A stretch of 64,000 nucleotides of DNA from Robiginitalea marina (GTDB lineage: Bacteria > Bacteroidota > Bacteroidia > Flavobacteriales > Flavobacteriaceae). The stretch is taken from assembly GCF_024006985.1 (NCBI RefSeq), contig NZ_JAMXIB010000013.1, positions 1-64,000 of the forward strand, written 5' to 3'. Shown here piece by piece: positions 1-64,000 of the stretch (position 1 is the stretch's first letter; each line of letters starts with the position of its first letter). The notes beneath the pieces are model-generated. The model made no database searches, had not been told where the DNA came from, and saw only the letters and a list, made by a program, of their open reading frames with translations. Both the position numbers and the translations under genes were made by a program.

Positions 1-72
1 ATTTCAACGGTTTTTAACGGTATTCGCCCAAAAGCTTTCCCCCTGCGTGGAGTTCCCCTTACTTTTGGAGGA

Positions 73-143
73 CCATAGCATAAGTAGGTTAAGTTTATGG
101 TAAGATTTGGGGAAAAAGGCAAGGCAGCGTCCTTGCCTTTTTT
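73..143 (+). repeat. 39-bp direct repeat, copy 1, plus hairpin terminator
   Basis: Positions 73-111 are repeated exactly at 277-315. The element can fold weakly through CCATA...TATGG ends. It is followed at 113-143 by a 12-bp GC/A-T stem (AAAAAGGCAAGG with its complement) and a run of T, a typical intrinsic terminator. No convincing protein gene covers the region; the 61-codon frame across it looks like chance. The unit may be the 3' end of a small transcript, or an upstream gene may lie off the window. Confidence 0.6.
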
Positions 144-276
144 ATTTCACGTAACCCCTTTAAAATTCCCTATTTTGTTGAATTTAAAGATTTTAACACG
201 TAAGCCCTCAGGGCAGCCTCTTTATTTTCCCTACAATTTCTTTGTTATTTTACTTATTACCAGTAAATTAGTCGTG

Positions 277-346
277 CCATAGCATAAGTAGGTTAAGTTT
301 ATGGTAAGATTTGGGATGAAAAGGGCAGAGCTTTCTGCCCTTTTCT
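277..346 (+). repeat. 39-bp direct repeat, copy 2, plus hairpin terminator
   Basis: Second exact copy (277-315) of the element at 73-111. It is followed at 318-346 by a different hairpin (GAAAAGGGCAG stem, AGCTTT loop) ending in TTTTCT. The repeat is identical but the terminators have unrelated sequence, so the 39-mer itself seems to be the conserved part. The 130 bp between the units is AT-rich with no recognisable feature. Confidence 0.6.
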
Positions 347-352
347 ATTGCC

Positions 353-390
353 AAAAAAAAAGCCCCGGAAGCAATTCCCGGGGCTTTTTT
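353..390 (-). terminator. Intrinsic terminator of sodA (possibly bidirectional)
   Basis: An AGCCCCGG/CCGGGGCT stem is flanked by A-run and T-run on the two sides, so it can work on either strand. It lies 16 bp past the sodA stop codon. Confidence 0.8.
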
Positions 391-405
391 CTAAGACGTG
401 CAAAA

Positions 406-1014
406 TCAACGACGGGCCTTGTAGTCTGAAGCGACCTTGCCCCAATTGATGACGTTGAAGAAGGCTTCTATATAATCGGGACGCCGGTTCTGGTAATGCA
501 GGTAGTAGGCGTGTTCCCAGACATCGATCCCGAGGATCGGATATCCGCCGCAACCCACTCCGGGCATTAGGGTGTTATCCTGGTTCGGGGTGGAGCATAC
601 CTCCACTTTACCGCCTTTATGCACGCAGAGCCAGGCCCATCCTGAACCGAATTGCCCGGCAGCTGCCTTGCTAAAGGCATCCTTGAATCCTTCGAATGAA
701 CCGAAGGCCTGGTCAATGGCCGCGGCCAGCTCACCAGACGGCGCGCCGCCTCCGTCCGGGGACATGACCTCCCAGAAAAGGCAGTGGTTGAAATACCCTC
801 CCCCATTGTTTCTTACAGCTTTGTTGGACATGTCCAGGCCTTTGAGGAGGTCTTCAATAGGCTTTCCCTCAAGGGCAGTGCCTGAAATGGCCTCATTGAG
901 CTTGGAAGTATATCCGTTGTGGTGTTTTGTATGGTGGATTTCCATGGTGCGCGCATCGATATGCGGCTCCAGGGCATCATATGCATAAGGTAATTTCGGT
1001 AATTGGAATGACAT
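406..1014 (-). CDS. sodA: Superoxide dismutase, Mn-type
   Basis: This 202-residue protein has the usual Fe/Mn-SOD length and converts superoxide to peroxide and oxygen. Metal ligands visible are His27, His77, Asp164 and His168 (DVWEHAYY motif). The active-site glutamine sits late, in TPNQDN near residue 145, and the early position before NHCLFW is glycine. That pattern is typical of Mn rather than Fe enzymes, though cambialistic use cannot be excluded. There is no signal peptide, so it should be cytoplasmic. It is transcribed alone, divergently from the AddA-like gene, with its own terminator. A -7 box lies 37 bp upstream. Confidence 0.95.
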
Positions 1015-1050
1015 AGGTAACTGGTTTTTATGTTAACAAACGGTGTTTAC

Positions 1051-1058
1051 CAAATGTA
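1051..1058 (-). promoter_or_regulatory. Likely -7 box of sodA
   Basis: TACATTTG on the minus strand matches the Bacteroidota -7 consensus TAnnTTTG and lies 37 bp upstream of the sodA start. No TTG is found at the ideal -33 distance, so support is partial. Confidence 0.45.
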
Positions 1059-1124
1059 CAGATTTTAACAAACACTTTGCGCTAATTATTTGTTAAGAAC
1101 CTGCGGGGAATCCTTATTTTGCAG

Positions 1125-4100
1125 ATGATGAACGCTGAATCCAAACCTTTTCGGATCTATGACGCCTCAGCAGGCTCCGGGAAGACATTTACCCTGGCAA
1201 GGGAATATCTAAGGCTGCTGCTCCATCCTGGGGCGGACCAGGAATTCAGGAGGATTCTGGCCATTACCTTTACCAATAAAGCTGTAGCGGAACTCAAGCA
1301 TCGCATCCTGAAAAACCTCATGGAATTCTCCTGCCTGCAGGAAGGGGAAAAGCCCTCCGACCTGTTTGAGGCCGTTAGGGAAGGCCTGGGGGAAGACCGT
1401 GCCTTCCTGGTCAGGCAAAGCGGAAAGGTACTCGAGGAATTGCTCCACAATTACGCCTTTTTTGACGTCAGCACCATTGACCGGTTTAACCACCGCATTT
1501 TGCGCACTTTTGCCCAGGACCTGGAATTGCCTTCCAATTTTGAGGTCGTCCTAGACACCGATGCACTGCTCGCCCGGGCGGTGGATGCCCTGATTCAAAA
1601 AGCCGGAAGCCACCCGGGCCTCACGGCAGCGCTAATCGAGTTTGCCCTGGAAAAGGCGGAAGAGGACCGGAGTTGGGACATCAGCAGGGACCTCTTTGAG
1701 ATGGGCCAACTCCTTTTCGACGAGAACCACTACCCGTATCTGGAGGACTTTCGGGGAAAGGCCATGAACGACTTCCAGAACCTGAGGGAACTCCTGGGGG
1801 TCTCCAGGCGGCAGACGGAAGCCCTGCTGGTGAGTGCGGCCCGGGAAGCCAAAGAACTTATCGAAGCCCATGGGTTGGAGCGCCTTGATTTCAGCAGCGG
1901 CTATTTTCCCGACTTCCTGGACAAGGTGGCGCAGGGCGATTTCAACCAGAATTTCGAAGCCGGTTGGAAACAAAATTTCGGTCAGCAACCCCTGTATCCC
2001 AAAAAGGCCGACCCTGCCAAAAAAACCCTGCTGGATGACTTGCTACCCGTCTTAACCGGCTATTTCGAGGGCATTCGCGACGGCATCCAAAAGAGGGGTT
2101 TTTTGGTAAATGCATACACGAATTGCGCCCCGTTTACGGTCCTTGGCATGCTGAAACAGGAACTGGACCTGCTCAGGGATGAAGGGGGGTATCTGCCCAT
2201 TTCCTCCTTCAATGCCATAATCGCAAAGGAATTAAAGGACCAACCCGTCCCATACCTCTATGAACGCCTTGGGGAACGGTACCGGCATTATTTCATCGAT
2301 GAATTCCAGGACACCTCCGGGTTGCAGTGGGAAAACCTGATCCCCCTGATCGGAAGTGCCCTGCAGGGCGAGGATGAACAGGGTCGCAGGGGGTCCCTGG
2401 TTTTGGTGGGGGATGCCAAGCAGGCGATCTACCGCTGGCGGGGGGGGAAAGCCGAACAATTCCTCCGGTTGGCCAGGGGAACCGATAACCCCTTTTCCGT
2501 GGCAGCCCATTTGGAGGCCCTGCCGCAAAACTTTCGAAGCCTCAAGCCCCTGGTCGCTTTCAACAATGATTTTTTCAGCCATATCAGCACCTACATGGGT
2601 GAGGGTTCCTACTCAGACCTCTTCCTCAAGGGCAACCAACAGGTGTCCGAACGGGAGGGACAGGGGCTGGTCCAAATCGATCTGGTGCCTGCCGACGCCG
2701 ACGACGCCTCCCGGGAGTATCTCGACAGGACCCTGGCACGGGTGCAGGAACTGGCGAAAAAGGGGTATCCTTACCGGGAGCTTTGCATCCTGACCCGTCG
2801 CCGGCAGGAAGGGGTGATGATCTCCAGCCACCTGATGGAGGCAGGCATCCCCGTGATCTCCTCGGAAACCCTGCTGCTGGAGAACCATCCGGAAATCCGG
2901 TTCCTGATCCACCTGTTGCACCACCTGGTCGCCCCCGAAGACAGGAACCATGCCTTCGGGCTGCTTTTGTTCCTCAGCGAAGGGCGGGCCGACCGCCACC
3001 AGTGGATTGCCCGGCACCTTGCCGGGGCGGACCAGCTCCTGGAGCGCGAATACGGGTTTGCCCCCGGGGCTGACCGGCTGAAACCCGTTTATGACCTGTT
3101 GGAAGAGGCCATCAGGCAGTTCCGCCTGGGGGGGGAGAACGATGCCTACCTGGTTTTCCTCATGGACCTTGTCCTGGAAGTCGGCCGGAGCGAGGATTCA
3201 TCCATCCGGTCTTTCCTGGACTATTGGGAGGCCCGGCACGACAAGCTGAGCATACAGGCGCCGGAAGGGTTCAATGCCGTTACCCTGATGACCATCCACA
3301 AATCCAAAGGCCTGGAATTCCCCATCGTGATCTACCCGTTTGCCGACACCCCCATTTACCGGGAAAAGAACCCAAAGCTATGGTTTCCGGTAGCCCCGCA
3401 GCATTTTGCAGGCTTCGGACACTTGCTGCTCAGCCGGAAAAAAGAACTGAAGACCTATGCCGCACCGGCGCCGGAGCTTTATGAGGAAGAACGGCACCGG
3501 CTGGAGCTGGACGCCTATAACCTCCTGTATGTGGCCCACACCCGGGCCATCAGGGCGCTTTTCGTGATCAGCAGGGAAACCCCGCAAAAAGATACCGCTT
3601 CCGGGCCCCAGTCCTATGGGGAAGTCTACTGCCGGTACCTCAGGGAAAATGGGTTCTGGGAAGACGGACAGTCCACCTATTCCTTTGGCGCCCTCCCCGG
3701 GAACGGGGAGCCGGTAGTGCCCGCGGCCAGGGAACGCGTGCGTTTTCGGTATTCGGCCAGGGACCGGGCATCCCTGAGGATGGTAACCCATTCAGGGATC
3801 CTCTGGGATACCGACCAGGCGAGGGCCATCCAATATGGAAACATCCTCCACCATGCCCTCAGCCTGATCCATTCCCGGGACGACGTAGGCCTGGCCGTGG
3901 GCCGTCTGCAAGGCGAGGGATTACTGGCCCATGAAGACCGGGAAGCCTTTGGGGAACTGCTCCTTAAGGTGGTTGGCCACCCCCGGCTCGAGCCTTATTT
4001 CGCCCCTGGGGCCAGGGGGCTTAACGAATGGGAACTGCTAACAAAAAATGGATTAATTTTGAGGCCCGACCGCCTGGTGCTCCTCGACGGGGGGGTGGCC

Positions 4101-4250
4101 ATCCTTGATTACAAGACGGGGACCCCTAAACAGGAATACCACAGGCAGGTAGGGCAATACGCCGATACACTACGGGAAATGGGCCACCCCGTGGCGGCGG
4201 CCATCCTGGTCTACATCGACAAGAACCAAATAACCCCTGAATTCATCTGA
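1125..4250 (+). CDS. AddA/RecB-like UvrD-family helicase-nuclease
   Basis: About 1041 residues if it starts at ATG 1125 (ATG 1128 is also possible). It is an SF1 helicase with Walker A ASAGSGKT near residue 16, motif II DEFQD near 391, motif [17 protein letters not shown] near 427, motif V near 720 and motif [10 protein letters not shown] near 800. A C-terminal RecB-type nuclease motif, ILDYKTG, lies near residue 995. This is the architecture of AddA, which resects double-strand breaks with AddB. Its probable partner is the nuclease gene at 7010, beyond kbl and the OmpA gene. A poorly conserved -7-like TTATTTTG sits four bases before the ATG, so the message could be leaderless. kbl starts four bases after the stop. 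Confidence 0.85.
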
Positions 4251-4254
4251 TACT

Positions 4255-5448
4255 ATGTACGGATCCCTAAAAGAACACCTGGAAAAAGAACTGGAAGCCA
4301 TCCGCGAGGCCGGGCTATATAAAAAGGAACGGATCATCACCTCCCCTCAGGGGCCCGTGATACGCATATCCACAGGGGAGGAGGTGCTGAATTTCTGCGC
4401 AAACAATTACCTGGGGTTATCTGCCCACCCGGAAGTGATCCAGGCGGCCAAAGACACCCTCGACAGCCACGGATTCGGGATGTCTTCAGTCCGCTTCATC
4501 TGCGGCACCCAGGATATCCACAAACAACTCGAAAAAAGGATTGCCGATTTTTACGGTACGGAAGATACCATATTGTATGCGGCCGCCTTCGACGCCAACG
4601 GCGGGGTCTTTGAGCCCCTGCTCGGGCCCGAGGATGCCATTATATCCGATGCCCTGAACCACGCTTCAATCATTGACGGGGTTCGCCTTTGCAAAGCCAT
4701 GAGGTACCGATACGCCAACGGAGACATGGAAGACCTGGAAAAACAGCTGCAACAGGCCAATGCCGACGGGGCCAGGTTCAAGCTTATTGTTACCGACGGG
4801 GTGTTTTCCATGGATGGCCTGGTGGCACCCCTCGACAAAATTTGTGATCTCGCCGACGCCTATGATGCCCTGGTTATGATTGACGAATGCCATGCCACCG
4901 GTTTTATAGGCGAACACGGCATTGGCACGCTGGAGGAAAAAGGTGTCATGGGCCGGATTGATATCATTACGGGCACTTTGGGGAAAGCCCTGGGCGGGGC
5001 CATGGGGGGGTATACCACCGGAAAAAAAGAGATTGTCGAAATGCTCCGGCAGCGTTCCCGCCCCTACCTTTTTTCCAACAGCCTGGCCCCGGCCATTGTT
5101 GGGGCCTCCCTGAAGGTTTTCGACCTCCTCGAAAAAGATCAGAACCTGAAGCAACGCCTCGATGAAAATACCATCTACTTCAAGAAGGGGATGAAAGCCG
5201 CCGGCTTTGACATCATAGACGGGGATTCGGCCATTGTACCCGTAATGTTATACGATGCCAAACTCGCCCAGAAAATGGCCGACAAGCTGCTGGAAAAAGG
5301 AATCTATGTCATTGGTTTCTTTTACCCTGTAGTACCCCAGGGCAAGGCGCGTATCAGGGTGCAGCTATCCGCTGCGCACCAAAAGGAACATCTGGATAAG
5401 GCCATTGCGGCCTTTATTGAGGTAGGCAGGGAGCTTGGGGTGATTTGA
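4255..5448 (+). CDS. kbl: Glycine C-acetyltransferase (2-amino-3-ketobutyrate CoA ligase)
   Basis: This 397-residue PLP enzyme of the alpha-oxoamine synthase family has the expected length for Kbl. It cleaves 2-amino-3-ketobutyrate with CoA to glycine and acetyl-CoA in threonine breakdown. The PLP-binding lysine lies in GTLGKALGG near residue 245, and the DECHATGF cofactor motif is present near 210. The start is four bases after the AddA-like stop, so the two are probably cotranscribed. No threonine dehydrogenase is seen in the window. 8-amino-7-oxononanoate synthase is a sister family, but sequence and length fit Kbl better. Confidence 0.9.
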
Positions 5449-5497
5449 TTTCCGTTATGCGGGGTCCCGGCAGGATAGAAAAAATGAGGAATTGATT

Positions 5498-5527
5498 TTG
5501 TTAATAATTCTTAACAACTTACATTTG
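5498..5527 (+). promoter_or_regulatory. Promoter of the OmpA-family gene (TTG-N19-TACATTTG)
   Basis: TTG at 5498-5500 is separated by exactly 19 bp from TACATTTG at 5520-5527. This is a full match to the Bacteroidota primary-sigma promoter (-33 TTG, -7 TAnnTTTG). The start codon is 34 bp downstream. Confidence 0.78.
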
Positions 5528-5561
5528 CGTCTGATAAACACTTAAACTTAAAAATTCGAAC

Positions 5562-6941
5562 ATGAAACAGCTTAGCAGATTATTGGTTGTTGGCCTGCTT
5601 ATTTTAGGGTTAAACAATATCCAAGCTCAGGATGAGAATAATCCCTGGCAGTTCAGTCTTGGTGTAAACGCCATTGATGTTTATCCCACCAACGCTGATG
5701 CTGCTTCTTTCTTGCCGAACTACGAAACAGGTGCCTTGTTTGATGAGTACTTCAATGCAAACGACCACTGGAACATCATCCCTTCGATTTCCTACCTTTC
5801 TGTTTCCCGTTATGTAGGAGACGGTTTCTCCGTAGGGGTTCGCGGATCCCTCAACCGGATCGAAAAACTCGGGGACCTCACCATAGACGATGTATCCCAC
5901 TATGCTGTTGACGGTACCATTAAATACAATATTTTTTCCGGGAAGAAATTCGATCCCTTCGTGGAATTCGGAGGAGGTTATACCTGGGTAGATGAAATTG
6001 GGGCAGGAACCGTAAACGGTGGCCTTGGTTTTAACTACTGGTTTAACGATTTCCTGGGTGTTACCCTCCAGTCTCAGTACAAGCATGCCTTTGAAGACTA
6101 CGGGGTTACCCACTTCCAGCACCTGGCTGGTGTTTCGATCCGTTTCGGCGGAACCGATACTGACGGTGACGGAATCTACGACAAAGACGATGCCTGCCCG
6201 GAAGTAGCCGGACTTGAGGCCTTCAACGGTTGCCCGGATTCAGACGGCGACGGCATTGAAGATGGTAAGGATGCCTGCCCGAACACTCCCGGACCGAAAG
6301 AATACAACGGATGTCCTGACAGCGATGGGGACACTGTTATCGATAAAGACGATGCCTGCCCGAACACTCCCGGACTGGTTGCCCTGGCCGGTTGCCCTGA
6401 CACTGACGGTGACGGCGTAGCCGATAAGGACGATGAGTGCCCGAATGAGGCCGGACCTGCTGAGAACAATGGTTGCCCATGGCCGGATCGTGACGGTGAC
6501 GGCGTGGCTGATAAAGACGACCGCTGCCCGGATCTCGTGGGAACTGTAGCAAACCAGGGATGCCCTGAAGTTACTGAAGCTGTACGCCAGGCGCTTCTGG
6601 ACTATGCCAAGACTATCCTTTTCGATACAGGCAAAGCCACTATTAAGCCTCAATCTGCCGAGGTTCTGAACAACATCGCAGACATCCTTGATGATTACCC
6701 GAACGTAACCTTCAGGATTGAAGGGCACACCGACAGCTCAGGTAGTGCCGCCCTGAACCAGCGCCTTTCTCAGGAAAGGGCCCAATCGGTAATGAATTAC
6801 CTGATTGAGAAAGGTATTCCTTCTGATAAGATGACTGCCGTTGGATACGGTGAGGACCGTCCGATCGCTGATAACAATACCAGCGAAGGCAGAAGGACCA
6901 ACCGTAGGGTTGAAATTCACGGAGAATCTCAGAACAACTAA
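5562..6941 (+). CDS. OmpA-family outer membrane protein with TSP3 calcium-binding linker
   Basis: A 459-residue abundant-type surface protein. Residues 1-22 are a signal peptide ending IQAQ. Residues about 25-195 form a transmembrane beta-barrel. Residues about 198-335 hold five thrombospondin type-3 repeats (DxDGDGxxDxxD...CP), which bind calcium. Residues about 345-455 are the OmpA peptidoglycan-binding domain (IEGHTDSSG, SxxRAx[12 protein letters not shown]). It probably anchors the outer membrane to the cell wall. It is monocistronic, with a consensus promoter and a strong terminator, and it sits between the two halves of the AddAB-like pair. Confidence 0.93.
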
Positions 6942-6965
6942 TCAAGTTGTAAATCATTCATACTG

Positions 6966-7001
6966 GAAAAAGCCCTGGCGTAATGCCGGGGCTTTTTTAT
7001 T
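6966..7001 (+). terminator. Intrinsic terminator of the OmpA-family gene
   Basis: AAAAAGCCC and GGGGCTTTTTT flanks fold around a short loop and end in a T-run. It starts 25 bp past the stop codon and ends just before the AddB-like start at 7010. Confidence 0.85.
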
Positions 7002-7009
7002 TTTAAGCC

Positions 7010-9745
7010 ATGAAGACCTTCCTGGAATCGGTGCTGGACGAATTTCCGTTGTGGAACACCTCCCCTTTGGATTGCGTCTTTATTTTGCCCAGTAAGCGGG
7101 CCGGGTTCTTCCTTAAGAACCTTATGGCCCGGAAGGCCGGGGCACCCATCTTTTGTCCTGAAATATGGAGCATAGAAGATTTCCTGGAACACCTCTCGGG
7201 CCTTCGGTATGCATCGCCTTCCAAACTCCATTTTTCCCTTTATGAAACCCTGCTCGAGCAGGAGGGGGTGGAAAAGGAATCATTCTACGATTTCAGCAAA
7301 TGGGGTAGGACCCTGCTGCAGGACTTTAATGAGGTCGACCGATACCTCGTCCCTGAAAAAACGTTCTTTGCACATCTCGGTTCCCTTCAGGAAATCCGGC
7401 ACTGGACGCCGGATGGTTCCTCCACGCCCATGATCGACAAACGGGTGCGGTTCTGGAAATCGCTCGAATCCATCTACCGCCGTTTCCGGGCAAAGCTGGA
7501 ATCAGAGGGGTTGGGATACCAGGGGCAGGTATATCGCAAAGCTGCGGAATCCCTCGAGCCCTATTTGCGAACCCAACAGGCCAAAACCTTTGTTTTTGCC
7601 GGCTTTAATGCCCTCACCAGGGCCGAGGAAGAGATCATCAGGGCGTTTTTGGCCTCAGGAAGGGCCGAAATTTTCTGGGACGCCGATCCCTACTACCTCG
7701 ACAACCCCATCCACGACGCCGGCCTGTTTATCCGAAAGCACCGGGAGGGGTGGCCAGAACTCAGAAATAACGCCTTAAGAGGGATAAGTACCTCCTTTGA
7801 AGCACCGAAACAAATCGTAATTACGGGTTTGCCCAAACAGGTTTCCCAGGCAAAATTCTGTGGGGAATTGCTCCTGAAACTTCAGGGAACGTTGGAAAAT
7901 ACCGCCCTGGTCCTGGGCGATGAAAGCCTGCTCAACCCCATCCTGCACAGCCTGCCCCCGGAAATCCCTGCCGCTAATGTCACCATGGGGTACCCGGTAA
8001 AGGACAGCCCCACCGCACACCTGTTTGGGGACTTGTTTGAACTGCATGCCGGTTTGACCCCAGCCGGATGGCACGTCCCCCAACTTCTCAGGGTCCTTTC
8101 CCATCCGATCCTGCAGCCCTGGTTCGTGGAATTGGGGTTTAAGACCGCAGGCTTTGCCACTACCCTATTAAAGGAGAACAGGCCGTACCTGGGGTTAGCG
8201 GACCTTTCGGTAAAAGCCATGCCCAAAGCTGTTTCTCAACACCTTCTGGAACCCGCCCACCTGCCCCCCGATGGGGTGGTACGGGGCTTCACCAGGCTCC
8301 TTGAGACCCTGAAACCCCTTTACGAAGCCAGTGGCGATCGGGTTGTCCTCGAATACCTGCAGCATTTCCATGCCCTGTTCAACCAGGTCCTTGAAATGTG
8401 CCGGGAATACCCCTTTATCACCGACCTGCGGTCGCTGAAACTCCTTTATGACCAGTTACTGGAGGAAAACCGGATCGATTTCCAGGGGGAACCCCTTGAG
8501 GGCCTGCAGATTATGGGCATGCTGGAGAGTCGAAACCTCGATTTTGAAACGGTGATCATCACTTCCGTCAATGAAGGCATCCTGCCCTCTGGGAAGTCGA
8601 ACAATTCCTTTATCCCCTATGAGGTAAAAAAAGAATTCAAACTGCCCACGTACAAAGAAAAAGACGCCGTTTATACATACCACTTCTACCGACTGCTCCA
8701 GCGGGCGCAAACCGTCTACCTGTGTTATAACACTGAACCGGATGTCCTGGAAGGGGGGGAACCCAGCCGGTTTATCCATCAATTGCGCACCGATCCGCTT
8801 TTGTCTGAGCACCTTACCCATACCCTGGTAGCCCCTGCAATTGGCGCCCTTCCGGAGCGTATGTTTAGCATAGGGAAAAGCGACGAGCTGCTTGCCGTCT
8901 TAAAGGATAAGGCTGGCGAAGGTTTTTCCCCCACTTCGCTGAGCACGTACATCGACAATCCCCTGGGCTTTTACCGAAAATACATCCTTGGCATCCGCGA
9001 TAGCGAGGAATTTGAGGAAACTATTGCCGCCAATACCTTCGGAACCGTGATCCATGAAAGCCTGGAGAACCTGTACCGCCCCCTCATCGGTCAACTGCTG
9101 ACCAGAAGCCTGATCGACCAGCTTAAAAAAGAGGCCCCTACAGAGATTCAGAAGGCATTTCAGAAACATTACCTTAAAGGCGCCAAGGCCAGAGGCAAAA
9201 ACCTGATTGCAAAGGAGGTAATGATTCAATACCTCCGGCGATTCCTGGACATGGACGCCGATCGCACCTCGAGGCACCAGATCCGGATCCTCGGGGTCGA
9301 GACCCGGCTGACCCGGCAGGTGGATATCCCTTCCCTACCCGCCAGGGTCCTGCTTAAGGGGACCGTAGACCGCATTGAAGAAGTCGATGGGGAACTCAGG
9401 ATCATTGATTACAAATCGGGAAAAGTTGAAGCCCGCGACCTGCGGGTTCCAGAGTGGGACAGCCTGCGCACCGACCCCTTAAAATCAAAGGCCTTCCAGG
9501 TCCTGTGTTATGCCTGGCTCATACAGGGCGAGCAGCCGGTTCCCCAGAACGGATTCAGGGCAGGCGTGGTTTCCTTCAAAAACCTCGGGGCCGGATGGCA
9601 ATGGTTTGGCGTCCCCGATACGGGTAGGAAATACCGCGAACCCATCACCCCTGAGATCCTTGAAGCCTTCGAAGGGGTTTTGACGGCCCTGCTGACAGAA
9701 CTCTTCGACCCGGCCGTACCCTTTGCCCTTAAGGAAACCCGGTAA
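7010..9745 (+). CDS. AddB-like PD-(D/E)XK nuclease, recombination protein
   Basis: This 911-residue protein has an inactivated helicase-like body (FILPSKRAGFFLKNL near residue 25 instead of a P-loop) and a C-terminal RecB-like nuclease domain. The nuclease motif is GTVDRIEE followed by RIIDYKSGK near residue 800. It is the likely AddB-type partner of the AddA-like protein at 1125. The position where many AddB proteins carry an iron-sulfur cysteine (Cys-Pro before an aromatic) reads Asn-Pro (YIDNPLGFY, near 645), so the cluster may be absent. The start ATG directly follows the upstream terminator. It ends one base from the convergent SDR gene. Confidence 0.82.
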   Translation: MKTFLESVLDEFPLWNTSPLDCVFILPSKRAGFFLKNLMARKAGAPIFCPEIWSIEDFLEHLSGLRYASPSKLHFSLYETLLEQEGVEKESFYDFSKWGRTLLQDFNEVDRYLVPEKTFFAHLGSLQEIRHWTPDGSSTPMIDKRVRFWKSLESIYRRFRAKLESEGLGYQGQVYRKAAESLEPYLRTQQAKTFVFAGFNALTRAEEEIIRAFLASGRAEIFWDADPYYLDNPIHDAGLFIRKHREGWPELRNNALRGISTSFEAPKQIVITGLPKQVSQAKFCGELLLKLQGTLENTALVLGDESLLNPILHSLPPEIPAANVTMGYPVKDSPTAHLFGDLFELHAGLTPAGWHVPQLLRVLSHPILQPWFVELGFKTAGFATTLLKENRPYLGLADLSVKAMPKAVSQHLLEPAHLPPDGVVRGFTRLLETLKPLYEASGDRVVLEYLQHFHALFNQVLEMCREYPFITDLRSLKLLYDQLLEENRIDFQGEPLEGLQIMGMLESRNLDFETVIITSVNEGILPSGKSNNSFIPYEVKKEFKLPTYKEKDAVYTYHFYRLLQRAQTVYLCYNTEPDVLEGGEPSRFIHQLRTDPLLSEHLTHTLVAPAIGALPERMFSIGKSDELLAVLKDKAGEGFSPTSLSTYIDNPLGFYRKYILGIRDSEEFEETIAANTFGTVIHESLENLYRPLIGQLLTRSLIDQLKKEAPTEIQKAFQKHYLKGAKARGKNLIAKEVMIQYLRRFLDMDADRTSRHQIRILGVETRLTRQVDIPSLPARVLLKGTVDRIEEVDGELRIIDYKSGKVEARDLRVPEWDSLRTDPLKSKAFQVLCYAWLIQGEQPVPQNGFRAGVVSFKNLGAGWQWFGVPDTGRKYREPITPEILEAFEGVLTALLTELFDPAVPFALKETR

Positions 9746-9746
9746 T

Positions 9747-10466
9747 CTATTTCAGGTCCGGTCGGGTGGGCCTTACTTCTATTTTACTGGGCAGCGTCCT
9801 GGGGTGCATTTGCAGCAAATCGAGCACCAGGAGGCCTATATCGCCGGGTTGGATCTTCCATGCATCTTTCGCAGAAGGAGTGTGGTTGTTGAAATGGGTG
9901 GCTACAGATCCCGGCATAATGGTACTTACCTTTATGCCATGGGGCCTGAGGTCGAGCATCACGGCCTGCGTAAAACCAACAACCCCAAATTTGGTTGCGT
10001 TGTACCCGGCCCCGGAAGCGAAGAAATTCGTACCCGCCAGGCTGGCAATGGTGATGTAATAGCCCTTCGATTCCTTAAGGGCCGGAAGTGCCGCCCTGAG
10101 GGTATTGTAGACCCCTGTGAGGTTGGTATCCAGCATCTGCTGCCATGCCTCCTCCCCCAGCGAGTCAATGGGTGCGAAATGCCCGACCCCTGCATTGGCC
10201 ACGACCACGTCCAACCGACCCCAGCGATCGAGGACCCTGGCTATGGCCTCCCTTTCTTGCCCGGCTTTGGAAACATCCGAAACCAGGGGGAGTATTTCGC
10301 CTCCCCCCAAAGCCTGTACAGCCTCCCCGAGGGCCTTTTCACTGCGCCCTGTAATGGCGACGCGCATCCCCTTTTCGAGCAATACCGCTGCAATACCCAG
10401 GCCAATCCCCTTCGACCCGCCGGTGATATAGGCTACTTTTCCTTCCAATTCTTCCATTTTTTCCAT
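9747..10466 (-). CDS. Short-chain dehydrogenase/reductase
   Basis: A 239-residue classical SDR with the TGGSKGIG cofactor loop (residues 15-22), NAG at 91-93, Ser142, and the catalytic Tyr155/Lys159 pair in YNATK. It is an NAD(P)-dependent alcohol/ketone oxidoreductase. The family includes 3-oxoacyl-ACP reductase, but there is no fatty-acid gene beside it, so the substrate is unknown. ATG at 10457 is an alternative start. It is convergent with the AddB-like gene. Confidence 0.88.
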   Translation of the reverse strand: MEKMEELEGKVAYITGGSKGIGLGIAAVLLEKGMRVAITGRSEKALGEAVQALGGGEILPLVSDVSKAGQEREAIARVLDRWGRLDVVVANAGVGHFAPIDSLGEEAWQQMLDTNLTGVYNTLRAALPALKESKGYYITIASLAGTNFFASGAGYNATKFGVVGFTQAVMLDLRPHGIKVSTIMPGSVATHFNNHTPSAKDAWKIQPGDIGLLVLDLLQMHPRTLPSKIEVRPTRPDLK

Positions 10467-10585
10467 CTTTTTTATGCGTTGTGTACAAATTACACAGAAA
10501 AAAGGTTGTTTTGCCCTCCCGGCAGAATTTGGGCCCAGTATTTTGATACTTCGCGAAAAAGTCTTTTTTTTGCGGTCTAGTTCAA

Positions 10586-10661
<76 letters not shown>

Positions 10662-10669
10662 GATCAAGC

Positions 10670-10683
10670 GCAATTTTCATTGC
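10670..10683. repeat. Inverted copy of a hairpin found in the adjacent repeat array
   Basis: GCAATTTTCATTGC is the reverse complement of the GCAAT-GAAA-ATTGC hairpin that recurs in the array beginning at 10741. It lies 10 bp past the tRNA. Confidence 0.7.
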
Positions 10684-10698
10684 GCGATTCGGAAATAA

Positions 10699-10733
10699 GA
10701 AAAACCGCCAAGCCCTGCTTGAGCGGTTTTTTG
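10699..10733 (+). terminator. Intrinsic terminator after tRNA-Ala
   Basis: An AAAACCGC/GCGGTTTT stem with an inner AAGC/GCTT pairing is followed by TTTTTTG. Pieces of its right arm (CTGCTTGAGC...TTTTTTTG) recur near 10831 and 10935, so terminator sequence has been copied into the repeat array. Confidence 0.75.
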
Positions 10734-10740
10734 TTTTCTG

Positions 10741-11156
10741 AAGCGCCAATGCCGAAAGGCATTGGAAAAGCAATGAAAATTGCATTTGCAGTACTGGAGA
10801 TCATCCGGAGCAGCGCCAGCTACTCCGGCCCTGCTTGAGCAGATTTTTTGTTTTAAGACACCTGAGCCGATAGGCGAAGCGAACTGTAATTGCAGGACTG
10901 AAGTTCACCGGAGCAGCGAAGCTACTCCGGCACTACTTGAGCGGTTTTTTTGTTTTCTGAAGCGCCAATGCCGAAAGGCATTGTAAAAGCAATGAAAATT
11001 GCATTTGCAGGACTGAAGTTCACCGGAGCAGCGAAGCTACTCCGGCCCTGCTAAAATCGGCAGTCGAAGCATGCCGAAAGGCATTGTAAAAGCAATGAAA
11101 ATTGCATTTGCAGGACTGAAGTTCACCGGAGCAGCGAAGCTACTCCGGCCCTGCTA
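10741..11156. repeat. Tandem array of about four hairpin-rich repeat units
   Basis: Units begin near 10745, 10864 (degenerate), 10964 and 11070. A full unit carries three hairpins in order: AATGCC-GAAA-GGCATT, GCAAT-GAAA-ATTGC, and CCGGAG...AGC-GAA-GCT...CTCCGG. All loops are GAAA or GAA, a stable RNA-loop type. The last unit runs right up to, and includes, the stop codon of the universal stress gene. Apart from this array the 490 bp between the tRNA and that gene hold no gene that I can support. Confidence 0.85.
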
Positions 11157-11951
11157 ATACTTCTTCACGCTCAGCACCAGCACGGGGATGCGAACGGAGA
11201 ACTCCGACTTTCGGATGGTGTTTTTCTCCCAGAGGGCTGAAAAAAAACCCCGCTTCCTGCGGAAAACGCATAGCAGGTCGGGGTGGTGCACCTGCAGCTG
11301 TTCCAGGACCCCGAGGTAGGTGTTCGCCTGTTCCGTCATGGTCACCTGGGAGCTGATGTCCATCAACGCCGTATTGATCCGCAAATCATCGTCCGTATAG
11401 CCCGGGGTTTTCACCAGGAGAAGGCTGATGGTGGAATCAAACTTTTTCTGGATGGCCATCAGGGGGTCCAGGATGCGCTTACGCTTCAGCACCCCCGATT
11501 TAAATGCCGTCAGGACCGACTTGTACGGTTCGAAGCGGATGCCCTTCGGCACGATCAGCGTGGGGATGTCCGTCCTTTTGATAATCCGCCCGGAGGTGTT
11601 GCCCAGATACAGGTCCTCATCCAGTTCCACGCTCCTGGGGGCAATAATGATCAGGTCTATGCCCAGCTCCCGGTCAATATCCTTAAGGCCGTCGATAATA
11701 TCGCCTGTAAAGGTGGCCACCTTAATCTCCACCCCGGCCGGATCAATCTTTTCGATAATCTCCCGTACCCGTTCCTTACTGCTTTCCACGACCTTCTCCT
11801 TCACGTTGGCCAGGTCCCCTGCACGGGCACTGAGGGTCACTACTTCCATTACATACACCCTGGCTCCAAAGGCAGCTGCAAAGTTTACGGCATATTGCAG
11901 GGTTTCATGGGAATCCGGGGAGTTTCCAATAGGGACCAGAATGTTTTTCAT
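11154..11951 (-). CDS. Universal stress protein family (UspA-type)
   Basis: This 265-residue protein is nearly twice the length of a single Usp domain. The N-terminal half is a recognisable Usp fold, opening with MKNILVPIGNSPDS and closing with the nucleotide-binding G-x2-G-x9-T pattern (GNTSGRIIKRTDIPTLIVP, about residues 118-136). The C-terminal half is divergent and may be a degenerate second domain. Usp proteins are cytoplasmic, often ATP-binding stress factors; the role here is unknown. It is divergent from the GNAT gene. A palindromic TAAATTTA in the 57-bp gap could act as a weak -7 box in either direction. Confidence 0.85.
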   Translation of the reverse strand: MKNILVPIGNSPDSHETLQYAVNFAAAFGARVYVMEVVTLSARAGDLANVKEKVVESSKERVREIIEKIDPAGVEIKVATFTGDIIDGLKDIDRELGIDLIIIAPRSVELDEDLYLGNTSGRIIKRTDIPTLIVPKGIRFEPYKSVLTAFKSGVLKRKRILDPLMAIQKKFDSTISLLLVKTPGYTDDDLRINTALMDISSQVTMTEQANTYLGVLEQLQVHHPDLLCVFRRKRGFFSALWEKNTIRKSEFSVRIPVLVLSVKKY

Positions 11952-12008
11952 AGAAAGCCGGTTTTTTTATTAATCCATTAAATTTACAATAAAAATCGAG
12001 GTCCAGCC

Positions 12009-12539
12009 ATGATCCGCCAAGCAAAAATACGGGATATCCCCGACATCCTGGCGCTTACCGACCAGTGCGCCACTGCCCTTCAGAGGCAGGGGATTCACCA
12101 GTGGAACGCACACTACCCTTCGGAGCATGCATTTCGCAGCGACGTGGAACGGGCAGAGCTTTGGGTCCTGGAACAGGAAGGGGCGCTCATCGGCACAATC
12201 GTGCTTTCTACCCTAATGGATCCGGAATACCGGGACGTCCAATGGCTCAGCCCCGACGACAATAACCGGTACGTGCATCGCCTGGCAGTACATCCAGGGC
12301 TCCAGGGAAAAGGCTTTGCCCGGAAACTCATGGACTTTGCCGAAGGGAAAGCGGCCAGGGAAGGCGCTGTATCCATCCGACTCGACACCTTTAGCCAAAA
12401 TCTTCGTAACCAGCGGTTTTATGAGGCCCGCGGATACCAGCGCCTGGGTAACGTCTTTTTTCCGAAACAAAGCCCTCTCCCTTTTTATTGCTACGAGCTC
12501 CTCTTATCTTCGCCAGGTGAACCCCGCACTAACCCGTAA
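12009..12539 (+). CDS. GNAT-family N-acetyltransferase
   Basis: A 176-residue GNAT protein with the acetyl-CoA-binding motif A RLAVHPGLQGKGFARKLMDF (about residues 85-104) and a motif B-like FYEARGYQRLG near 139. It transfers an acetyl group to an amine; the acceptor cannot be told from sequence. Its 3' end overlaps the start of the MATE gene by 23 bp, which suggests cotranscription and coupling. Confidence 0.85.
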   Translation: MIRQAKIRDIPDILALTDQCATALQRQGIHQWNAHYPSEHAFRSDVERAELWVLEQEGALIGTIVLSTLMDPEYRDVQWLSPDDNNRYVHRLAVHPGLQGKGFARKLMDFAEGKAAREGAVSIRLDTFSQNLRNQRFYEARGYQRLGNVFFPKQSPLPFYCYELLLSSPGEPRTNP

Positions 12540-13851
12540 AAACATCAACCGCCTGGCCGTCCCCGCAATTATTGCGGGCATTGCCGAACCCGTACTAAGC
12601 ATTACCGATACGGCCATTGTGGGAAACATCCCGGAAACCGGGCTGGAGTCTCTGGCCGCAGTAGGGATTGTAGGTTCATTCCTAAGCATGCTGATCTGGA
12701 TCCTGGGGCAAACCCGCTCGGCCATTTCGGCGATTATGGCCCAGTTTTACGGCGCCGGCAAACTAGCTGACGTCACTTCCCTGCCGGCACAGGCCATAAG
12801 CCTGAACATCGGGGTGAGCCTGCTGATCCTCGTGGCCACCCTCCCTTTCAGCCGCGAAATCTTCGGACTGCTGAACGCCTCGGGGACCATCCTGGAGTAT
12901 TGCATTTCGTATTACAGTATCCGGGTCTGGGGCTTCCCCCTGACCCTGCTCACCTTTGCCATCATGGGGATCTTCCAGGGCCTGCAGAATACGGGATGGC
13001 CCATGCTGATTGCCATTACGGGGGCCAGCCTGAATATTTTCCTCGACCTTATCCTGGTCTATGGCGTGCCAGACCTGATCCCCGCGCTCCACCTCGAAGG
13101 CGCAGCCTGGGCCAGCCTCATTGCACAGGCCGTGATGGCCGTGATGGCCCTATGGCTCCTGCTTACCCGTACCCCCGTGAGCCTGTCCCTGAAGTGGCCC
13201 CTGCACCCTGAGCTGAAAAGGCTGGTCGGGATGGCGCTGAACCTTTTTGTCCGGACCCTTTCCCTGAATGCCGCCCTCCTCCTGGCAGTCAGGGAAGCCA
13301 CGGCCCTGGGAGACCGCTACATAGGGGCGCATACCATTGCGATAAACCTTTGGCTGTTTGCCGCCTTCTTTGTAGACGGGTATTCTGCTGCCGGGAAGAT
13401 CCTGGGAGGCCGTTTCCTCGGGGCCGAAGATTATGACAGCCTTTGGTTGCTGGCCCGAAAAACGGCACGTTACGGATTGTGGGTCAGCCTGTTGCTTATG
13501 GTCACCTCAGGGGTATTTTACACGGGCATTGGCCGGGTATTCTCTTCAGACCCGATGGTGCTGGAGGCCTTTTACAGCATCTTTTTTATCGTCATCCTCG
13601 GGCTCCCGGTCAATACGGTAGCCTTTATATACGATGGGATTTTCAAGGGGCTCGGACAGATGCGCTATCTGAGGAACGTGCTGCTGGGGGCAACCTTCCT
13701 GGTTTTCGTACCCGTGCTTTTCCTGGGAAAAATTCTGGAATGGGGCCTGTATGGCATCTGGATTGCCTTTACCTGCTGGATGGTGGCCAGGGGAGTACCC
13801 CTCATCTGGAAGTTCCGCAGGAAATTTCGCCCCCTTTTACAAAAGGCCTAA
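12517..13851 (+). CDS. MATE-family efflux transporter
   Basis: About 444 residues if it starts at GTG 12517, the usual size for MATE proteins, with 12 predicted membrane segments. The first helix region (AVPAIIAGIAEPVLSITDTAIVGN) and a matching repeat in the second half fit the family. MATE proteins export drugs or cationic metabolites by Na+ or H+ antiport. No ATG exists near the start of homology. The open frame extends further upstream to 12316, but that part lies within the GNAT gene in another frame and looks unrelated. The crotonase gene follows after 15 bp. Confidence 0.88.
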   Translation: MNPALTRKNINRLAVPAIIAGIAEPVLSITDTAIVGNIPETGLESLAAVGIVGSFLSMLIWILGQTRSAISAIMAQFYGAGKLADVTSLPAQAISLNIGVSLLILVATLPFSREIFGLLNASGTILEYCISYYSIRVWGFPLTLLTFAIMGIFQGLQNTGWPMLIAITGASLNIFLDLILVYGVPDLIPALHLEGAAWASLIAQAVMAVMALWLLLTRTPVSLSLKWPLHPELKRLVGMALNLFVRTLSLNAALLLAVREATALGDRYIGAHTIAINLWLFAAFFVDGYSAAGKILGGRFLGAEDYDSLWLLARKTARYGLWVSLLLMVTSGVFYTGIGRVFSSDPMVLEAFYSIFFIVILGLPVNTVAFIYDGIFKGLGQMRYLRNVLLGATFLVFVPVLFLGKILEWGLYGIWIAFTCWMVARGVPLIWKFRRKFRPLLQKA

Positions 13852-13866
13852 CTTTGGGGAAAAACC

Positions 13867-14640
13867 ATGGGAACAACCCGAAAAGAGGGAAGCCTGTATA
13901 CCCGGCTGGAAGGCCCGCTGGCCATTTTGGAATTCGGCCACCCGGCCAGCAATTCGCTGAATTCTGAACTCCTGGGCCGCCTGTGCGGTGAAATTGACCG
14001 CCTTGGCCAAAGCCCGGGGGTTTCCGCAATCCTCATCCAATCCGAAGGCGATCGGGCCTTTTGTGCCGGGGCTTCCTTTGACGAACTGCTTCAGGTGTCC
14101 ACCCCGGAACAGAGCGCTGCTTTCTTCAATGGTTTTGCCCGCCTGATCAACGCCATGCGCACCTGCCCCAGGCCTATCGTCGGACGTGTCCACGGAAAGG
14201 CTGTTGGGGGTGGTGTGGGCCTTATTGCGGCCTGCGACTATGTGATGGCCTCGGAAGCCGCTTCCATTCGGCTTTCAGAACTCAGTATCGGAATCGCACC
14301 CCTTGTGATTGCCCCGGCCGTGGAACGCAAAGCGGGAAAAGGCGGCCTGGCTGCTATGGCCCTGGCCCCCCTGGAATGGAAAAGCGCATACTGGGCCCAG
14401 GAGCACGGCTTATTTAACCGGGTTTTCGAAACCCGCAGGGAACTGGATTCCGAAACGGAATTTTTTGCTTCCCAACTCGCCTCCTATTCCCCGGAAGCCC
14501 TTTCCCTTATGAAGCAATCGCTCTGGGAGGGGACGGCCCATTGGGGCGAGTTATTGCCGGCCAGGGCCGCCCTTACGGGAAAACTGGCCCTTTCCCAAAA
14601 GACTCAGGAGACCCTCAGGAGGTTTAAGGAAAAGGGGTGA
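13867..14640 (+). CDS. Enoyl-CoA hydratase/isomerase (crotonase) family
   Basis: A 257-residue crotonase-fold protein with the oxyanion-hole segments CAGASFDEL (near residue 60) and GKAVGGGVGL (near 110). The first catalytic glutamate of classic enoyl-CoA hydratases is replaced (GGGVGL), while the second is kept in SELSIGIAP. This resembles the methylglutaconyl-CoA hydratase and isomerase branches, so simple 2-enoyl-CoA hydration should not be assumed. It is probably in one operon with GNAT and MATE, though no functional link is evident. Confidence 0.85.
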   Translation: MGTTRKEGSLYTRLEGPLAILEFGHPASNSLNSELLGRLCGEIDRLGQSPGVSAILIQSEGDRAFCAGASFDELLQVSTPEQSAAFFNGFARLINAMRTCPRPIVGRVHGKAVGGGVGLIAACDYVMASEAASIRLSELSIGIAPLVIAPAVERKAGKGGLAAMALAPLEWKSAYWAQEHGLFNRVFETRRELDSETEFFASQLASYSPEALSLMKQSLWEGTAHWGELLPARAALTGKLALSQKTQETLRRFKEKG

Positions 14641-14702
14641 AAGCAGGCAATCCCACACCCTGACCCGGGAAGGCAGACCCGGACCCTGAACTTCGAACCA
14701 GC

Positions 14703-14782
14703 TGGCTAATTCGCTAATCAACAAATTGGCTAATTCGCTAATTCGCTAATTGTCACATTCGCTAATTGTCAAATTCCCTAAT
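14703..14782. repeat. Short tandem repeats, CTAATTCG/CTAATTGTC type
   Basis: At least six imperfect copies of GCTAATT(CG/GT) stand in tandem within about 80 bp, at the convergent boundary between the crotonase and Omp85-like genes. They are AT-rich in a GC-rich setting. The rest of the 166-bp gap shows nothing recognisable. Confidence 0.75.
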
Positions 14783-14806
14783 TACCCCCCTGCCGACGGA
14801 AACCTT

Positions 14807-15916
14807 TTAAAATGCCTGGTTTACCCCAAAATAGACCCCGCTATTTCCTTCTTCCCCGATTCCATAATCCAACCTGACCAGGGTGTTCTGTTCCTTAAGG
14901 ATCTTAAAACGGACCCCGCCCCCCATACTGAAATGGGGTGCCTTAAAGAAGTCCTGGTTAGTATCGCCAACTTCCCCCATCAGCCCAAAAGCAGCCAGGC
15001 TCCAGCGAGGCAGAAAGCGCCATCGGTATTCGGCGGTCAGCACATACATTTGGTCATTTATGAAACGGCCCTTGAAATAGCCCCTTGCCATATCCCCGCC
15101 CCCGAATTGTGCCTTGGCCTGAAACGGCACCTCCCCGAAGTTGTTCTCCAGGTATAGCCTGGCGGCAAGGAGGCCCTTTTTACCCAGCGGGCGATATGCC
15201 CTCAAGTCGGTAATAAACCGGTTAAACCCATGGGTGGCCCCAAAATTTTCACTGGAAAACTGGGCGCTGAAACTAACAAAGTATCCGCCCTTCGGGTCTT
15301 CCACCTGGTCCCGGGTGTCGAGGTTAAATATGGCCCCAAGACCCACGATCACGGCCCGGTCGCTCCCCGGGATATCCCCGGCATCCAGCAGGCCCCCTTC
15401 TTCGACCTCGGTCACCTGGTGGTTCTCGAAATTGAACCGCAGCCCAAAATTCAGCGAAGGGGGCAGCCTTTTGAGGAAATCCGCACGGAATTTATGGCTC
15501 GTCATATCATAGGCCTCCTCATTGGATTCCGGGGTGTTATTGCCGATTCCCCAGAAAAAATTGGGGTATACCCGGTATTCATAAACTCCGTCCAAATAGT
15601 AATCCCCGGACCCGAAGTAGATCTGGGGTAGTGCCTGGATGACCAGTTGGGCGTTCGCGGTATAAATCCCTGTAAACAGGATATTCGATTTCCTCGATTT
15701 GAAAATATTCTTTTCCCCTGTTAGGAATAGCTGGCCTCCTCCGCCAAAGCCAAACCCGGTTTCCGGGGTGCTGAAAATCACGGGGATCCCTATCAGTTTA
15801 AGGCCGCTTTTGTTGTTTAGCGTATCACTTCGTATAATGGCGCCATCATCGCGCTGCGCTGTAGCCTGGAAAGGAAAAATCAGTAGTAGCAGCAGTAAGG
15901 GGAGGAAACAGCGCAT
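14807..15916 (-). CDS. BamA/TamA-family (Omp85) outer membrane protein without POTRA domains
   Basis: A 369-residue protein with a signal peptide (MRCFLPLLLLLLIFPFQATA) followed directly by a surface-antigen-type 16-strand beta-barrel. Signs are alternating glycine/aromatic strands, the family motif DTRDQVEDPKGGYFVSF near residue 205, and a C-terminal aromatic residue. No POTRA repeats fit in the N-terminus, so it belongs to the short Omp85 or patatin-barrel-like group. Its cargo is unknown. Its ATG overlaps the stop of the upstream OMP gene by one base (TGATG), indicating coupling. Confidence 0.8.
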   Translation of the reverse strand: MRCFLPLLLLLLIFPFQATAQRDDGAIIRSDTLNNKSGLKLIGIPVIFSTPETGFGFGGGGQLFLTGEKNIFKSRKSNILFTGIYTANAQLVIQALPQIYFGSGDYYLDGVYEYRVYPNFFWGIGNNTPESNEEAYDMTSHKFRADFLKRLPPSLNFGLRFNFENHQVTEVEEGGLLDAGDIPGSDRAVIVGLGAIFNLDTRDQVEDPKGGYFVSFSAQFSSENFGATHGFNRFITDLRAYRPLGKKGLLAARLYLENNFGEVPFQAKAQFGGGDMARGYFKGRFINDQMYVLTAEYRWRFLPRWSLAAFGLMGEVGDTNQDFFKAPHFSMGGGVRFKILKEQNTLVRLDYGIGEEGNSGVYFGVNQAF

Positions 15917-16608
15917 CAGAAAAAGAATTCATCCAGCAAAACATTAAACCCAAAGGAAAAGAAGGTGGTATTTGAGAAAATGGATTCCTGCCGTTCGGCG
16001 GATTCTTCTACAGTCCTGTACGACAGGTCCAGCCAGGACAAATTGGTCCCCACCCCAACATCGAGGACAATCCTGCGGGAAACCACATAGGAATATCCCA
16101 GGCGGAGCCGGGTGGCGAAACCTGGGCCCTCGGCATTCTGACTCAGAACCTCCCCTCCGAGCAAAACATTGCCCTCTTCCCGAACCCGGATAAAGCCCGG
16201 CAATACTGAGACATACAATGACCCATAGGAATCCTTCAAAAAGTAATGGCTCAGGGAAGGCCCGAGGAGGAGGCTTTCCGATTCCCTTTCGATAAGGCCG
16301 GCGCCACTGCTACTGGTGGCCAGCACATTTAAGCCTATGAACCAGCGATCCCTGAAAAACTTCCCCGTAAAAATCTCTATCCCATACCCATTGGAAGAAA
16401 AAAGTTCTTCAGAAGAGGCCAGTTTCAGGGTGTTTGAAGAAAATGAGCCGCTGAGGCCGCTCAACCACCTTCCCTTTCGAAACGGGGTTGTTATGGTATC
16501 ATTGGCAGTATCCTGGGCAAACACTTTGGAATTCGGTAGCATGTAAATCAGGGAAACGAAAAGGATCGGGATCAGTAACCGGGAGCCCCTTTCTCTTAAA
16601 TGTACCAT
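15916..16608 (-). CDS. Outer membrane beta-barrel protein, unknown function
   Basis: A 230-residue protein with a signal peptide ending KVFAQ and alternating beta-strand patterns. These include RWFIGLNVLATSS, SLYVSVLPGFIRV and a C-terminal FFSFGFNVLLDEFFF ending in phenylalanine, as expected for an outer-membrane barrel. I recognise no specific family. It is translationally coupled to the Omp85-like gene, so the two barrels may act together. Confidence 0.65.
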   Translation of the reverse strand: MVHLRERGSRLLIPILFVSLIYMLPNSKVFAQDTANDTITTPFRKGRWLSGLSGSFSSNTLKLASSEELFSSNGYGIEIFTGKFFRDRWFIGLNVLATSSSGAGLIERESESLLLGPSLSHYFLKDSYGSLYVSVLPGFIRVREEGNVLLGGEVLSQNAEGPGFATRLRLGYSYVVSRRIVLDVGVGTNLSWLDLSYRTVEESAERQESIFSNTTFFSFGFNVLLDEFFF

Positions 16609-16785
16609 GGCCTCCTCTATCTTTTCGGTTTCTTTACTTATGGTCCGGAAGAAATCCCGGAACCACCCGGTTCATCGGATAACACTGCCTAAAGATAGGC
16701 AAATAAGCCGCCTTTCATCATGTTATGTGCATTCTCTTCCAGGTCGGTCAGCCCCAACCCCGGCAACGGCTGGCCAGAGCCATGC

Positions 16786-18621
16786 CTACTGGTAGCCGGC
16801 AGCCTGGAGGTGGAATAACTCGGCATAGAGCCCACCTTTTTCCAACAGCTCCTCGTGAGTGCCCAATTCGACGATCCGCCCTGCATCGAGGACCAGGATG
16901 CGGTCGGCCATGCGGACGGTGCTGAACCGATGTGAAATGATTATGCTGGTGCGGCCTTTGGTAAGGCCGATGAACCGCCGGAAGACTTCATATTCGGCCC
17001 GGGCATCGAGGGAGGCCGTGGGTTCATCGAGTACCATTACCTCCGCATCCTTCATGTAGGCCCTGGCCAGGGCCACTTTCTGCCATTGGCCCCCGCTGAG
17101 CTCCTGGCCCTGGTAAAACCTCCGGCCCAATTGCTGTTCAAGCCCCTCCTCCACCTCCCGCACCACGGAATCGGCCAGGCTCTTGCGGGCCGCCTCCATT
17201 ATGCGGCCTTCGTCGTCCAGGGCGTCTATGTTGCCCACCGCGATGTTCTCCCTGAGTGTGAATTCATAGCGGAAAAAATCCTGGAAAATCACCCCAAAAC
17301 GGTCTCGGTAGGCCTGTGGGTCGAAGCGGGAAATATCCATCCCGTCGAGGAGGATCTGCCCGCTGGTAGGGGTATAGAAGCCGAGGATGAGTTTGACCAG
17401 GGTTGTTTTTCCAGCCCCGTTCTGCCCCACAAAGGCCATCTTTTCCCCTGCCCTGAGGGTAAAGGAAACCCCTTTCAGAATCGGGGTCTTGCTCCCGGGG
17501 TAGGTAAAATGCACGTCGCGGAATTCAAACCCCCTGGTGATCCGTTGCGGCAGGGGAACCGGCTCCAGCTCCGGGGCAGGGATGTGCAGGTCGATGAAGT
17601 CAAAATAATCCTTCAGGTACAGGGCGCTCTCCGAAATGCGCGTAAAGCGCGAGAAAAGCCCCTGGAGGCTGCCCTGAAGGCGGTTGAAGGAGCCCGAGAG
17701 GAAGGTAAGCTCCCCCAGGGTCAGCAACCCGCCCAGGGTGCGGTAAATGATCAGCACATAGGCCCCGTAATACGAGAGCACCCCCAACAGGTTGAACAGC
17801 CCGCCGAACAGGCTCTGGCGTATTGCGATACGGCGGTTCAACAGGTAATACCGGTGCGCCAGGTTCTTAAACCGGGCAGCGAGAAACCCCGTAAGGCCGA
17901 ACAGTTTTACCTCCTTGGCCGTAAGGGTATTCGCGCCTATATAGCGCAGGTAATCCAGCTCGCGCCGCTCACTGGTCCAGCTCCGGGCGAGGGAATAGCG
18001 CTGGGAGGAATAGCGCACTTCGTTGATGAAGGAGGGGACAATGCTCAAAAAGAGCAGCACAATGAGCCAGGGTTCAAAGAAAATCAACCCGGCGATAAGC
18101 GACCCGACGGACAAAAGGGCCTCTGCCTGCCCCAGCACATTGCTCATCAGGTTTACGCGGCTGCTGGTCTGGGTACGGGCGCGCTCCAGTTTATCGTAGA
18201 ATTTCGGGTCTTCGAGCTGCTCGAGGGTCAGCTCCTGGGCCTTTCGGATGATCCGTTCCGAGGAAGCGTTGGAATACAGGTCTCCCAACAAGCCGTCGGT
18301 AAGGTTTACCACCCGCCCCAAAAGGTCCGTCAGCAGCGCCAAGCCCAACTCCATGGCCACATAGCGCCACAGGGTCCCCATATCGGCCCCCTCTTCCTGT
18401 AACAGCCTGACGATCTCGTCGATGATCAATTTTCCCACCCAAAGCAAGGCCACCGGCCCAAAGGCCTTCAGGATCCGGGCAGCGATATTACCTGCAAAGA
18501 GGCCCGGCCCGGCCTGGTAAATCTCCCGGAAAAAACGGGGTATGGATCGCCAGCCCTTAAAGGAATCCTTCAGGGAAATCCGCTCTTCTTCGGTAATGGA
18601 TTTCAGGGCAGGTCTCGGCAC
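16786..18621 (-). CDS. ABC exporter, fused permease-ATPase
   Basis: A 611-residue half-transporter. Membrane segments lie in about residues 40-330. The ATPase follows with Walker A GQNGAGKTT near 400, signature LSGGQWQKVALARA near 509, Walker B VMVLDEP near 528 and the switch histidine in IIISHRFSTV. It would act as a homodimer exporting lipid, peptide or drug; the substrate is unknown. The start is GTG: an in-frame TAA lies three codons upstream and no ATG is available near the homology start. Downstream (16609-16785) is a 177-bp gap without a gene. Confidence 0.9.
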   Translation of the reverse strand: MPRPALKSITEEERISLKDSFKGWRSIPRFFREIYQAGPGLFAGNIAARILKAFGPVALLWVGKLIIDEIVRLLQEEGADMGTLWRYVAMELGLALLTDLLGRVVNLTDGLLGDLYSNASSERIIRKAQELTLEQLEDPKFYDKLERARTQTSSRVNLMSNVLGQAEALLSVGSLIAGLIFFEPWLIVLLFLSIVPSFINEVRYSSQRYSLARSWTSERRELDYLRYIGANTLTAKEVKLFGLTGFLAARFKNLAHRYYLLNRRIAIRQSLFGGLFNLLGVLSYYGAYVLIIYRTLGGLLTLGELTFLSGSFNRLQGSLQGLFSRFTRISESALYLKDYFDFIDLHIPAPELEPVPLPQRITRGFEFRDVHFTYPGSKTPILKGVSFTLRAGEKMAFVGQNGAGKTTLVKLILGFYTPTSGQILLDGMDISRFDPQAYRDRFGVIFQDFFRYEFTLRENIAVGNIDALDDEGRIMEAARKSLADSVVREVEEGLEQQLGRRFYQGQELSGGQWQKVALARAYMKDAEVMVLDEPTASLDARAEYEVFRRFIGLTKGRTSIIISHRFSTVRMADRILVLDAGRIVELGTHEELLEKGGLYAELFHLQAAGYQ

Positions 18622-18692
18622 GGCTTTTTACCTGCAAGGTACGGAACTCCTTCCAGTGTTGCCCGTACTGCCCTTTAAAGGAATGGGCGAAG

Positions 18693-19337
18693 CTAGTGGG
18701 TTTTGAGCCACCCGGTAAGGCTCAGGCGCTCCCTTGAAGCCGCTTTCACTTCATGCTCCAGCACCTGGCTTTCGAAAATGACCAGCCTTCCCGGGGTCGG
18801 TACGATCACCACTTCCCCTCCTCCCTGTTCCGACCCCGGGTACAATACCAGGTTGCCCCCGTCTTCGGGGCGCCAGTCGGGCTCATTCAGGTAACAAACC
18901 AGGGAGAGTTTCCGCCTGTCGTCATTCTGAAATACATCAAGGTGCCTTTGGTAATAACTGCCTGGCGGATAAATGGCGTAGTGAAATTCCGACCGGGCAA
19001 TCCCCAGGAAACAGGTGCGGTTCAGGTAGGCCACCAGGTGGTCCACCTTCTCCAAAAAGGCCCGCTCCGCAGGGGAGGCCGCCTCCCGCTCGATCCAGTA
19101 GATAAAATCGCCGCGCACCGCATGCTGTACCTGCTCGCTGAAGCGGTTTCCTATGGCGGCCTTTTTAAACTGGTCGGCCTGGTATTTCTGAAGCAACGCT
19201 TCCCTGAGGGCATCCGTTTCTCCCGGGGACAGGAAATCCGGGAGCTGGCAATAATGCCTTTCCATCAATCCCGTAATGATCTTTTCGAACAGAGCGTTGG
19301 GCTCAAAGTCCAATTGCTCAAAAAGTCCGTCATTCAT
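18693..19337 (-). CDS. 2-oxoglutarate/Fe(II)-dependent oxygenase
   Basis: About 214 residues from ATG 19337. It carries the facial triad HxD...H as HLD (132-134) and His195 (LEHEV), and the 2-oxoglutarate-binding arginine near 204 (RERLSLTGW). This is the prolyl-4-hydroxylase/PKHD-like group. Substrate is unknown; protein or small-molecule hydroxylation are both possible. It lies 71 bp upstream of the ABC exporter on the same strand and may share a transcript with it. Confidence 0.85.
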   Translation of the reverse strand: MNDGLFEQLDFEPNALFEKIITGLMERHYCQLPDFLSPGETDALREALLQKYQADQFKKAAIGNRFSEQVQHAVRGDFIYWIEREAASPAERAFLEKVDHLVAYLNRTCFLGIARSEFHYAIYPPGSYYQRHLDVFQNDDRRKLSLVCYLNEPDWRPEDGGNLVLYPGSEQGGGEVVIVPTPGRLVIFESQVLEHEVKAASRERLSLTGWLKTH

Positions 19338-19396
19338 ATAAGGGGGCAAAAATTTCGCTAATGTAGCCCAAAAGGGTATTCGTTATACATTATTCC

Positions 19397-19404
19397 TACT
19401 TTTG
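19397..19404 (+). promoter_or_regulatory. Likely -7 box of queD
   Basis: TACTTTTG matches TAnnTTTG and lies 18 bp before the queD ATG. A clear TTG -33 element is not seen. Confidence 0.45.
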
Positions 19405-19422
19405 TACCATTGAAAAGAAATC

Positions 19423-19875
19423 ATGGAACGCATCCGGATTACCAAGGAATTTACGTTTGAGACCGGGCATGCCCTTTACGGTTATGACGGCAAGTGCCGC
19501 AACGTGCACGGGCATAGTTATCACCTGTCGGTTACGGTCATCGGTACCCCCATCCGGGAGGAAGGCCACAGGAAGCTTGGGATGGTCATCGATTTTGGCG
19601 ACCTGAAGGCCATTGTAAAGGAAGAAATCGTGGACCCTTTCGACCACGCCACCGTTTTTAACAGGAATACCCCCCATATCGCTTTGGCCACCACCCTGGA
19701 GGAAAGCGGACACAAGGTGATCCTGGCCGATTACCAGCCCACGTCTGAGAACATGGTGATCGATTTTGCGCAAAAAATAAGGGCGCGGCTCCCTGAAAAC
19801 ATTGCCCTGCATTCGATCAGGCTCCGGGAAACCGGTACGGCCTATGCCGAATGGCATGCGGCAGACAATCCCTGA
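19423..19875 (+). CDS. queD: 6-carboxytetrahydropterin synthase / 6-pyruvoyltetrahydropterin synthase family
   Basis: A 150-residue T-fold enzyme. Zinc ligands His16, His29 and His31 (NVHGHSY) and the catalytic Cys25 (GKCRNVHGH) are present, along with DPFDHATVFN and the substrate-binding TSEN segment. The nearby cysteine favours QueD, which makes carboxytetrahydropterin from dihydroneopterin triphosphate for queuosine, but tetrahydropterin synthesis by the same family cannot be ruled out. Followed after 56 bp by lpxH. Confidence 0.88.
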   Translation: MERIRITKEFTFETGHALYGYDGKCRNVHGHSYHLSVTVIGTPIREEGHRKLGMVIDFGDLKAIVKEEIVDPFDHATVFNRNTPHIALATTLEESGHKVILADYQPTSENMVIDFAQKIRARLPENIALHSIRLRETGTAYAEWHAADNP

Positions 19876-19931
19876 AAAGGGGTTGCAAATGAATCGTCCG
19901 GGGCTATCCGGACCCTGAATTGCAACATCGG

Positions 19932-20711
19932 ATGAATACCATTGAGGTACCTGAAGGAAAGAAGGTTTACTTCGCCAGCGACAACCACCTGGGGGCCCCG
20001 AATGCCGTGGACAGCCTGGAGCGGGAACGGCGGTTCGTACGGTGGCTCGGGCACATCCGGGAAGATGCCGCAGCCATTTTCCTGATGGGCGACCTGTTCG
20101 ATTTCTGGTTTGAATATGCCCATGTGGTGCCCAAAGGATTCACCCGGACCCTGGGCAAGCTGGCCGAGTTGACCGACAGCGGCATCCCGGTGTATTATTT
20201 CGTGGGGAATCACGACCTCTGGATGCGCGGGTATTTCGAGCAGGAACTGAATATCCCGGTATTCCACAAACCCCAGGTTTTCCATATTGGCGAAAAGGCC
20301 TTCTTCCTGGGACACGGAGACGGCCTGGGACCCCATGACAAGGGGTTCAAACGGATGAAGAAAGTCTTTACCCATCCCCTGGCCCAATGGTGCTTCCGAT
20401 GGCTGCATCCCGACCTGGGGGTGCCCCTTGCCCAGTATTTTTCTGTAAAGAACCGGCTGATTTCAGGGGAAGACGATGTGCGTTTCCTCGGGGAAGACCG
20501 GGAATGGCTGGTCCAGTACGCCAAAAGGAAGCTGGAAACCCACCATTATGACTTTTTTGTTTTCGGGCACCGGCACCTGCCCCTCGATATCGCCCTTTCG
20601 GACACCTCCCGCTACGTAAACCTGGGCGACTGGATACAGTACTTCAGCTATGCCGTGTTTGACGGGCAACGCCTGTCGCTGGAATCCTTTGAAGGCGGAG
20701 CTGCAGGGTGA
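19932..20711 (+). CDS. lpxH: UDP-2,3-diacylglucosamine diphosphatase
   Basis: A 259-residue calcineurin-like metallophosphoesterase starting at ATG 19932. All metal-site motifs are present: DNHLG near residue 17, GDLFDFW, GNHDLW, GHGDGLG and a late GHRH. It removes UMP from UDP-2,3-diacylglucosamine to give lipid X in lipid A synthesis, at the inner membrane surface. It ends three bases from convergent recJ with no terminator between them. Confidence 0.9.
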   Translation: MNTIEVPEGKKVYFASDNHLGAPNAVDSLERERRFVRWLGHIREDAAAIFLMGDLFDFWFEYAHVVPKGFTRTLGKLAELTDSGIPVYYFVGNHDLWMRGYFEQELNIPVFHKPQVFHIGEKAFFLGHGDGLGPHDKGFKRMKKVFTHPLAQWCFRWLHPDLGVPLAQYFSVKNRLISGEDDVRFLGEDREWLVQYAKRKLETHHYDFFVFGHRHLPLDIALSDTSRYVNLGDWIQYFSYAVFDGQRLSLESFEGGAAG

Positions 20712-20714
20712 TCC

Positions 20715-22406
20715 CTATTCCCTGATATCCCTGATCCGCAGTTGGAGGCGCGATTGCCCCTGCCATTGGTTGAATTCCACGGAAAAGACCGCCTGGAACG
20801 GACGCCCCCCCCGTATTAAGGGCAGTTTTTCTCCCAGCCCGAACCCGATGGCTTCGATAGGGCCCACCCCGTCCTGGGTGACCGCCAGCTTCAGGTGGGC
20901 CCCGCCTTCCCCCACCCCCCGGGCATAGCCCGTATCGTACAGGGGGCCTGCCTGGAATACAGGGGCCGGGTTCCCGGGGCCAAATGGGGCAAACTGCTCC
21001 AGGATGCGCGCCAGCTTTTCCGTAACCTGGCCCAGGTGGATGGAAAGGTCAGCCTGGATTTCAGGCTGCAATTGCCCGGGTAGGATAGACGCTGCAACCA
21101 CCTCTTCAAAACGGGCCTTGAACGCCTCGTAATTCGGTTCTTCCAGGGTTAACCCGGCCGCATAGGTATGCCCCCCGAACTGCACCAGGTAATCGGAGCA
21201 GGCTTCCAGGGCCTGGTACAGGTCGAACCCCTTAACCGACCTTGCAGAGGCCGTTAGCTTGCCGCCGCTGCGGGTAAAGACCAGGGTGGGGCGGTAATAG
21301 GTTTCCGTAAGCCTGGAAGCCACGATGCCGATCACCCCTTTGTGCCAGTCTTCCTTGTAGACGACCGTACTCAACCGCATTTCCTCCCCCCCTTCCCTGA
21401 TCATGGAAAGGGCCTCCTCCGTAATCCGCTGGTCCTCGACGCGACGGCCCGAATTGAGCGATTCTATCCGGGCCGCCTGTTGCAGGGCCCGGTTAAAATC
21501 CCGCTCGGTGAGCAGGTCAACCGCCTGCTGCCCGTGTTCCATCCTGCCTGCGGCATTCAGGCGGGGCGCCAGTTGGAAGACCAGGTCAGACACCTGGTAT
21601 GCTGTCCGGGTTATGCCGGCCATAAGCGCCCGCAACCCGGCCCGGGGACGGCTGTTGATCACCTGCAGGCCAAAGTAGGTGAGAACCCGGTTCTCCCCCG
21701 TAATGGGGACAATATCGGCAGCGATGGCAGTTGCCACCAGGTCGAGGTACGGCAACAGTTCCTCTACAGGGGTGCCCTTCCGTTGTTCCAGGGCCTGCAG
21801 GAGCTTGAACCCCACCCCGCAGCCACAAAGTTCCCCAAACGGATACGGGCAGTCTTCCCTTTTGGGATCCAGCACGGCAACCGCCTCCGGAAGCAGGTCC
21901 CCCGGCCGGTGGTGGTCGCAGATGATAAAGTCGATGCCGCGCTCCCGGGCATAGGCAACCTGCTCCAGGGCCTTGATGCCACAGTCGAGGGCAATGATCA
22001 GGGTGATGTCGTTGTCCGCGGCAAAATCGATACCCTGGAAGGAAATCCCATACCCCTCGGCATACCGGTCCGGGATGTAGGAAGCCACCAAATCGGTATA
22101 TTCCCTGAGGTACCCCGTAATCAGGGCAACTGCCGTGGTCCCGTCCACGTCATAATCGCCATAGACCAGGATCCGCTCCCCGTCCTGCAGGGCCCTTTCG
22201 ACCCGGGCGACAGCCCGGTCCATATCGCGCATCAGGAAGGGGTCATGCAGGTGTTCCAGGGCCGGGCGGAAAAACAGGCGCGCCTCCTCAAAACTGCCTA
22301 TCCCCCGCTGTACCAGCAACCCGGCCACAAGGGGGTCTACCTGCAGCGACCGGGCCAGTTCGGCCGCCTTGTCGTGGTCGGGTTCGGGTTTAAACGTCCA
22401 GCGCAT
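20715..22406 (-). CDS. recJ: Single-stranded-DNA-specific exonuclease RecJ
   Basis: A 563-residue DHH-family nuclease. Motifs seen are VYGDYDVDGT (near 76), DCGI, CDHHRPG (the DHH signature) and the DHHA1 motif GGHTYAAG near 415, followed by a C-terminal OB-like domain. It degrades single-stranded DNA 5' to 3' in recombination and mismatch repair. Length and motifs are complete. It is the only gene in its unit and is convergent with lpxH. Confidence 0.95.
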   Translation of the reverse strand: MRWTFKPEPDHDKAAELARSLQVDPLVAGLLVQRGIGSFEEARLFFRPALEHLHDPFLMRDMDRAVARVERALQDGERILVYGDYDVDGTTAVALITGYLREYTDLVASYIPDRYAEGYGISFQGIDFAADNDITLIIALDCGIKALEQVAYARERGIDFIICDHHRPGDLLPEAVAVLDPKREDCPYPFGELCGCGVGFKLLQALEQRKGTPVEELLPYLDLVATAIAADIVPITGENRVLTYFGLQVINSRPRAGLRALMAGITRTAYQVSDLVFQLAPRLNAAGRMEHGQQAVDLLTERDFNRALQQAARIESLNSGRRVEDQRITEEALSMIREGGEEMRLSTVVYKEDWHKGVIGIVASRLTETYYRPTLVFTRSGGKLTASARSVKGFDLYQALEACSDYLVQFGGHTYAAGLTLEEPNYEAFKARFEEVVAASILPGQLQPEIQADLSIHLGQVTEKLARILEQFAPFGPGNPAPVFQAGPLYDTGYARGVGEGGAHLKLAVTQDGVGPIEAIGFGLGEKLPLIRGGRPFQAVFSVEFNQWQGQSRLQLRIRDIRE

Positions 22407-22478
22407 AACTCAGTGGGTCAAAAATAGGGGGGCTGCCTGAAAAGCCTTTGCAATAGCAGGGGTTCTTTAAGGCCCGGG

Positions 22479-22907
22479 CTATTCCCGGTGGAAATGGGTG
22501 CTTACCTCCACTTCGGCGAACTGCCGGAACATTTTCATCACCCCGCAGTACTTGTTTACGGAAAGGTCTACCGCCCGCTTGAGTTTTTCTTCCTTCAGGG
22601 CGTCCCCGTGGAAATGGAACTCCATCTCCACGTGTTCATAGGTCTGGGGCTGGGATTCTGTCAGGCGTGCATTAATGGCGATTTCAAACTGTTCTACCTC
22701 CAGTTTCATCTTCCGCATGATAAAGGCCACGTCCAGGCCGGAGCAGCCCGCCAGGGAACTCAGCATGAGGGCCTTTGGCCGAAGCCCCTGGCCCTGGCCG
22801 CCTTCGTCGGGGCTGGTATCAATCGTAAAAGTGTGGCCCGACGGGTTGTCGCTCTCAAAGGCCAATCCGCCCTTCCAGCGGGTGAGGATTCGATTGGTGG
22901 AAGCCAT
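22479..22907 (-). CDS. OsmC-family protein (YhfA-like peroxiredoxin-type)
   Basis: A 142-residue protein starting at ATG 22907 (MASTNRIL). The two reactive cysteines of OsmC/Ohr folds are present, one in AGCSGLDV (Cys55) and one in NKYCGVM (about Cys120). Members reduce organic peroxides or handle thiol stress. It is divergent from an AhpD-like gene only 50 bp away, consistent with shared redox control. Confidence 0.85.
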   Translation of the reverse strand: MASTNRILTRWKGGLAFESDNPSGHTFTIDTSPDEGGQGQGLRPKALMLSSLAGCSGLDVAFIMRKMKLEVEQFEIAINARLTESQPQTYEHVEMEFHFHGDALKEEKLKRAVDLSVNKYCGVMKMFRQFAEVEVSTHFHRE

Positions 22908-22931
22908 AATTTTTCGTTTCTTGTAAGGGAT

Positions 22932-22939
22932 CAAAAGTA
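22932..22939 (-). promoter_or_regulatory. Likely -7 box of the OsmC-family gene
   Basis: TACTTTTG on the minus strand matches TAnnTTTG and lies 24 bp before the start. No clear -33 TTG is seen. Confidence 0.4.
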
Positions 22940-22957
22940 CAATAAAATAGCCCGAAT

Positions 22958-23563
22958 ATGCCACTGGTAACCCCCCTGGACCCCCATGCCGACCCCGAGA
23001 CCCGCGAATTGGCTGAATTCTTCATGGAAACCCTCGGGTTCTGCCCGAACTCCGTGCTGACCATGCAGCGGAGGCCTGCAATTTCAAGGGCCTTTATAGG
23101 CCTGAACAAGGCCGTAATGGCCAACGAGGGGCGGGTGAGTTCCGCCCTCAAGCGGATGATCGCCTGGGTCAGCAGCAATGCCGCCGGATGCCGGTATTGC
23201 CAGGCCCACGCCATCAGGGCGGCAGAGCGGTACGGGGCCGAAAAAGCACAACTGGAAAATATCTGGGAGTACCGGACCCACGGGGCTTTCTCAGAAGCAG
23301 AGCGGGCCGCCCTCGATTTTGCCCTGGCCGCCTCCCAGGTGCCCAATGCCGTGGACCGGGAACTGCAGGATCGCCTCCACCAGTACTGGGATGAGGGGGA
23401 AATCGTCGAGATGCTGGGGGTTATCGCCCTGTTCGGGTACCTGAACCGCTGGAACGATTCCATGGGGACCTCCCTGGAACCCCGAGCGGTGGAAAGCGGG
23501 GAGAAATACCTCGCCAAAACCGGGTGGAAAACCGGAAAGCACGCGGGCGGAGACGCCGGTTGA
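22958..23563 (+). CDS. Carboxymuconolactone decarboxylase/AhpD-like peroxidase-related protein
   Basis: A 201-residue protein with the CMD core motif CRYCQAH (Cys78, Cys81, His84), the redox-active pair of AhpD-type alkylhydroperoxidases. The extended length fits the uncharacterised peroxidase-related subgroup. It probably acts in thiol-dependent peroxide reduction, as its divergent OsmC neighbour may. It ends two bases from convergent rsmI. Confidence 0.82.
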   Translation: MPLVTPLDPHADPETRELAEFFMETLGFCPNSVLTMQRRPAISRAFIGLNKAVMANEGRVSSALKRMIAWVSSNAAGCRYCQAHAIRAAERYGAEKAQLENIWEYRTHGAFSEAERAALDFALAASQVPNAVDRELQDRLHQYWDEGEIVEMLGVIALFGYLNRWNDSMGTSLEPRAVESGEKYLAKTGWKTGKHAGGDAG

Positions 23564-23565
23564 AA

Positions 23566-24249
23566 TCAGGCACCTGCCCCCCGGACCACAACCACCAGTT
23601 CCCCCCGCGGCGGGGAGGCCTGGAAATGGGCCAAAACCTGCTCCAGGGTGCCGCGCACCGTCTCTTCGTAGAGCTTCGTGAGCTCCCGGCTCACGGAAAC
23701 CTCCCGCTCCGGGCCAAAAACCTCGCGGAATTGCTCCAGGGTTTTCAACAGCCGGTGGGGCGATTCGTAAAAAACCAGGGTACGGGCCTCCCCGGCAAGG
23801 GAGGCCAGTCGTTTCTGCCGTCCCTTCTTTGGGGGCAGGAACCCCTCGAAGACAAAGCGGTCCGTGGGGAAGCCGCTGCTGACCAGGGCCGGGATAAGGG
23901 CCGTGGCCCCCGGCAGGCACTCCACCGTTACCCCGGCCCGAAGGCATTCCCTGACCAGGAGGAATCCGGGGTCGGAAATCCCAGGGGTGCCGGCATCCGA
24001 TATGAGGGCCATCGATTCCCCCCCCTGCAGGCGGGAGGATAGTTCCTGCACCAACCGGTGTTCGTTATGCATGTGATAGGCCTTCAGTGGGGTGTCCACC
24101 CCATAATGCCTGAGAAGTTTTGCGCTGGTTCGGGTGTCTTCGGCAAGTACCGTGGCTACCGACTTGAGGACCTCCAGCCCCCTGAGGGTCATGTCCCCGA
24201 GGTTGCCGATGGGGGTGGGAACGATGTACAGGGTGCCTTCTTTGCTCAT
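23566..24249 (-). CDS. rsmI: 16S rRNA (cytidine-1402-2'-O)-methyltransferase
   Basis: A 227-residue tetrapyrrole-methylase-fold enzyme with the N-terminal VPTPIGNLGDMTLR, the AEDTR segment near 37, and the SAM-binding SDAGTPGISDPG near 85. RsmI methylates the ribose of C1402 in the ribosomal decoding centre. At 227 residues it is somewhat shorter than proteobacterial RsmI, which has a C-terminal extension. It lies downstream of an unknown gene on the same strand, with a terminator between them. Confidence 0.93.
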   Translation of the reverse strand: MSKEGTLYIVPTPIGNLGDMTLRGLEVLKSVATVLAEDTRTSAKLLRHYGVDTPLKAYHMHNEHRLVQELSSRLQGGESMALISDAGTPGISDPGFLLVRECLRAGVTVECLPGATALIPALVSSGFPTDRFVFEGFLPPKKGRQKRLASLAGEARTLVFYESPHRLLKTLEQFREVFGPEREVSVSRELTKLYEETVRGTLEQVLAHFQASPPRGELVVVVRGAGA

Positions 24250-24257
24250 ATCCGTGT

Positions 24258-24293
24258 AAAAAAAGGCCGGAAAGCCTTGCCGCCCCCGGCCTT
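24258..24293 (-). terminator. Intrinsic terminator between the 228-aa unknown gene and rsmI
   Basis: On the minus strand AAGGCCGG pairs with CCGGCCTT and is followed by seven T. It ends nine bases before the rsmI start, so it could also modulate rsmI expression by read-through. Confidence 0.75.
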
Positions 24294-24319
24294 ACTGAAC
24301 CTTCTTTGATTCCGTTCTT

Positions 24320-25006
24320 TCAGGAATACCGCCTTTCGATTAATGCCATAAACCTGGCCTCATAGTCCTCTTTCCCCTTCCATTGCTGGTATTCCGGCTT
24401 GACCATGTTCTCGATAAACTCCCGGGTTTTTTCCAGGGATTCCAGGGTGTTGATCTGGGAAAGGATGCGGTTGAAATCTTCGGTGCTGTCGTTGAAGAGG
24501 TGCTTCACGAAAGCCAGCCGGTCATTCAGGCCTATGGACAACTGTTTTTCCGTAAGGGTGTCGTTGAGCGACCTGACCCGGGCTGATGCAGCCAGGTCCG
24601 AAGGGGTGGGCGTAACGATATCCCTGTCGCTCTTGATAAAATTCTCCCTGCCGATCAGCCGGGCCAGGACCTCTTCCAGTTCCTCGCCCCCAGGCATCTC
24701 CGAAACCATATGCTTGATGGTGTCGATCCCCGGGGTAATGATGTCCTCTTCATGGGGGTTCGATTCCGGGACCAGTTTGTTCTCGTTCAGCACGGCAGAG
24801 GCTATGGTTTCAAACTTGGACGCCACTTCGCTTTTGCTGACATCCACCTCAACGTCCTGCAGTTTTTCCTCGATAAAATTCAGGACGGCCATCTTTTCAT
24901 ACAGCTTCCTCGCTGCCTCATACAGGGCCGGCAGTTCCTTCATCTCATCGTCTGCGATGATGGAGGCGCACAACCGGACCAATTCCTCTTTCAATTTTCG
25001 TTTCAT
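24320..25006 (-). CDS. Conserved hypothetical protein
   Basis: About 228 residues from ATG 25006 (MKRKLKEELV). It is soluble, charged and mostly helical, with no signal peptide or membrane segment. A helical region with heptad character spans about residues 40-70, and a second helical part is near the C-terminus. I do not recognise a family. It sits between rsmI and tdk with its own terminator. The open frame continues upstream to 25807, but that part is antisense to tdk and not credible as coding. Confidence 0.7.
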   Translation of the reverse strand: MKRKLKEELVRLCASIIADDEMKELPALYEAARKLYEKMAVLNFIEEKLQDVEVDVSKSEVASKFETIASAVLNENKLVPESNPHEEDIITPGIDTIKHMVSEMPGGEELEEVLARLIGRENFIKSDRDIVTPTPSDLAASARVRSLNDTLTEKQLSIGLNDRLAFVKHLFNDSTEDFNRILSQINTLESLEKTREFIENMVKPEYQQWKGKEDYEARFMALIERRYS

Positions 25007-25114
25007 AGCCTTTTTGATATGGCCCTTCCCCCCGGGGCGCGTATTTTTCATACTTTTACGGCGGCCCACAAGTGGGATCACGGACTCCGATGGAAATTCG
25101 CCTAAAATTACAAA

Positions 25115-25768
25115 ATGTTTCTCGAAAACACCGTTAATCACGAAGAACAATTCGGGTGGATCGAAGTAATCTGCGGCTCCATGTTTTCGGGGAAAACGGA
25201 AGAATTGATCCGCCGCCTGAAGCGCGCCCAGTTCGCCCGTCAGCGGGTCGAGATTTTCAAGCCCATTGTAGATACCCGCTACCACGAGGAGAAAGTGGTG
25301 TCGCACGACGAGAATGAAATCCGGTCCACCCCTGTGCCGGCGGCGGCCAATATCCGCCTGCTGGCGGACGACTGCCAGGTGGTGGGCATTGATGAAGCCC
25401 AGTTTTTCGACGACGAGATCGTTACCGTGTGCAACGACCTGGCCAACCGGGGCGTGAGGGTGGTGGTGGCAGGACTCGACATGGACTTCAAGGGAAACCC
25501 CTTCGGCCCCATGCCCGCCCTGATGGCCACCGCGGAATACGTGACCAAGGTCCACGCCATCTGTACCCGCACGGGCAACCTGGCCCATTACAGCTTCCGC
25601 AAATCCGACAGCAACCGGCTGGTGCTCCTGGGGGAAACCGACCAGTACGAACCCCTCAGCAGGGCGGCGTTCTACCACGCCATGCTTAGGGAACGGATCG
25701 GGAGGCTCGAGGTAACCGACCCTGAAATCCTCAACGCCAAATCTCAGGAGGATGGACCAGACTCCTGA
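25115..25768 (+). CDS. tdk: Thymidine kinase
   Basis: A 217-residue type II thymidine kinase with P-loop GSMFSGKT (21-28), the DEAQFF catalytic segment near 93 and the lasso region. It phosphorylates thymidine in the salvage pathway. The usual zinc-binding cysteine pairs are largely lost: the first pair reads [10 protein letters not shown] and the second region [11 protein letters not shown] has none. This may be normal for the Bacteroidota branch. The stop overlaps the alr start by 17 bp, so the two are cotranscribed. Confidence 0.93.
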
Positions 25769-26858
25769 CACGGCCCTGGAAATCGACCTGACGGCCCTGG
25801 AACACAATTACCGGCTGATCCGGTCGGGGCTGCTGCCCGAAACCCGGTTCCTTGGGGTGGTCAAGGCCTTTGCCTATGGGAGTGAGGCCTTCGCCATTGC
25901 ACGGAAACTCGAAACCCTGGGGGCCGATTACCTGGCCGTTGCGTTCAGCCGGGAAGGGGTGTCCCTGCGCCAACAGGGGATCCGGATGCCCATCCTGGTT
26001 TTGCACCCGCAACCGGGCGGGTTGGGGGAACTCATCGAACACTGCCTGGAACCCAGCCTGTACAGCAGGGGCATCCTCACGTCCTTCCTCGAAGAAGCGG
26101 CAAAACAAGGGCAACGGCATTATCCCGTACATATAAAATTCAACACCGGCCTGAACCGGCTCGGCTTCCCGGAAGACGACCTGGAGTGGATCCTGGCCCG
26201 CCTGGGTGCAAGCGAAATCGTAAAGGCCCGGTCCATTTTCTCGCACCTGGCCGCCTCCGACGACCCGAAGGAACGCGAATTCACCCTGGGGCAGATCCGG
26301 GCCTTCGAGGCCATCGCGGGGCGTTGGGGCGCCCTGGCTCCGGGCACCCCCCTTAAACACCTGCTCAATACCTCCGGCATTTTCAACTACCCCCGGGCAC
26401 AGGCCGATATGGTCCGTTGCGGGATCGGGTTATACGGGTATGCCAACGACCCGGGTATCGATGCCCGCCTGCGGCCGGTGGCCAGGTTGCGCACCCGGGT
26501 TTCCCAGGTCCACGACATTGAACCCGGCCAATGGGTGGGGTATAACAAAGGGTTCCAGGCCACGGACAGGCGGCGAACCGCCACCCTGCCGATCGGACAC
26601 GCCGACGGCATTGGCCGGCAGTACGGGCAGGGCCGGGGCTGGGTGACCATTGGCGGGCAACGGGCCCCCATCCTCGGGAACGTATGTATGGACATGACCA
26701 TGGTAGACATTACCGGGATCGCCTGCCAGGAAGGGGATACCGCCATTTTTTTCGGGCCCGGGCAGTCTGCGGAAACCTTTGCAGGGTCTGCCGGGACTAT
26801 TTCCTATGAGTTGCTGGCAGGGATTTCCCAGCGGGTACCCCGGCTCATCCTGGAATGA
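25752..26858 (+). CDS. alr: Alanine racemase
   Basis: A 368-residue fold-III PLP enzyme making D-alanine for peptidoglycan. The PLP lysine is Lys38 in VVKAFAYGS; the catalytic tyrosine lies in VGYNKGF near 262; the C-terminal [12 protein letters not shown] motif is present. The start is ATG 25752, preceded directly by AGGAGG, one of few Shine-Dalgarno-like sequences here. It overlaps tdk by 17 bp. Confidence 0.93.
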
Positions 26859-26935
26859 CCTGGTGTGCGTAGGCGCGAATTATAATTTTTTTTACCTTAA
26901 CCGGCAGATAAAAGCAACCGCTAAACTTCAAAACC

Positions 26936-27346
26936 ATGCTAAAGGAATTCAGAGATTTTATCATGACGGGCAACGTCATTGACCTGGCAGTGGCCGTATT
27001 GCTGGCCGGGGCCGTTGGGTTGGTCGTAAACGGTTTCGTAAACGACATCATGATGCCTTTTGTGGGCTATTTTACCGGGGGAATCGATTTTTCGGACTTC
27101 AAACTCGTGCTTTCTGAGGCCGTCCTCGCCGAGGATGGCAGCGTGGCCACGCCCGAAAGCGCCATCCGGTATGGGGCCTGGATCAATTCCATCATCAACC
27201 TGATCATTGTGGGCTTTGTGCTGTTTATGATCGTGAAGTCGTACAACAAGGTCCGCACCAAAAAAGAGGCGCCGGCGCCCGAGCCGAAAGGCCCCACCCA
27301 GGAGGAACTGCTCTCTGAAATCAGGGACCTGCTTAAAAAGAAATAA
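26936..27346 (+). CDS. mscL: Large-conductance mechanosensitive channel
   Basis: A 136-residue protein with the MscL layout. It has an N-terminal amphipathic helix (LKEFRDFIMTGNVIDLAVAV), TM1, a periplasmic loop of about 35 residues, TM2 (IINLIIVGFVLFMIVKSYN) and a charged cytoplasmic helix with a Lys/Pro/Glu linker. It forms a homopentameric tension valve that protects against osmotic downshock. It is followed by a strong terminator. Confidence 0.95.
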   Translation: MLKEFRDFIMTGNVIDLAVAVLLAGAVGLVVNGFVNDIMMPFVGYFTGGIDFSDFKLVLSEAVLAEDGSVATPESAIRYGAWINSIINLIIVGFVLFMIVKSYNKVRTKKEAPAPEPKGPTQEELLSEIRDLLKKK

Positions 27347-27401
27347 GGAATCCCTCGCGCCCAGGGCGCGAACCCGCTATACCACGCCAATTGTAACCCT
27401 T

Positions 27402-27436
27402 AAAACCGTTGCGGTCCCCCGCAGCGGTTCTTTTTT
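27402..27436 (+). terminator. Intrinsic terminator after mscL
   Basis: An AACCGTTGCGG/CCGCAGCGGTT stem with one G-T pair is followed by CTTTTTTG, 55 bp past the mscL stop. Confidence 0.85.
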
Positions 27437-27487
27437 GTTTCATTTAGCACATTTTGTTTCAATTTTAATAATCCTTTCGGCCTGGTT

Positions 27488-27517
27488 TTGCGCGTAACCG
27501 AAGCATGGCTACCTTTG
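27488..27517 (+). promoter_or_regulatory. Promoter of asd (TTG-N19-TACCTTTG)
   Basis: TTG at 27488-27490 and TACCTTTG at 27510-27517 are separated by exactly 19 bp, a full match to the Bacteroidota promoter. The asd ATG lies 19 bp after the -7 box. Confidence 0.78.
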
Positions 27518-27536
27518 GGGGCTTAAATTGTTTGCT

Positions 27537-28526
27537 ATGAAAATTGCCGTGGTAGGGGCTACCGGAATGGTAGGCGAGGTGATGCTGGCCGTCCTGGCCG
27601 AGCGCGGGTTCCCCCTCGATGAATTGCTGCTGGTCGCCTCTGCCCGTTCAGTGGGCAAACGCATTGCCTTCGGGGGGCGGGAATACCCTGTTATCGGCCT
27701 GGAAGAAGCGCTGCGGGAACGGCCCGCCATTGCCCTGTTCTCCGCCGGGGGCGACACTTCCCTGGAATGGGCCCCAAAATTTGCCGAAGCCGGCACCACG
27801 GTCATTGACAATTCCTCGGCCTGGCGGATGGACCCATCAAAAAAACTGGTGGTCCCGGAAATCAATGCCGATGTCCTGGGCCCTGAAGACCGCATCATCG
27901 CCAACCCCAACTGCTCCACCATACAGATGGTCATGGTGCTGGCCCCCCTTCACCGGGTGTACCGGATGAAACGGGTCGTGGTTTCCACCTATCAGTCTGT
28001 TTCCGGGACCGGGATCCGGGCCGTGCGCCAGCTGGAGCGCGAAATGGCGGGCACCCCGGGTGAAATGGCCTACCCCCACCCCATCCACCGCAACGCCCTT
28101 CCCCATTGCGATGTTTTCCTCGAAAACGGGTATACCAGGGAAGAGATGAAACTGGCCCGGGAACCGCAAAAAATCCTGGATGACCGTACCTTCTCCGTCT
28201 CGGCCACCGCCGTGCGCATCCCCACTTCAGGGGGGCATTCGGAAGCGGTTAATGTGGAATTCCGCCGCGATTTCGACCTGGCCGAAGTCCGGGAGCTGCT
28301 CCGGGCAACCCCCGGGGTGGTGGTACAGGACGACCCCGGCGCAAACCAGTATCCCATGCCCATTTATGCCCATGGGAAGGACGAGGTTTTTGTGGGGCGC
28401 ATCCGCCGCGATGAAAGCCAGCCCAACACCCTAAACCTCTGGATCGTAGCCGACAACCTCAGGAAAGGGGCCGCCACCAATGCCGTTCAGATTGCAGAAT
28501 ATCTGGTGGAAAAGGGCCTGGTCTGA
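27537..28526 (+). CDS. asd: Aspartate-semialdehyde dehydrogenase
   Basis: A 329-residue enzyme from ATG 27537. The NADP-binding GATGMVGEV opens the protein, the active-site cysteine lies in NPNCST near residue 125, and the substrate-binding histidine lies in the GGHSEAVNVEF region. It reduces aspartyl phosphate to the semialdehyde on the way to lysine/diaminopimelate, threonine and methionine. It has its own consensus promoter and appears monocistronic. Confidence 0.95.
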   Translation: MKIAVVGATGMVGEVMLAVLAERGFPLDELLLVASARSVGKRIAFGGREYPVIGLEEALRERPAIALFSAGGDTSLEWAPKFAEAGTTVIDNSSAWRMDPSKKLVVPEINADVLGPEDRIIANPNCSTIQMVMVLAPLHRVYRMKRVVVSTYQSVSGTGIRAVRQLEREMAGTPGEMAYPHPIHRNALPHCDVFLENGYTREEMKLAREPQKILDDRTFSVSATAVRIPTSGGHSEAVNVEFRRDFDLAEVRELLRATPGVVVQDDPGANQYPMPIYAHGKDEVFVGRIRRDESQPNTLNLWIVADNLRKGAATNAVQIAEYLVEKGLV

Positions 28527-28585
28527 AAGGCCCTTAAAAATCTGTTAAAGGGTTTTGCCCTTTTCCGGCCAACAGCATTATTTGG

Positions 28586-28593
28586 TATTTTTG
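28586..28593 (+). promoter_or_regulatory. Likely -7 box of the prolyl oligopeptidase gene
   Basis: TATTTTTG matches TAnnTTTG and lies 25 bp before ATG 28619. No TTG is found at the ideal -33 distance. Confidence 0.45.
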
Positions 28594-28618
28594 GGGACCA
28601 TTGATAAGCCATGACCCA

Positions 28619-30772
28619 ATGAAAAAAGCACTCCTTCTTTTCCTCCCGGGCCTTGTCCTGTTCTCATGCCAATCCAAAAACGACTCCTCCATGCCCCTGA
28701 AGTATCCTGAAACCTCACGGGTTGACACCGTTGACACCTATTTCGGAACCCCGGTGGCCGATCCGTACCGGTGGCTGGAAGATGACCGCAGCCCTGAGAC
28801 GGAAGACTGGGTTTCCCGCCAGAATGAACTGACCTTTTCCTACCTCGACAACATCCCCTTCCGGGAAGCGCTGAAAAACCGCCTCGAAACGCTGTGGAAT
28901 TACGAAAAGCTGGGGACCCCATTCCGGGAAGGCGACTATACCTACTTCTATAAAAACGACGGGCTGCAAAACCAGTCGGTGGTCTATCGCAAAAAAGGGG
29001 AGGGGGAAGCAGAAGTGTTCCTGGACCCCAACACCTTTTCCGAAGATGGGACAACCTCCCTGGCCGGCCTGAGCTTTACCAGGGATGGCAGCCTGGCTGC
29101 GTACTCCGTCTCCGAAGGCGGCAGCGACTGGCGGAAGATCATCGTGATAGACGCCGTCAGCCGTGAGATCGTGGAAGATACCCTGGTGGATGTGAAGTTC
29201 AGCGGGGTCTCCTGGAAGGGCAACGAAGGATTTTACTATTCGAGTTACGACAAGCCCGATGGGAGCGAGCTCTCCGCCAAAACAGACCAGCACAAGGTCT
29301 ATTACCACAAATTAGGCACCCCCCAGCAAGCCGACCAGTTGGTCTTTGGGGGCCGTCCGGAAGAAAAACACCGGTATGTTTTTGGGGGGGTAACCGAAGA
29401 CGAACGCTACCTGGTGCTGTCCGCTTCCAATACCACCTCGGGAAACAAGCTCTTCCTCCAGGACCTGAAAACCCCCGGGGCCCCCATTGTGCCTATCCTG
29501 GACCATGAAGACAGCGATAGCTATGTGATCGAGAACGCAGGCTCCCGGCTCTACATCGTTACCAACCTGGAGGCCCCCAACCAGAAAATCGTTACGGTGG
29601 ATGCCGCAAATCCCGGGCCTGAAAACTGGGTGGATTTCATCCCGGAAACGGAACACGTGCTGAGCCCCGGAACAGGAGGGGGTTATTTCTTCGCGGAATA
29701 TATGGTGGATGCCCTCTCCAAAGTCCTGCAATACGATTACGAGGGCAACCTGGTCCGGGAAGTGGCCCTGCCCGGCCCGGGAAGCGCTTCCGGTTTCAGC
29801 GGCAAAAAGGAAGAGAAGGAACTCTATTTCAGCTTCACCAATTATAAAACGCCGGGGTCCTCATACCGCTTCGACGTGGAAACCGGGGAGTATGAGCTGT
29901 ACTGGAAGCCCGAGATCGATTTCAACCCCGATGATTACGAGTCCAAACAGGTGTTTTACACCTCAGCCGACGGCACCCGTATCCCCATGATGATCACCCA
30001 TAAAAAGGGACTGGCCCTCAACGGCAGGAACCCTGCCATCCTCTATGGGTACGGGGGCTTCAACGTGAGCCTGACCCCGGGTTTCAGCACCACCAATGCC
30101 ATCTGGCTGGAACAGGGTGGCATCTATGCCGTACCGAACCTTAGGGGCGGGGGGGAATATGGGAAAAAGTGGCATGACGCCGGCACGAAGATGAACAAGC
30201 AGAACGTGTTTGACGATTTTATCGCCGCCGCTGAATACCTCATCGCAGAAGGCTATACCTCCCCCGAATACCTGGCTGTACGGGGCGGATCCAATGGGGG
30301 CCTGCTGGTGGGTGCGGTGATGACCCAGCGACCCGACCTGATGAAGGTGGCCCTGCCTGCCGTTGGGGTGCTCGACATGCTCCGCTACCACACCTTTACC
30401 GCAGGGGCTGGCTGGTCCTACGACTACGGGACCTCCGGCGATAGCCCTGAAATGTTCGAGTACCTGAAGGGGTATTCGCCCCTGCACAACATTGAGGAGG
30501 GGGTCGCCTACCCGGCCACCCTCATCACCACGGCAGACCATGACGACAGGGTGGTGCCGGCGCACAGCTTCAAGTTTGCGGCCACCTTGCAGGAAAAACA
30601 CCAGGGGGCGAACCCGGTCCTTATCCGCATAGAAACCAATGCGGGCCACGGGGCTGGTACGCCAATCAGCAAAACCATCGAACAGACGGCCGACATCTTT
30701 GGTTTTACCCTGTTCAATATGGGGTACGAAAGCCTGCCCAACCAGGCGGTGCTTAAAGATTTTAAGGAGTAG
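28619..30772 (+). CDS. Prolyl oligopeptidase family (S9A) lipoprotein
   Basis: A 717-residue protein from ATG 28619. The signal peptide ends in a lipobox (VLFSC), predicting a lipid anchor in the periplasm or outer membrane. Residues about 70-430 form the seven-bladed propeller, and the C-terminal alpha/beta-hydrolase domain carries the triad Ser near 557 (GGSNGGLL), Asp near 641 (DHDDRVVP) and His near 676 (NAGHGAG). It cleaves short peptides after proline. The lipoprotein form is usual in Bacteroidota and suggests use in peptide scavenging. It is monocistronic with a strong terminator. Confidence 0.93.
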
Positions 30773-30791
30773 GGCTTTATTTTTAACCCTG

Positions 30792-30823
30792 AAATCCGTT
30801 TCTTTCCGAAACGGATTTTTTTT
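30792..30823 (+). terminator. Intrinsic terminator after the prolyl oligopeptidase gene
   Basis: AATCCGTTTC and GAAACGGATT form a 10-bp stem with loop TTTC, followed by an eight-T run. It ends six bases before the next start codon. Confidence 0.88.
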
Positions 30824-30828
30824 ACGCC

Positions 30829-31815
30829 ATGCTAACGGTCAGCGGACTTTCATTCAGTTACGATCAGGAACCGGTCCTGGAAGGCCTGGGCTTTGAGGTG
30901 GCCCCTGGGGAAATCCTTGCCGTGATGGGGGAAAGCGGATGCGGGAAGAGCACCCTGCTGAAGCTCCTCTACGGCATGCTCCCCTTTGAAAAGGGGACCA
31001 TCCAATGGAAAGACCACCCGATAAAAGGCCCCGCCTTCCAATTGCTTCCGGGGGGGCCTTTCATGAAATACCTGGCCCAGGATTTCGACCTGATGCCCTA
31101 TACCACCGTGGCCGAGAATATCAGCCAGCACCTCTCCCCGGCTGAACCTGAAAAAACCGAAGCCCGCACCCGGGAACTGATGGAAACCATGGAACTGCTG
31201 CCCTACCGCGACAAAAAGGTGTGGCGCCTAAGCGGCGGCCAGCAACAACGGGTGGCCCTGGCCCGGGTACTGGCCCTGCAACCGGAACTCCTCCTGCTCG
31301 ACGAGCCATTCAGCCATATCGACCATTTCCTCAGGAACAGGCTCCGGAGGAACCTCTTCGGCTTCCTGAAAAAAGAGGGCATCAGTTGTATCTGTGCCAC
31401 CCACGACCGAGAAGATGTGTTGCCTTTTGCCGACCGGGTCATGATCCTGAAAGACACGGTGGCCCTTGACCTGCGCCCGGCTAAGGAAATCTTCGAAAAA
31501 CCCGGGAACCTGTATACCGCGGAATTGCTGGGGGAAGCCAACCTGATCCCCATTGCGGTGCTGAAAGCCTATTCGGAAACCACCCGGAACATTATCGTGT
31601 ATTCCCACGAATTCCGGATTTCCGAAAAATCGGGGATGCCGGTTACCGTTCGTCAGTCCTTCTACCTCGGGAGCCACTACCGCATCCAGGGGGAGCTGGA
31701 ATCGGGCAAACCGGTTTACTTCGATGCCCCCCAGCCCTACGAGGAGGGCAAAAATGTCTTCCTGAATGTCTCCCTCGAGACGATCAATAAACGCATGCCC
31801 ATCGAGGGCGATTAG
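30829..31815 (+). CDS. ABC transporter ATP-binding protein with C-terminal accessory domain
   Basis: A 328-residue ATPase with Walker A GESGCGKS (34-41), signature LSGGQQQR near 134, Walker B LLLLDEP near 155 and the switch histidine in CATHDRED. About 95 C-terminal residues look like a small beta-rich TOBE-type domain, as in spermidine, sulfate or iron importers. No permease or binding protein lies nearby, so it is an orphan subunit here. Its convergent neighbour, the GntP permease, needs no ATPase. Confidence 0.85.
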   Translation: MLTVSGLSFSYDQEPVLEGLGFEVAPGEILAVMGESGCGKSTLLKLLYGMLPFEKGTIQWKDHPIKGPAFQLLPGGPFMKYLAQDFDLMPYTTVAENISQHLSPAEPEKTEARTRELMETMELLPYRDKKVWRLSGGQQQRVALARVLALQPELLLLDEPFSHIDHFLRNRLRRNLFGFLKKEGISCICATHDREDVLPFADRVMILKDTVALDLRPAKEIFEKPGNLYTAELLGEANLIPIAVLKAYSETTRNIIVYSHEFRISEKSGMPVTVRQSFYLGSHYRIQGELESGKPVYFDAPQPYEEGKNVFLNVSLETINKRMPIEGD

Positions 31816-33149
31816 GTAAAAAGAAGGGAACAGGCAAAAACGGCCAGGGCCGCGGTAGTACCCAGTAAAAACGTCCCGCCCCCAAACAGCCGGTATCCGG
31901 TGCGCACATCCATCCCGCTCATTTGGGTAACCACCCAGAAAAAGCTGTCATTCGCATGGGAGATTACCGAGGATCCCGCCCCAAGGGCCACCACGGCCAG
32001 TGCTTTTTGGGCCTCCCCTTCCAACCCGATGGAAGGCATGAGGGGGAGCAGGATGGAGGCGGCAGTGATCAGGGCCACCGTGGAGGAGCCCTGGGCGGTT
32101 TTGAGGGCGGCCGCCAGCACGAAGGGAAGAAAAATCCCTATCTGATAGTCCACCAGCACCGCCCCGAGGGAATCGGCCAGGCCTGACCGCTGCAGGACCG
32201 TGCCAAAGATCCCGCCTGCACCCGTGATCAGCAGGATGGAAGCCGAATCGGCGATGGCCTTTCCGACCCAGCCCGAAGCGGACCACATCTGCCGTTCCAA
32301 CCGGGCGGGAAGCAAGAGGGAAAGGAAAACCCCGATCAGGAGTGCAATTACCGGCTCCCCCAGGAACCCGACCAGGGTTTGCAGCCCTTGGGTTGGCCCC
32401 CCGGGGGCCGGGCCGAAAGCCGATTTCAGGACAATCAGGGCGATGGGTACTACAATAGGGAGGGAAGCCTTGAAAAAACCGGGGCCGGGCGTACCGGTTT
32501 CCGGGGCTGGCCCACCCTGAAGAGCCACTTCAGGGCCCGGGTCGAGGGGCGTGCGCGCGGCATAGCGGCTTGCAAACCAAACCGACACCGCCAGGGCCAG
32601 GAGGCTTACCGGGACCCCGAAAAGGAGGACCAGGCCCAAATCTGCCCCCAGGATACCCGCTGCCGCAATGGGGCCCGGGGTGGGGGGCACCAGGGTATGG
32701 GAAGCCATCAGGCCGAGGCCCAGGGCAATGGCCGGGCCTGCCAGGGAAATCCGCGCCTTGCGGCTCAGGCTTTTCCCGAGGGGGTCGAGCAGCATGAAGC
32801 CGCTGTCGGCGAATACCGGGATGGAAACCACATACCCCAGGACCCCCATGGCCAGGGGTACCCGTCCGCCCCCGATCCAGGAAAGCACCCGGGCGGCAAT
32901 TGCCTTCGCCCCCCCGCTGTGTTCCAGGAAAGACCCGATGATGATGCCCAGGACAATGATCAGCCCGATTTTCCCCAGGGTGCCCCCAAAACCATCCTGC
33001 ACGGCCAGCAGGAGGTCCGAAAGGGCCATGCCCGACCCGGCGCCATACCCCAGGGAAACCAGGAGCAGGGCGAGGAAGGGGTGCATTTTAAGGCGGGTGG
33101 TCATCCAGATGATGGCTCCCACCGCCCCAAGGAGTAATGCCAGTTCCAT
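31812..33149 (-). CDS. GntP-family permease (gluconate/organic acid:H+ symporter)
   Basis: About 445 residues from ATG 33149 (MELALLLGAV), with 12 or so membrane segments. Family marks are the GGTLGKIGLIIVLG segment near 65 and the MASHTLVPPTPGPIAAA loop near 155. GntP proteins import gluconate or similar hydroxy acids. A possible -7 box (TAATTTTG, minus strand, 33193-33186) lies upstream, inside the intergenic gap before the FAD oxidase stop. It overlaps the ABC ATPase 3' end by four bases. Confidence 0.88.
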   Translation of the reverse strand: MELALLLGAVGAIIWMTTRLKMHPFLALLLVSLGYGAGSGMALSDLLLAVQDGFGGTLGKIGLIIVLGIIIGSFLEHSGGAKAIAARVLSWIGGGRVPLAMGVLGYVVSIPVFADSGFMLLDPLGKSLSRKARISLAGPAIALGLGLMASHTLVPPTPGPIAAAGILGADLGLVLLFGVPVSLLALAVSVWFASRYAARTPLDPGPEVALQGGPAPETGTPGPGFFKASLPIVVPIALIVLKSAFGPAPGGPTQGLQTLVGFLGEPVIALLIGVFLSLLLPARLERQMWSASGWVGKAIADSASILLITGAGGIFGTVLQRSGLADSLGAVLVDYQIGIFLPFVLAAALKTAQGSSTVALITAASILLPLMPSIGLEGEAQKALAVVALGAGSSVISHANDSFFWVVTQMSGMDVRTGYRLFGGGTFLLGTTAALAVFACSLLFT

Positions 33150-33242
33150 AGGCTGGTTCAGGTAAAGGCCGGCCTTAAGATCGGCCAAAATTATGACCTG
33201 TGAAAATCGACAGGCTTCCCGGGTTGGAAGCCGGGGCACTCC

Positions 33243-34376
33243 CTAAATGGGTTCCCGGCCGGCCAGCAGTGCCAGCTGGCGCCCCACGTGGCTGCCGATT
33301 GCAACGCCCATCCCGCCGAGGCGCACCCCGCAGGCCACGTTTTCGGAAAGTCGTTTCACCACCGGGCGCTTTTGGGGGCCCACCCCCATAATGCCGCTCC
33401 ATCGATGGGCGATCTGCAGGGGCCGCCCCGGCGCGATTACCTCTTCCAGGAGGGTAGCCAACCGGTCCTGGATAAGGGCCGTCTGCCCGAATTCCGTGGT
33501 CGTTTCCCCGGCCTTGTCGAGGTTGCGCCCCCCGCCAAGCAGCACCCTGTCGCCGATATTGCGAAAATAATAATACCCCTCCTCCAGATGGAAGGTCCCC
33601 TTCAGGGCCAGCCCGGGGATGGGTTCGGTTACCACCACCTGTGCCCGGGCGGGTAGCACGGGCAGGGGGTCCAGTTCCGCGGCAAACCCGTTGGTGGCGA
33701 TCAGGAGCCTGGCAGCCCTGAATTCGAAGTGGCTGGTCTGTACCCGCACCCCGAGGTCCCCGTCTTCATAACCCTCCAGGCGCACCCCATTGACGATCAT
33801 CACCGGGTTTTCCTGCCTGCGGACCTTGTCCAGCAGGGCCTCCATGGTTCGGCCGGTATCGATCTGTCCTTCCAGGGGGTTGAGCAGGAGGGTGGGCAGC
33901 ACCCCCCTGAATCCAAAGGAATTCTCTGCCGGGCGGAAGGCGTCCTGGCCAAACACCGGATAAAGCAGGGCATTGATGCGCCCCATTTCGTCCCTGCACC
34001 GCTCCAGGCTTCGGGTTTCCCCATCCAGGAACACCTCATACCCGCCCCACTGCCGATAGCCCATGGCCATGTCGCCCAGTCGCGAACGCAACAGCTGGAT
34101 GCCACTCCAGCGGTCGGAAACCAGTTCCATCACTTCCTGCTCGGAGTGGGTCTGGAGGTCTGAAAGGATTTCGGTAAGGCTCCCAAAGCAGGCAAAACCG
34201 GCGTTTTTGGTACTGGCCCCCTGGGGAAAGACCCCCCGTTCCAGGACCAGGATGCGGGCATCGGGGTGGCGCTGGCGAAGTTCAAGGGCACAACTCAGCC
34301 CGGTAATCCCGCTGCCGACAATACAGTAGTCGAGCCTGCTAAGCCAGGTCTTGATTTCCCAGTAGCTGAGTTCCAT
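33243..34376 (-). CDS. FAD-dependent oxidoreductase, DAO family
   Basis: A 377-residue protein. The FAD-binding Rossmann motif DYCIVGSGITGLSCALEL begins near residue 16, with the acidic end VLERG near 46. The rest fits the D-amino-acid/glycine oxidase and gamma-glutamylputrescine oxidase family. It should oxidise an amine or amino acid with oxygen or a quinone as acceptor; the substrate is unknown. It lies 42 bp downstream of accC on the same strand and could be read from the fatty-acid operon. Confidence 0.82.
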   Translation of the reverse strand: MELSYWEIKTWLSRLDYCIVGSGITGLSCALELRQRHPDARILVLERGVFPQGASTKNAGFACFGSLTEILSDLQTHSEQEVMELVSDRWSGIQLLRSRLGDMAMGYRQWGGYEVFLDGETRSLERCRDEMGRINALLYPVFGQDAFRPAENSFGFRGVLPTLLLNPLEGQIDTGRTMEALLDKVRRQENPVMIVNGVRLEGYEDGDLGVRVQTSHFEFRAARLLIATNGFAAELDPLPVLPARAQVVVTEPIPGLALKGTFHLEEGYYYFRNIGDRVLLGGGRNLDKAGETTTEFGQTALIQDRLATLLEEVIAPGRPLQIAHRWSGIMGVGPQKRPVVKRLSENVACGVRLGGMGVAIGSHVGRQLALLAGREPI

Positions 34377-34418
34377 AAGGGTGGTATTGGATGGCCCGTT
34401 TTTCCCTGGTTGGCCCGA

Positions 34419-35774
34419 TCAGGAATCTTCCGGGGCCGGTTTCATGGTAAACCCTTCCATGAACTTGGTGGTATAATTTCCGGCCAGGTAGTCGGGGTGT
34501 TCCATCAATTGCTGGTGGAAGGGGATGGTGGTTTTCACCCCTTCGATCACGAATTCATCCAGGGCCCGCTTCATCTTGTTGATGGCCTCCTCCCGGGTCT
34601 GGGCCGTGGTGATGAGCTTGGCGATCATGGAATCGTAATGGGACGGGATCACGTAGCCGCTGTACACATGGGTGTCGAGCCGCACCCCATGGCCCCCGGG
34701 GGTATGCAGGGTGGTGATGCGCCCGGGCGACGGCCTGAAGTCGTTGTAGGGGTCCTCGGCATTGATGCGGCATTCGATGGAATGCAGCTTGGGGACGTAA
34801 TTCTTCCCGGAAATGGGCACCCCCCCGGCCACGAGGATCTGCTCGCGGATCAGGTCGTAATCGATGACCTGCTCGGTAATGGGGTGTTCCACCTGGATGC
34901 GGGTATTCATTTCCATAAAGTAGAAATTCCGGTGCTTGTCGACCAGGAATTCCACCGTGCCGGCCCCTTCGTAACGGATGTATTCCGCTGCCTTGATGGC
35001 GGCCTGCCCCATTTCTTCGCGCAGCTTGTCGGTCATGAAAGGGGAAGGGGTTTCCTCGGTCAGTTTCTGGTGGCGCCGCTGGATCGAGCAGTCGCGCTCC
35101 GAAAGGTGGCACGCCTTGCCGTACTGGTCGCCAATGACCTGGATCTCGATGTGGCGGGGCTCCTCGATGAGTTTTTCCATATACATCCCGCCATTGCCGA
35201 AAGCGGCCTTTGCTTCCTTGACGGCCCCGTCGAAATGTTTCTCGAGGTCTTCTTCTTTAAAAATAGCGCGCATCCCCTTGCCGCCGCCACCTGCGGTGGC
35301 TTTGATCATAACCGGGTACCCCATCTTTTTGGCGACTTTCCGGGCGTCATCCAGGTCTTTCAGGATGCCTTCGGAACCCGGGATGGTGGGCACGCCGGCC
35401 TCCCTCATGGTTGCCTTGGCCGTGGCCTTATCGCCCATTTTATCGATCTGGTCGCCTGTGGCCCCGATGAATTTGATGTCGTGTTCGGCACAAATCCGGG
35501 AGAACTTGGAATTCTCCGACAGGAAGCCATACCCCGGGTGGATGGCATCTGCATTGGTGATTTCGGCCGCTGCAATAATATTGGGGATCTTCAGGTACGA
35601 CTCAGAGCTGGGGGCAGGACCAATGCAAACCGCCTCATCGGCAAAGCGGACATGCAGGCTTTCCTCATCGGCCTTGGAATAGACCGCGACGGTCTTGATC
35701 CCCATTTCCTTACAGGTCCTAATGATCCGCATCGCGATTTCCCCGCGATTGGCAATCAGTATTTTCTTGAACAT
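34419..35774 (-). CDS. accC: Acetyl-CoA carboxylase, biotin carboxylase subunit
   Basis: A 451-residue ATP-grasp enzyme that carboxylates the biotin of AccB. Motifs seen include the N-terminal [16 protein letters not shown], the ATP-binding AGGGGKGMR near 165, and [15 protein letters not shown] near 285. Length is standard. It directly follows accB (56 bp) in the usual fabH-accB-accC order, the first committed step of fatty-acid synthesis. Confidence 0.97.
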
Positions 35775-35830
35775 GACGGTTCTTCTTGGTAGTTTGTGGT
35801 TTTACGTGGCGCTGACAGGGCAGGGACCGG

Positions 35831-36313
35831 TCAGGAGGGGTCGATCAGGAAAAGGGGCTGGTCGAATTCCACCGGGGAGGAGTCTTCCACCAAAACCTTG
35901 ATGATCTTTCCGGAAACTTCAGACTCGATGTCGTTGAAGAGTTTCATGGCCTCAATCACGCACAGGACATCCCCCTTGGAGATGGTATCGCCCACTTCTA
36001 CAAAAGCCGGTTTGTCAGGGGAAGGTTTCCGATAGAATGTCCCGATGATGGGGGACTTCATGGTAATGTATTTGGAATCCTCGCTTTCCTTTTTTGGTTC
36101 TTCCTGAGGCGCTGCAGGGGCTGCAGGGGCTACAGGGGCAGGGGCTGCCGGCTGGGCCGGCTGGGGGTACTGCTGCACATAGGTGGCTTCCGGGTAGCTC
36201 CCGCCAGGGCCGGTGCGGATGGTGATTTTAATCTCATCCGTCTCGAGCTTTACCTCGCTGGCGCCCGATTTGGCCACGAATTTGATGAGGCTTTGAATTT
36301 CTTTGATATCCAT
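35831..36313 (-). CDS. accB: Acetyl-CoA carboxylase, biotin carboxyl carrier protein
   Basis: A 160-residue carrier. The N-terminal helix is followed by a Pro/Ala-rich flexible linker at about residues 50-75 and the biotinyl domain. The biotinylated lysine is Lys124 in EAMKLFNDIESE. It carries carboxybiotin from AccC to the transferase. fabH lies 28 bp upstream on the same strand. Confidence 0.97.
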   Translation of the reverse strand: MDIKEIQSLIKFVAKSGASEVKLETDEIKITIRTGPGGSYPEATYVQQYPQPAQPAAPAPVAPAAPAAPQEEPKKESEDSKYITMKSPIIGTFYRKPSPDKPAFVEVGDTISKGDVLCVIEAMKLFNDIESEVSGKIIKVLVEDSSPVEFDQPLFLIDPS

Positions 36314-36341
36314 GGATGCACGTTTTGTGGGTTGTTCTTTT

Positions 36342-37337
36342 TTATGAATTATAGGCCCATTTCAAATAGATGGCCCCCCAGGTAAAGCCGCCTCCAAAGG
36401 CCGCAAAAACCAGGTTGTCGCCCTTTTTCAATTGCTTCTCGTAGTCATGAAGCAAAAGCGGGAGCGTAGCGGAGGTGGTATTGCCGTATTTTTCAATGTT
36501 CATCATTACTTTGGAAGGCTCCAGGCCCATCCTGCTGGCTGTGGCATCAATGATGCGCTTGTTGGCCTGGTGGGGCACCAGCCAGTTGACGTCTTCATGG
36601 GAGAGTTCGTTCCGCTCCATGATCCGGGCGGCCACATCGGCCATATTGGAAACCGCGAACTTAAACACCGATTTCCCATCCTGGTACACAAAGTGCTTTT
36701 TATCGCGCAAGGTCTCTTCCGATGGGGGCATCAGGGAACCCCCCGCCTCTATTTTGAGGAATTGCCTCCCTGAACCGTCGGAGCGCAGGTACTCGTCCAG
36801 GAGCCCAAGGCCTTCCGTGTTGGGTTCAAAGAGGACCGCCCCGCCCCCATCGCCGAAGATGATGCAGGTGGTACGGTCGGTATAGTCGATGATGGAAGAC
36901 ATTTTATCGGCCCCGATGAGCAGTACTTTTTTATACTTGCCCGATTCGATGAAACGGGCTGCCGTGGACATGCCGTAAAGGAAATTGGAACAGGCCGCCT
37001 GCAGGTCGTAGGCAAAAGCATTCACGGCCCCGATCTGGGTGGCCACGTAAACTGCGGTCGAAGCGACAGGCATGTCGGGGGTAGCCGTCCCGAGCAGGAC
37101 CAGGTCGATCTCCGCGGGGTCAAGGTTCCTTTTGCGGATCAGGTCTTCCGCTGCTTTAATGGCCAGGTATGAGGTGCCTTTATCCGGGTCCTTAAGAATC
37201 CTGCGCTCCTTGATTCCGGTCCGGGCGGTGATCCATTCATCGTTGGTATCCACCATGGTCTCCAGGATGGCGTTGGTAAGCCGATATTCCGGGACATAAG
37301 CCCCCACTGCGGTAATCGCGGCCGTTATCGTATTCAT
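36342..37337 (-). CDS. fabH: 3-oxoacyl-ACP synthase III
   Basis: A 331-residue KAS III that starts fatty-acid chains by condensing acyl-CoA with malonyl-ACP. The catalytic triad is Cys116 (QAACSNFL), His near 257 (VPHQANKR) and Asn near 287 (YGNTTSATLP). It is separated from rpmF by 166 bp containing a strong terminator. It therefore needs read-through or its own promoter; a weak box TAATTTTC is visible on the minus strand near 37393. Confidence 0.95.
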   Translation of the reverse strand: MNTITAAITAVGAYVPEYRLTNAILETMVDTNDEWITARTGIKERRILKDPDKGTSYLAIKAAEDLIRKRNLDPAEIDLVLLGTATPDMPVASTAVYVATQIGAVNAFAYDLQAACSNFLYGMSTAARFIESGKYKKVLLIGADKMSSIIDYTDRTTCIIFGDGGGAVLFEPNTEGLGLLDEYLRSDGSGRQFLKIEAGGSLMPPSEETLRDKKHFVYQDGKSVFKFAVSNMADVAARIMERNELSHEDVNWLVPHQANKRIIDATASRMGLEPSKVMMNIEKYGNTTSATLPLLLHDYEKQLKKGDNLVFAAFGGGFTWGAIYLKWAYNS

Positions 37338-37452
37338 TACCCTTCAGGTTTTTGTAAAAGAACCCTGTGAAAAATGCTTCAAAATTCGTGAAAATTAAGG
37401 ATTTTCTGCGATAATCCACCCAAAACAGGGATTTTTGAATGAATTGGGCCCA

Positions 37453-37490
37453 TAAAAAAACTCCCACTTGCTCAAGTGGGAGTCGCTTTT
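37453..37490 (-). terminator. Intrinsic terminator between rpmF and fabH
   Basis: A 10-bp stem ACTCCCACTT/AAGTGGGAGT around GCTC is followed on the minus strand by seven T. It starts 14 bp past the rpmF stop. Confidence 0.85.
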
Positions 37491-37503
37491 TATGACGCGC
37501 TGT

Positions 37504-37701
37504 TTAGGCTGCAGCTTCCTCAGTCTTGTCGACCAGGACCTGTCCGCGGTAATACAGCTTTCCTTCATGCCAGTGCGCCCTGTGGAACAGGTGCATCTCA
37601 CCGGTGGCGGGGTCTTTGGCCAGGGTAGGGGCACTGGCTTTGTAATGCGTGCGCCTTTTATCCCTTCTGGTCTTGGAAGTTTTTCTTTTAGGATGTGCCA
37701 T
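37504..37701 (-). CDS. rpmF: 50S ribosomal protein L32
   Basis: A 65-residue basic protein opening [17 protein letters not shown], typical of L32. The zinc-binding cysteines of the C+ form are absent, so this is the zinc-free form. It stands in the common DUF177-rpmF pair, 9 bp after the DUF177 gene. Confidence 0.97.
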
Positions 37702-37710
37702 GATGCTCTG

Positions 37711-38256
37711 TTATTTTTTGTCCGTTAATAATTGTTTCAATGCATCCCACCTGGGATCGGTTTGGTCCTGGTTTTCCCTGACCTCCTTTGGCTCCAGTTC
37801 TTTAAGTTTCCTGAGGGCTTCCGAATCGAGCGTTCCGTCAGCCACCCCGGGGTGTACCCGCTTTCCGGGAACCGCCAGTACCAGCATCTCATAAACATAC
37901 TGGGCGATATTGAACTGGTGTTCCCCATGGGGAAGTACCAGGACTTCATCGTCCTCGTTATTGAATTCCTCCCCGAATTTTATCACAAGGTTCAACTCCG
38001 CGGCAATGGGCTGGTCATAGGGCTCACTGGTGAGGTCGCAGTCCACGTTTACCCAGCCTTCCGCCGTGATGTGCGCCTCCATCATCGTGCTCATCTTCTC
38101 CAGGACCAGGTCTACCCTGACCTGCGCATCGTTGAATTCCTCGTACTGAAAAGCGTCAAAGAACGACTGGTCAATTTGAAAATCAAAATGATGTTTCCCC
38201 AGTTTCAACCCCGAGAAAGGAATCGTGAATTCCTTATGCCTCATCTCCTTATCCAT
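37711..38256 (-). CDS. DUF177 (YceD-like) protein
   Basis: A 181-residue acidic protein of the DUF177 family, which nearly always precedes rpmF and has been linked to 23S rRNA accumulation. Family features seen are the central CDLTSEPYDQPI segment, where the cysteine motif is reduced to one Cys, and an acidic stretch NNEDDEV. The start may be Met1 or Met5. It has a full consensus promoter 15 bp upstream. Confidence 0.88.
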   Translation of the reverse strand: MDKEMRHKEFTIPFSGLKLGKHHFDFQIDQSFFDAFQYEEFNDAQVRVDLVLEKMSTMMEAHITAEGWVNVDCDLTSEPYDQPIAAELNLVIKFGEEFNNEDDEVLVLPHGEHQFNIAQYVYEMLVLAVPGKRVHPGVADGTLDSEALRKLKELEPKEVRENQDQTDPRWDALKQLLTDKK

Positions 38257-38270
38257 ACATTTAGGGCGTG

Positions 38271-38300
38271 CAAAGATATCCTTTTTTTACTAAACGCCAA
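38271..38300 (-). promoter_or_regulatory. Promoter of the DUF177-rpmF operon (TTG-N19-TATCTTTG)
   Basis: On the minus strand TTG (38300-38298) is followed after exactly 19 bp by TATCTTTG (38278-38271), a full consensus match. Confidence 0.78.
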
Positions 38301-38322
38301 GCGTTTCAACGCCTTTTTGCGG

Positions 38323-39390
38323 CTAGTCCATGCCTTTTGGACTCCGCTTTAATTTGTGCTTTTTCAGGGGGTTCCGCGTCAGTTCCTCATATTCGGACCG
38401 GTTCCTGAAGATCCGGATCCCCATAAATACCGCCTCTTTGAACGACTCCGGGTCCGCAACGCCCTTGCCTGCAATGTCAAAGGCCGTCCCGTGGTCGGGA
38501 GAGGTGCGCACCCTGGAGAGGCCTGCCGTAAAGTTCACGCCCTTCCCAAAAGACAGGGTCTTGAAGGGGATCAACCCCTGGTCGTGATAACTGGCCAGTA
38601 CCCCGTCGAAATTCCGGGAATTCGCAGAGGCGAAAAAAGTATCGGCCGCATAGGGCCCGAACACCAGGTGCCCGTTATCGGCCAGTTTCCGCAGGGCGGG
38701 TTTCAGCACCTCATCGTCTTCCTTCCCGATAACCCCGTCATCCCCGCTGTGGGGGTTGATCCCCAAAACGGCTATTTTGGGCCGTTGCACCCCAAAATCG
38801 CGGATGAGCGACTGCTCCATGGCCAGAACCTTTTCCCTGATGCGCTTTTCGGTAATCAGGGAGGGGGCGTCCTTAACCGGCACGTGGTCGGTCAACAGGC
38901 CTACCTTCAGGGTATCGGTGACCATGAACATAAGGCTGTCGCCCCCCAGCTCCCGCGCCAGGTAATCGGTATGGCCGGGGAATTTGAATTCCCCGCTTTG
39001 CACGGTTTTCTTGTTGATGGGGGCCGTGACCAGCACGTCCACCAACCCCGCTTTCAGGGCCTCCACGGCTGCCCTGAGCGACTTGATGGCGTATTCCCCA
39101 CCGGTTTGGGTGGCCTGGCCAAAGGCGATTTCCGGGGAATCTTTCCAGACGTTCACCACGTTGATCTTTCCGTCGATGGCTTCGGAGGCCTCCGGGATGC
39201 CATGGAAATTCATGCTGAACCCGAAGTGGTTCTTGTAAAAGGAAATAGTCTTGTTCGAGGCAAAGATAACCGGGGTGCAGAATTCCAGCATCCGGGGGTC
39301 TTCAAAAGCCTTCAGGACCACTTCCGCCCCAATGCCGTTGAGGTCGCCAATTGAAATTCCCACCTTGATAATCTCCTCCGATTCCTGCAT
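38323..39390 (-). CDS. pdxA: 4-hydroxythreonine-4-phosphate dehydrogenase
   Basis: About 355 residues from ATG 39390 (MQESEEIIKVGISIGDLNG), where family homology begins; the frame upstream to 39516 lies over ribE and is not used. Metal-binding histidines fall in the FPGHTDYLA, DHVPVKDA and YHDQGLIPFK motifs. It oxidises 4-phosphohydroxy-threonine on the DXP-dependent route to pyridoxal phosphate. It is divergent from ribE. Confidence 0.95.
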   Translation of the reverse strand: MQESEEIIKVGISIGDLNGIGAEVVLKAFEDPRMLEFCTPVIFASNKTISFYKNHFGFSMNFHGIPEASEAIDGKINVVNVWKDSPEIAFGQATQTGGEYAIKSLRAAVEALKAGLVDVLVTAPINKKTVQSGEFKFPGHTDYLARELGGDSLMFMVTDTLKVGLLTDHVPVKDAPSLITEKRIREKVLAMEQSLIRDFGVQRPKIAVLGINPHSGDDGVIGKEDDEVLKPALRKLADNGHLVFGPYAADTFFASANSRNFDGVLASYHDQGLIPFKTLSFGKGVNFTAGLSRVRTSPDHGTAFDIAGKGVADPESFKEAVFMGIRIFRNRSEYEELTRNPLKKHKLKRSPKGMD

Positions 39391-39397
39391 GAAGTCG

Positions 39398-39430
39398 TAC
39401 CTTTGTAGCTGAACAAGCAGTCCAAAATTA
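39398..39430. promoter_or_regulatory. Divergent -7 boxes of ribE (+) and pdxA (-)
   Basis: TACCTTTG at 39398-39405 (+) faces ribE, 42 bp before its ATG. TAATTTTG on the minus strand at 39430-39423 faces pdxA, 32 bp before its ATG. Both match TAnnTTTG. Neither has a clear -33 TTG, and the two would overlap, so transcription may be mutually limiting. Confidence 0.45.
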
Positions 39431-39447
39431 CTCAATTTCCCGTTACT

Positions 39448-40041
39448 ATGTTTACCGGAATCATCGAAACCCTTGCAGAGGTGGCCCGCCTGGAAACCGA
39501 GGGGGGCAACCTCCACCTAACCCTGAGGTCGCCCCTGGCCCGGGAGTTGAAAATTGACCAGAGCCTGGCCCATAACGGGGTCTGCCTGACCGTGGTCGAC
39601 ATCGCGGAAGACACCTATACGGTAACCGCTATTGCAGAAACCCTTAGCCGTACCAACCTGGGGGACCTCGGGCCGGGGAGCCTGGTAAACCTGGAACGGG
39701 CCATGGTTTTGGGGGCCCGCCTCGACGGCCACCTGGTACAGGGGCATGTCGACCAGGTGGCGCACTGCACCCGGGTGGAAGCCCACGACGGGAGCTGGGT
39801 ATTCCATTTCGCCTATACGGCGGGGCCGGGCCAGGTTACCATTGAGAAAGGTTCCATTACCGTAGACGGGGTGAGCCTTACGGTAGTGGATTCAGGGCCG
39901 GGCACCTTCAGCGTGGCCATCATCCCCTATACCTACGAGCACACCCGGTTTTCCCAGTACCGCGAAGGAAGCCGGGTGAACCTGGAATTCGACGTGATCG
40001 GGAAGTACGTTGCCCGCCTGCTGGAGGGGTATACGCGCTAA
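39448..40041 (+). CDS. ribE: Riboflavin synthase, alpha subunit
   Basis: A 197-residue protein with two tandem lumazine-binding barrels, each opening with the same pattern: MFTGIIE at residue 1 and GHVDQVA near 96. Catalytic-site residues of the first repeat (NGVCLTV) and the matching second (DGVSLTV) are visible. It dismutates two lumazines into riboflavin. The stop overlaps that of the convergent acyltransferase gene by four bases. Confidence 0.95.
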   Translation: MFTGIIETLAEVARLETEGGNLHLTLRSPLARELKIDQSLAHNGVCLTVVDIAEDTYTVTAIAETLSRTNLGDLGPGSLVNLERAMVLGARLDGHLVQGHVDQVAHCTRVEAHDGSWVFHFAYTAGPGQVTIEKGSITVDGVSLTVVDSGPGTFSVAIIPYTYEHTRFSQYREGSRVNLEFDVIGKYVARLLEGYTR

Positions 40042-41126
40042 ACCTTGATGAAGATCTTCCTGCGGTACATCCACCACCCCAGCCAGAGGTAGAAGGCCAC
40101 CACGGCCAGGCCGTAGAGGAGGGAGGAGAATTCCAGCGGCAGCCCCTCATGCACAAACAGGGTCTGGAAGAGCCAGCCGTGGACCGATTGCCCTTCCCCT
40201 ACCGAAATCATGTAGAACAGCTTGCTGATAAAACTCGAGAGGAAGTACACCGTAATGGCATTGGCCCCAGCGTAGCTGAAGAGGCTCCCGAACCGCATGC
40301 CGCGCACATCGGTCAGGTAGTAGATCAGCCCCAGCAACACATTCGCCCACCCTGCAGTCACCAGCACAAAGCTGCTGGTCCAAAGCGCCTTGTTGATGGG
40401 GAAAACCAGGTCCCAGAGGTGCCCAAGCACCACCAGGACAAACCCGGTGAAGAGCATCCTGCGCAATTTGTCCTTCCGTTCGCTGAGCAGGAGCAGGCCC
40501 GTGAAAATCCCGAAAATGGCGGTCACTATGGACGGCAGGGTACTGAGCAACCCCTCGGGGTCGTAATCAGGCTTATACATATGGGTGCCAAATACGTGCA
40601 GGTCCACATAGTTGGCCCAGTTGTTCGGGGCCCGGTCAAACGTGGGCACCTGCCCCTCGAGGGGGATAAAGCCCATCCAGACCCAGTATCCGAGTAAAAT
40701 AAACGCTGCCAGTCCCAGGAGGGCCTTCCAGTTCAGGTGAAGGTAGAGGAGGGAAGCAGCCAGGAAGACCACCCCAATCCGCTGGAGCACTCCGGGAAAC
40801 CGGATTTGTTCGAATGGTTCGATAAAGGGGAACGAAAGGGTAAAGGCCCCCAGGAAAAGCCCCAGCCCGATAAGTTTCAGGCTGCGTATCCCAATTTTTT
40901 TGTAGACCGCAGGGCCGGGGGTCTTATTCCGGTAGGCAAAAACAATGGAGGTCCCCACAATAAACAAAAAGAACGGGAAGACCAGGTCGGTGGGGGTATA
41001 CCCGTGCCACTCGGCGTGCAGCAGGGGCGGATAGACCGAAGACCAGGTCCCCGGTGTGTTCACCAAAATCATCAGGGCAATGGTAAGGCCCCTGAAAATG
41101 TCGACGGAAGCAATGCGTTGTTTCAT
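40038..41126 (-). CDS. HGSNAT/NagX-like transmembrane acyltransferase (DUF5009-type)
   Basis: A 362-residue protein with about 10 membrane helices. The N-terminal SVDIFRGLTIALMILVN and the loop HAEWHGYTPTDLVFP with a conserved histidine are marks of the heparan-alpha-glucosaminide N-acetyltransferase family. In Bacteroidota these NagX-like proteins often go with amino-sugar use. It lies 84 bp downstream of a sodium:solute symporter on the same strand, which could import the sugar. That link is inference. Confidence 0.82.
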   Translation of the reverse strand: MKQRIASVDIFRGLTIALMILVNTPGTWSSVYPPLLHAEWHGYTPTDLVFPFFLFIVGTSIVFAYRNKTPGPAVYKKIGIRSLKLIGLGLFLGAFTLSFPFIEPFEQIRFPGVLQRIGVVFLAASLLYLHLNWKALLGLAAFILLGYWVWMGFIPLEGQVPTFDRAPNNWANYVDLHVFGTHMYKPDYDPEGLLSTLPSIVTAIFGIFTGLLLLSERKDKLRRMLFTGFVLVVLGHLWDLVFPINKALWTSSFVLVTAGWANVLLGLIYYLTDVRGMRFGSLFSYAGANAITVYFLSSFISKLFYMISVGEGQSVHGWLFQTLFVHEGLPLEFSSLLYGLAVVAFYLWLGWWMYRRKIFIKV

Positions 41127-41210
41127 CGGTTTACAGCTATTTATTGAATTGGTCAGGTTCTATTCGCTTGAAAATTTCCCGGTGCGTATCGGGAATTGTC
41201 ATGGTCCGTG

Positions 41211-43025
41211 TCACAGGATTTCCCCTTTAATCTGGCTCCAGATTCTCCTTAACAGCCAGGCCGCCACCCCTACCCCCAGGGTCAGGCCAAGGGCCAGGCC
41301 ATAGTTGCCATAAATCCAGTTGCCGGTGGCAAACATGCAGCCGTACACCAAAAGGCAGCCCAGCACCATGGCCAGGATGCCCGAAGGCACAGTCCACTTC
41401 CCGGCCCGGTCCACAGGTTCGCCGGCCTCCCGCGCCAGGCCCACTACCTTGCGCCAGCCAGGCCCACCAGGCTGGATCTTCCGGTAAAACCGGCTGAGGG
41501 TTTCCTGGGTCTCTGCCGGGGTGGCAAACGTAACCCCAACCCAGACCAGGGTGGTAATCCCCACCACCAGGGGAAACTTACTCCAGGCGGGCAAAAGCCC
41601 TTCCACAGCGCCGCCCCCGAAGAGGGTGGCCCCCAGGTCCGTAAACCCAAAGAGCAGGGAAATGATGCCCGAAGCAAACATGGCGGAAATTTCGCTCCAT
41701 GCGTTGATCCGCCACCAGAACCAGCGTAGGATAAAGATCAGCCCCGTCCCGGCGCCGAACATCAGGATGATGTCAAAAAGCTGCAGGGCATTGGTCAGGA
41801 ACAGGGCCAGGATGGCGCTCAGGACCATCAACACCACCGTGGTGATGCGCCCGACGTTCACCAGTTCCCTTTCGGAAGCCCCGGGCCGTACCTGTTGCCT
41901 GTAAAAATCGTTGACCACATAGGACGACCCCCAATTCAGGTGCGTGGAAATGGTCGACATATAGGCCGCCCCCAGGGAGGCCAGCACAATGCCCAACAGC
42001 CCGGGGGGCAGTTTGGTGAGCATGGCGGAATAGGCAAGGTCCTGGCCAAGCTTGCCCTCCTCCACGTTCGGGAAGGCCTCCTGGATGCTGGCCACATCGG
42101 GGAAAACCACAAGGGAAGCCAGGGCGACCAAAATCCACGGCCAGGGCCGGAGGGCATAATGCATGATGTTGAAAAAGAAGGTAGCCCCAATGGCGTGGTT
42201 TTCATCGCGGGCGGCGAGCATCCGCTGGGCGATATACCCACCCCCTCCCGGTTCGGCCCCCGGGTACCAGGCGCTCCACCACTGAACCGCCAGGGGGATC
42301 ACCAAAATCCCCATCAGGGCTTCGGTGTCTGAAAAGTCGGGAAGGATGGAAAGTTTCCCCGCTACATTCTCATGAGCCAGCAACTGCGCCACCCCCCCTA
42401 CCTCGGGCAGGTTCACCAGGTAAATGGCCGCGCCGACCGCGCCGGCAATGGCCACGAAGAAGAGCAGGAAATCGGTGTAAACCACGCCCCGAAACCCCCC
42501 TACGGCACTGAAGATGACCGTAACCACCCCCCCGAGCAGGACGGTCTCCACCGGTGTGAGCCCGAGCATCACCTGCCCGATCTTGATTGCAGCCAGGGTC
42601 ACGGCAGACATGGCCATGATGTTGAAGACCACCCCCAGGTAAAGGGCCCTGAACCCGCGGAGGAAATGCGCCGGCCTGCCCCCGTAGCGGAGGTCGTAGA
42701 ACTCCATGTCGGTGGCCACCCCGGACCGCCTCCATAGCTTTGCGTATACAAACACGGTGAGCAACCCTGTCAGCAAAAAGGCCCACCAGACCCAGTTGCC
42801 CGAAACCCCGTTGGTCCGCACAATATCGGTCACCAGGTTGGGGGTATCGGTGGAAAATGTGGTCGCTACCATGGAAAACCCCAGCAGCCACCAGGGCATG
42901 CTTCGGCCGGAAAGGAAGTATTCTGTGGTGTTTTTACCCGATTTGCGGGAAACCGAAATCCCGATGATCAATACCAGGGTGAAAAACCCGATGATCAGGG
43001 CGTAATCCAGGGGGGTCAGTTGCAT
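41211..43025 (-). CDS. Sodium:solute symporter (SSS family)
   Basis: A 604-residue SSS transporter with about 13-14 membrane segments. It opens with LDYALIIGFFTLVLIIGISVSRKSGKN in the usual N-out TM1 pattern, followed by TEYFLSGRSMPWW. The sodium-site region and the long central core are intact. Substrate cannot be told from sequence; sugars are likely given the NagX-like neighbour. A box TATCTTTA (minus, 43054-43047) may be its -7 element. Confidence 0.88.
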   Translation of the reverse strand: MQLTPLDYALIIGFFTLVLIIGISVSRKSGKNTTEYFLSGRSMPWWLLGFSMVATTFSTDTPNLVTDIVRTNGVSGNWVWWAFLLTGLLTVFVYAKLWRRSGVATDMEFYDLRYGGRPAHFLRGFRALYLGVVFNIMAMSAVTLAAIKIGQVMLGLTPVETVLLGGVVTVIFSAVGGFRGVVYTDFLLFFVAIAGAVGAAIYLVNLPEVGGVAQLLAHENVAGKLSILPDFSDTEALMGILVIPLAVQWWSAWYPGAEPGGGGYIAQRMLAARDENHAIGATFFFNIMHYALRPWPWILVALASLVVFPDVASIQEAFPNVEEGKLGQDLAYSAMLTKLPPGLLGIVLASLGAAYMSTISTHLNWGSSYVVNDFYRQQVRPGASERELVNVGRITTVVLMVLSAILALFLTNALQLFDIILMFGAGTGLIFILRWFWWRINAWSEISAMFASGIISLLFGFTDLGATLFGGGAVEGLLPAWSKFPLVVGITTLVWVGVTFATPAETQETLSRFYRKIQPGGPGWRKVVGLAREAGEPVDRAGKWTVPSGILAMVLGCLLVYGCMFATGNWIYGNYGLALGLTLGVGVAAWLLRRIWSQIKGEIL

Positions 43026-43093
43026 GGTCAGGGCTTGGTTAGCGTCTAAAGATATTGTTTTTTTAAAATACCTTTATCCTTTCGCTTCAACCC

Positions 43094-43861
43094 ATGATTG
43101 CGCACCCTCCCCTGGAAGAAACGGGCCTTTTAGCCCTTGTCCTCGCCCTGCTGTCGAGTTTTGCGCTGGGTATCTCCAAATCGGGCCTGAAAGGCATTGG
43201 GGTGCTGATCGTAACCCTCATGGCCCTGGCCTACGGGGCCCGTACCTCCACAGGGCTGCTGGTGCCCCTTTTGATCTGCGGCGACATTTTTGCCGTGCTG
43301 CATTACCACCGGCACACCCGCTGGGAATACGTGTGGCGGTTGCTGCCCTGGATCCTGGCCGGGCTCCTGTTCGGGGCCTGGATCGGGAAAGACCTCCCGG
43401 AGGCAACCTTCAAATGGGCCATGGGCGGTATCATCCTGGTGAGCGTGGGGGTAATGGCCTGGTGGGACCTCCGCAAATCAAAACACATCCCGAACCATTG
43501 GGGGTTTGCCGGGGTCATGGGGATTTTGGCCGGGATCACCAGTATGGTGGGGAACCTGGCCGGGGCGTTTTCAAACCTGTACTTCCTGGCCATGCGGCTG
43601 CCCAAAAACGAATTCATAGGCACGGTCGCCTGGCTGTTCCTGTTGATCAACCTGGTAAAACTGCCCCTCCACATCTTTGCGTGGGGCACCATTACCCCGG
43701 CCGTCCTGCAGGCCAACCTGAGGCTCTTCCCTGCCCTGGTGCTCGGGTTGCTGGTGGGAATCAGGCTGGTAAGGAGCATCCGGGACCCCCTGTTCCGCAA
43801 GCTGATCCTGGTGCTGACGGCCCTGGGGGCTGCCCTGTTGCTCCTCCGCCCGGCAGGTTAG
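43094..43861 (+). CDS. TauE/SafE-family sulfite/organosulfonate exporter
   Basis: A 255-residue membrane protein with about eight helices and the two-repeat TauE layout (GISKSGLKGIGVL near residue 26, and GNLAGAFSNLYFL in the second half). The family exports sulfite, sulfonates or related anions. It sits at the edge of the sulfide oxidation island, as tauE does in staphylococcal cst operons. Unlike the other units it has no TGTAAC palindrome upstream. A box TACCTTTA at 43069-43076 may be its -7 element. Its stop overlaps the convergent DUF6691 stop by three bases. Confidence 0.85.
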   Translation: MIAHPPLEETGLLALVLALLSSFALGISKSGLKGIGVLIVTLMALAYGARTSTGLLVPLLICGDIFAVLHYHRHTRWEYVWRLLPWILAGLLFGAWIGKDLPEATFKWAMGGIILVSVGVMAWWDLRKSKHIPNHWGFAGVMGILAGITSMVGNLAGAFSNLYFLAMRLPKNEFIGTVAWLFLLINLVKLPLHIFAWGTITPAVLQANLRLFPALVLGLLVGIRLVRSIRDPLFRKLILVLTALGAALLLLRPAG

Positions 43862-44271
43862 TGCGGCAACTTTTCTTTTACTAACCCATAGGCCCAGGTG
43901 CCGAGTACGGCCCCTGCAATCACGATGAGGATCGGGAGGTACCCGGCCCCAACAAGGGTAAACATAGGGCCCGGGCAGGCCCCGGCAAGGGCCCAGCCCA
44001 GCCCGAAGATAAAGCCCCCGATAAGGTAGCGGGGAACGCTTTTTTCCTTGGGCTCAAACTGGATGGGGTCCCCGTAAAAGGACTTTACCTTAAACCGTTT
44101 GATCGCCTGTACGATGATCACCCCCAGCACCACAGCGGTGCCGATGATCCCGTACATATGGAAGGCGTCAAACTTGAACATTTCGTAAATCCGGAACCAG
44201 CTGGCGGCCTCCGATTTGAACATGGTGATCCCGAACAGGATCCCGATCAATAGATAACTCAGGCTTCGCAT
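43858..44271 (-). CDS. YeeE/YedE-type transporter half, C-terminal-like (DUF6691)
   Basis: A 137-residue membrane protein with about four helices. The conserved cysteine motif WALAGACPGP lies near residue 95. Together with the preceding gene it makes up one full YeeE/YedE (TsuA-like) transporter, a family that imports thiosulfate. The gap between the halves is three bases, so they are cotranscribed, probably with SQR upstream. Confidence 0.85.
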   Translation of the reverse strand: MRSLSYLLIGILFGITMFKSEAASWFRIYEMFKFDAFHMYGIIGTAVVLGVIIVQAIKRFKVKSFYGDPIQFEPKEKSVPRYLIGGFIFGLGWALAGACPGPMFTLVGAGYLPILIVIAGAVLGTWAYGLVKEKLPH

Positions 44272-44274
44272 CGC

Positions 44275-44832
44275 TTAAAAGATTAAGGGGAACAGAAAAT
44301 AGATCATCACCATGCCGCCGGCAAAAAACCCGATGACGGCCAACAGGGACGGCCACTGCAGGTTACTCAGGCCCGAAATCGCATGCCCTGAGGTACATCC
44401 CCCGGCATACCGGGCCCCAAAGCCCACCAGGAATCCGCCCAGCGCCAGCAGGCCGAGGGTGGCCGGCTCGCTGAACACCCCCGAAGAGAAGAGTTCTGTG
44501 GGGAGGTAGGCTTTCCCGGCGCTCTCAAAACCCAAAGTGTTGAGTTCCGCCACGGTTACGGGGTTAATGGCCACCGCCGGGTCGGCGGTCAGGTAGTGGG
44601 CGGCGATAAACCCGCCGATGATAGCCCCGACCACCACGATCAGGTTCCATTGTTGTTCCTTCCAGTCAAACCGGAAAAACTCCGAAGTCTTGCCGGCCCC
44701 GCACATAGTGCAGAAGGTCCTTAGGTTAGACGACATCCCGAAATTCCTGCCGACCAGTAAAAGCAACAGCATCACCAACGCTATTGCAGCCCCGGAAACA
44801 TACCAGGGCCAGGGTTGCATAATCCAATCCAT
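44275..44832 (-). CDS. YeeE/YedE-type transporter half, N-terminal-like
   Basis: A 185-residue membrane protein with four to five helices. The signature GARYAGGCTSGHAISG near residue 140 holds the cysteine that in thiosulfate transporters contacts the substrate. A second cysteine pair, FCTMCGAGK, lies near residue 40. It is split from its partner half at 43858. SQR ends 51 bp upstream on the same strand. Confidence 0.87.
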   Translation of the reverse strand: MDWIMQPWPWYVSGAAIALVMLLLLLVGRNFGMSSNLRTFCTMCGAGKTSEFFRFDWKEQQWNLIVVVGAIIGGFIAAHYLTADPAVAINPVTVAELNTLGFESAGKAYLPTELFSSGVFSEPATLGLLALGGFLVGFGARYAGGCTSGHAISGLSNLQWPSLLAVIGFFAGGMVMIYFLFPLIF

Positions 44833-44883
44833 AAATTAGGGTTTATAAGGGGTATTTGTATTTGTTCTCAAAAACGGGTCGGG

Positions 44884-46131
44884 TTACACATCCTTCCCTT
44901 TCAGCATCTTGTTCCAGTAAAGATAAGGAAGCCCGTACTTCTTAAGCATCCACAGCCTCCAGTGCTCCTTGGAGGAATCGCCGATCAGCATCATCTTCAG
45001 TTTGGGGTCGGGGGTGAACTTGTTGTCGTAATCAAATTCCGCCAACACCATCTTGCCATAGTCGCTGACGATGGGGCAGGAGGAATAGCCGTGGTAGGTC
45101 TTGCTGCCCAGGATATTATTTGACCGCAGCTGCAGGATGTTCCCGATCACCACCGGCACCTGTTTGCGGATGGCCGCCCCGGTTTTGGCAGCGGGGATGC
45201 CTGCAACATCGCCCAGGGCGAACACATTGGAGTATTTCGGGTGCTGCAGGGTATGCTTGTCGACATCGAGCCATCCGGCCTCATTGGCCAGGGGCGACTC
45301 CTGGATGAATTTCGGGGCAGCCGAAGGGGGTGCGGTGTGCAGCAGGTCGTAATGCACCCCTGTGAGGTTCCCGTCCTTTTCCAGTTTGATGTCTTTGTGG
45401 TTGTATTCGTGCTCGTGGTCCATAAAGGAATACCAGGCAATCTGGTTGGGCCCGTCTACCTTTTCCAGTTTATAGCCGAACCTGAGGTTGATGTCCTTGC
45501 GGTCCACGATTTCAAGCAGGGTTTTCTTGACTTCGGGCACCCCAAAAATCGTGGTCCCCGGTGTGGCAAACACCACGGTAGTCTTGTCCCTTACCCCGGC
45601 CCTGCGGAAATAGCTTTCCGCCAGGTACATGATTTTCTGGGGGGCACCCCCGCATTTGATGGTAGTGGCGGGCTGGGTGAACAGGGCTGTCCCCCCTTTG
45701 AACTTCTTCAACACCTCCCAGGTGTGTTCAGGGTCGGTGTAATTGCTGCAAACCACCCCTTTGTCCATCGCCTCCCCCAGCCCGGGAACCAGGCTCCAGT
45801 CGTAGGCCAGGCCAGGGGCCACCACCAGGTAATCGTAGGAAATGTCGCCGCTCGATTGGGTGGTCACGATATTTTCCCCTGGCTTGAACCCCGTGGCGTA
45901 ATCGCGGATCCAGGTAGCCCTTTTGGGGATCACTGAGGCCATGGGGCGGGCAGTCTTTTTATAATCATAGGTGCCGGCGCCCACCAGGGTCCAGGCCGGT
46001 TGATAATAATGGGTGTCCGAAGGTTCTATAATGCCGACCTTAAGGCTTTTATCTTCCTGGAGGAAGCGGGCGGCTGTCATAATGCCCCCTGTTCCCCCGC
46101 CAATCACCAGTATTTCGTAATGTGATTTCAT
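44884..46131 (-). CDS. Sulfide:quinone oxidoreductase
   Basis: A 415-residue flavoprotein with FAD motif VIGGGTGGIMTAARF near residue 9 and the second FAD motif GDVAGIPAAKTGAA near 308. Three cysteines at 128, 160 (TIKCGGAPQK) and 352 (SSCPIVSDYG) fall where the catalytic cysteines of SQR enzymes lie. It oxidises sulfide at the membrane, passes electrons to quinone and makes persulfide or polysulfide. Palindrome A and a -7 box TACCTTTA (minus, 46165-46158) stand upstream. Confidence 0.9.
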   Translation of the reverse strand: MKSHYEILVIGGGTGGIMTAARFLQEDKSLKVGIIEPSDTHYYQPAWTLVGAGTYDYKKTARPMASVIPKRATWIRDYATGFKPGENIVTTQSSGDISYDYLVVAPGLAYDWSLVPGLGEAMDKGVVCSNYTDPEHTWEVLKKFKGGTALFTQPATTIKCGGAPQKIMYLAESYFRRAGVRDKTTVVFATPGTTIFGVPEVKKTLLEIVDRKDINLRFGYKLEKVDGPNQIAWYSFMDHEHEYNHKDIKLEKDGNLTGVHYDLLHTAPPSAAPKFIQESPLANEAGWLDVDKHTLQHPKYSNVFALGDVAGIPAAKTGAAIRKQVPVVIGNILQLRSNNILGSKTYHGYSSCPIVSDYGKMVLAEFDYDNKFTPDPKLKMMLIGDSSKEHWRLWMLKKYGLPYLYWNKMLKGKDV

Positions 46132-46186
46132 AAGAATGCAGGTTGTTTAACAAAAATTAAAGGTAGGTATTTCCAACCCCTTTAAT

Positions 46187-46202
46187 TGTAACCTAGGTTA
46201 CA
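46187..46202 (-). promoter_or_regulatory. Operator A (Crp/Fnr-type palindrome) for SQR-YeeE operon
   Basis: TGTAACCTAGGTTACA is a perfect 16-bp palindrome. On the minus strand it is separated by 21 bp from the -7 box TACCTTTA and lies 55 bp before the SQR start. The spacing fits a class II activator site. Confidence 0.8.
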
Positions 46203-46289
46203 GTCGGCATTATCATCGCCAGTTTCCCGGGTTTTTCCTCATTTTGCCCTTTAGCCCCACGGGGCTCCATGAAAAAACCTCCCCGTTTT

Positions 46290-46305
46290 TGTAACAAAGG
46301 TTACA
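46290..46305 (+). promoter_or_regulatory. Operator B (Crp/Fnr-type palindrome) for sorA operon
   Basis: TGTAACAAAGGTTACA has perfect half-sites. It is followed after 21 bp by TAAGTTTA (46327-46334) and lies 54 bp before the sorA start, mirroring operator A. Confidence 0.8.
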
Positions 46306-46359
46306 GAACACTACTGGAAAATCCCCTAAGTTTATCGGTCAATCACAACCTGTATTCCA

Positions 46360-47580
46360 ATGAACCGCCGGAAATTTGTGCAAAATTCGGGGCTTACGGC
46401 GCTCAGTGCGTTGCTTGGGGCCGAAATCGTTTTTGGAAATTACCTCCCCGAGGGATATATCCCCCTGGGGCTCCAGGACCCCGACCCCTTCAAGCTGTTT
46501 AACAAGGACCCCGAAATGGTGGTCCTCAACGACAAGCCCTGGAACATCGAATCCCTGGCGCACCACCTCGACGACAAGATCACCCCCAACCGGTATATGT
46601 TTATCCGCAACAATGGAAACATCCCGGAAAGCATCGACCTGAAGGCCTGGACCCTCACCTTTGACGGGGAGTCGGTGCAGAAGCCCAAAAGCTATACCCT
46701 GGCAGACCTTAAATCGAAGTTCCCCCAATACACCTACCAGCTCACCCTGGAATGCGGGGGGAATGGCAGGGCTGAATTCGACCCGCCCGCCAAGGGAAAC
46801 CAGTGGACGGTCGGGGCCGTGGCCTGCGCCGAATGGACCGGGGTCAGGCTGCGGGACCTGCTTAACGATGTCGGGGTCAAAGGCGATGCCGTCTACATCG
46901 GGTACCACGCCGCAGACACCCACCTTAGCGGGGACCCGAAAAAGGAACCGATTTCCCGGGGCATGCCCATGGCCAAGGCCCTGCAGGACGAGACCCTGGT
47001 GGCCTTCCGGATGAACGGGGAAGACATCCCCCTGGCGCACGGGCACCCGCTTCGGCTGGTCGCCGGCGGCTGGCCCGCTTCCGTGTCGGGCAAGTGGCTT
47101 ACCGGCATCAGCGTGCGCAACAAGGTACACGACGGGCCGAAAATGACCGGGGATTCCTATAAGGTCCCCTGTAACCCGGTAGCCCCCGGAGACAAAGTGG
47201 CCGAGGAAGATATGTGCATCATCGAATCCATGCCGGTTAAATCTTTGATCACCTACCCCAAAACGGGGGCAACCCTGCCCCTGGGCAAGAGCCTGTCGTT
47301 CCGTGGCCATGCCTGGGCCGGGGAACTGGAGGTGACGCAAATGCTGTATTCCATCGATTTTGGCAGCACCTGGAAGGAATGCGCGCTGGAGGCCCCGGTC
47401 AACCGCCTGGCCTGGCAGCATTTCTCGGCAACCGCAAAATTCCCCAAAAAGGGGTATTACGAAGTGTGGGCCAGGGCAGTGGATAGCCGGGGGAACGCCC
47501 AGCCCATGGTCCTGCCTGGATGGAACCCCAAAGGGTACCTCAACAATGCCTGCCACCGAATCGCTGTAAAGGTCGTATGA
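46360..47580 (+). CDS. sorA: Sulfite dehydrogenase, molybdopterin subunit (SorA/SoxC-like)
   Basis: A 406-residue sulfite-oxidase-family protein. The N-terminus MNRRKFVQNSGLTALSALLG is a Tat-type signal, so the folded cofactor protein goes to the periplasm. The molybdenum-ligand cysteine is Cys132 in TLECGGNGR; a C-terminal dimerisation domain follows from about residue 290. It oxidises sulfite to sulfate and gives electrons to the cytochrome encoded next, whose ATG overlaps this stop (ATGA). The sulfur context favours sulfite over other substrates of the family. Confidence 0.88.
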   Translation: MNRRKFVQNSGLTALSALLGAEIVFGNYLPEGYIPLGLQDPDPFKLFNKDPEMVVLNDKPWNIESLAHHLDDKITPNRYMFIRNNGNIPESIDLKAWTLTFDGESVQKPKSYTLADLKSKFPQYTYQLTLECGGNGRAEFDPPAKGNQWTVGAVACAEWTGVRLRDLLNDVGVKGDAVYIGYHAADTHLSGDPKKEPISRGMPMAKALQDETLVAFRMNGEDIPLAHGHPLRLVAGGWPASVSGKWLTGISVRNKVHDGPKMTGDSYKVPCNPVAPGDKVAEEDMCIIESMPVKSLITYPKTGATLPLGKSLSFRGHAWAGELEVTQMLYSIDFGSTWKECALEAPVNRLAWQHFSATAKFPKKGYYEVWARAVDSRGNAQPMVLPGWNPKGYLNNACHRIAVKVV

Positions 47581-48062
47581 TGGAACCCTCCCAAAAATTT
47601 GAGCAAAGCGCCCGGGCTATCTCCCGGATGATGGGGATGATCTTCGCCCTGTTTATGGTTATGGGGGCCTTTTTGGTCTACCTGATGATCGACCCGACCT
47701 TTTCGGCTTTCCGCCCTGACCCTAAGGTGGATACCGTAGCGGTGGCAACAGTGGAGGAAGACGACTACGACAAGATCGAAAACGGCATCCATGTGCGCAC
47801 GGGCTTTGTGGAGGGCGAGGGCCTGATGACCGTGGTAAACAATTGCACCAACTGCCATTCCGCCAAACTGGTCACCCAGAACCGGATGTCGGCCGACCGG
47901 TGGCGTGCAACCATCAAATGGATGCAGGAAACCCAGAACCTCTGGGACCTCGGCAAGAACGAAGACATTATCGTAACCTATCTGGCCACCTATTACGCCC
48001 CAGAGAAAAAGGGAAGGAGGCCTAACCTGGAAAATATCGAATGGTATGCGCTGGAGCAGTAG
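47577..48062 (+). CDS. sorB: Membrane-anchored monohaem cytochrome c, SorB-like electron acceptor
   Basis: A 161-residue protein with one N-terminal membrane anchor (about residues 21-38) and one haem site, CTNCH at residues 90-94. A methionine in NRMSADRW or the C-terminal part may be the sixth ligand. Position and ATGA overlap with sorA point to the sulfite dehydrogenase cytochrome subunit. The frame also runs upstream to 47520, but the overlap start at 47577 fits better. It overlaps the rhodanese gene by 17 bp. Confidence 0.82.
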   Translation: MMEPSQKFEQSARAISRMMGMIFALFMVMGAFLVYLMIDPTFSAFRPDPKVDTVAVATVEEDDYDKIENGIHVRTGFVEGEGLMTVVNNCTNCHSAKLVTQNRMSADRWRATIKWMQETQNLWDLGKNEDIIVTYLATYYAPEKKGRRPNLENIEWYALEQ

Positions 48063-49002
48063 TATCCTCATCATAATCCTGCTGCTGGGCAGTTGCCGGC
48101 AGCAGGAGGCCGTTGCGCCCGTGGCCGAAACGGCAGTACAGCCAGGGGCGTATGCCCATCCGGCTTCCCTGGTTTCCGTGGATGAACTCGTCCGCCTGTC
48201 GGGGCACAAGCACCTCAAGGTGATCGATTTCAGGCAGCGCGAAGCCTTTGACCAGGGCCACATCCCGGGAGCCCTCCCGATGTGGCGGTCCGACATCGAG
48301 GCCCGTGACCAGGCCACCCCCGGGTTGGTCGCCTCCGGGGAAGCGCTGGAAGCCCTCCTTTCGGGCTTGGGGATTTCCCCCGAAGATACCCTGGTAGTTT
48401 ACGACGACCAGGGAGGTCCAGATGCGGCCCGGTTCTGGTGGGCGATGCGCCTTTACGGTTTTGAGCAGGTGCGCCTGCTCAACGGAGGGCTGCAGGCCTG
48501 GCAGGGCGAGGGGCTCCCCCTGAATGCAGCATACACCGCCCCGTCCCCGGCAAACTTTCGCTTTGCCGGGGCGGGCGACCCATCGCTCCGGATTGAAAAA
48601 GACACCCTGCTGGGGTTGCTCGGAAGCCCGGAATGGGCGCTGATCGATACCCGCACCCATGAGGAATACAGCGGGAAACGGCAAAAAGACGGGGCTTTGG
48701 CTGCCGGCCATATCCCGGGAAGCCTCCACATCGACTGGGCCGAGTCCGTCCGCTACAACGGGGATAAAACCTTCCGCACGCCTGAGGAACTTGCAAAAAT
48801 ATACCAAGACCTTCCGGCCGACCGGGATGGCCTGATCGTGACCTATTGCCATTCCGGGGTGCGGTCGGCACACACCAGTTTTGTGCTGACCCAACTGCTC
48901 GGATATACCCGGGTCCGCAACTACGACGGCTCCTGGCTGGAATGGAGTTCCACCCCGGGGCTCCCGATTGAAAAAGACAGTCTCACCTCAATTTTAAATT
49001 AG
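48046..49002 (+). CDS. Lipoprotein sulfurtransferase (two rhodanese domains)
   Basis: A 318-residue protein with a lipobox ending at Cys17 (LLLGSC). Two rhodanese domains follow. The first has Asp in place of the active cysteine (VVYDDQGGPDAAR), so it is inactive. The second has the active loop CHSGVRS near residue 268. This is the SseA-type layout. It could transfer sulfane sulfur from thiosulfate or persulfides in the periplasm. It overlaps sorB and is followed after two bases by the next gene, so all four genes form one unit. Confidence 0.88.
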   Translation: MRWSSSILIIILLLGSCRQQEAVAPVAETAVQPGAYAHPASLVSVDELVRLSGHKHLKVIDFRQREAFDQGHIPGALPMWRSDIEARDQATPGLVASGEALEALLSGLGISPEDTLVVYDDQGGPDAARFWWAMRLYGFEQVRLLNGGLQAWQGEGLPLNAAYTAPSPANFRFAGAGDPSLRIEKDTLLGLLGSPEWALIDTRTHEEYSGKRQKDGALAAGHIPGSLHIDWAESVRYNGDKTFRTPEELAKIYQDLPADRDGLIVTYCHSGVRSAHTSFVLTQLLGYTRVRNYDGSWLEWSSTPGLPIEKDSLTSILN

Positions 49003-49004
49003 CT

Positions 49005-49919
49005 ATGGAAAAATACCTAGACGCTTTCGCAAATGCCTTTTCGGGCACCGTTACCTGGACATGGAAATCGATCCTCTTCGAAGTCCCCTGGTACACCAAC
49101 TACTTCTGGGGGCTGGTCGCCATCTCCCTGGTGGTCTGGCTGCTGGAAATTGCCTTCCCCTGGAGGAAAAACCAGGCCATTTTCCGGAGGGATTTCTGGC
49201 TCGATGCCTTCTACATGTTCTTCAACTTCTTCATCTTCGCCATTGTCATCAGCGGGGTCTACAAAATGCTGGAAGTTTTATTCAAGGACCTTGGGATTAC
49301 CGCCAAAAGCCTGGCCATCGTGGACATCAGCGCATGGCCCATGTGGGCGCAGTTGCTGTCGTTTTTCATCGTGCTCGACTTTGTGCAGTGGTTCACCCAC
49401 GTATTGCTGCACAAATTCCCCGTGCTCTGGAACTTCCACAAAGTGCACCACAGCGTGAAGGAAATGGGCTTCGCCGCCCACCTGAGGTACCACTGGATGG
49501 AGAACATCCTCTACAAGCCCCTGAAGGTATTCGGGGTGATGATCCTTGGCGGGTTTGAACCCGAGCAGGCGTATATCGTCCACTTTGCGGCCATCTCCAT
49601 CGGGCACCTGAACCACGCCAACATCAAATTGACCTGGGGTCCGCTGAAGTATGTCTTCAATAACCCGGTGATGCACCTCTACCACCATGCGTACACCCTG
49701 CCCAAGGGGTCATTCGGGGTGAATTTCGGGATCAGCCTGAGCCTCTGGGACTACATTTTCAAAACCAATTACGTCCCCGAAGACAGCGGCACCATAGAAC
49801 TGGGCTTCCCCGGCGATGAGGATTTCCCGCAGGATTTCATCCACCAGAACCTCTATGGCTTCAGCAAGCCGAAAAAAAGGGAACGGATTCCCGGGGCCCG
49901 GCTTAATCCCCGAGGATAA
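49005..49919 (+). CDS. Fatty-acid hydroxylase/sterol desaturase-family membrane protein
   Basis: A 304-residue protein with four or so membrane helices and the family histidine boxes HVLLH (near 129), HKVHH (near 144) and HLYHH (near 225), which bind a di-iron centre. Members hydroxylate or desaturate lipids with oxygen. Its place as the last gene of the sorAB-rhodanese unit is unexpected. The substrate and its link to sulfur metabolism are unknown. Its 3' end overlaps the convergent racemase gene by 17 bp. Confidence 0.85.
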   Translation: MEKYLDAFANAFSGTVTWTWKSILFEVPWYTNYFWGLVAISLVVWLLEIAFPWRKNQAIFRRDFWLDAFYMFFNFFIFAIVISGVYKMLEVLFKDLGITAKSLAIVDISAWPMWAQLLSFFIVLDFVQWFTHVLLHKFPVLWNFHKVHHSVKEMGFAAHLRYHWMENILYKPLKVFGVMILGGFEPEQAYIVHFAAISIGHLNHANIKLTWGPLKYVFNNPVMHLYHHAYTLPKGSFGVNFGISLSLWDYIFKTNYVPEDSGTIELGFPGDEDFPQDFIHQNLYGFSKPKKRERIPGARLNPRG

Positions 49920-50586
49920 AATCCACGGCCATGCGGGCATGCAAGTCGGTGGTGGCCAGGGTGGGAAGGCCCACCTGGCTGCCATCGATGAGCAATGGGA
50001 GTTCGGTACACCCTAAAATTATGCCCTCGGCCCCCCTCTCCTGTAGCAGGTTAATCTGGTTCATGAAAAACTTCCGGGCCGCTTCGGTGAACTTCCCCTG
50101 GGTAAGCTCTTTGGAGACATACTCGTGGGCCTGGGAAAGGCAATGGTCTTCCGGGATGATGGTGGTGATCCCAAACTTTTCCCGCAACACCTCCGGGATG
50201 AAGCTCCCGGTCATGGTGGGTCGGTTGCCGAGCAGGCCCAGTTTCTTCAGGCCCAGGCGCGATGCCTCCCTGCCCGTGGCTTCGGCAATATGCAAAATGG
50301 GCACCGGTATTTTCGGCTGCACATAGGCGCTGGCCATATGGGGGGTATTGGCACAGATCAGGATCCCTTCCGCCCCGGCGGCGATGAGTTTTTCGGAAAC
50401 CTCCAGGTATTTGGCATTGATCTTGTCCCGGTCCTGTTCCCGCATGATTTCGATATTGATGCTGTACAGGATCAACTCCGGGTTGGCCTGGGAGCCGATG
50501 GCCTCCCCAACCCATTTGTTGATCAGTTGGTAATACACTACGGTGGAGTGCCACGAGGTGCCTCCGATTAGGCCGAGGGTTTTCAT
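49903..50586 (-). CDS. Aspartate/glutamate racemase family protein
   Basis: A 227-residue two-cysteine racemase fold opening MKTLGLIGGTSWHST. Both catalytic cysteines are present, in ICANTPHM near 79 and ILGCTELP near 192. Cofactor-free racemases of this kind act on aspartate, glutamate or related acids. It lies 12 bp downstream of the DUF3365 gene. No connection to sulfur oxidation is evident. Confidence 0.85.
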   Translation of the reverse strand: MKTLGLIGGTSWHSTVVYYQLINKWVGEAIGSQANPELILYSINIEIMREQDRDKINAKYLEVSEKLIAAGAEGILICANTPHMASAYVQPKIPVPILHIAEATGREASRLGLKKLGLLGNRPTMTGSFIPEVLREKFGITTIIPEDHCLSQAHEYVSKELTQGKFTEAARKFFMNQINLLQERGAEGIILGCTELPLLIDGSQVGLPTLATTDLHARMAVDFILGD

Positions 50587-50598
50587 AGGGCAAGGGTT

Positions 50599-51210
50599 TC
50601 AGGGTTTCCGGCCGGTAAAGGCCACTTTCCACAGCCCCCTGAGCTCGTTGGCCGAATATCCGGTGGCCAGGTCGTTGGGGTATAGCTGGTCCAGGGTTTT
50701 AACGACCTCGTCGGAGAGGTCCGTTTGTGGCGCCCCATGGCATTTGATGCACATGGCGTTGGTGACAATAGGCGCGTAATAATGGGGGGTGCCGTCGACG
50801 GTTACGATCCGGGGTTCTGGAGCCTGCCCTTCCGCCAGGGCGGCCCGGAAGGCCGAAATAAGTTCCAGTTCCTGTTCAGAAGCCTGGTTGTATGGGTTTC
50901 TGGGCTTGTCCGTAATGCGGGTAATGGCGACCCCGAATGACCGCGAAAGGCTGTCGGTAATGGGCAGGGCCTCCACCTTGCAGAATCCGATGGCCCCCAG
51001 GGTACCTTCTTCCATCATTTTTTGCTGGAGGGTTTTTCCCAGGGCCCCCTGCACCTGCAGGGCATACTCCCGCCCGGCCTCCAGGTATTCCGCCTCGGTA
51101 TAGGCCGCTTCTTCCCCGGCGGCTGCGTCGGAAGCCCCTTCGCGGGTTGCTTTGTCTTTACAGGAAAACGCCAGGGTGGCGATCAGGGCTGCCAGTACGA
51201 GCTTTTTCAT
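50599..51210 (-). CDS. DUF3365 (Tll0287-like) haem-binding lipoprotein
   Basis: A 203-residue protein with a lipobox (LAFSC, Cys17) and a c-type haem motif CIKCH at 154-158 within a Tll0287-like sensor domain (GFCKVEALPITDSLS near residue 76). It is probably a periplasmic haem protein acting as an electron carrier or redox sensor. Operator C and its -7 box lie about 180 bp upstream, but a strong terminator lies between. The Asp/Glu racemase gene follows after 12 bp. Confidence 0.82.
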   Translation of the reverse strand: MKKLVLAALIATLAFSCKDKATREGASDAAAGEEAAYTEAEYLEAGREYALQVQGALGKTLQQKMMEEGTLGAIGFCKVEALPITDSLSRSFGVAITRITDKPRNPYNQASEQELELISAFRAALAEGQAPEPRIVTVDGTPHYYAPIVTNAMCIKCHGAPQTDLSDEVVKTLDQLYPNDLATGYSANELRGLWKVAFTGRKP

Positions 51211-51261
51211 AAGGTGGTATTTTCAGGTTTTCTGCAACGGACCGGTGCTTGCAAGGGGTCC

Positions 51262-51387
51262 AAAAAAAGAAAGCGGCCCTTTATACCAGGCCGCTTTCCT
51301 CACTAAAAACAATCAACTCAACCATTTAGTTATGAAACATGTCCCTTGCGGGAACTATCCATTCTTTTGAAAGGTTTTTTGCAACCA
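51262..51387 (-). ncRNA. Candidate small RNA or attenuated leader under operator C
   Basis: A transcript from the operator C promoter should begin near 51387 and meet a 10-bp perfect stem (GAAAGCGGCC/GGCCGCTTTC, 51269-51298) followed by seven T, ending near 51262. That gives about 125 nt. Inside is a small hairpin TCCC-GCAA-GGGA and a possible 10-codon frame (MDSSRKGHVS). The terminator may serve the upstream CstB-like gene, or control read-through to the DUF3365 gene. Confidence 0.45.
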
Positions 51388-51421
51388 CAGTACCAAGCTA
51401 AACGGTTTTTCAGCCTTTTTC

Positions 51422-51437
51422 AGTAACCAAAGTTACA
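51422..51437 (-). promoter_or_regulatory. Operator C (Crp/Fnr-type palindrome)
   Basis: On the minus strand TGTAACTTTGGTTACT is followed after 21 bp by TAGCTTGG (51400-51393), one mismatch from TAnnTTTG. It lies 28 bp past the stop of the first CstB-like gene and faces the candidate small RNA. Confidence 0.65.
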
Positions 51438-51465
51438 CAGGTGAAAAAAGTTTTCCCGTGCCTGC

Positions 51466-52878
51466 CTACAGGGTGGAAGGGCAGACATAGTCTGTCACCG
51501 GCAGCCCAGCTTCCTTGATGGCCTTGAACCCCCCGGTAACATCCACCAGGTTGTGGATCCCGCGGCTTTTAAGGATAGACGCCGCAATCATGCTGCGGTA
51601 CCCTCCTGCGCAATGCAGGTAGAAAACCTCTTCCCTGGGGAAGGCGCTCAGGTAGTCGTTCAGGAAATCCAGGGGGGTGTTTTCGGCATCCACCAGGTGT
51701 TCGGAGAGGTACTCGCTCTCTTTCCTGACATCGAATACCCTGATCTGGTCCGAAGATTCCAGTACATCCTGTAACCCTTCCGGGCTGATCGGGCTTACCG
51801 TGTCGTACTCCTTGGAAGCCTTCTTCCAGGCTTCAAAGCCGCCTTTGAGGTACCCCATGGTATTGTCGAAGCCCACGCGGGAAAGGCGCGTTACTGCCTC
51901 CTCCACCCGGTCTTCAGGGGCTACCAGCAGGATCGGCTGGGCCACGTCGGCTACCAGCGACCCCACCCAGGGGGCGAAGCTCCCGTCGAGCCCGATAAAA
52001 ATCGACCTCGGGATGTGCCCTGCGGCAAATTCATCCTCATGGCGCACATCCAGGATAATGGCCCCGGTCTCGTTGGCCGCCACCTCAAACGCATCGGGGC
52101 TGAGCGCCTGCATCCCGCGCTCCAGCACATGGTCCACGTCTTCGTAGCCCTCCTTATTCATCTTCACGTTCAACGGGAAATACTGGGGGGGCGGCAGCAG
52201 GCCTTCGGTGACTTCAGCCACGAATTCCTCGCGGGTCATATCGGCCCGCAGCGCGTAATTGGTGTTTTTCTGGTTCCCCAGGGTATCGACGGTTTCCTTC
52301 GACATGTTCTTCCCGCAGGCCGAACCCGCCCCGTGGGCCGGGTAGACAATAATATCGTCGGACAGCGGCATGATCTTGTTGCGCAGGCTGTCGTACAGGG
52401 TAGACGCCAGCTGTTCCTGGGTCATGTCGGCCGCCTTCTGGGCCAGGTCAGGGCGCCCCACGTCGCCGAGGAACAGGGTGTCACCGCTGAAAATGGCGTG
52501 GTCCTTCCCCTGCCCGTCGCGCAGGAGGTAGGTGGTGCTTTCCATGGTGTGCCCGGGGGTGTGCAGGGCCACGAGGGTAAGGTCGCCCACTTTGAACTCC
52601 TGCCCGTCTTTGGCAATGATGGCCTCAAAGCTGGGGTTGGCCAGGGGCCCATACACGATGGGGGCCCCGGTCTTTTTCGCCAGGGTGAGGTGTCCGCTCA
52701 CGAAATCGGCGTGGAAGTGGGTCTCGAAAATATACTTGATTTCCGCCCCGTCCTGCCGGGCCCGTTTGATGTAAGGGCCTACTTCCCGCAACGGGTCGAT
52801 AATGGCGGCCTCGCCCTTGCTTTCAATATAGTAAGCCCCCTGGGCCAGGCAACCGGTATAAATTTGTTCAATAGTCAT
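51466..52878 (-). CDS. CstB-like persulfide dioxygenase-rhodanese fusion, paralog 1
   Basis: A 470-residue protein from ATG 52878. Residues 1-240 are a metallo-beta-lactamase fold of persulfide dioxygenase type: THFHADFVSGH (His54, His56, Asp58), TPGH (His110) and SGDTLFLGDVGRPD (Asp133). Residues about 255-350 are a rhodanese domain lacking the active cysteine. Residues about 370-465 are an active one with Cys423 in HCAGGYRSM. The order matches staphylococcal CstB, which oxidises persulfides to sulfite or thiosulfate. It ends in Cys-Pro-Ser-Thr-Leu. It has its own operator (D). Confidence 0.9.
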   Translation of the reverse strand: MTIEQIYTGCLAQGAYYIESKGEAAIIDPLREVGPYIKRARQDGAEIKYIFETHFHADFVSGHLTLAKKTGAPIVYGPLANPSFEAIIAKDGQEFKVGDLTLVALHTPGHTMESTTYLLRDGQGKDHAIFSGDTLFLGDVGRPDLAQKAADMTQEQLASTLYDSLRNKIMPLSDDIIVYPAHGAGSACGKNMSKETVDTLGNQKNTNYALRADMTREEFVAEVTEGLLPPPQYFPLNVKMNKEGYEDVDHVLERGMQALSPDAFEVAANETGAIILDVRHEDEFAAGHIPRSIFIGLDGSFAPWVGSLVADVAQPILLVAPEDRVEEAVTRLSRVGFDNTMGYLKGGFEAWKKASKEYDTVSPISPEGLQDVLESSDQIRVFDVRKESEYLSEHLVDAENTPLDFLNDYLSAFPREEVFYLHCAGGYRSMIAASILKSRGIHNLVDVTGGFKAIKEAGLPVTDYVCPSTL

Positions 52879-52903
52879 GATTCGCAATCTTTTACTGTAG
52901 GGA

Positions 52904-52911
52904 CAAAAGTA
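52904..52911 (-). promoter_or_regulatory. -7 box of CstB-like paralog 1
   Basis: TACTTTTG on the minus strand is a full match to TAnnTTTG, 21 bp after operator D and 25 bp before the start codon. Confidence 0.7.
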
Positions 52912-52932
52912 GTGCCCCGGGCTTAAATGCTC

Positions 52933-52948
52933 AGTAACTGAAGTTACA
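52933..52948 (-). promoter_or_regulatory. Operator D (Crp/Fnr-type palindrome) for CstB-like paralog 1
   Basis: On the minus strand TGTAACTTCAGTTACT, with one mismatch in the promoter-proximal half. It sits two bases past the terminator of paralog 2, so the intergenic region is fully used. Confidence 0.8.
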
Positions 52949-52950
52949 AA

Positions 52951-52984
52951 ACAAAAAAGCCCGGCTCTATGATGCCGGGCTTGC
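52951..52984 (-). terminator. Intrinsic terminator of CstB-like paralog 2
   Basis: An AAGCCCGGC/GCCGGGCTT stem around an eight-base loop is followed on the minus strand by a T-rich tail, 17 bp past the paralog 2 stop. Confidence 0.85.
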
Positions 52985-53001
52985 GTTTTGGGCTACAGGG
53001 C

Positions 53002-54420
53002 CTACAGTAGCGTGCTGGGGCAGATGTAATCGGTCCTGGGCAGGGGGGTCTCCTTGAGCTCGTCAAAGCCCCCGGTGATGTCCGCAAAGTTGTCCCATCC
53101 GCGTTGCTTGAGGATCGATGAAGCGATCATGCTGCGGTACCCGCCGGCACAGTGCAGCAAAAACGGCTTGTCCCTGGGGATTTCGGCCAGGTGCCGGTTG
53201 ATTTCATTAAGGGGGATGTTGACGGCATCCACCAGGTGTTCGGAATCGTATTCGCTCTTCTTGCGCACGTCGATCACCAGGGGCAGCTGTCCTTTCCCGA
53301 ATTCTTCCACCACCTCTTCCACGGTGACCCGGCGGGTGGTTTCCACATCCTTGCCGGAGGCTTTCCAGGTGTCAAAGCCCCCTTTAAGGAACCCGAGGGT
53401 GTTGTCGTACCCCACGCGGGAGAGCCGGGTGACCGCCTCTTCTTCCCTGCCGGGTTCAATCACCATCAATATGGGCTGCTTCACATCGGGGATCATTTCC
53501 CCCACCCACTGGGCAAAATTCCCGTCGAGGCCGATGTTGATGCTGTTCGGGATAAAGCCTTTGGCAAATTCCTCCGCATCGCGGGTATCCATCACCAGGG
53601 CCCCGGTTTCATTGGCTGCGGCCTCAAATGCCTCAGCACTCAGGGGTTGGGTGCCCCGCTCCATGATATCGTCAAGGGATTCGTACCCCTGTATGTTCAT
53701 CAGGACGTTCTGGGGGAAGTACCCCGGAGGCGCGGTAAGCCCGGTAAGCAGCTCTTTGATGAATTCCTCCCGGGTCATGTCGGCCCTGAGGGCGTAGTTG
53801 ACCTCCTTCTGGTGGCCCAGGGTATCGGTGGTTTCCTTGCTCATCATCTTGCCGCAGGCCGAACCGGCCCCATGGTTGGGGTATACGATCAGGTGGTCGG
53901 GCAGGGGCATGATCTTGTTGCGGAGCGAATCGAAGAGGTGGCTCGCCAGTTTTTCCTCCGTCAGGTCGGAGACCACGTGCTGCGCCAGGTCGGGCCGGCC
54001 CACATCGCCGATAAAGAGGGTGTCGCCGGTGATGATGCCGTGCATCTGGTCATTTTCGTCGATCAGCAGGTAAGTGGTGCTTTCCATGGTGTGCCCGGGG
54101 GTATGGATGACCTTTACCTTGTAATCGCCCACATGGAATACCTGCCCGTCTGTGGCGATCAGGGCCTCATAAGACGGCCTGGCATTGGGGCCGAAAACGA
54201 TGGTCGCCCCGGTTTTCTTTTGCAGGTCGAGGTGGCCGCTGACAAAATCGGCGTGGAAGTGGGTCTCAAAAACGTACTTGATCTCTGCATTGTCGATCTG
54301 CGCCCGGTCGATATAGGGCTGGACTTCCCGAAGGGGGTCAAAGACAGCTGCCTCCCCCTTGCTCTCGATGTAATACGCGGCATGCGCCAGGCATCCGGTA
54401 TAAATTTGTTCTACTTTCAT
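53002..54420 (-). CDS. CstB-like persulfide dioxygenase-rhodanese fusion, paralog 2
   Basis: A 472-residue close paralog of the neighbouring gene with the same three domains. Dioxygenase metal residues are His54, His56, Asp58 and a TPGH histidine. The middle rhodanese domain is without cysteine (ILMVIEPGREEEA), and the active rhodanese has Cys424 (HCAGGYRSM). It also ends in Cys-Pro-Ser-Thr-Leu. Differences are spread over the length, so the duplication is not recent. It has its own operator (E) and terminator and is probably monocistronic. Confidence 0.9.
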   Translation of the reverse strand: MKVEQIYTGCLAHAAYYIESKGEAAVFDPLREVQPYIDRAQIDNAEIKYVFETHFHADFVSGHLDLQKKTGATIVFGPNARPSYEALIATDGQVFHVGDYKVKVIHTPGHTMESTTYLLIDENDQMHGIITGDTLFIGDVGRPDLAQHVVSDLTEEKLASHLFDSLRNKIMPLPDHLIVYPNHGAGSACGKMMSKETTDTLGHQKEVNYALRADMTREEFIKELLTGLTAPPGYFPQNVLMNIQGYESLDDIMERGTQPLSAEAFEAAANETGALVMDTRDAEEFAKGFIPNSINIGLDGNFAQWVGEMIPDVKQPILMVIEPGREEEAVTRLSRVGYDNTLGFLKGGFDTWKASGKDVETTRRVTVEEVVEEFGKGQLPLVIDVRKKSEYDSEHLVDAVNIPLNEINRHLAEIPRDKPFLLHCAGGYRSMIASSILKQRGWDNFADITGGFDELKETPLPRTDYICPSTLL

Positions 54421-54453
54421 CGTGCGTTTAAGGTATTGATTAGATTACGGTTA

Positions 54454-54498
54454 CTAAAATAGCGATCGGGGGCTGAACCTTCAGTGACCTGGGTTACA
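54454..54498 (-). promoter_or_regulatory. Operator E and -7 box for CstB-like paralog 2
   Basis: On the minus strand TGTAACCCAGGTCACT (54498-54483) is followed after 21 bp by TATTTTAG (54461-54454), one mismatch from TAnnTTTG. The operator overlaps the last five bases of the sulP gene. Confidence 0.75.
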
Positions 54499-56227
54499 CA
54501 AGGCCCCGGGTGGTCTGGGTGGCAATTTTCGCCTCCAGTTCGGACCGCCCGGCGCTCGCCTTGCAATGGGTATAGGCCTGGAAGGTATCGGCAAAGAGGT
54601 TTTCGGGCCCGATGTCTTCTATCAGCCTGCTGCTGTACAGGATGTCGCGCGTGGGCCCGATGGCGCCGGCCACGGCAAAGCGGATGCCCCGCTTGCGGAG
54701 TTCCTGCACCAGGGCGCGGAGCATGAAAACGGCCGTGCTGTCGATGTAGCTGATGGCCTCGGCGTTCAGGATCACATACTGCAGTCCCTCCCCCTTCTTG
54801 CGGACCTGCCGCTGGAGTTGCTCGCGGAAATAGTCGGTATTGCCAAAGAAGAGCTGCCCGTCAAAGCGGAGGATCAGGAATTGCGCCATGTCTTCCACGT
54901 CTTCGGCAAAGCGGTCCACGTTCCGGAAATAATTCGTCCCCCTGATCTTGCCCAAAATGGCGATGTGCGGCTTGGAGATCCGGTACACCAGCAACAGCAG
55001 GGATAAAAGCACGCCCAGCAGGATGCCCTCCCTGATCCCCATCCCCAGGGTCAGCACAAAGGTGACCAGGAGCAGGATAAATTCATCCTTGCGGTTCCTC
55101 CACAGCTGCAGGGGGTATTTCACGTCGATCAGGCCAAAAACCGCCACCATGATGATGGAGGCCAGCACGGCATTGGGCAGGTAATAGAAGGCCGGCGTCA
55201 AAAACAGCAGGGTCAGGGCCACCACCGCGCTGCTGACCAGGGCGGCCACCCCGGACCGGGCCCCGGCCTGGTCGTTCACCGCGGTACGGGAAAAGCCCCC
55301 CGTGGTCGGATACGACTGGAAAAAAGCGCCTGCGATGTTCGAGGCCCCCAACGCCACCAGCTCCTGGTTGGCATCGACCCGTTTTTCCCCTTTCTTTTCT
55401 TCCACGGCCTTGGCCACGGAAATCGCCTCCATAAAGGCGATCAGGGCCAGGGTCAGGGCAATGGGGAAGAGTTCGGAAATGCGGCTTACCTCAACCTCCG
55501 GCATCGTGGGGGCGGGAAGCCCCCCGGGTACCTCGCCCACAATTCTGACGCCCAGGTCGAAGAGCCCAAAGAAGTACACCGCCAGCACCCCGAGGACCAC
55601 GGCCACCAGGGCCGCCGGGATTTTGGGGTTTACCCGCTTCAGCCCGCTGATCAGGAAAATGGCCCCCAGGCCGATGGCCAGGGTGGTGAGGTTGGTGGTT
55701 GAAAGGGTTTTGGCGGCATTGGCCAGCAAAATATGTACCTGGTTGCTCCCGGCAATGTCGGTGCCCAGCAGGTGCTTGAGCTGGCTGAGCCCGATAATGA
55801 TGGCCGCGGCAGAGGTAAACCCGCTGATCACAGGGCGGGAGAGGAAGTTCACCAGGAAACCCATCCGCAGCAGGCCGAACCCCAGCTGCAGGGCCCCCAT
55901 AAAGAGCGCCAGGAAAACGGCCATGGCGATGTACTCTTCGATCCCGGAAAGGGCCAGGGCCCCCAGGCCAGAGGCGACCAGGAGGGAATCCATGGCCACC
56001 GGGCCCACGGAAAGCTGGGGCGAAGTCCCCATCAGGGCGTAAACGATCTGGGGCATCAGGGCGGCATACAGGCCAAAAACGGGTGGGAGGCCGGCAATCA
56101 TCGCATAAGCCATCCCCTGGGGGATGAGCATGATGCCCACGGTCAGGCCGGCAGACAGGTCACCGGAAAGCCATTCCTTCCGGTATCCGGGCAACCATTG
56201 CAGGATCGGGAAAAAGCGCTTCAGCAT
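54494..56227 (-). CDS. SulP-family (SLC26-type) anion permease with STAS domain
   Basis: A 577-residue transporter. The membrane part spans about residues 15-410, opening with the conserved GLTVGIMLIPQGMAYA. The C-terminal cytoplasmic STAS domain runs from about 435 to 550 (ILRFDGQLFFGNTDYF, AEAISYIDSTAVFMLRAL). SulP proteins carry sulfate, bicarbonate or other anions. In this island sulfate or sulfite movement is a reasonable guess. It lies 30 bp downstream of the Crp/Fnr gene on the same strand and is probably in its operon. Confidence 0.9.
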   Translation of the reverse strand: MLKRFFPILQWLPGYRKEWLSGDLSAGLTVGIMLIPQGMAYAMIAGLPPVFGLYAALMPQIVYALMGTSPQLSVGPVAMDSLLVASGLGALALSGIEEYIAMAVFLALFMGALQLGFGLLRMGFLVNFLSRPVISGFTSAAAIIIGLSQLKHLLGTDIAGSNQVHILLANAAKTLSTTNLTTLAIGLGAIFLISGLKRVNPKIPAALVAVVLGVLAVYFFGLFDLGVRIVGEVPGGLPAPTMPEVEVSRISELFPIALTLALIAFMEAISVAKAVEEKKGEKRVDANQELVALGASNIAGAFFQSYPTTGGFSRTAVNDQAGARSGVAALVSSAVVALTLLFLTPAFYYLPNAVLASIIMVAVFGLIDVKYPLQLWRNRKDEFILLLVTFVLTLGMGIREGILLGVLLSLLLLVYRISKPHIAILGKIRGTNYFRNVDRFAEDVEDMAQFLILRFDGQLFFGNTDYFREQLQRQVRKKGEGLQYVILNAEAISYIDSTAVFMLRALVQELRKRGIRFAVAGAIGPTRDILYSSRLIEDIGPENLFADTFQAYTHCKASAGRSELEAKIATQTTRGLV

Positions 56228-56257
56228 GGATTGGTTCTTTTCATCCCCCGCGAACCC

Positions 56258-56890
56258 TTAAAGGTCTAAAATCTTCAGGTAGTTGCGGTGGATTTCAATT
56301 TTGCCCATCTGCTCCAGTTTCTTCAGCAGGCGGGAAATCACCACCCGAGAGCTGTGAAGGTCATAGGCGATTTCCTGGTGGGTGTTGTGGATGATGGAAT
56401 CATGGTTTACCCGGGCTTTCTCGCGCAGGTAGTTCACCAGGCGCTCGTCCATGTTCAAAAAGGCGATGTTGTCTATGGCCTGTAACATCTCGTTGAGGCG
56501 GTTGTTATAGCTCTGGAAGACGAAATTCCGCCACGAGCGGTATTTGGCCGTCCATTCCTCCATTTTGCGGATGGGGATCATTATCAGTTTGGCATCGGTC
56601 TCGGCCACAGCCCGGATTTCGCTGCGGGCCTGCCCCATGCAGCAACTCATGGTCACCGAGCAGGTATCGCCCTGTTCCAGGTAATACAGGAGCAGCTCAT
56701 CGCCTTCAGGGTCTTCGCGCAGGACCTTGATCGCGCCCGAAATCAGCAGGGGCATCCCTTTGATGTATTCGCCGATCTCCATCAGCTTGTGCCCGGCCGG
56801 GACTTCCCGGTAGGTGCCCACCTGGGCGATCTCGTTGATGAGGGCTTCCTCGAAAAGGTTGCCATAGCTGGCCTTCAATTCCTGTATCAT
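56258..56890 (-). CDS. Crp/Fnr-family transcriptional regulator
   Basis: A 210-residue protein with a cyclic-nucleotide-binding-type beta-roll (about 20-115), a long dimer helix and a C-terminal winged helix. The recognition helix is SSRVVISRLLKKL (180-192); Val183 stands where E. coli CRP has Glu181. Three cysteines (77, 83, 84; GDTCSVTMSCCMG) lie near the ligand pocket and could sense persulfide, a metal or an iron-sulfur cluster. The Fnr N-terminal cysteines are absent. It is probably the activator that binds operators A-F. It overlaps the DUF983 gene (ATGA) and precedes sulP. Confidence 0.9.
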   Translation of the reverse strand: MIQELKASYGNLFEEALINEIAQVGTYREVPAGHKLMEIGEYIKGMPLLISGAIKVLREDPEGDELLLYYLEQGDTCSVTMSCCMGQARSEIRAVAETDAKLIMIPIRKMEEWTAKYRSWRNFVFQSYNNRLNEMLQAIDNIAFLNMDERLVNYLREKARVNHDSIIHNTHQEIAYDLHSSRVVISRLLKKLEQMGKIEIHRNYLKILDL

Positions 56891-57285
56891 GGGTGCAGGT
56901 TATCTTTTTGGGCTGCGGTTTGGTCGTATTTGAAAAAGAAATTCGCCCAGATGGATTTTGAAACGGCCCCGATATAGGGCATCAGGACCACCAGGGCGGC
57001 CACAATGGTCGCGAAAATCCCGGCGACCCCCAGGTCGAGGCCAAAGAGCAGGATCAGCACATACACCGCTACCCCTACGGCGACCCCCACCCCGTAGGAA
57101 ACGTACATAGAGCCGTAATAAAAACTGGGTTCCATGCGGTATTTCAACCCGCACTCCGGGCAGTGCTCCCGAACCCGGTTCATGCTGGAAAGGTTATAGG
57201 GGTGGTTTTCCAGAAAAGCGCCCTCGTGGCAACGCGGGCATTTCAGGAAGAGTATACTGTAGAGTTTTGAGCCTTTTCCAATCAT
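56887..57285 (-). CDS. DUF983 membrane protein with N-terminal zinc ribbon
   Basis: About 132 residues from ATG 57285. Two CxxC pairs (CPRC at 16-19 and CPEC at 42-45) form a zinc ribbon, followed by two membrane helices (about 60-100). The DUF983 family has no known role, though members often lie near respiratory genes. It is the first gene of the regulator operon, 18 bp past the -7 box, and overlaps the crp-like gene by four bases. Confidence 0.82.
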   Translation of the reverse strand: MIGKGSKLYSILFLKCPRCHEGAFLENHPYNLSSMNRVREHCPECGLKYRMEPSFYYGSMYVSYGVGVAVGVAVYVLILLFGLDLGVAGIFATIVAALVVLMPYIGAVSKSIWANFFFKYDQTAAQKDNLHP

Positions 57286-57302
57286 ACCATGCAATCAAGG
57301 TA

Positions 57303-57347
57303 CAAATTTACGGCTTCAGGAGCCAGCGGATTGTGACTTTTGTTACA
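57303..57347 (-). promoter_or_regulatory. Operator F and -7 box for the DUF983-crp-sulP operon
   Basis: On the minus strand TGTAACAAAAGTCACA (57347-57332) is followed after 21 bp by TAAATTTG (57310-57303), a full match to TAnnTTTG. The unit includes the Crp/Fnr gene, so the regulator is probably autoregulated. Confidence 0.78.
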
Positions 57348-57490
57348 TTCTGCCACACCCCCCGGTTTCAAGCCCCGGAAAGGGCGTCCCTGCCGCAGCG
57401 TTTGAATTCCATTGCCCACCGGGCACAGCGGATTCAGAAATTTTGAGTACTTTTTCAGGTGCGAAACCATTCCCTGCCAAATTTTTGACT

Positions 57491-60400
57491 ATGCGCTTTT
57501 TCCCCTCCCGCCTGGCTGGCTGGCTGCTGGCCCCGCTTCTTTTCCTTTCCGTTTCAAACGCCTTCTCCCAGGGCTTTAAGGGCTATTACCGCTACCCGGC
57601 CCTCCACAAGCAGCAAATCGTATTCACCGCGGAGGGAGACCTCTGGACCGTACCGCTGTCCGGCGGGCTGGCGCGCCGGCTGACCAGCCACCCCGAGGAG
57701 GAAACCCACCCGGCCTTCTCCCCCGACGGGACGACCATTGCCTTCACAGCCAGCTACGAAGGCCCGGCGGAGGTCTATACCATGCCGGCCGCGGGCGGCC
57801 TCCCCACCCGATGGACCTATGAACGGGAAGCCTCCATGGTGAACGGGTGGACCCCCGACGGCAGGGTAGCCTACCAGACCCGTGCCTATTCCCGGGTCCC
57901 CGATTTCCAGGTGGTCACCCTCTCCCCCGAAACCGGGGCGCGGGAGGCCATCCCCCTGAGCCAGGCTTCTGAAGCCTCCTTCGACGCTGCCGGCGAAACC
58001 GTCTATTTTGTCCGGCCGGCCTACCACCGGAATGTCACCAAGCGCTACAAGGGGGGCACCGCCCGCCAAATCTGGAAATTCAGCCAGGGAAGCCCGGAGG
58101 CCGTGCGCCTGACCCGTGAATACACGGGGGAAAGCCACCACCCCATGTGGTACCAGGGGCGGGTATACTTCATTTCAGACCGGGACGGCACCATGAACCT
58201 CTGGTCGATGGATGAAGACGGGAACGACCTGAGGCAGCATACGGTGCATATCGATTTCGATGTCCGCACCGCAACCCTTTCGGAAGGCAACATCGTTTAC
58301 CAGTGGGGGGCAGACCTGTGGGCATACAACATCGCCTCCGACGCCTACAACAAAGTGGAAATCAGCCTGACTTCCGACCTCGACCAGCTTCGCGAAAAAT
58401 GGGAGGAAAACCCGGCCCGGTATATTACCCATGTGAGCCCCGACCCCAAAGGGGAAAAAATTGCCATCACCTCCCGGGGTCGTGTCTTTGTGGCCCCTGC
58501 AGGGAGCGGCCGCTTTGTGGACTTCACCGGCAAAAGCCAGGTGCGGTACCGCGATGCCGTGTTTTCCCACGACGGGAAGGACCTGCTGGTACTCTCCGAC
58601 GAAAGCGGGGAGTTTGAGTTCGTCCGGTTACCGGCCAATGGCATCGGGCCTGAAAAAGCCATCACCCGCGACGGGGAAATCCTCCGGTTCGAAGGGGTCC
58701 CCTCCCCTGACGGCAGGGGGCTTGCTTATAAAGACCTTCTCGAGCGTATGTACATCCTCGACCTGAATACCGGCATCAGCACCCAGGTGTCCTCCGCCGA
58801 CAACTATGTGGGCAACCCTGCCTGGTCGCCCGACGGGCAATGGCTTGCCTTCGAGGAAACCGCCGACAACCTGATGACCCGCATTGTCCTGTACCACCTG
58901 CCGGGGAAAAAAGCGCATTACCTCACCACCGACCGGGCCAACTCGGTAAGCCCGCAATGGAGCCGCGACGGAAAGTTCATCTATTTCCTTTCCGACCGGA
59001 GCTTTACCTCCCTGGTGGGTTCCCCCTGGGGGCCCCGCCAACCGGAGCCCTATTTCGACGCCAAATTCAAGCTCTACCATGTACCCCTGCAAGCGGGTAC
59101 CCGGTCGCCCTTCCAGCCGGGGGACGAACTGAACCCCGAACCGGAAAAGGAGGCCAAAGACGGAAAGGCCGAGACCCCCCCAACCGTGCGCATCGACCTG
59201 GAGGGGCTGGCGCAACGCCTGCTGGAAGTGCCCGTACCCGCGGGGAACTACAGCAACCTCAGCCTAGGGGCTTCCACCCTGTACCTGCAACAGGAGGGTA
59301 CCGGCCTGGACGCAAAAACGGACCTGATGGCCGTGAAGATGGCCAATGAGGACGTAAAACTGCTGCCCATCGCAAAAGACATCCGCAGCTATACCCTCAC
59401 CGCTGACGGGGAAAAGCTCCTGCTGCGCAAGGGAAGCAATTTCTACATGGTCGAGGCCGGGGATTCGGAAGTAGAAGACCTCGACAAGGCACAGATTTCC
59501 CTGAAGGGGTGGAAGTTCCCCATTACCCCCCGGGACGAATGGCGGCAGCTCTACACCGACGCCTGGCGGATGGAACGCGACTACTTCTACGACAAAAACA
59601 TGCACGGGGTCGACTGGGATGCCATGCACGCCAAATACCTCCCCCTGGTCGACCGGGTCACCACCCGCGAGGAACTTTCGGACCTGATCGGCCGTTTTGT
59701 GGGGGAACTCTCGGCCCTGCATACCAGCGTGCGGGGGGGGGATGTGCGCAGCGACGAGAAAAATATCGAAGTAGCCAGCCTGGGGGCCGTCTTCAGCCGG
59801 GATGAAGCCGGGGGCGGGTTCCGGATCGACCGCATCTACCGGGCGGACCCCGATTACCCCGAGGAGAAATCGCCCCTCGACCAGCCCGGCCTGAACCTGA
59901 AGGAAGGGGATGTCATCACCTCGGTGAACGGGAAGCCCTCCCTGGAAGCCCGCGATATGGGGGAACTGATCCGCAACCAGGAAGGCCGGCAGGTGAGGCT
60001 GCGGGTGAAACAGCCCGAAGGGGTTCGCGACCTGATTGTGGTACCCCTGGGCAACGACTACAACCTCCGGTACCGCGACTGGGAATACGCCAACCGCCTG
60101 CAGGTGGAAGCAGCCACCGAAAACCAGGTGGGCTACCTGCACCTCAGGGCCATGGGCAGCGACGATATCAGCCAGTTCTACCGGGAATTCTACCCTGTCT
60201 TTGACCGGCAGGGCCTGATCATCGACGTGCGATATAATTTCGGGGGGAACATCGACAGCTTCATCCTGGAAAAGCTCCTGCGCAAGGCCTGGATGTACTG
60301 GGCCACCCGCAGCGGCAAACCCACCTGGAACATGCAGTACGCCTTCCGGGGCCACATGGTGGTGCTGGTGAACGAGAATACCTATTCCGATGGGGAGGCC

Positions 60401-60745
60401 TTTGCCGACGGCTTTAAAAAGCTCGGGATGGGCACCACCATCGGTACCCGCACCTGGGGGGGCGAAATCTGGCTGAGCAGCGCCAACCGCCTGAGCGACG
60501 GCGGTTTGGCCCGCGCCCCCATGATGGGCGTCTATGGCGAAAACGGACAATGGCTTATCGAAGGGCATGGCTTCGAACCCGACATCGTGGTCGACAACCT
60601 CCCCCATGCCACCTTCAACGGGAAGGATGCCCAGCTGGAGCGGGCCATTAAGGTGCTGCAGGAACAAATCCGCAAAGACCCTCGGCCGGTGCCCCCGCCC
60701 CCGCCATTCCCAGATAAGTCCTTCGGGAACAACAAAAAGCAATAA
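57491..60745 (+). CDS. Tricorn-protease-like S41 peptidase with PDZ domain
   Basis: A 1084-residue protein from ATG 57491 with a signal peptide (MRFFPSRLAGWLLAPLLF, ending AFSQ). Residues about 25-650 hold propeller repeats of PD40/WD40 type (HPAFSPDGTTIAF, NPAWSPDGQWLAF, SPQWSRDGKFIYF). A helical core follows near 690-760, a PDZ domain at about 774-843, and the S41 catalytic part at about 876-1060, with the serine near 965 in NTYSDGEAF. It is periplasmic, unlike cytoplasmic archaeal tricorn, and probably degrades peptides. The 20-bp gap to the next gene suggests an operon. Confidence 0.9.
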   Translation: MRFFPSRLAGWLLAPLLFLSVSNAFSQGFKGYYRYPALHKQQIVFTAEGDLWTVPLSGGLARRLTSHPEEETHPAFSPDGTTIAFTASYEGPAEVYTMPAAGGLPTRWTYEREASMVNGWTPDGRVAYQTRAYSRVPDFQVVTLSPETGAREAIPLSQASEASFDAAGETVYFVRPAYHRNVTKRYKGGTARQIWKFSQGSPEAVRLTREYTGESHHPMWYQGRVYFISDRDGTMNLWSMDEDGNDLRQHTVHIDFDVRTATLSEGNIVYQWGADLWAYNIASDAYNKVEISLTSDLDQLREKWEENPARYITHVSPDPKGEKIAITSRGRVFVAPAGSGRFVDFTGKSQVRYRDAVFSHDGKDLLVLSDESGEFEFVRLPANGIGPEKAITRDGEILRFEGVPSPDGRGLAYKDLLERMYILDLNTGISTQVSSADNYVGNPAWSPDGQWLAFEETADNLMTRIVLYHLPGKKAHYLTTDRANSVSPQWSRDGKFIYFLSDRSFTSLVGSPWGPRQPEPYFDAKFKLYHVPLQAGTRSPFQPGDELNPEPEKEAKDGKAETPPTVRIDLEGLAQRLLEVPVPAGNYSNLSLGASTLYLQQEGTGLDAKTDLMAVKMANEDVKLLPIAKDIRSYTLTADGEKLLLRKGSNFYMVEAGDSEVEDLDKAQISLKGWKFPITPRDEWRQLYTDAWRMERDYFYDKNMHGVDWDAMHAKYLPLVDRVTTREELSDLIGRFVGELSALHTSVRGGDVRSDEKNIEVASLGAVFSRDEAGGGFRIDRIYRADPDYPEEKSPLDQPGLNLKEGDVITSVNGKPSLEARDMGELIRNQEGRQVRLRVKQPEGVRDLIVVPLGNDYNLRYRDWEYANRLQVEAATENQVGYLHLRAMGSDDISQFYREFYPVFDRQGLIIDVRYNFGGNIDSFILEKLLRKAWMYWATRSGKPTWNMQYAFRGHMVVLVNENTYSDGEAFADGFKKLGMGTTIGTRTWGGEIWLSSANRLSDGGLARAPMMGVYGENGQWLIEGHGFEPDIVVDNLPHATFNGKDAQLERAIKVLQEQIRKDPRPVPPPPPFPDKSFGNNKKQ

Positions 60746-60765
60746 CCCCTTACCAAAAAACCCCC

Positions 60766-62121
60766 ATGAGAAGAATCCTAATTGCGGCTATCTGCCTTGT
60801 GTTAACCGGATCGGCCTGTAAGGGGCCCGCCCCGGAGGCCCCAACCACCCCCCTGACGGCCTTTGCCGATTCTCTCTTTCAGCAGGCCATAGACAGTTCC
60901 TTTATCGCCGGGGCCTCGGTAATCGTGCACCAGGAGGGGAAGGACCTCCTGAACCGCTCCTACGGCTATGCCAGCCTGGAGCTGCAGGCCCCCATCCCTG
61001 AGGGAGCCTCCTTCGAGATCGGGTCCGTCACCAAACAGTTTACGGCGGCGGCCATCCTGAAACTGGCCTCCGAAGGCGCCCTTTCGCTCGACGACGATTT
61101 TACCGACTATGTGCCCTTTGAAACGGGCGGGCGGGAAATCAGCATCAGGCGGTTGCTCGACCACACTTCGGGCATCCCCGGGTATACCGAAATGGAGGAA
61201 TTCTGGAATTTGTCCATCTCCGTGCACCCGAGGGATTCGCTCCTCCGCCTGGTGGAAACCAAACCCTTCCTCTTTGAGCCGGGGGAACTGCAGATCTACA
61301 ACAATACCGGGTACTTCCTCCTTGGCCTGATCGTCGAAAAGGCCAGTGGCATGGACTATGAAGCCTACCTCGACCAGGCCTTCTTCACCCCCCTGGGCAT
61401 GGACCACACCTATTATTGCTCCACGGAAAAAGTAGTGCCCGGAAAGGTATATGGCTATAACTACACCCCGGAAGGGTTGCAGCAAAAACCCTACCTGGTC
61501 CATACCTGGCCTTATGCCGCCGGGTCGCTTTGTTCCACGGCCGAAGACCTGCTCACCTGGCTGAAGGCCCTGCACGGGGGCAAGGTTTTGGGGCCGGAGG
61601 CGTACCAGCTGCTCATCTCCCCCGAACCGCTGAACGACGGATCGCCCCTGAGGTATGCCAAGGGATTGTCGGTCTTCAATGACTTTGGCCACCGGCATAT
61701 CGGGCATGGGGGGGGCATCCACGGGTTCCTTTCGGAAACACGGTACTACCCCGACAGCGACCTCTATGTGGTTAGCCTGGTCAATACCACGGGGCCCAAA
61801 GGGGCCGGGTATTTTGCTGAAGAACTGGCCTGGCAGGTGCTCGACAAACAGGACTATCCGGCTGTGCCCTTCGACCTGGACCCGGCCCCCCTTACCGGCA
61901 CCTTCCGGGGGGTGGTCAGGGGACGCACCCTGCAGGTCCATTTCACCCCCACCGATGCCGGGCTGCTGGTGCTCCCCGAAGGGGAAAAAGAAGCCGACAC
62001 TTTAAAACCCTACATCGGGGATGCCACCTGGATGGATGGGAACAACAGCCTCCGCTTCCAAAACGGCGCCTGGCGGATCGACCAGATAGGCGGGTATTAC
62101 GTGCTTGAGCGGGTGGAGTAG
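60766..62121 (+). CDS. Beta-lactamase-fold serine hydrolase, lipoprotein
   Basis: A 451-residue class C beta-lactamase/esterase-fold protein. The lipobox ends at Cys18 (LTGSAC). Catalytic motifs are SVTK (Ser87, Lys90), Y-x-N (Tyr178-Asn180) and HGGGIHG near 316 in place of KTG. A small C-terminal beta-domain follows from about 370. It is more likely a peptidase or esterase than a resistance enzyme. It follows the tricorn-like gene by 20 bp. Confidence 0.88.
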   Translation: MRRILIAAICLVLTGSACKGPAPEAPTTPLTAFADSLFQQAIDSSFIAGASVIVHQEGKDLLNRSYGYASLELQAPIPEGASFEIGSVTKQFTAAAILKLASEGALSLDDDFTDYVPFETGGREISIRRLLDHTSGIPGYTEMEEFWNLSISVHPRDSLLRLVETKPFLFEPGELQIYNNTGYFLLGLIVEKASGMDYEAYLDQAFFTPLGMDHTYYCSTEKVVPGKVYGYNYTPEGLQQKPYLVHTWPYAAGSLCSTAEDLLTWLKALHGGKVLGPEAYQLLISPEPLNDGSPLRYAKGLSVFNDFGHRHIGHGGGIHGFLSETRYYPDSDLYVVSLVNTTGPKGAGYFAEELAWQVLDKQDYPAVPFDLDPAPLTGTFRGVVRGRTLQVHFTPTDAGLLVLPEGEKEADTLKPYIGDATWMDGNNSLRFQNGAWRIDQIGGYYVLERVE

Positions 62122-62142
62122 GGTTGCTCCCGTTGGGGGCAG

Positions 62143-62480
62143 TGTCATTTCGAAGGAGCCCCGATAGCTATCGGGACGACTGAGAAATCTCTCCTAAGAA
62201 GCGCTCCACGGTCCCCTCCTCCGGAGGGGATTTAGGGGTGGGTTCCCAAAGACCTGCACACCATTGATGAGAAATCTCACCTAAGAAGCCCTGCACGGTC
62301 CCCTCCTCCGGAGGGGATTTAGGGGTGGGTTCCAAAAGACCTGCACATCATTCATGGGATTTCTCACCCCTGAAGTAGAGCGAAGCTCACTTCAGGGGGT
62401 TCGAAATGACATGTGCACTCGATCGGTGTCATTTCGAAGGAGGACCGGAGGGCCGACTGAGAAACCTCACCAAGCGGCAC
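62143..62480. repeat. Block of intergenic repeats
   Basis: TGTCATTTCGAAGGAG occurs at 62143 and 62427, and its reverse complement near 62400-62412. A unit of about 85 bp (CTAAGAAG..., the CCCCTCCTCCGGAGGGG palindrome, TTTAGGGGTGGG, ACCTGCACA) is repeated in tandem from 62193 and 62281. At 62367-62398 a hairpin CCCCTGAAGT-A-GAGC-GAA-GCTC-ACTTCAGGGG forms. GAGAAATCTC segments recur. These resemble REP-like elements common between flavobacterial genes. No coding sequence is supported in 62122-62630. Confidence 0.85.
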
Positions 62481-62630
62481 CTGCCCATCATTGATGAGAT
62501 TTAAGGCCACATCCCACCCCCATTCCGCCGGAAATCGCTACCTTAAACCCTGTTCGCGCCCTGCCCTAAGGAAAGGACCCCCGGCGTTTCGGCCTCAGGG
62601 GCATGCAAAGGCGCATTAAACCTCCGCACT

Positions 62631-62822
62631 ATGGGAATATTCTGGGACCTCATGCAACAGGACGAGCTGGACAAGCAGGAAAAAAAAGCGAACAACCTGG
62701 AAGACCGGGTGGCGCAGCTCGAAACGGACCTCGCCGCCACGCGGGAGCTGCTCCGAAAAACCCTGGGGGCCCTGGAACAACACGTTTCCCGCGATATAGA
62801 CGGGGACGGGATTACCGGCTAG
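62631..62822 (+). CDS. Small coiled-coil protein, unknown function
   Basis: A 63-residue protein from ATG 62631. Residues about 10-52 form a charged heptad pattern (LEDRVAQLETDLAATRELL) predicting a coiled coil. It ends in DIDGDGITG, which resembles a lone calcium-loop-like motif. It is cytoplasmic with no signal. The 38-codon gene follows after 28 bp and then the permease, so it may head that operon. Confidence 0.65.
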   Translation: MGIFWDLMQQDELDKQEKKANNLEDRVAQLETDLAATRELLRKTLGALEQHVSRDIDGDGITG

Positions 62823-62850
62823 GCCCTGATACCCTTAAAACGAAACACCG

Positions 62851-62967
62851 GTGGAGGCCATTGATCTCATTACCCTTATCGCCATTATCCTGTTTGCCCG
62901 GCTGGGTATACGGTTACTGCGGGAGTACCTGAAAGGCCGGAAAAACAACGATCGGGAAGACCCATGA
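62851..62967 (+). CDS. Small single-pass membrane protein (38 aa)
   Basis: A GTG-started frame of 38 codons plus stop. It begins with Glu-Ala-Ile-Asp after the start, then a hydrophobic stretch (LITLIAIILFARLGIRLL, residues 6-23) and a charged tail (REYLKGRKNNDREDP). Its TGA overlaps the ATG of the permease (ATGA), which supports translation and coupling. It could be a small accessory subunit of the transporter. No family is recognised. Confidence 0.5.
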   Translation: MEAIDLITLIAIILFARLGIRLLREYLKGRKNNDREDP

Positions 62968-64000
62968 GCGAAACCAAAAAAATTGGCTGGAAAGTGGCCG
63001 CGGCCCTGGTGGTGGCCAACATGATCGGCACCGGGGTGTTCACCAGCCTGGGGTTCCAGCTGGTCGACATCCAGAATACGTGGGCTATCGCCATCCTCTG
63101 GGTCCTGGGTGGGGCGATGGCCCTGATCGGCGCCCTGTGCTATGCCGAAGTGGGCTGCGCCTACCCGAAATCGGGGGGCGAGTACACCTTCCTCACCCGC
63201 CTCTACCACCCGGTTATGGGGTACCTGGCCGGGTGGGTCTCGCTGGTGGTTGGGTTTGCCGCGCCGGTGGCCCTGGCCGCGATGGCCCTGGGGGCCTACC
63301 TGACCCACGTGGTGCCCCTGTCGCCGGGCATCCTGGCTGTGGGGGCCGTGGTGTTGCTCTCGGGGGTGCACTCCTTCAGCCTGCGCACCAGCAGCCGGTT
63401 CCAGTCGTTTGCCACCTGGTTCAAGGTATTGCTGATCGCCTTTTTGATCGGGGCAGGCCTTCTGGTCAGCCAGGAGGCGAACGCCCTGGATTTCTCCGGG
63501 GGCTGGATTTCAGAAATCACCACCCCCGCCTACGCCATTGCCTTTGTGTATGTCAGCTATTCGTACACCGGCTGGAATGCGGCCGCCTACATCATCGAAG
63601 AGGTCGACCGCCCGAAAATCAACCTGCCCAAAGCCCTGGTGCAGGGGACCCTGCTGGTAACCCTGCTGTACGTGCTGCTGCAACTGGTTTTCCTGCGCCA
63701 CGGCACCCTGTCGTCCCTGAAGGGGGCGCTGGATGTGGGCCACGTCTTCGCTACCAGCGTCTTCGGCGCCGGGGGCGCGCAACTGATCAACCTGCTGATC
63801 GCCCTGTTCCTGGTCTCCAGCATCAGCGCCATGGTATGGGTGGGGCCAAGGGTGTCGATGGCCATGGGTGCCGACTACCCCCTCTGGGGCTTTTTAAAAC
63901 GAAAGAATGCCAATGGCATCCCGGTAACCGCCATCTGGTTCCAGGCCGCCATCAGCATTGCCTACGTGGTTACGGGTACCTTTGAAAGCGTCCTGCTGTA
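62964..64000 (+). CDS. APC-family amino acid permease (3' end cut by window)
   Basis: 345 codons are visible with no stop. The N-terminus MSETKKIGWKVAAALVVANM continues into IGTGVFTSLGF, the TM1 substrate motif of APC transporters. ALCYAEVGCAYPKSGGEYTFL and YSYTGWNAAAYIIEEVDRP are also family marks. It probably imports amino acids by proton or sodium symport, or by exchange. It is coupled to the 38-codon gene by an ATGA overlap. Confidence 0.88.
   Translation, partial: MSETKKIGWKVAAALVVANMIGTGVFTSLGFQLVDIQNTWAIAILWVLGGAMALIGALCYAEVGCAYPKSGGEYTFLTRLYHPVMGYLAGWVSLVVGFAAPVALAAMALGAYLTHVVPLSPGILAVGAVVLLSGVHSFSLRTSSRFQSFATWFKVLLIAFLIGAGLLVSQEANALDFSGGWISEITTPAYAIAFVYVSYSYTGWNAAAYIIEEVDRPKINLPKALVQGTLLVTLLYVLLQLVFLRHGTLSSLKGALDVGHVFATSVFGAGGAQLINLLIALFLVSSISAMVWVGPRVSMAMGADYPLWGFLKRKNANGIPVTAIWFQAAISIAYVVTGTFESVLL

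Follow-up and report, generated by a model that had tools for sequence, protein, structure and literature searches.

A fixed-phase Crp/Fnr-type operator at the class II position marks a probable sulfide-oxidation regulon in Robiginitalea marina and related Flavobacteriaceae

At class II promoters of Escherichia coli CRP the operator is centred at -41.5 and lies over the upstream promoter element. The promoters described here share that centre, but they carry a Bacteroidota -7 box and their operator contains TGTAAC rather than TGTGA; moreover, a valine replaces CRP E72 in the candidate regulator (alignment by eye), which makes cAMP an unlikely ligand. The HcpR2 regulon, which comprises hcp promoters of Bacteroides and other bacteria, has the same palindrome as that found here, and in three Bacteroidales hcp promoters its distance to the -7 box is the same or nearly so. 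The operator is not new, having already been published for HcpR; however, HcpR2 belongs to another subfamily (the position of E181 is valine here and not proline, with about 25% identity) and has other targets. In the available text of PMC9774590, CstR, SqrR/BigR and FisR are sulfide-responsive regulators of sulfide detoxification genes. These are members of the CsoR, ArsR and Fis families, whereas the candidate described here is a Crp/Fnr protein. The available portion of a preprint (PMC13370916) describes HcpR-SnoA of Bacteroides thetaiotaomicron, where a Crp/Fnr regulator shares one stress locus with a conserved non-coding RNA, SnoA, which is antisense within the hcp promoter and whose level is independent of HcpR. 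The pairing of a Crp/Fnr protein with an RNA is shared with our locus, but here the putative RNA lies downstream of the operator. A literature search found no described regulator of sulfide oxidation for Flavobacteriaceae.

The window, a 64,000-nucleotide stretch of Robiginitalea marina contig NZ_JAMXIB010000013.1, contains an island of sulfide-oxidation genes, as follows.

43858-44271, minus strand: YeeE/TsuA-like sulfur transporter, second half (Pfam PF04143, PF20398)
44275-44832, minus strand: YeeE/TsuA-like sulfur transporter, first half (Pfam PF04143)
44884-46131, minus strand: sulfide:quinone reductase (SQR)-like flavoprotein (Pyr_redox_2; NCBIfam type III SQR at 226 bits, below the cut-off of 525)
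46360-47580, plus strand: SorA-like sulfite dehydrogenase, molybdenum subunit (Pfam PF00174, PF03404; NCBIfam SorA at 221 bits, below cut-off)
47580-48062, plus strand: SorB-like cytochrome c (NCBIfam SorB, E 6.5e-7, below cut-off; no Pfam match)
48046-49002, plus strand: two-domain rhodanese (Pfam PF00581, two stretches)
49005-49919, plus strand: fatty acid hydroxylase family protein (Pfam PF04116)
49903-50586, minus strand: Asp/Glu racemase family protein (Pfam PF01177), downstream of operator C
50599-51210, minus strand: Tll0287-like protein (Pfam PF11845), downstream of operator C and its terminator
51466-52878, minus strand: MBLR1, with the metallo-beta-lactamase and (two) rhodanese domains of CstB over its full length (Pfam); near full-length match to 3tp9 and to 3r2u, which we take to be Staphylococcus aureus CstB
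53002-54420, minus strand: MBLR2, a second CstB-like protein (Pfam)
54494-56227, minus strand: SulP-family transporter with STAS domain (Pfam PF00916, PF01740)
56258-56890, minus strand: Crp/Fnr regulator, candidate binder (Pfam PF00027, PF13545), with R182-V183 in the recognition helix and cysteines C77, C83 and C84
56887-57285, minus strand: DUF983 protein (Pfam PF06170), first gene of the regulator operon

The earlier note had reported six palindromes here, each 21 bp ahead of a -7 box, and all of its coordinates and gaps proved exact (6/6).

46187-46202, minus strand: operator A, ahead of SQR-YeeE; box 46158-46165 TACCTTTA, predicted +1 at 46153
46290-46305, plus strand: operator B, ahead of SorA-SorB-rhodanese-hydroxylase; box 46327-46334 TAAGTTTA, predicted +1 at 46339
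51422-51437, minus strand: operator C; box 51393-51400 TAGCTTGG, predicted +1 at 51388
52933-52948, minus strand: operator D; box 52904-52911 TACTTTTG, predicted +1 at 52899
54483-54498, minus strand: operator E; box 54454-54461 TATTTTAG, predicted +1 at 54449
57332-57347, minus strand: operator F, ahead of DUF983-Crp/Fnr-SulP; box 57303-57310 TAAATTTG, predicted +1 at 57298

The distal half, TGTAAC, is identical in all six, as had also been claimed. One fixed base of TAnnTTTG, out of six, is mismatched in each of boxes A, B, C and E: solely the final position in A and B, where A replaces G, and an inner T in C and E. When one mismatch was allowed, the pattern gave 11 oriented matches in the window, compared with a mean of 0.59 and a maximum of 3 in 100 shuffles. 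According to the available part of PMC9723704, TAnnTTTG spans -12 to -5 in Flavobacterium psychrophilum. With a 21-bp gap the operator therefore covers -49 to -34 and is centred at -41.5, the class II Crp-type position, the start being predicted from the box.

Conservation was assessed mainly in 80 named Flavobacteriaceae loci, selected for presence of the regulator. TGTAAC ranked first among all 4096 arms at the 21-bp phase, with 190 matches in 75 loci, while the next arm gave 8. The same loci hold 292 oriented TGTAAC sites (252 distinct places), of which 190 are followed at 21 bp by TAnnTTT[GA], as against at most 4 at each of the remaining gaps between 5 and 44. Among decoys, seven boxes yielded 0 to 2 matches each and eight arms none; in this same test 4 of the 80 regulator loci had no site. 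An initial set of 29 loci showed the same 21-bp peak (49/130 sites vs at most 3 elsewhere). Of 306 related sites whose box lies at 21 bp, 252 have a perfect distal half and 64 a perfect proximal half, with proximal departures mainly at the outermost base. TTG falls within -36 to -28 in just 20 of these 306, in line with the proposal that the site replaces the -33 element, and conservation across relatives likewise supports the fixed phase and class II position.

The genes downstream of the sites in relatives are mostly concerned with sulfur and redox, and sites are found ahead of SQR and ahead of SorA. In the 80 regulator-chosen loci, 172 of 221 oriented box-bearing sites precede homologues of regulon genes, so the equal frequency at unrelated genes that would have spoken against a regulon was not observed. 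A further 28 precede other open reading frames, which at 16 of these sites were identified by eye as one-domain rhodaneses, and no gene was assigned to the last 21. A site is present ahead of DUF983 in 16 of the 18 loci where that gene was found, and directly ahead of the regulator gene in 15/80.

Conservation thus supports the six-unit regulon of the earlier note, but its membership is not confined to the island. In the 3.25-Mb genome TGTAAC-N4-GTnAC occurs at 13 places: the six window operators, a further six, three of them with a good box, at genes plausibly involved in sulfur metabolism or respiration, and one that is apparently accidental. The stricter TGTAACN4GTNACW gave 13 oriented matches at 11 places, against 3 for the reversed control. 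Support away from the island is weaker. The boxes at TSUP and DUF302 (GACCTTCG and GACCTTCA) count against the regulon model, as do several off-island palindromes in relatives that precede unrelated genes. At the sites of the multihaem cytochrome operon no box of 5 of 6 was found in four genomes (G000, G005, G006 and G103), and in 45 loci chosen from relatives only 13 of 49 places with an off-island palindrome had a box at 20-22 bp. Genome-wide enrichment of the bare motif was modest, both in 10 genus genomes (88 oriented matches vs 34 control) and, by hand tally, in 32 order genomes (119 vs 56), these 32 being the ones with a best regulator E of at most 1e-57 among 196.

Sites, phase, conservation, neighbouring genes and a correlation with recognition residues (below) were all observed directly. 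Judged from sequence, they very probably belong to a class II, Crp/Fnr-activated sulfide-oxidation regulon run by the regulator at 56258-56890. This protein would bind TGTAAC-N4-GTTAC(T/A) sites whose centre is at -41.5, in promoters that have a Bacteroidota sigma-A -7 box downstream of the site but no -33 TTG; once bound it would recruit RNA polymerase, activating rather than repressing. Its targets would include sulfide oxidation (SQR, CstB-like persulfide enzymes, rhodaneses and sulfite dehydrogenase), and sulfur transport (YeeE, SulP and TSUP). At other places in the genome they would extend to thioredoxin, cytochrome bd and a peroxiredoxin accompanied by a third persulfide enzyme; the operon that encodes the regulator and the putative small RNA would be activated as well. 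The signal may be linked to sulfide or persulfide. More tentative, and on balance rather unlikely, is the fuller reading in which the cAMP-pocket segment of a flavobacterial Crp/Fnr activator has turned into a persulfide-sensing cysteine cluster (C77, C83, C84), and one rigid -41.5 operator switches sulfide oxidation and sulfide-tolerant respiration together with the small RNA. If the regulon is real, sulfide handling in many flavobacteria would be one coordinated programme, with a single regulator, operator and promoter geometry predicted to serve sulfide oxidation throughout a large bacterial family. It would also provide a sequence rule for finding the regulon (TGTAAC-N4-GTTAC, 22 bases, then TAnnTTTG) and a two-residue recognition code testable between paralogues of one genome.

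The regulator has cNMP-binding (PF00027) and HTH_Crp (PF13545) domains above cut-off, as expected of the Crp/Fnr family. Its predicted model shows a Crp/Fnr fold (best match 3dv8; mean pLDDT 77, pTM 0.54), but residues 78-90 have pLDDT below 50, so that the model gives the fold and not the cysteine geometry. We hypothesise that persulfide is sensed through C77, C83 and C84. These cysteines are invariant in 18 and in 33 homologues, although they border or fall within the poorly modelled segment; C83 and C84 are absent from two site-bearing homologues (L100 and L330), and C77 also occurs in R-E paralogues.

Four Crp/Fnr HTH proteins of the genome score above cut-off, and the sites could in principle be real but bound by one of the other three. 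Only the window protein has R-V at the specificity positions, its recognition helix reading SSRVV against TATET, TATES and VREV, and the R-E paralogue has beside it a TGTGAC-N4-GTCACT site of its own, likewise in the 21-bp phase. The half-sites near 46 R-V homologues are 64 GTA and 4 GTG, and those near 23 R-E homologues 6 GTA and 7 GTG (Fisher p 1.2e-4, shared ancestry ignored); without two loci that have both kinds of regulator, the split is 59:4 vs 3:5 (p 4.6e-4). Since any site was found near just 6/23 R-E homologues, the correlation rests on few R-E sites, and under the strict criterion 21/46 R-V homologues had no site within 4 kb. One genome with R-E together with a TGTAAC site (G037) counts against it. 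In the available part of Rodionov et al. (PMC1274295), R180 and E181 are tied to site bases, and the HcpR2 motif is associated with E181 having been lost; published numbering links E181 to A6, whereas here, on that count, it is the fifth base that varies, which also counts against it. As the sole R-V protein among the four, and given the R-V/GTA correlation, the window protein is likely the binder, and binding by another Crp/Fnr protein is highly improbable.

The palindrome could also mean that the island is a side branch of the regulon of an HcpR-type nitrosative-stress regulator. The HcpR2 operator given in the available text of PMC1274295, GTAACnnnnGTTAC, is matched by the window operators, and it is found in three Bacteroidales hcp promoters (one with a mismatch), with gaps to the downstream -7 box, as counted by eye, of 21 bp (two) or 22 bp (one). 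However, hcp was found in 3 of 149 genomes of the class and was not found in the genome that contains the window, and the one adjacent HcpR that was found is R-P, with about 25% identity over 179 residues. A long supported branch separates it from the window protein, although with a single HcpR on a very long branch its placement is unsure. Membership of HcpR was rejected on the missing hcp, the valine in place of the common HcpR2 proline and the distant branch, and we give this reading hardly any weight, marginally less even than binding by a paralogue. Repression would be the other mode of action. A class II activator is expected to show a fixed -41.5 phase and to lack a -33 element, and both are found here; a repressor needs no fixed phase. 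The operator does abut the promoter, and CstR, SqrR and BigR act as repressors in the available text of PMC9774590, but we consider a repressor released by persulfide improbable compared with the activator proposed above.

The earlier note had assigned operator C to a small RNA or leader. An RNA-like element with a terminator does follow it, but so do the Tll0287-like and racemase genes on the same strand.

51262-51388, minus strand: putative small RNA or terminated leader of about 127 nt, following operator C
51301-51323, minus strand: invariant element
about 51270-51297, minus strand: terminator hairpin, with a T-run to 51262

A small RNA would be expected to have its own promoter, a terminator and a conserved pairing region; a predicted promoter, a terminator and an invariant element are present here. 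To our knowledge regulatory RNAs of Bacteroidota are little known, and this would be a candidate for the phylum. Invariant element and terminator are kept in 7/10 genus genomes, and operator C, together with an N21 box that matches 5 or more of the 6 fixed bases, likewise in 7/10. When the conserved element was scanned for duplexes with the gene starts of 16 families of the island, no target emerged (lowest z -1.3), and an Rfam search of 43000-58000 at E up to 1 gave one match, below the gathering score and taken as chance. Among 199 genomes of the family, the RNA model gave 51 weaker matches, scoring 29-40 bits, in 47 others; these were taken as generic terminators, as none of the 26 regions inspected among the 51 had an operator with box. 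Site C might instead serve a terminated leader that belongs to the Tll0287-like and racemase genes and may include a short peptide, a reading we rate as somewhat less likely than not: one genome (G002) keeps a diverged copy ahead of its racemase gene, and 6/7 retain an ATG at the element. Yet one of the seven lacks that ATG, and the element is invariant at all bases in 7/7, third codon positions included.

The TAA of operator E is also the stop codon of the SulP gene. In a count that omits sites with two mismatches, such as operator E, the operator TAA served as an in-frame stop at 9 of 269 sites compared with 185 of 12835 random TAA, a mild enrichment.

The six palindromes (A–F, positions 46187–57347) and the -7 boxes that follow them were recovered in the window exactly as the earlier note had described them, with a spacing of 21 bp in all six cases. 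Boxes A and B differ from TAnnTTTG at the final base, and boxes C and E at one inner T. In Flavobacterium psychrophilum this box occupies -12 to -5, according to PMC9723704, and on that basis palindromes A–F would span -49 to -34 and be centred at -41.5. With the predicted starts, C would have a 5' leader of 178 nt and the other five sites leaders of 13–29 nt. Operator E (54483–54498) contains a TAA that is also the SulP stop codon, an overlap that recurs likewise in relatives of the genus.

The same operator is seen for HcpR at three Bacteroidales hcp promoters (L287, L288 and L289), where the palindrome lies 21 or 22 bp before the -7 box. The -41.5 geometry therefore seems to be shared with HcpR and has a precedent in the phylum; the novelty lies in finding it at sulfide-oxidation genes together with a separate Crp/Fnr subfamily. 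A review of reactive-sulfur sensing (PMC9774590) names CstR, SqrR, BigR, PigS, FisR, OxyR, LasR and OhrR as regulators and presents none of these as a Crp/Fnr protein. A partial search of the open-access literature found no description of this sulfide-oxidation regulon, and a search with the operator motif matched HcpR2 only.

In relatives, sites in the neighbourhood of the regulator precede DUF983-regulator, CstB-like, SorA, SQR, YeeE, TSUP, SulP and peroxiredoxin genes. Among 130 oriented sites in a first set of 29 loci (palindromes being counted once per strand), 49 had TAnnTTT[GA] after 21 bp, and no other gap between 10 and 35 bp accounted for more than three. A second set comprised 80 named loci fetched by regulator alignment, the best 80 of at least 589 confirmed relatives, with L116 and L117 common to both sets. 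When all hexamers were tried as the arm over these 1.475 Mb, TGTAAC at 21 bp scored 190 hits, spread over 75 loci, and the runner-up arm scored 8; since the loci were selected by the regulator, these counts reveal a link to it rather than how frequent the motif is across whole genomes. No arm exceeded 5 at eight other gaps, and decoys in the same kind of test gave 0–2. The 80 loci hold 292 oriented sites (252 places), of which 221 (217 places) are followed at 21 bp by a box matching 5/6 or better; behind these lie homologues of the query genes (172), other ORFs (28) or no assigned gene (21). Away from the regulator loci, 45 loci picked in relatives for their palindromes contained 49 palindrome places, 13 with a box at 20–22 bp. 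Genes at the boxed places include those for peroxiredoxin, SorA, CstB-like proteins, YeeE and the regulator; of the unboxed places, some precede unrelated genes. One contig, L193, titled Candidatus Rokubacteria, encodes a regulator with 67% identity to that of the window and is probably a misplaced flavobacterial contig.

Site shape was analysed in 306 sites, related genomes included and hence not independent, with up to three mismatches allowed, both halves handled alike and the box mandatory. The distal half was perfect in 252 and the proximal half in 64. At position -34, T accounted for 53% and A for 29%; position -33 was G in 55%, and TTG occurred within -36 to -28 in 20 sites.

TGTAACN4GTNACW occurs at 11 places in the 3.25 Mb genome, six of them in the island, and at two more once the final base is unconstrained. 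The two patterns gave 13 and 15 oriented matches genome-wide, against 3 and 5 for reversed controls.

Places outside the six operators A–F, with spacing and the sequence at the box position.
Thioredoxin gene: 21 bp, TATCTTTG
Peroxiredoxin gene, then a third metallo-beta-lactamase-rhodanese gene: 21 bp, TACCTTTG
Cytochrome bd subunit genes: 22 bp, TACCTTTA
TauE/SafE exporter gene: 21 bp, GACCTTCG
Putative DUF302 gene: 21 bp, GACCTTCA
Multihaem cytochrome, FeS and NrfD operon: AATACATG, without a box
C11:103102: a seventh place, without sensible context

The gene behind the GACCTTCA site we take to be DUF302. At G000:C11:37031 and G000:C22:152753, GACCTTCG and GACCTTCA stand 21 bp after the site in place of TAnnTTTG, perhaps reflecting another sigma factor or weak promoters. 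The palindrome upstream of the multihaem cytochrome gene is kept in four genomes (G000:C49:5842, L115, L197 and L218), with no box of 5/6 at 20–22 bp in any.

The candidate binder is the Crp/Fnr protein encoded at 56258–56890 on the reverse strand. Four Crp/Fnr HTH proteins in the genome exceeded the cut-off, and it alone keeps the recognition-helix arginine while lacking the glutamate (R-V rather than R-E). Rodionov et al. (PMC1274295) report that R180 and E181 track site bases, and give GTAACnnnnGTTAC as the motif of HcpR2, which carries proline at 181. Our 69 regulator homologues in 67 loci divide into 46 R-V and 23 R-E; by a strict criterion, sites lie within 4 kb of 25 and 6 of these, respectively. 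Half-sites near R-V homologues read GTA in 64 cases and GTG in 4, and those near R-E homologues in 6 and 7. Leaving aside L327 and L335, which hold both kinds, the GTA:GTG ratio is 59:4 for R-V versus 3:5 for R-E (Fisher p 4.6e-4, kinship ignored). In this genome the R-E paralogue adjoins TGTGACCCGGGTCACT-N21-TACCTTTG (L110, G000:C6:13000–32999, at about 10074–10089, reverse strand), perhaps marking a second regulon whose operator differs at a single base. This operator lies ahead of a gene for a small protein, membrane-bound by appearance. Such a pattern would be expected if paralogues differ in a single residue and their sites in a single base.

The AlphaFold model of the regulator (mean pLDDT 77, pTM 0.54; residues 78–90 below 50) has a Crp/Fnr fold, with 3dv8 the top structural match by E-value and CRP and FNR chains next. 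In an alignment with CRP made by eye, we take the position of CRP E72 to be valine, and cAMP is therefore an unlikely ligand. The same segment carries C77, C83 and C84, invariant in sets of 18 and of 33 homologues; C77 is also present in R-E paralogues, and C83/C84 are substituted in L100 and L330, both of which have sites. We propose that the regulator may sense persulfide.

Site C is kept in seven of ten genus genomes, and in all seven its leader contains an invariant GGTTGAGTTGATTGTTTTTAGTG followed by a GC-rich hairpin and a T-run, the remainder being unconserved. Folding three of these seven leaders gave z of -3.4 to -3.5 with the terminator formed; the sole find of a simple terminator scan in this region was a different, weaker hairpin. 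The transcript may be either a small RNA or a leader that ends at the terminator and perhaps encodes a short peptide; no target was found among the island genes. A covariance model built from the seven sequences, which by construction score above 80 bits themselves, found nothing else above 41.5 bits in the ten genus genomes or above 40.2 in 199 family genomes. A diverged copy scoring 28 bits lies in the related genome G002, under its own operator with 21 bp spacing, before racemase and CstB-like genes.
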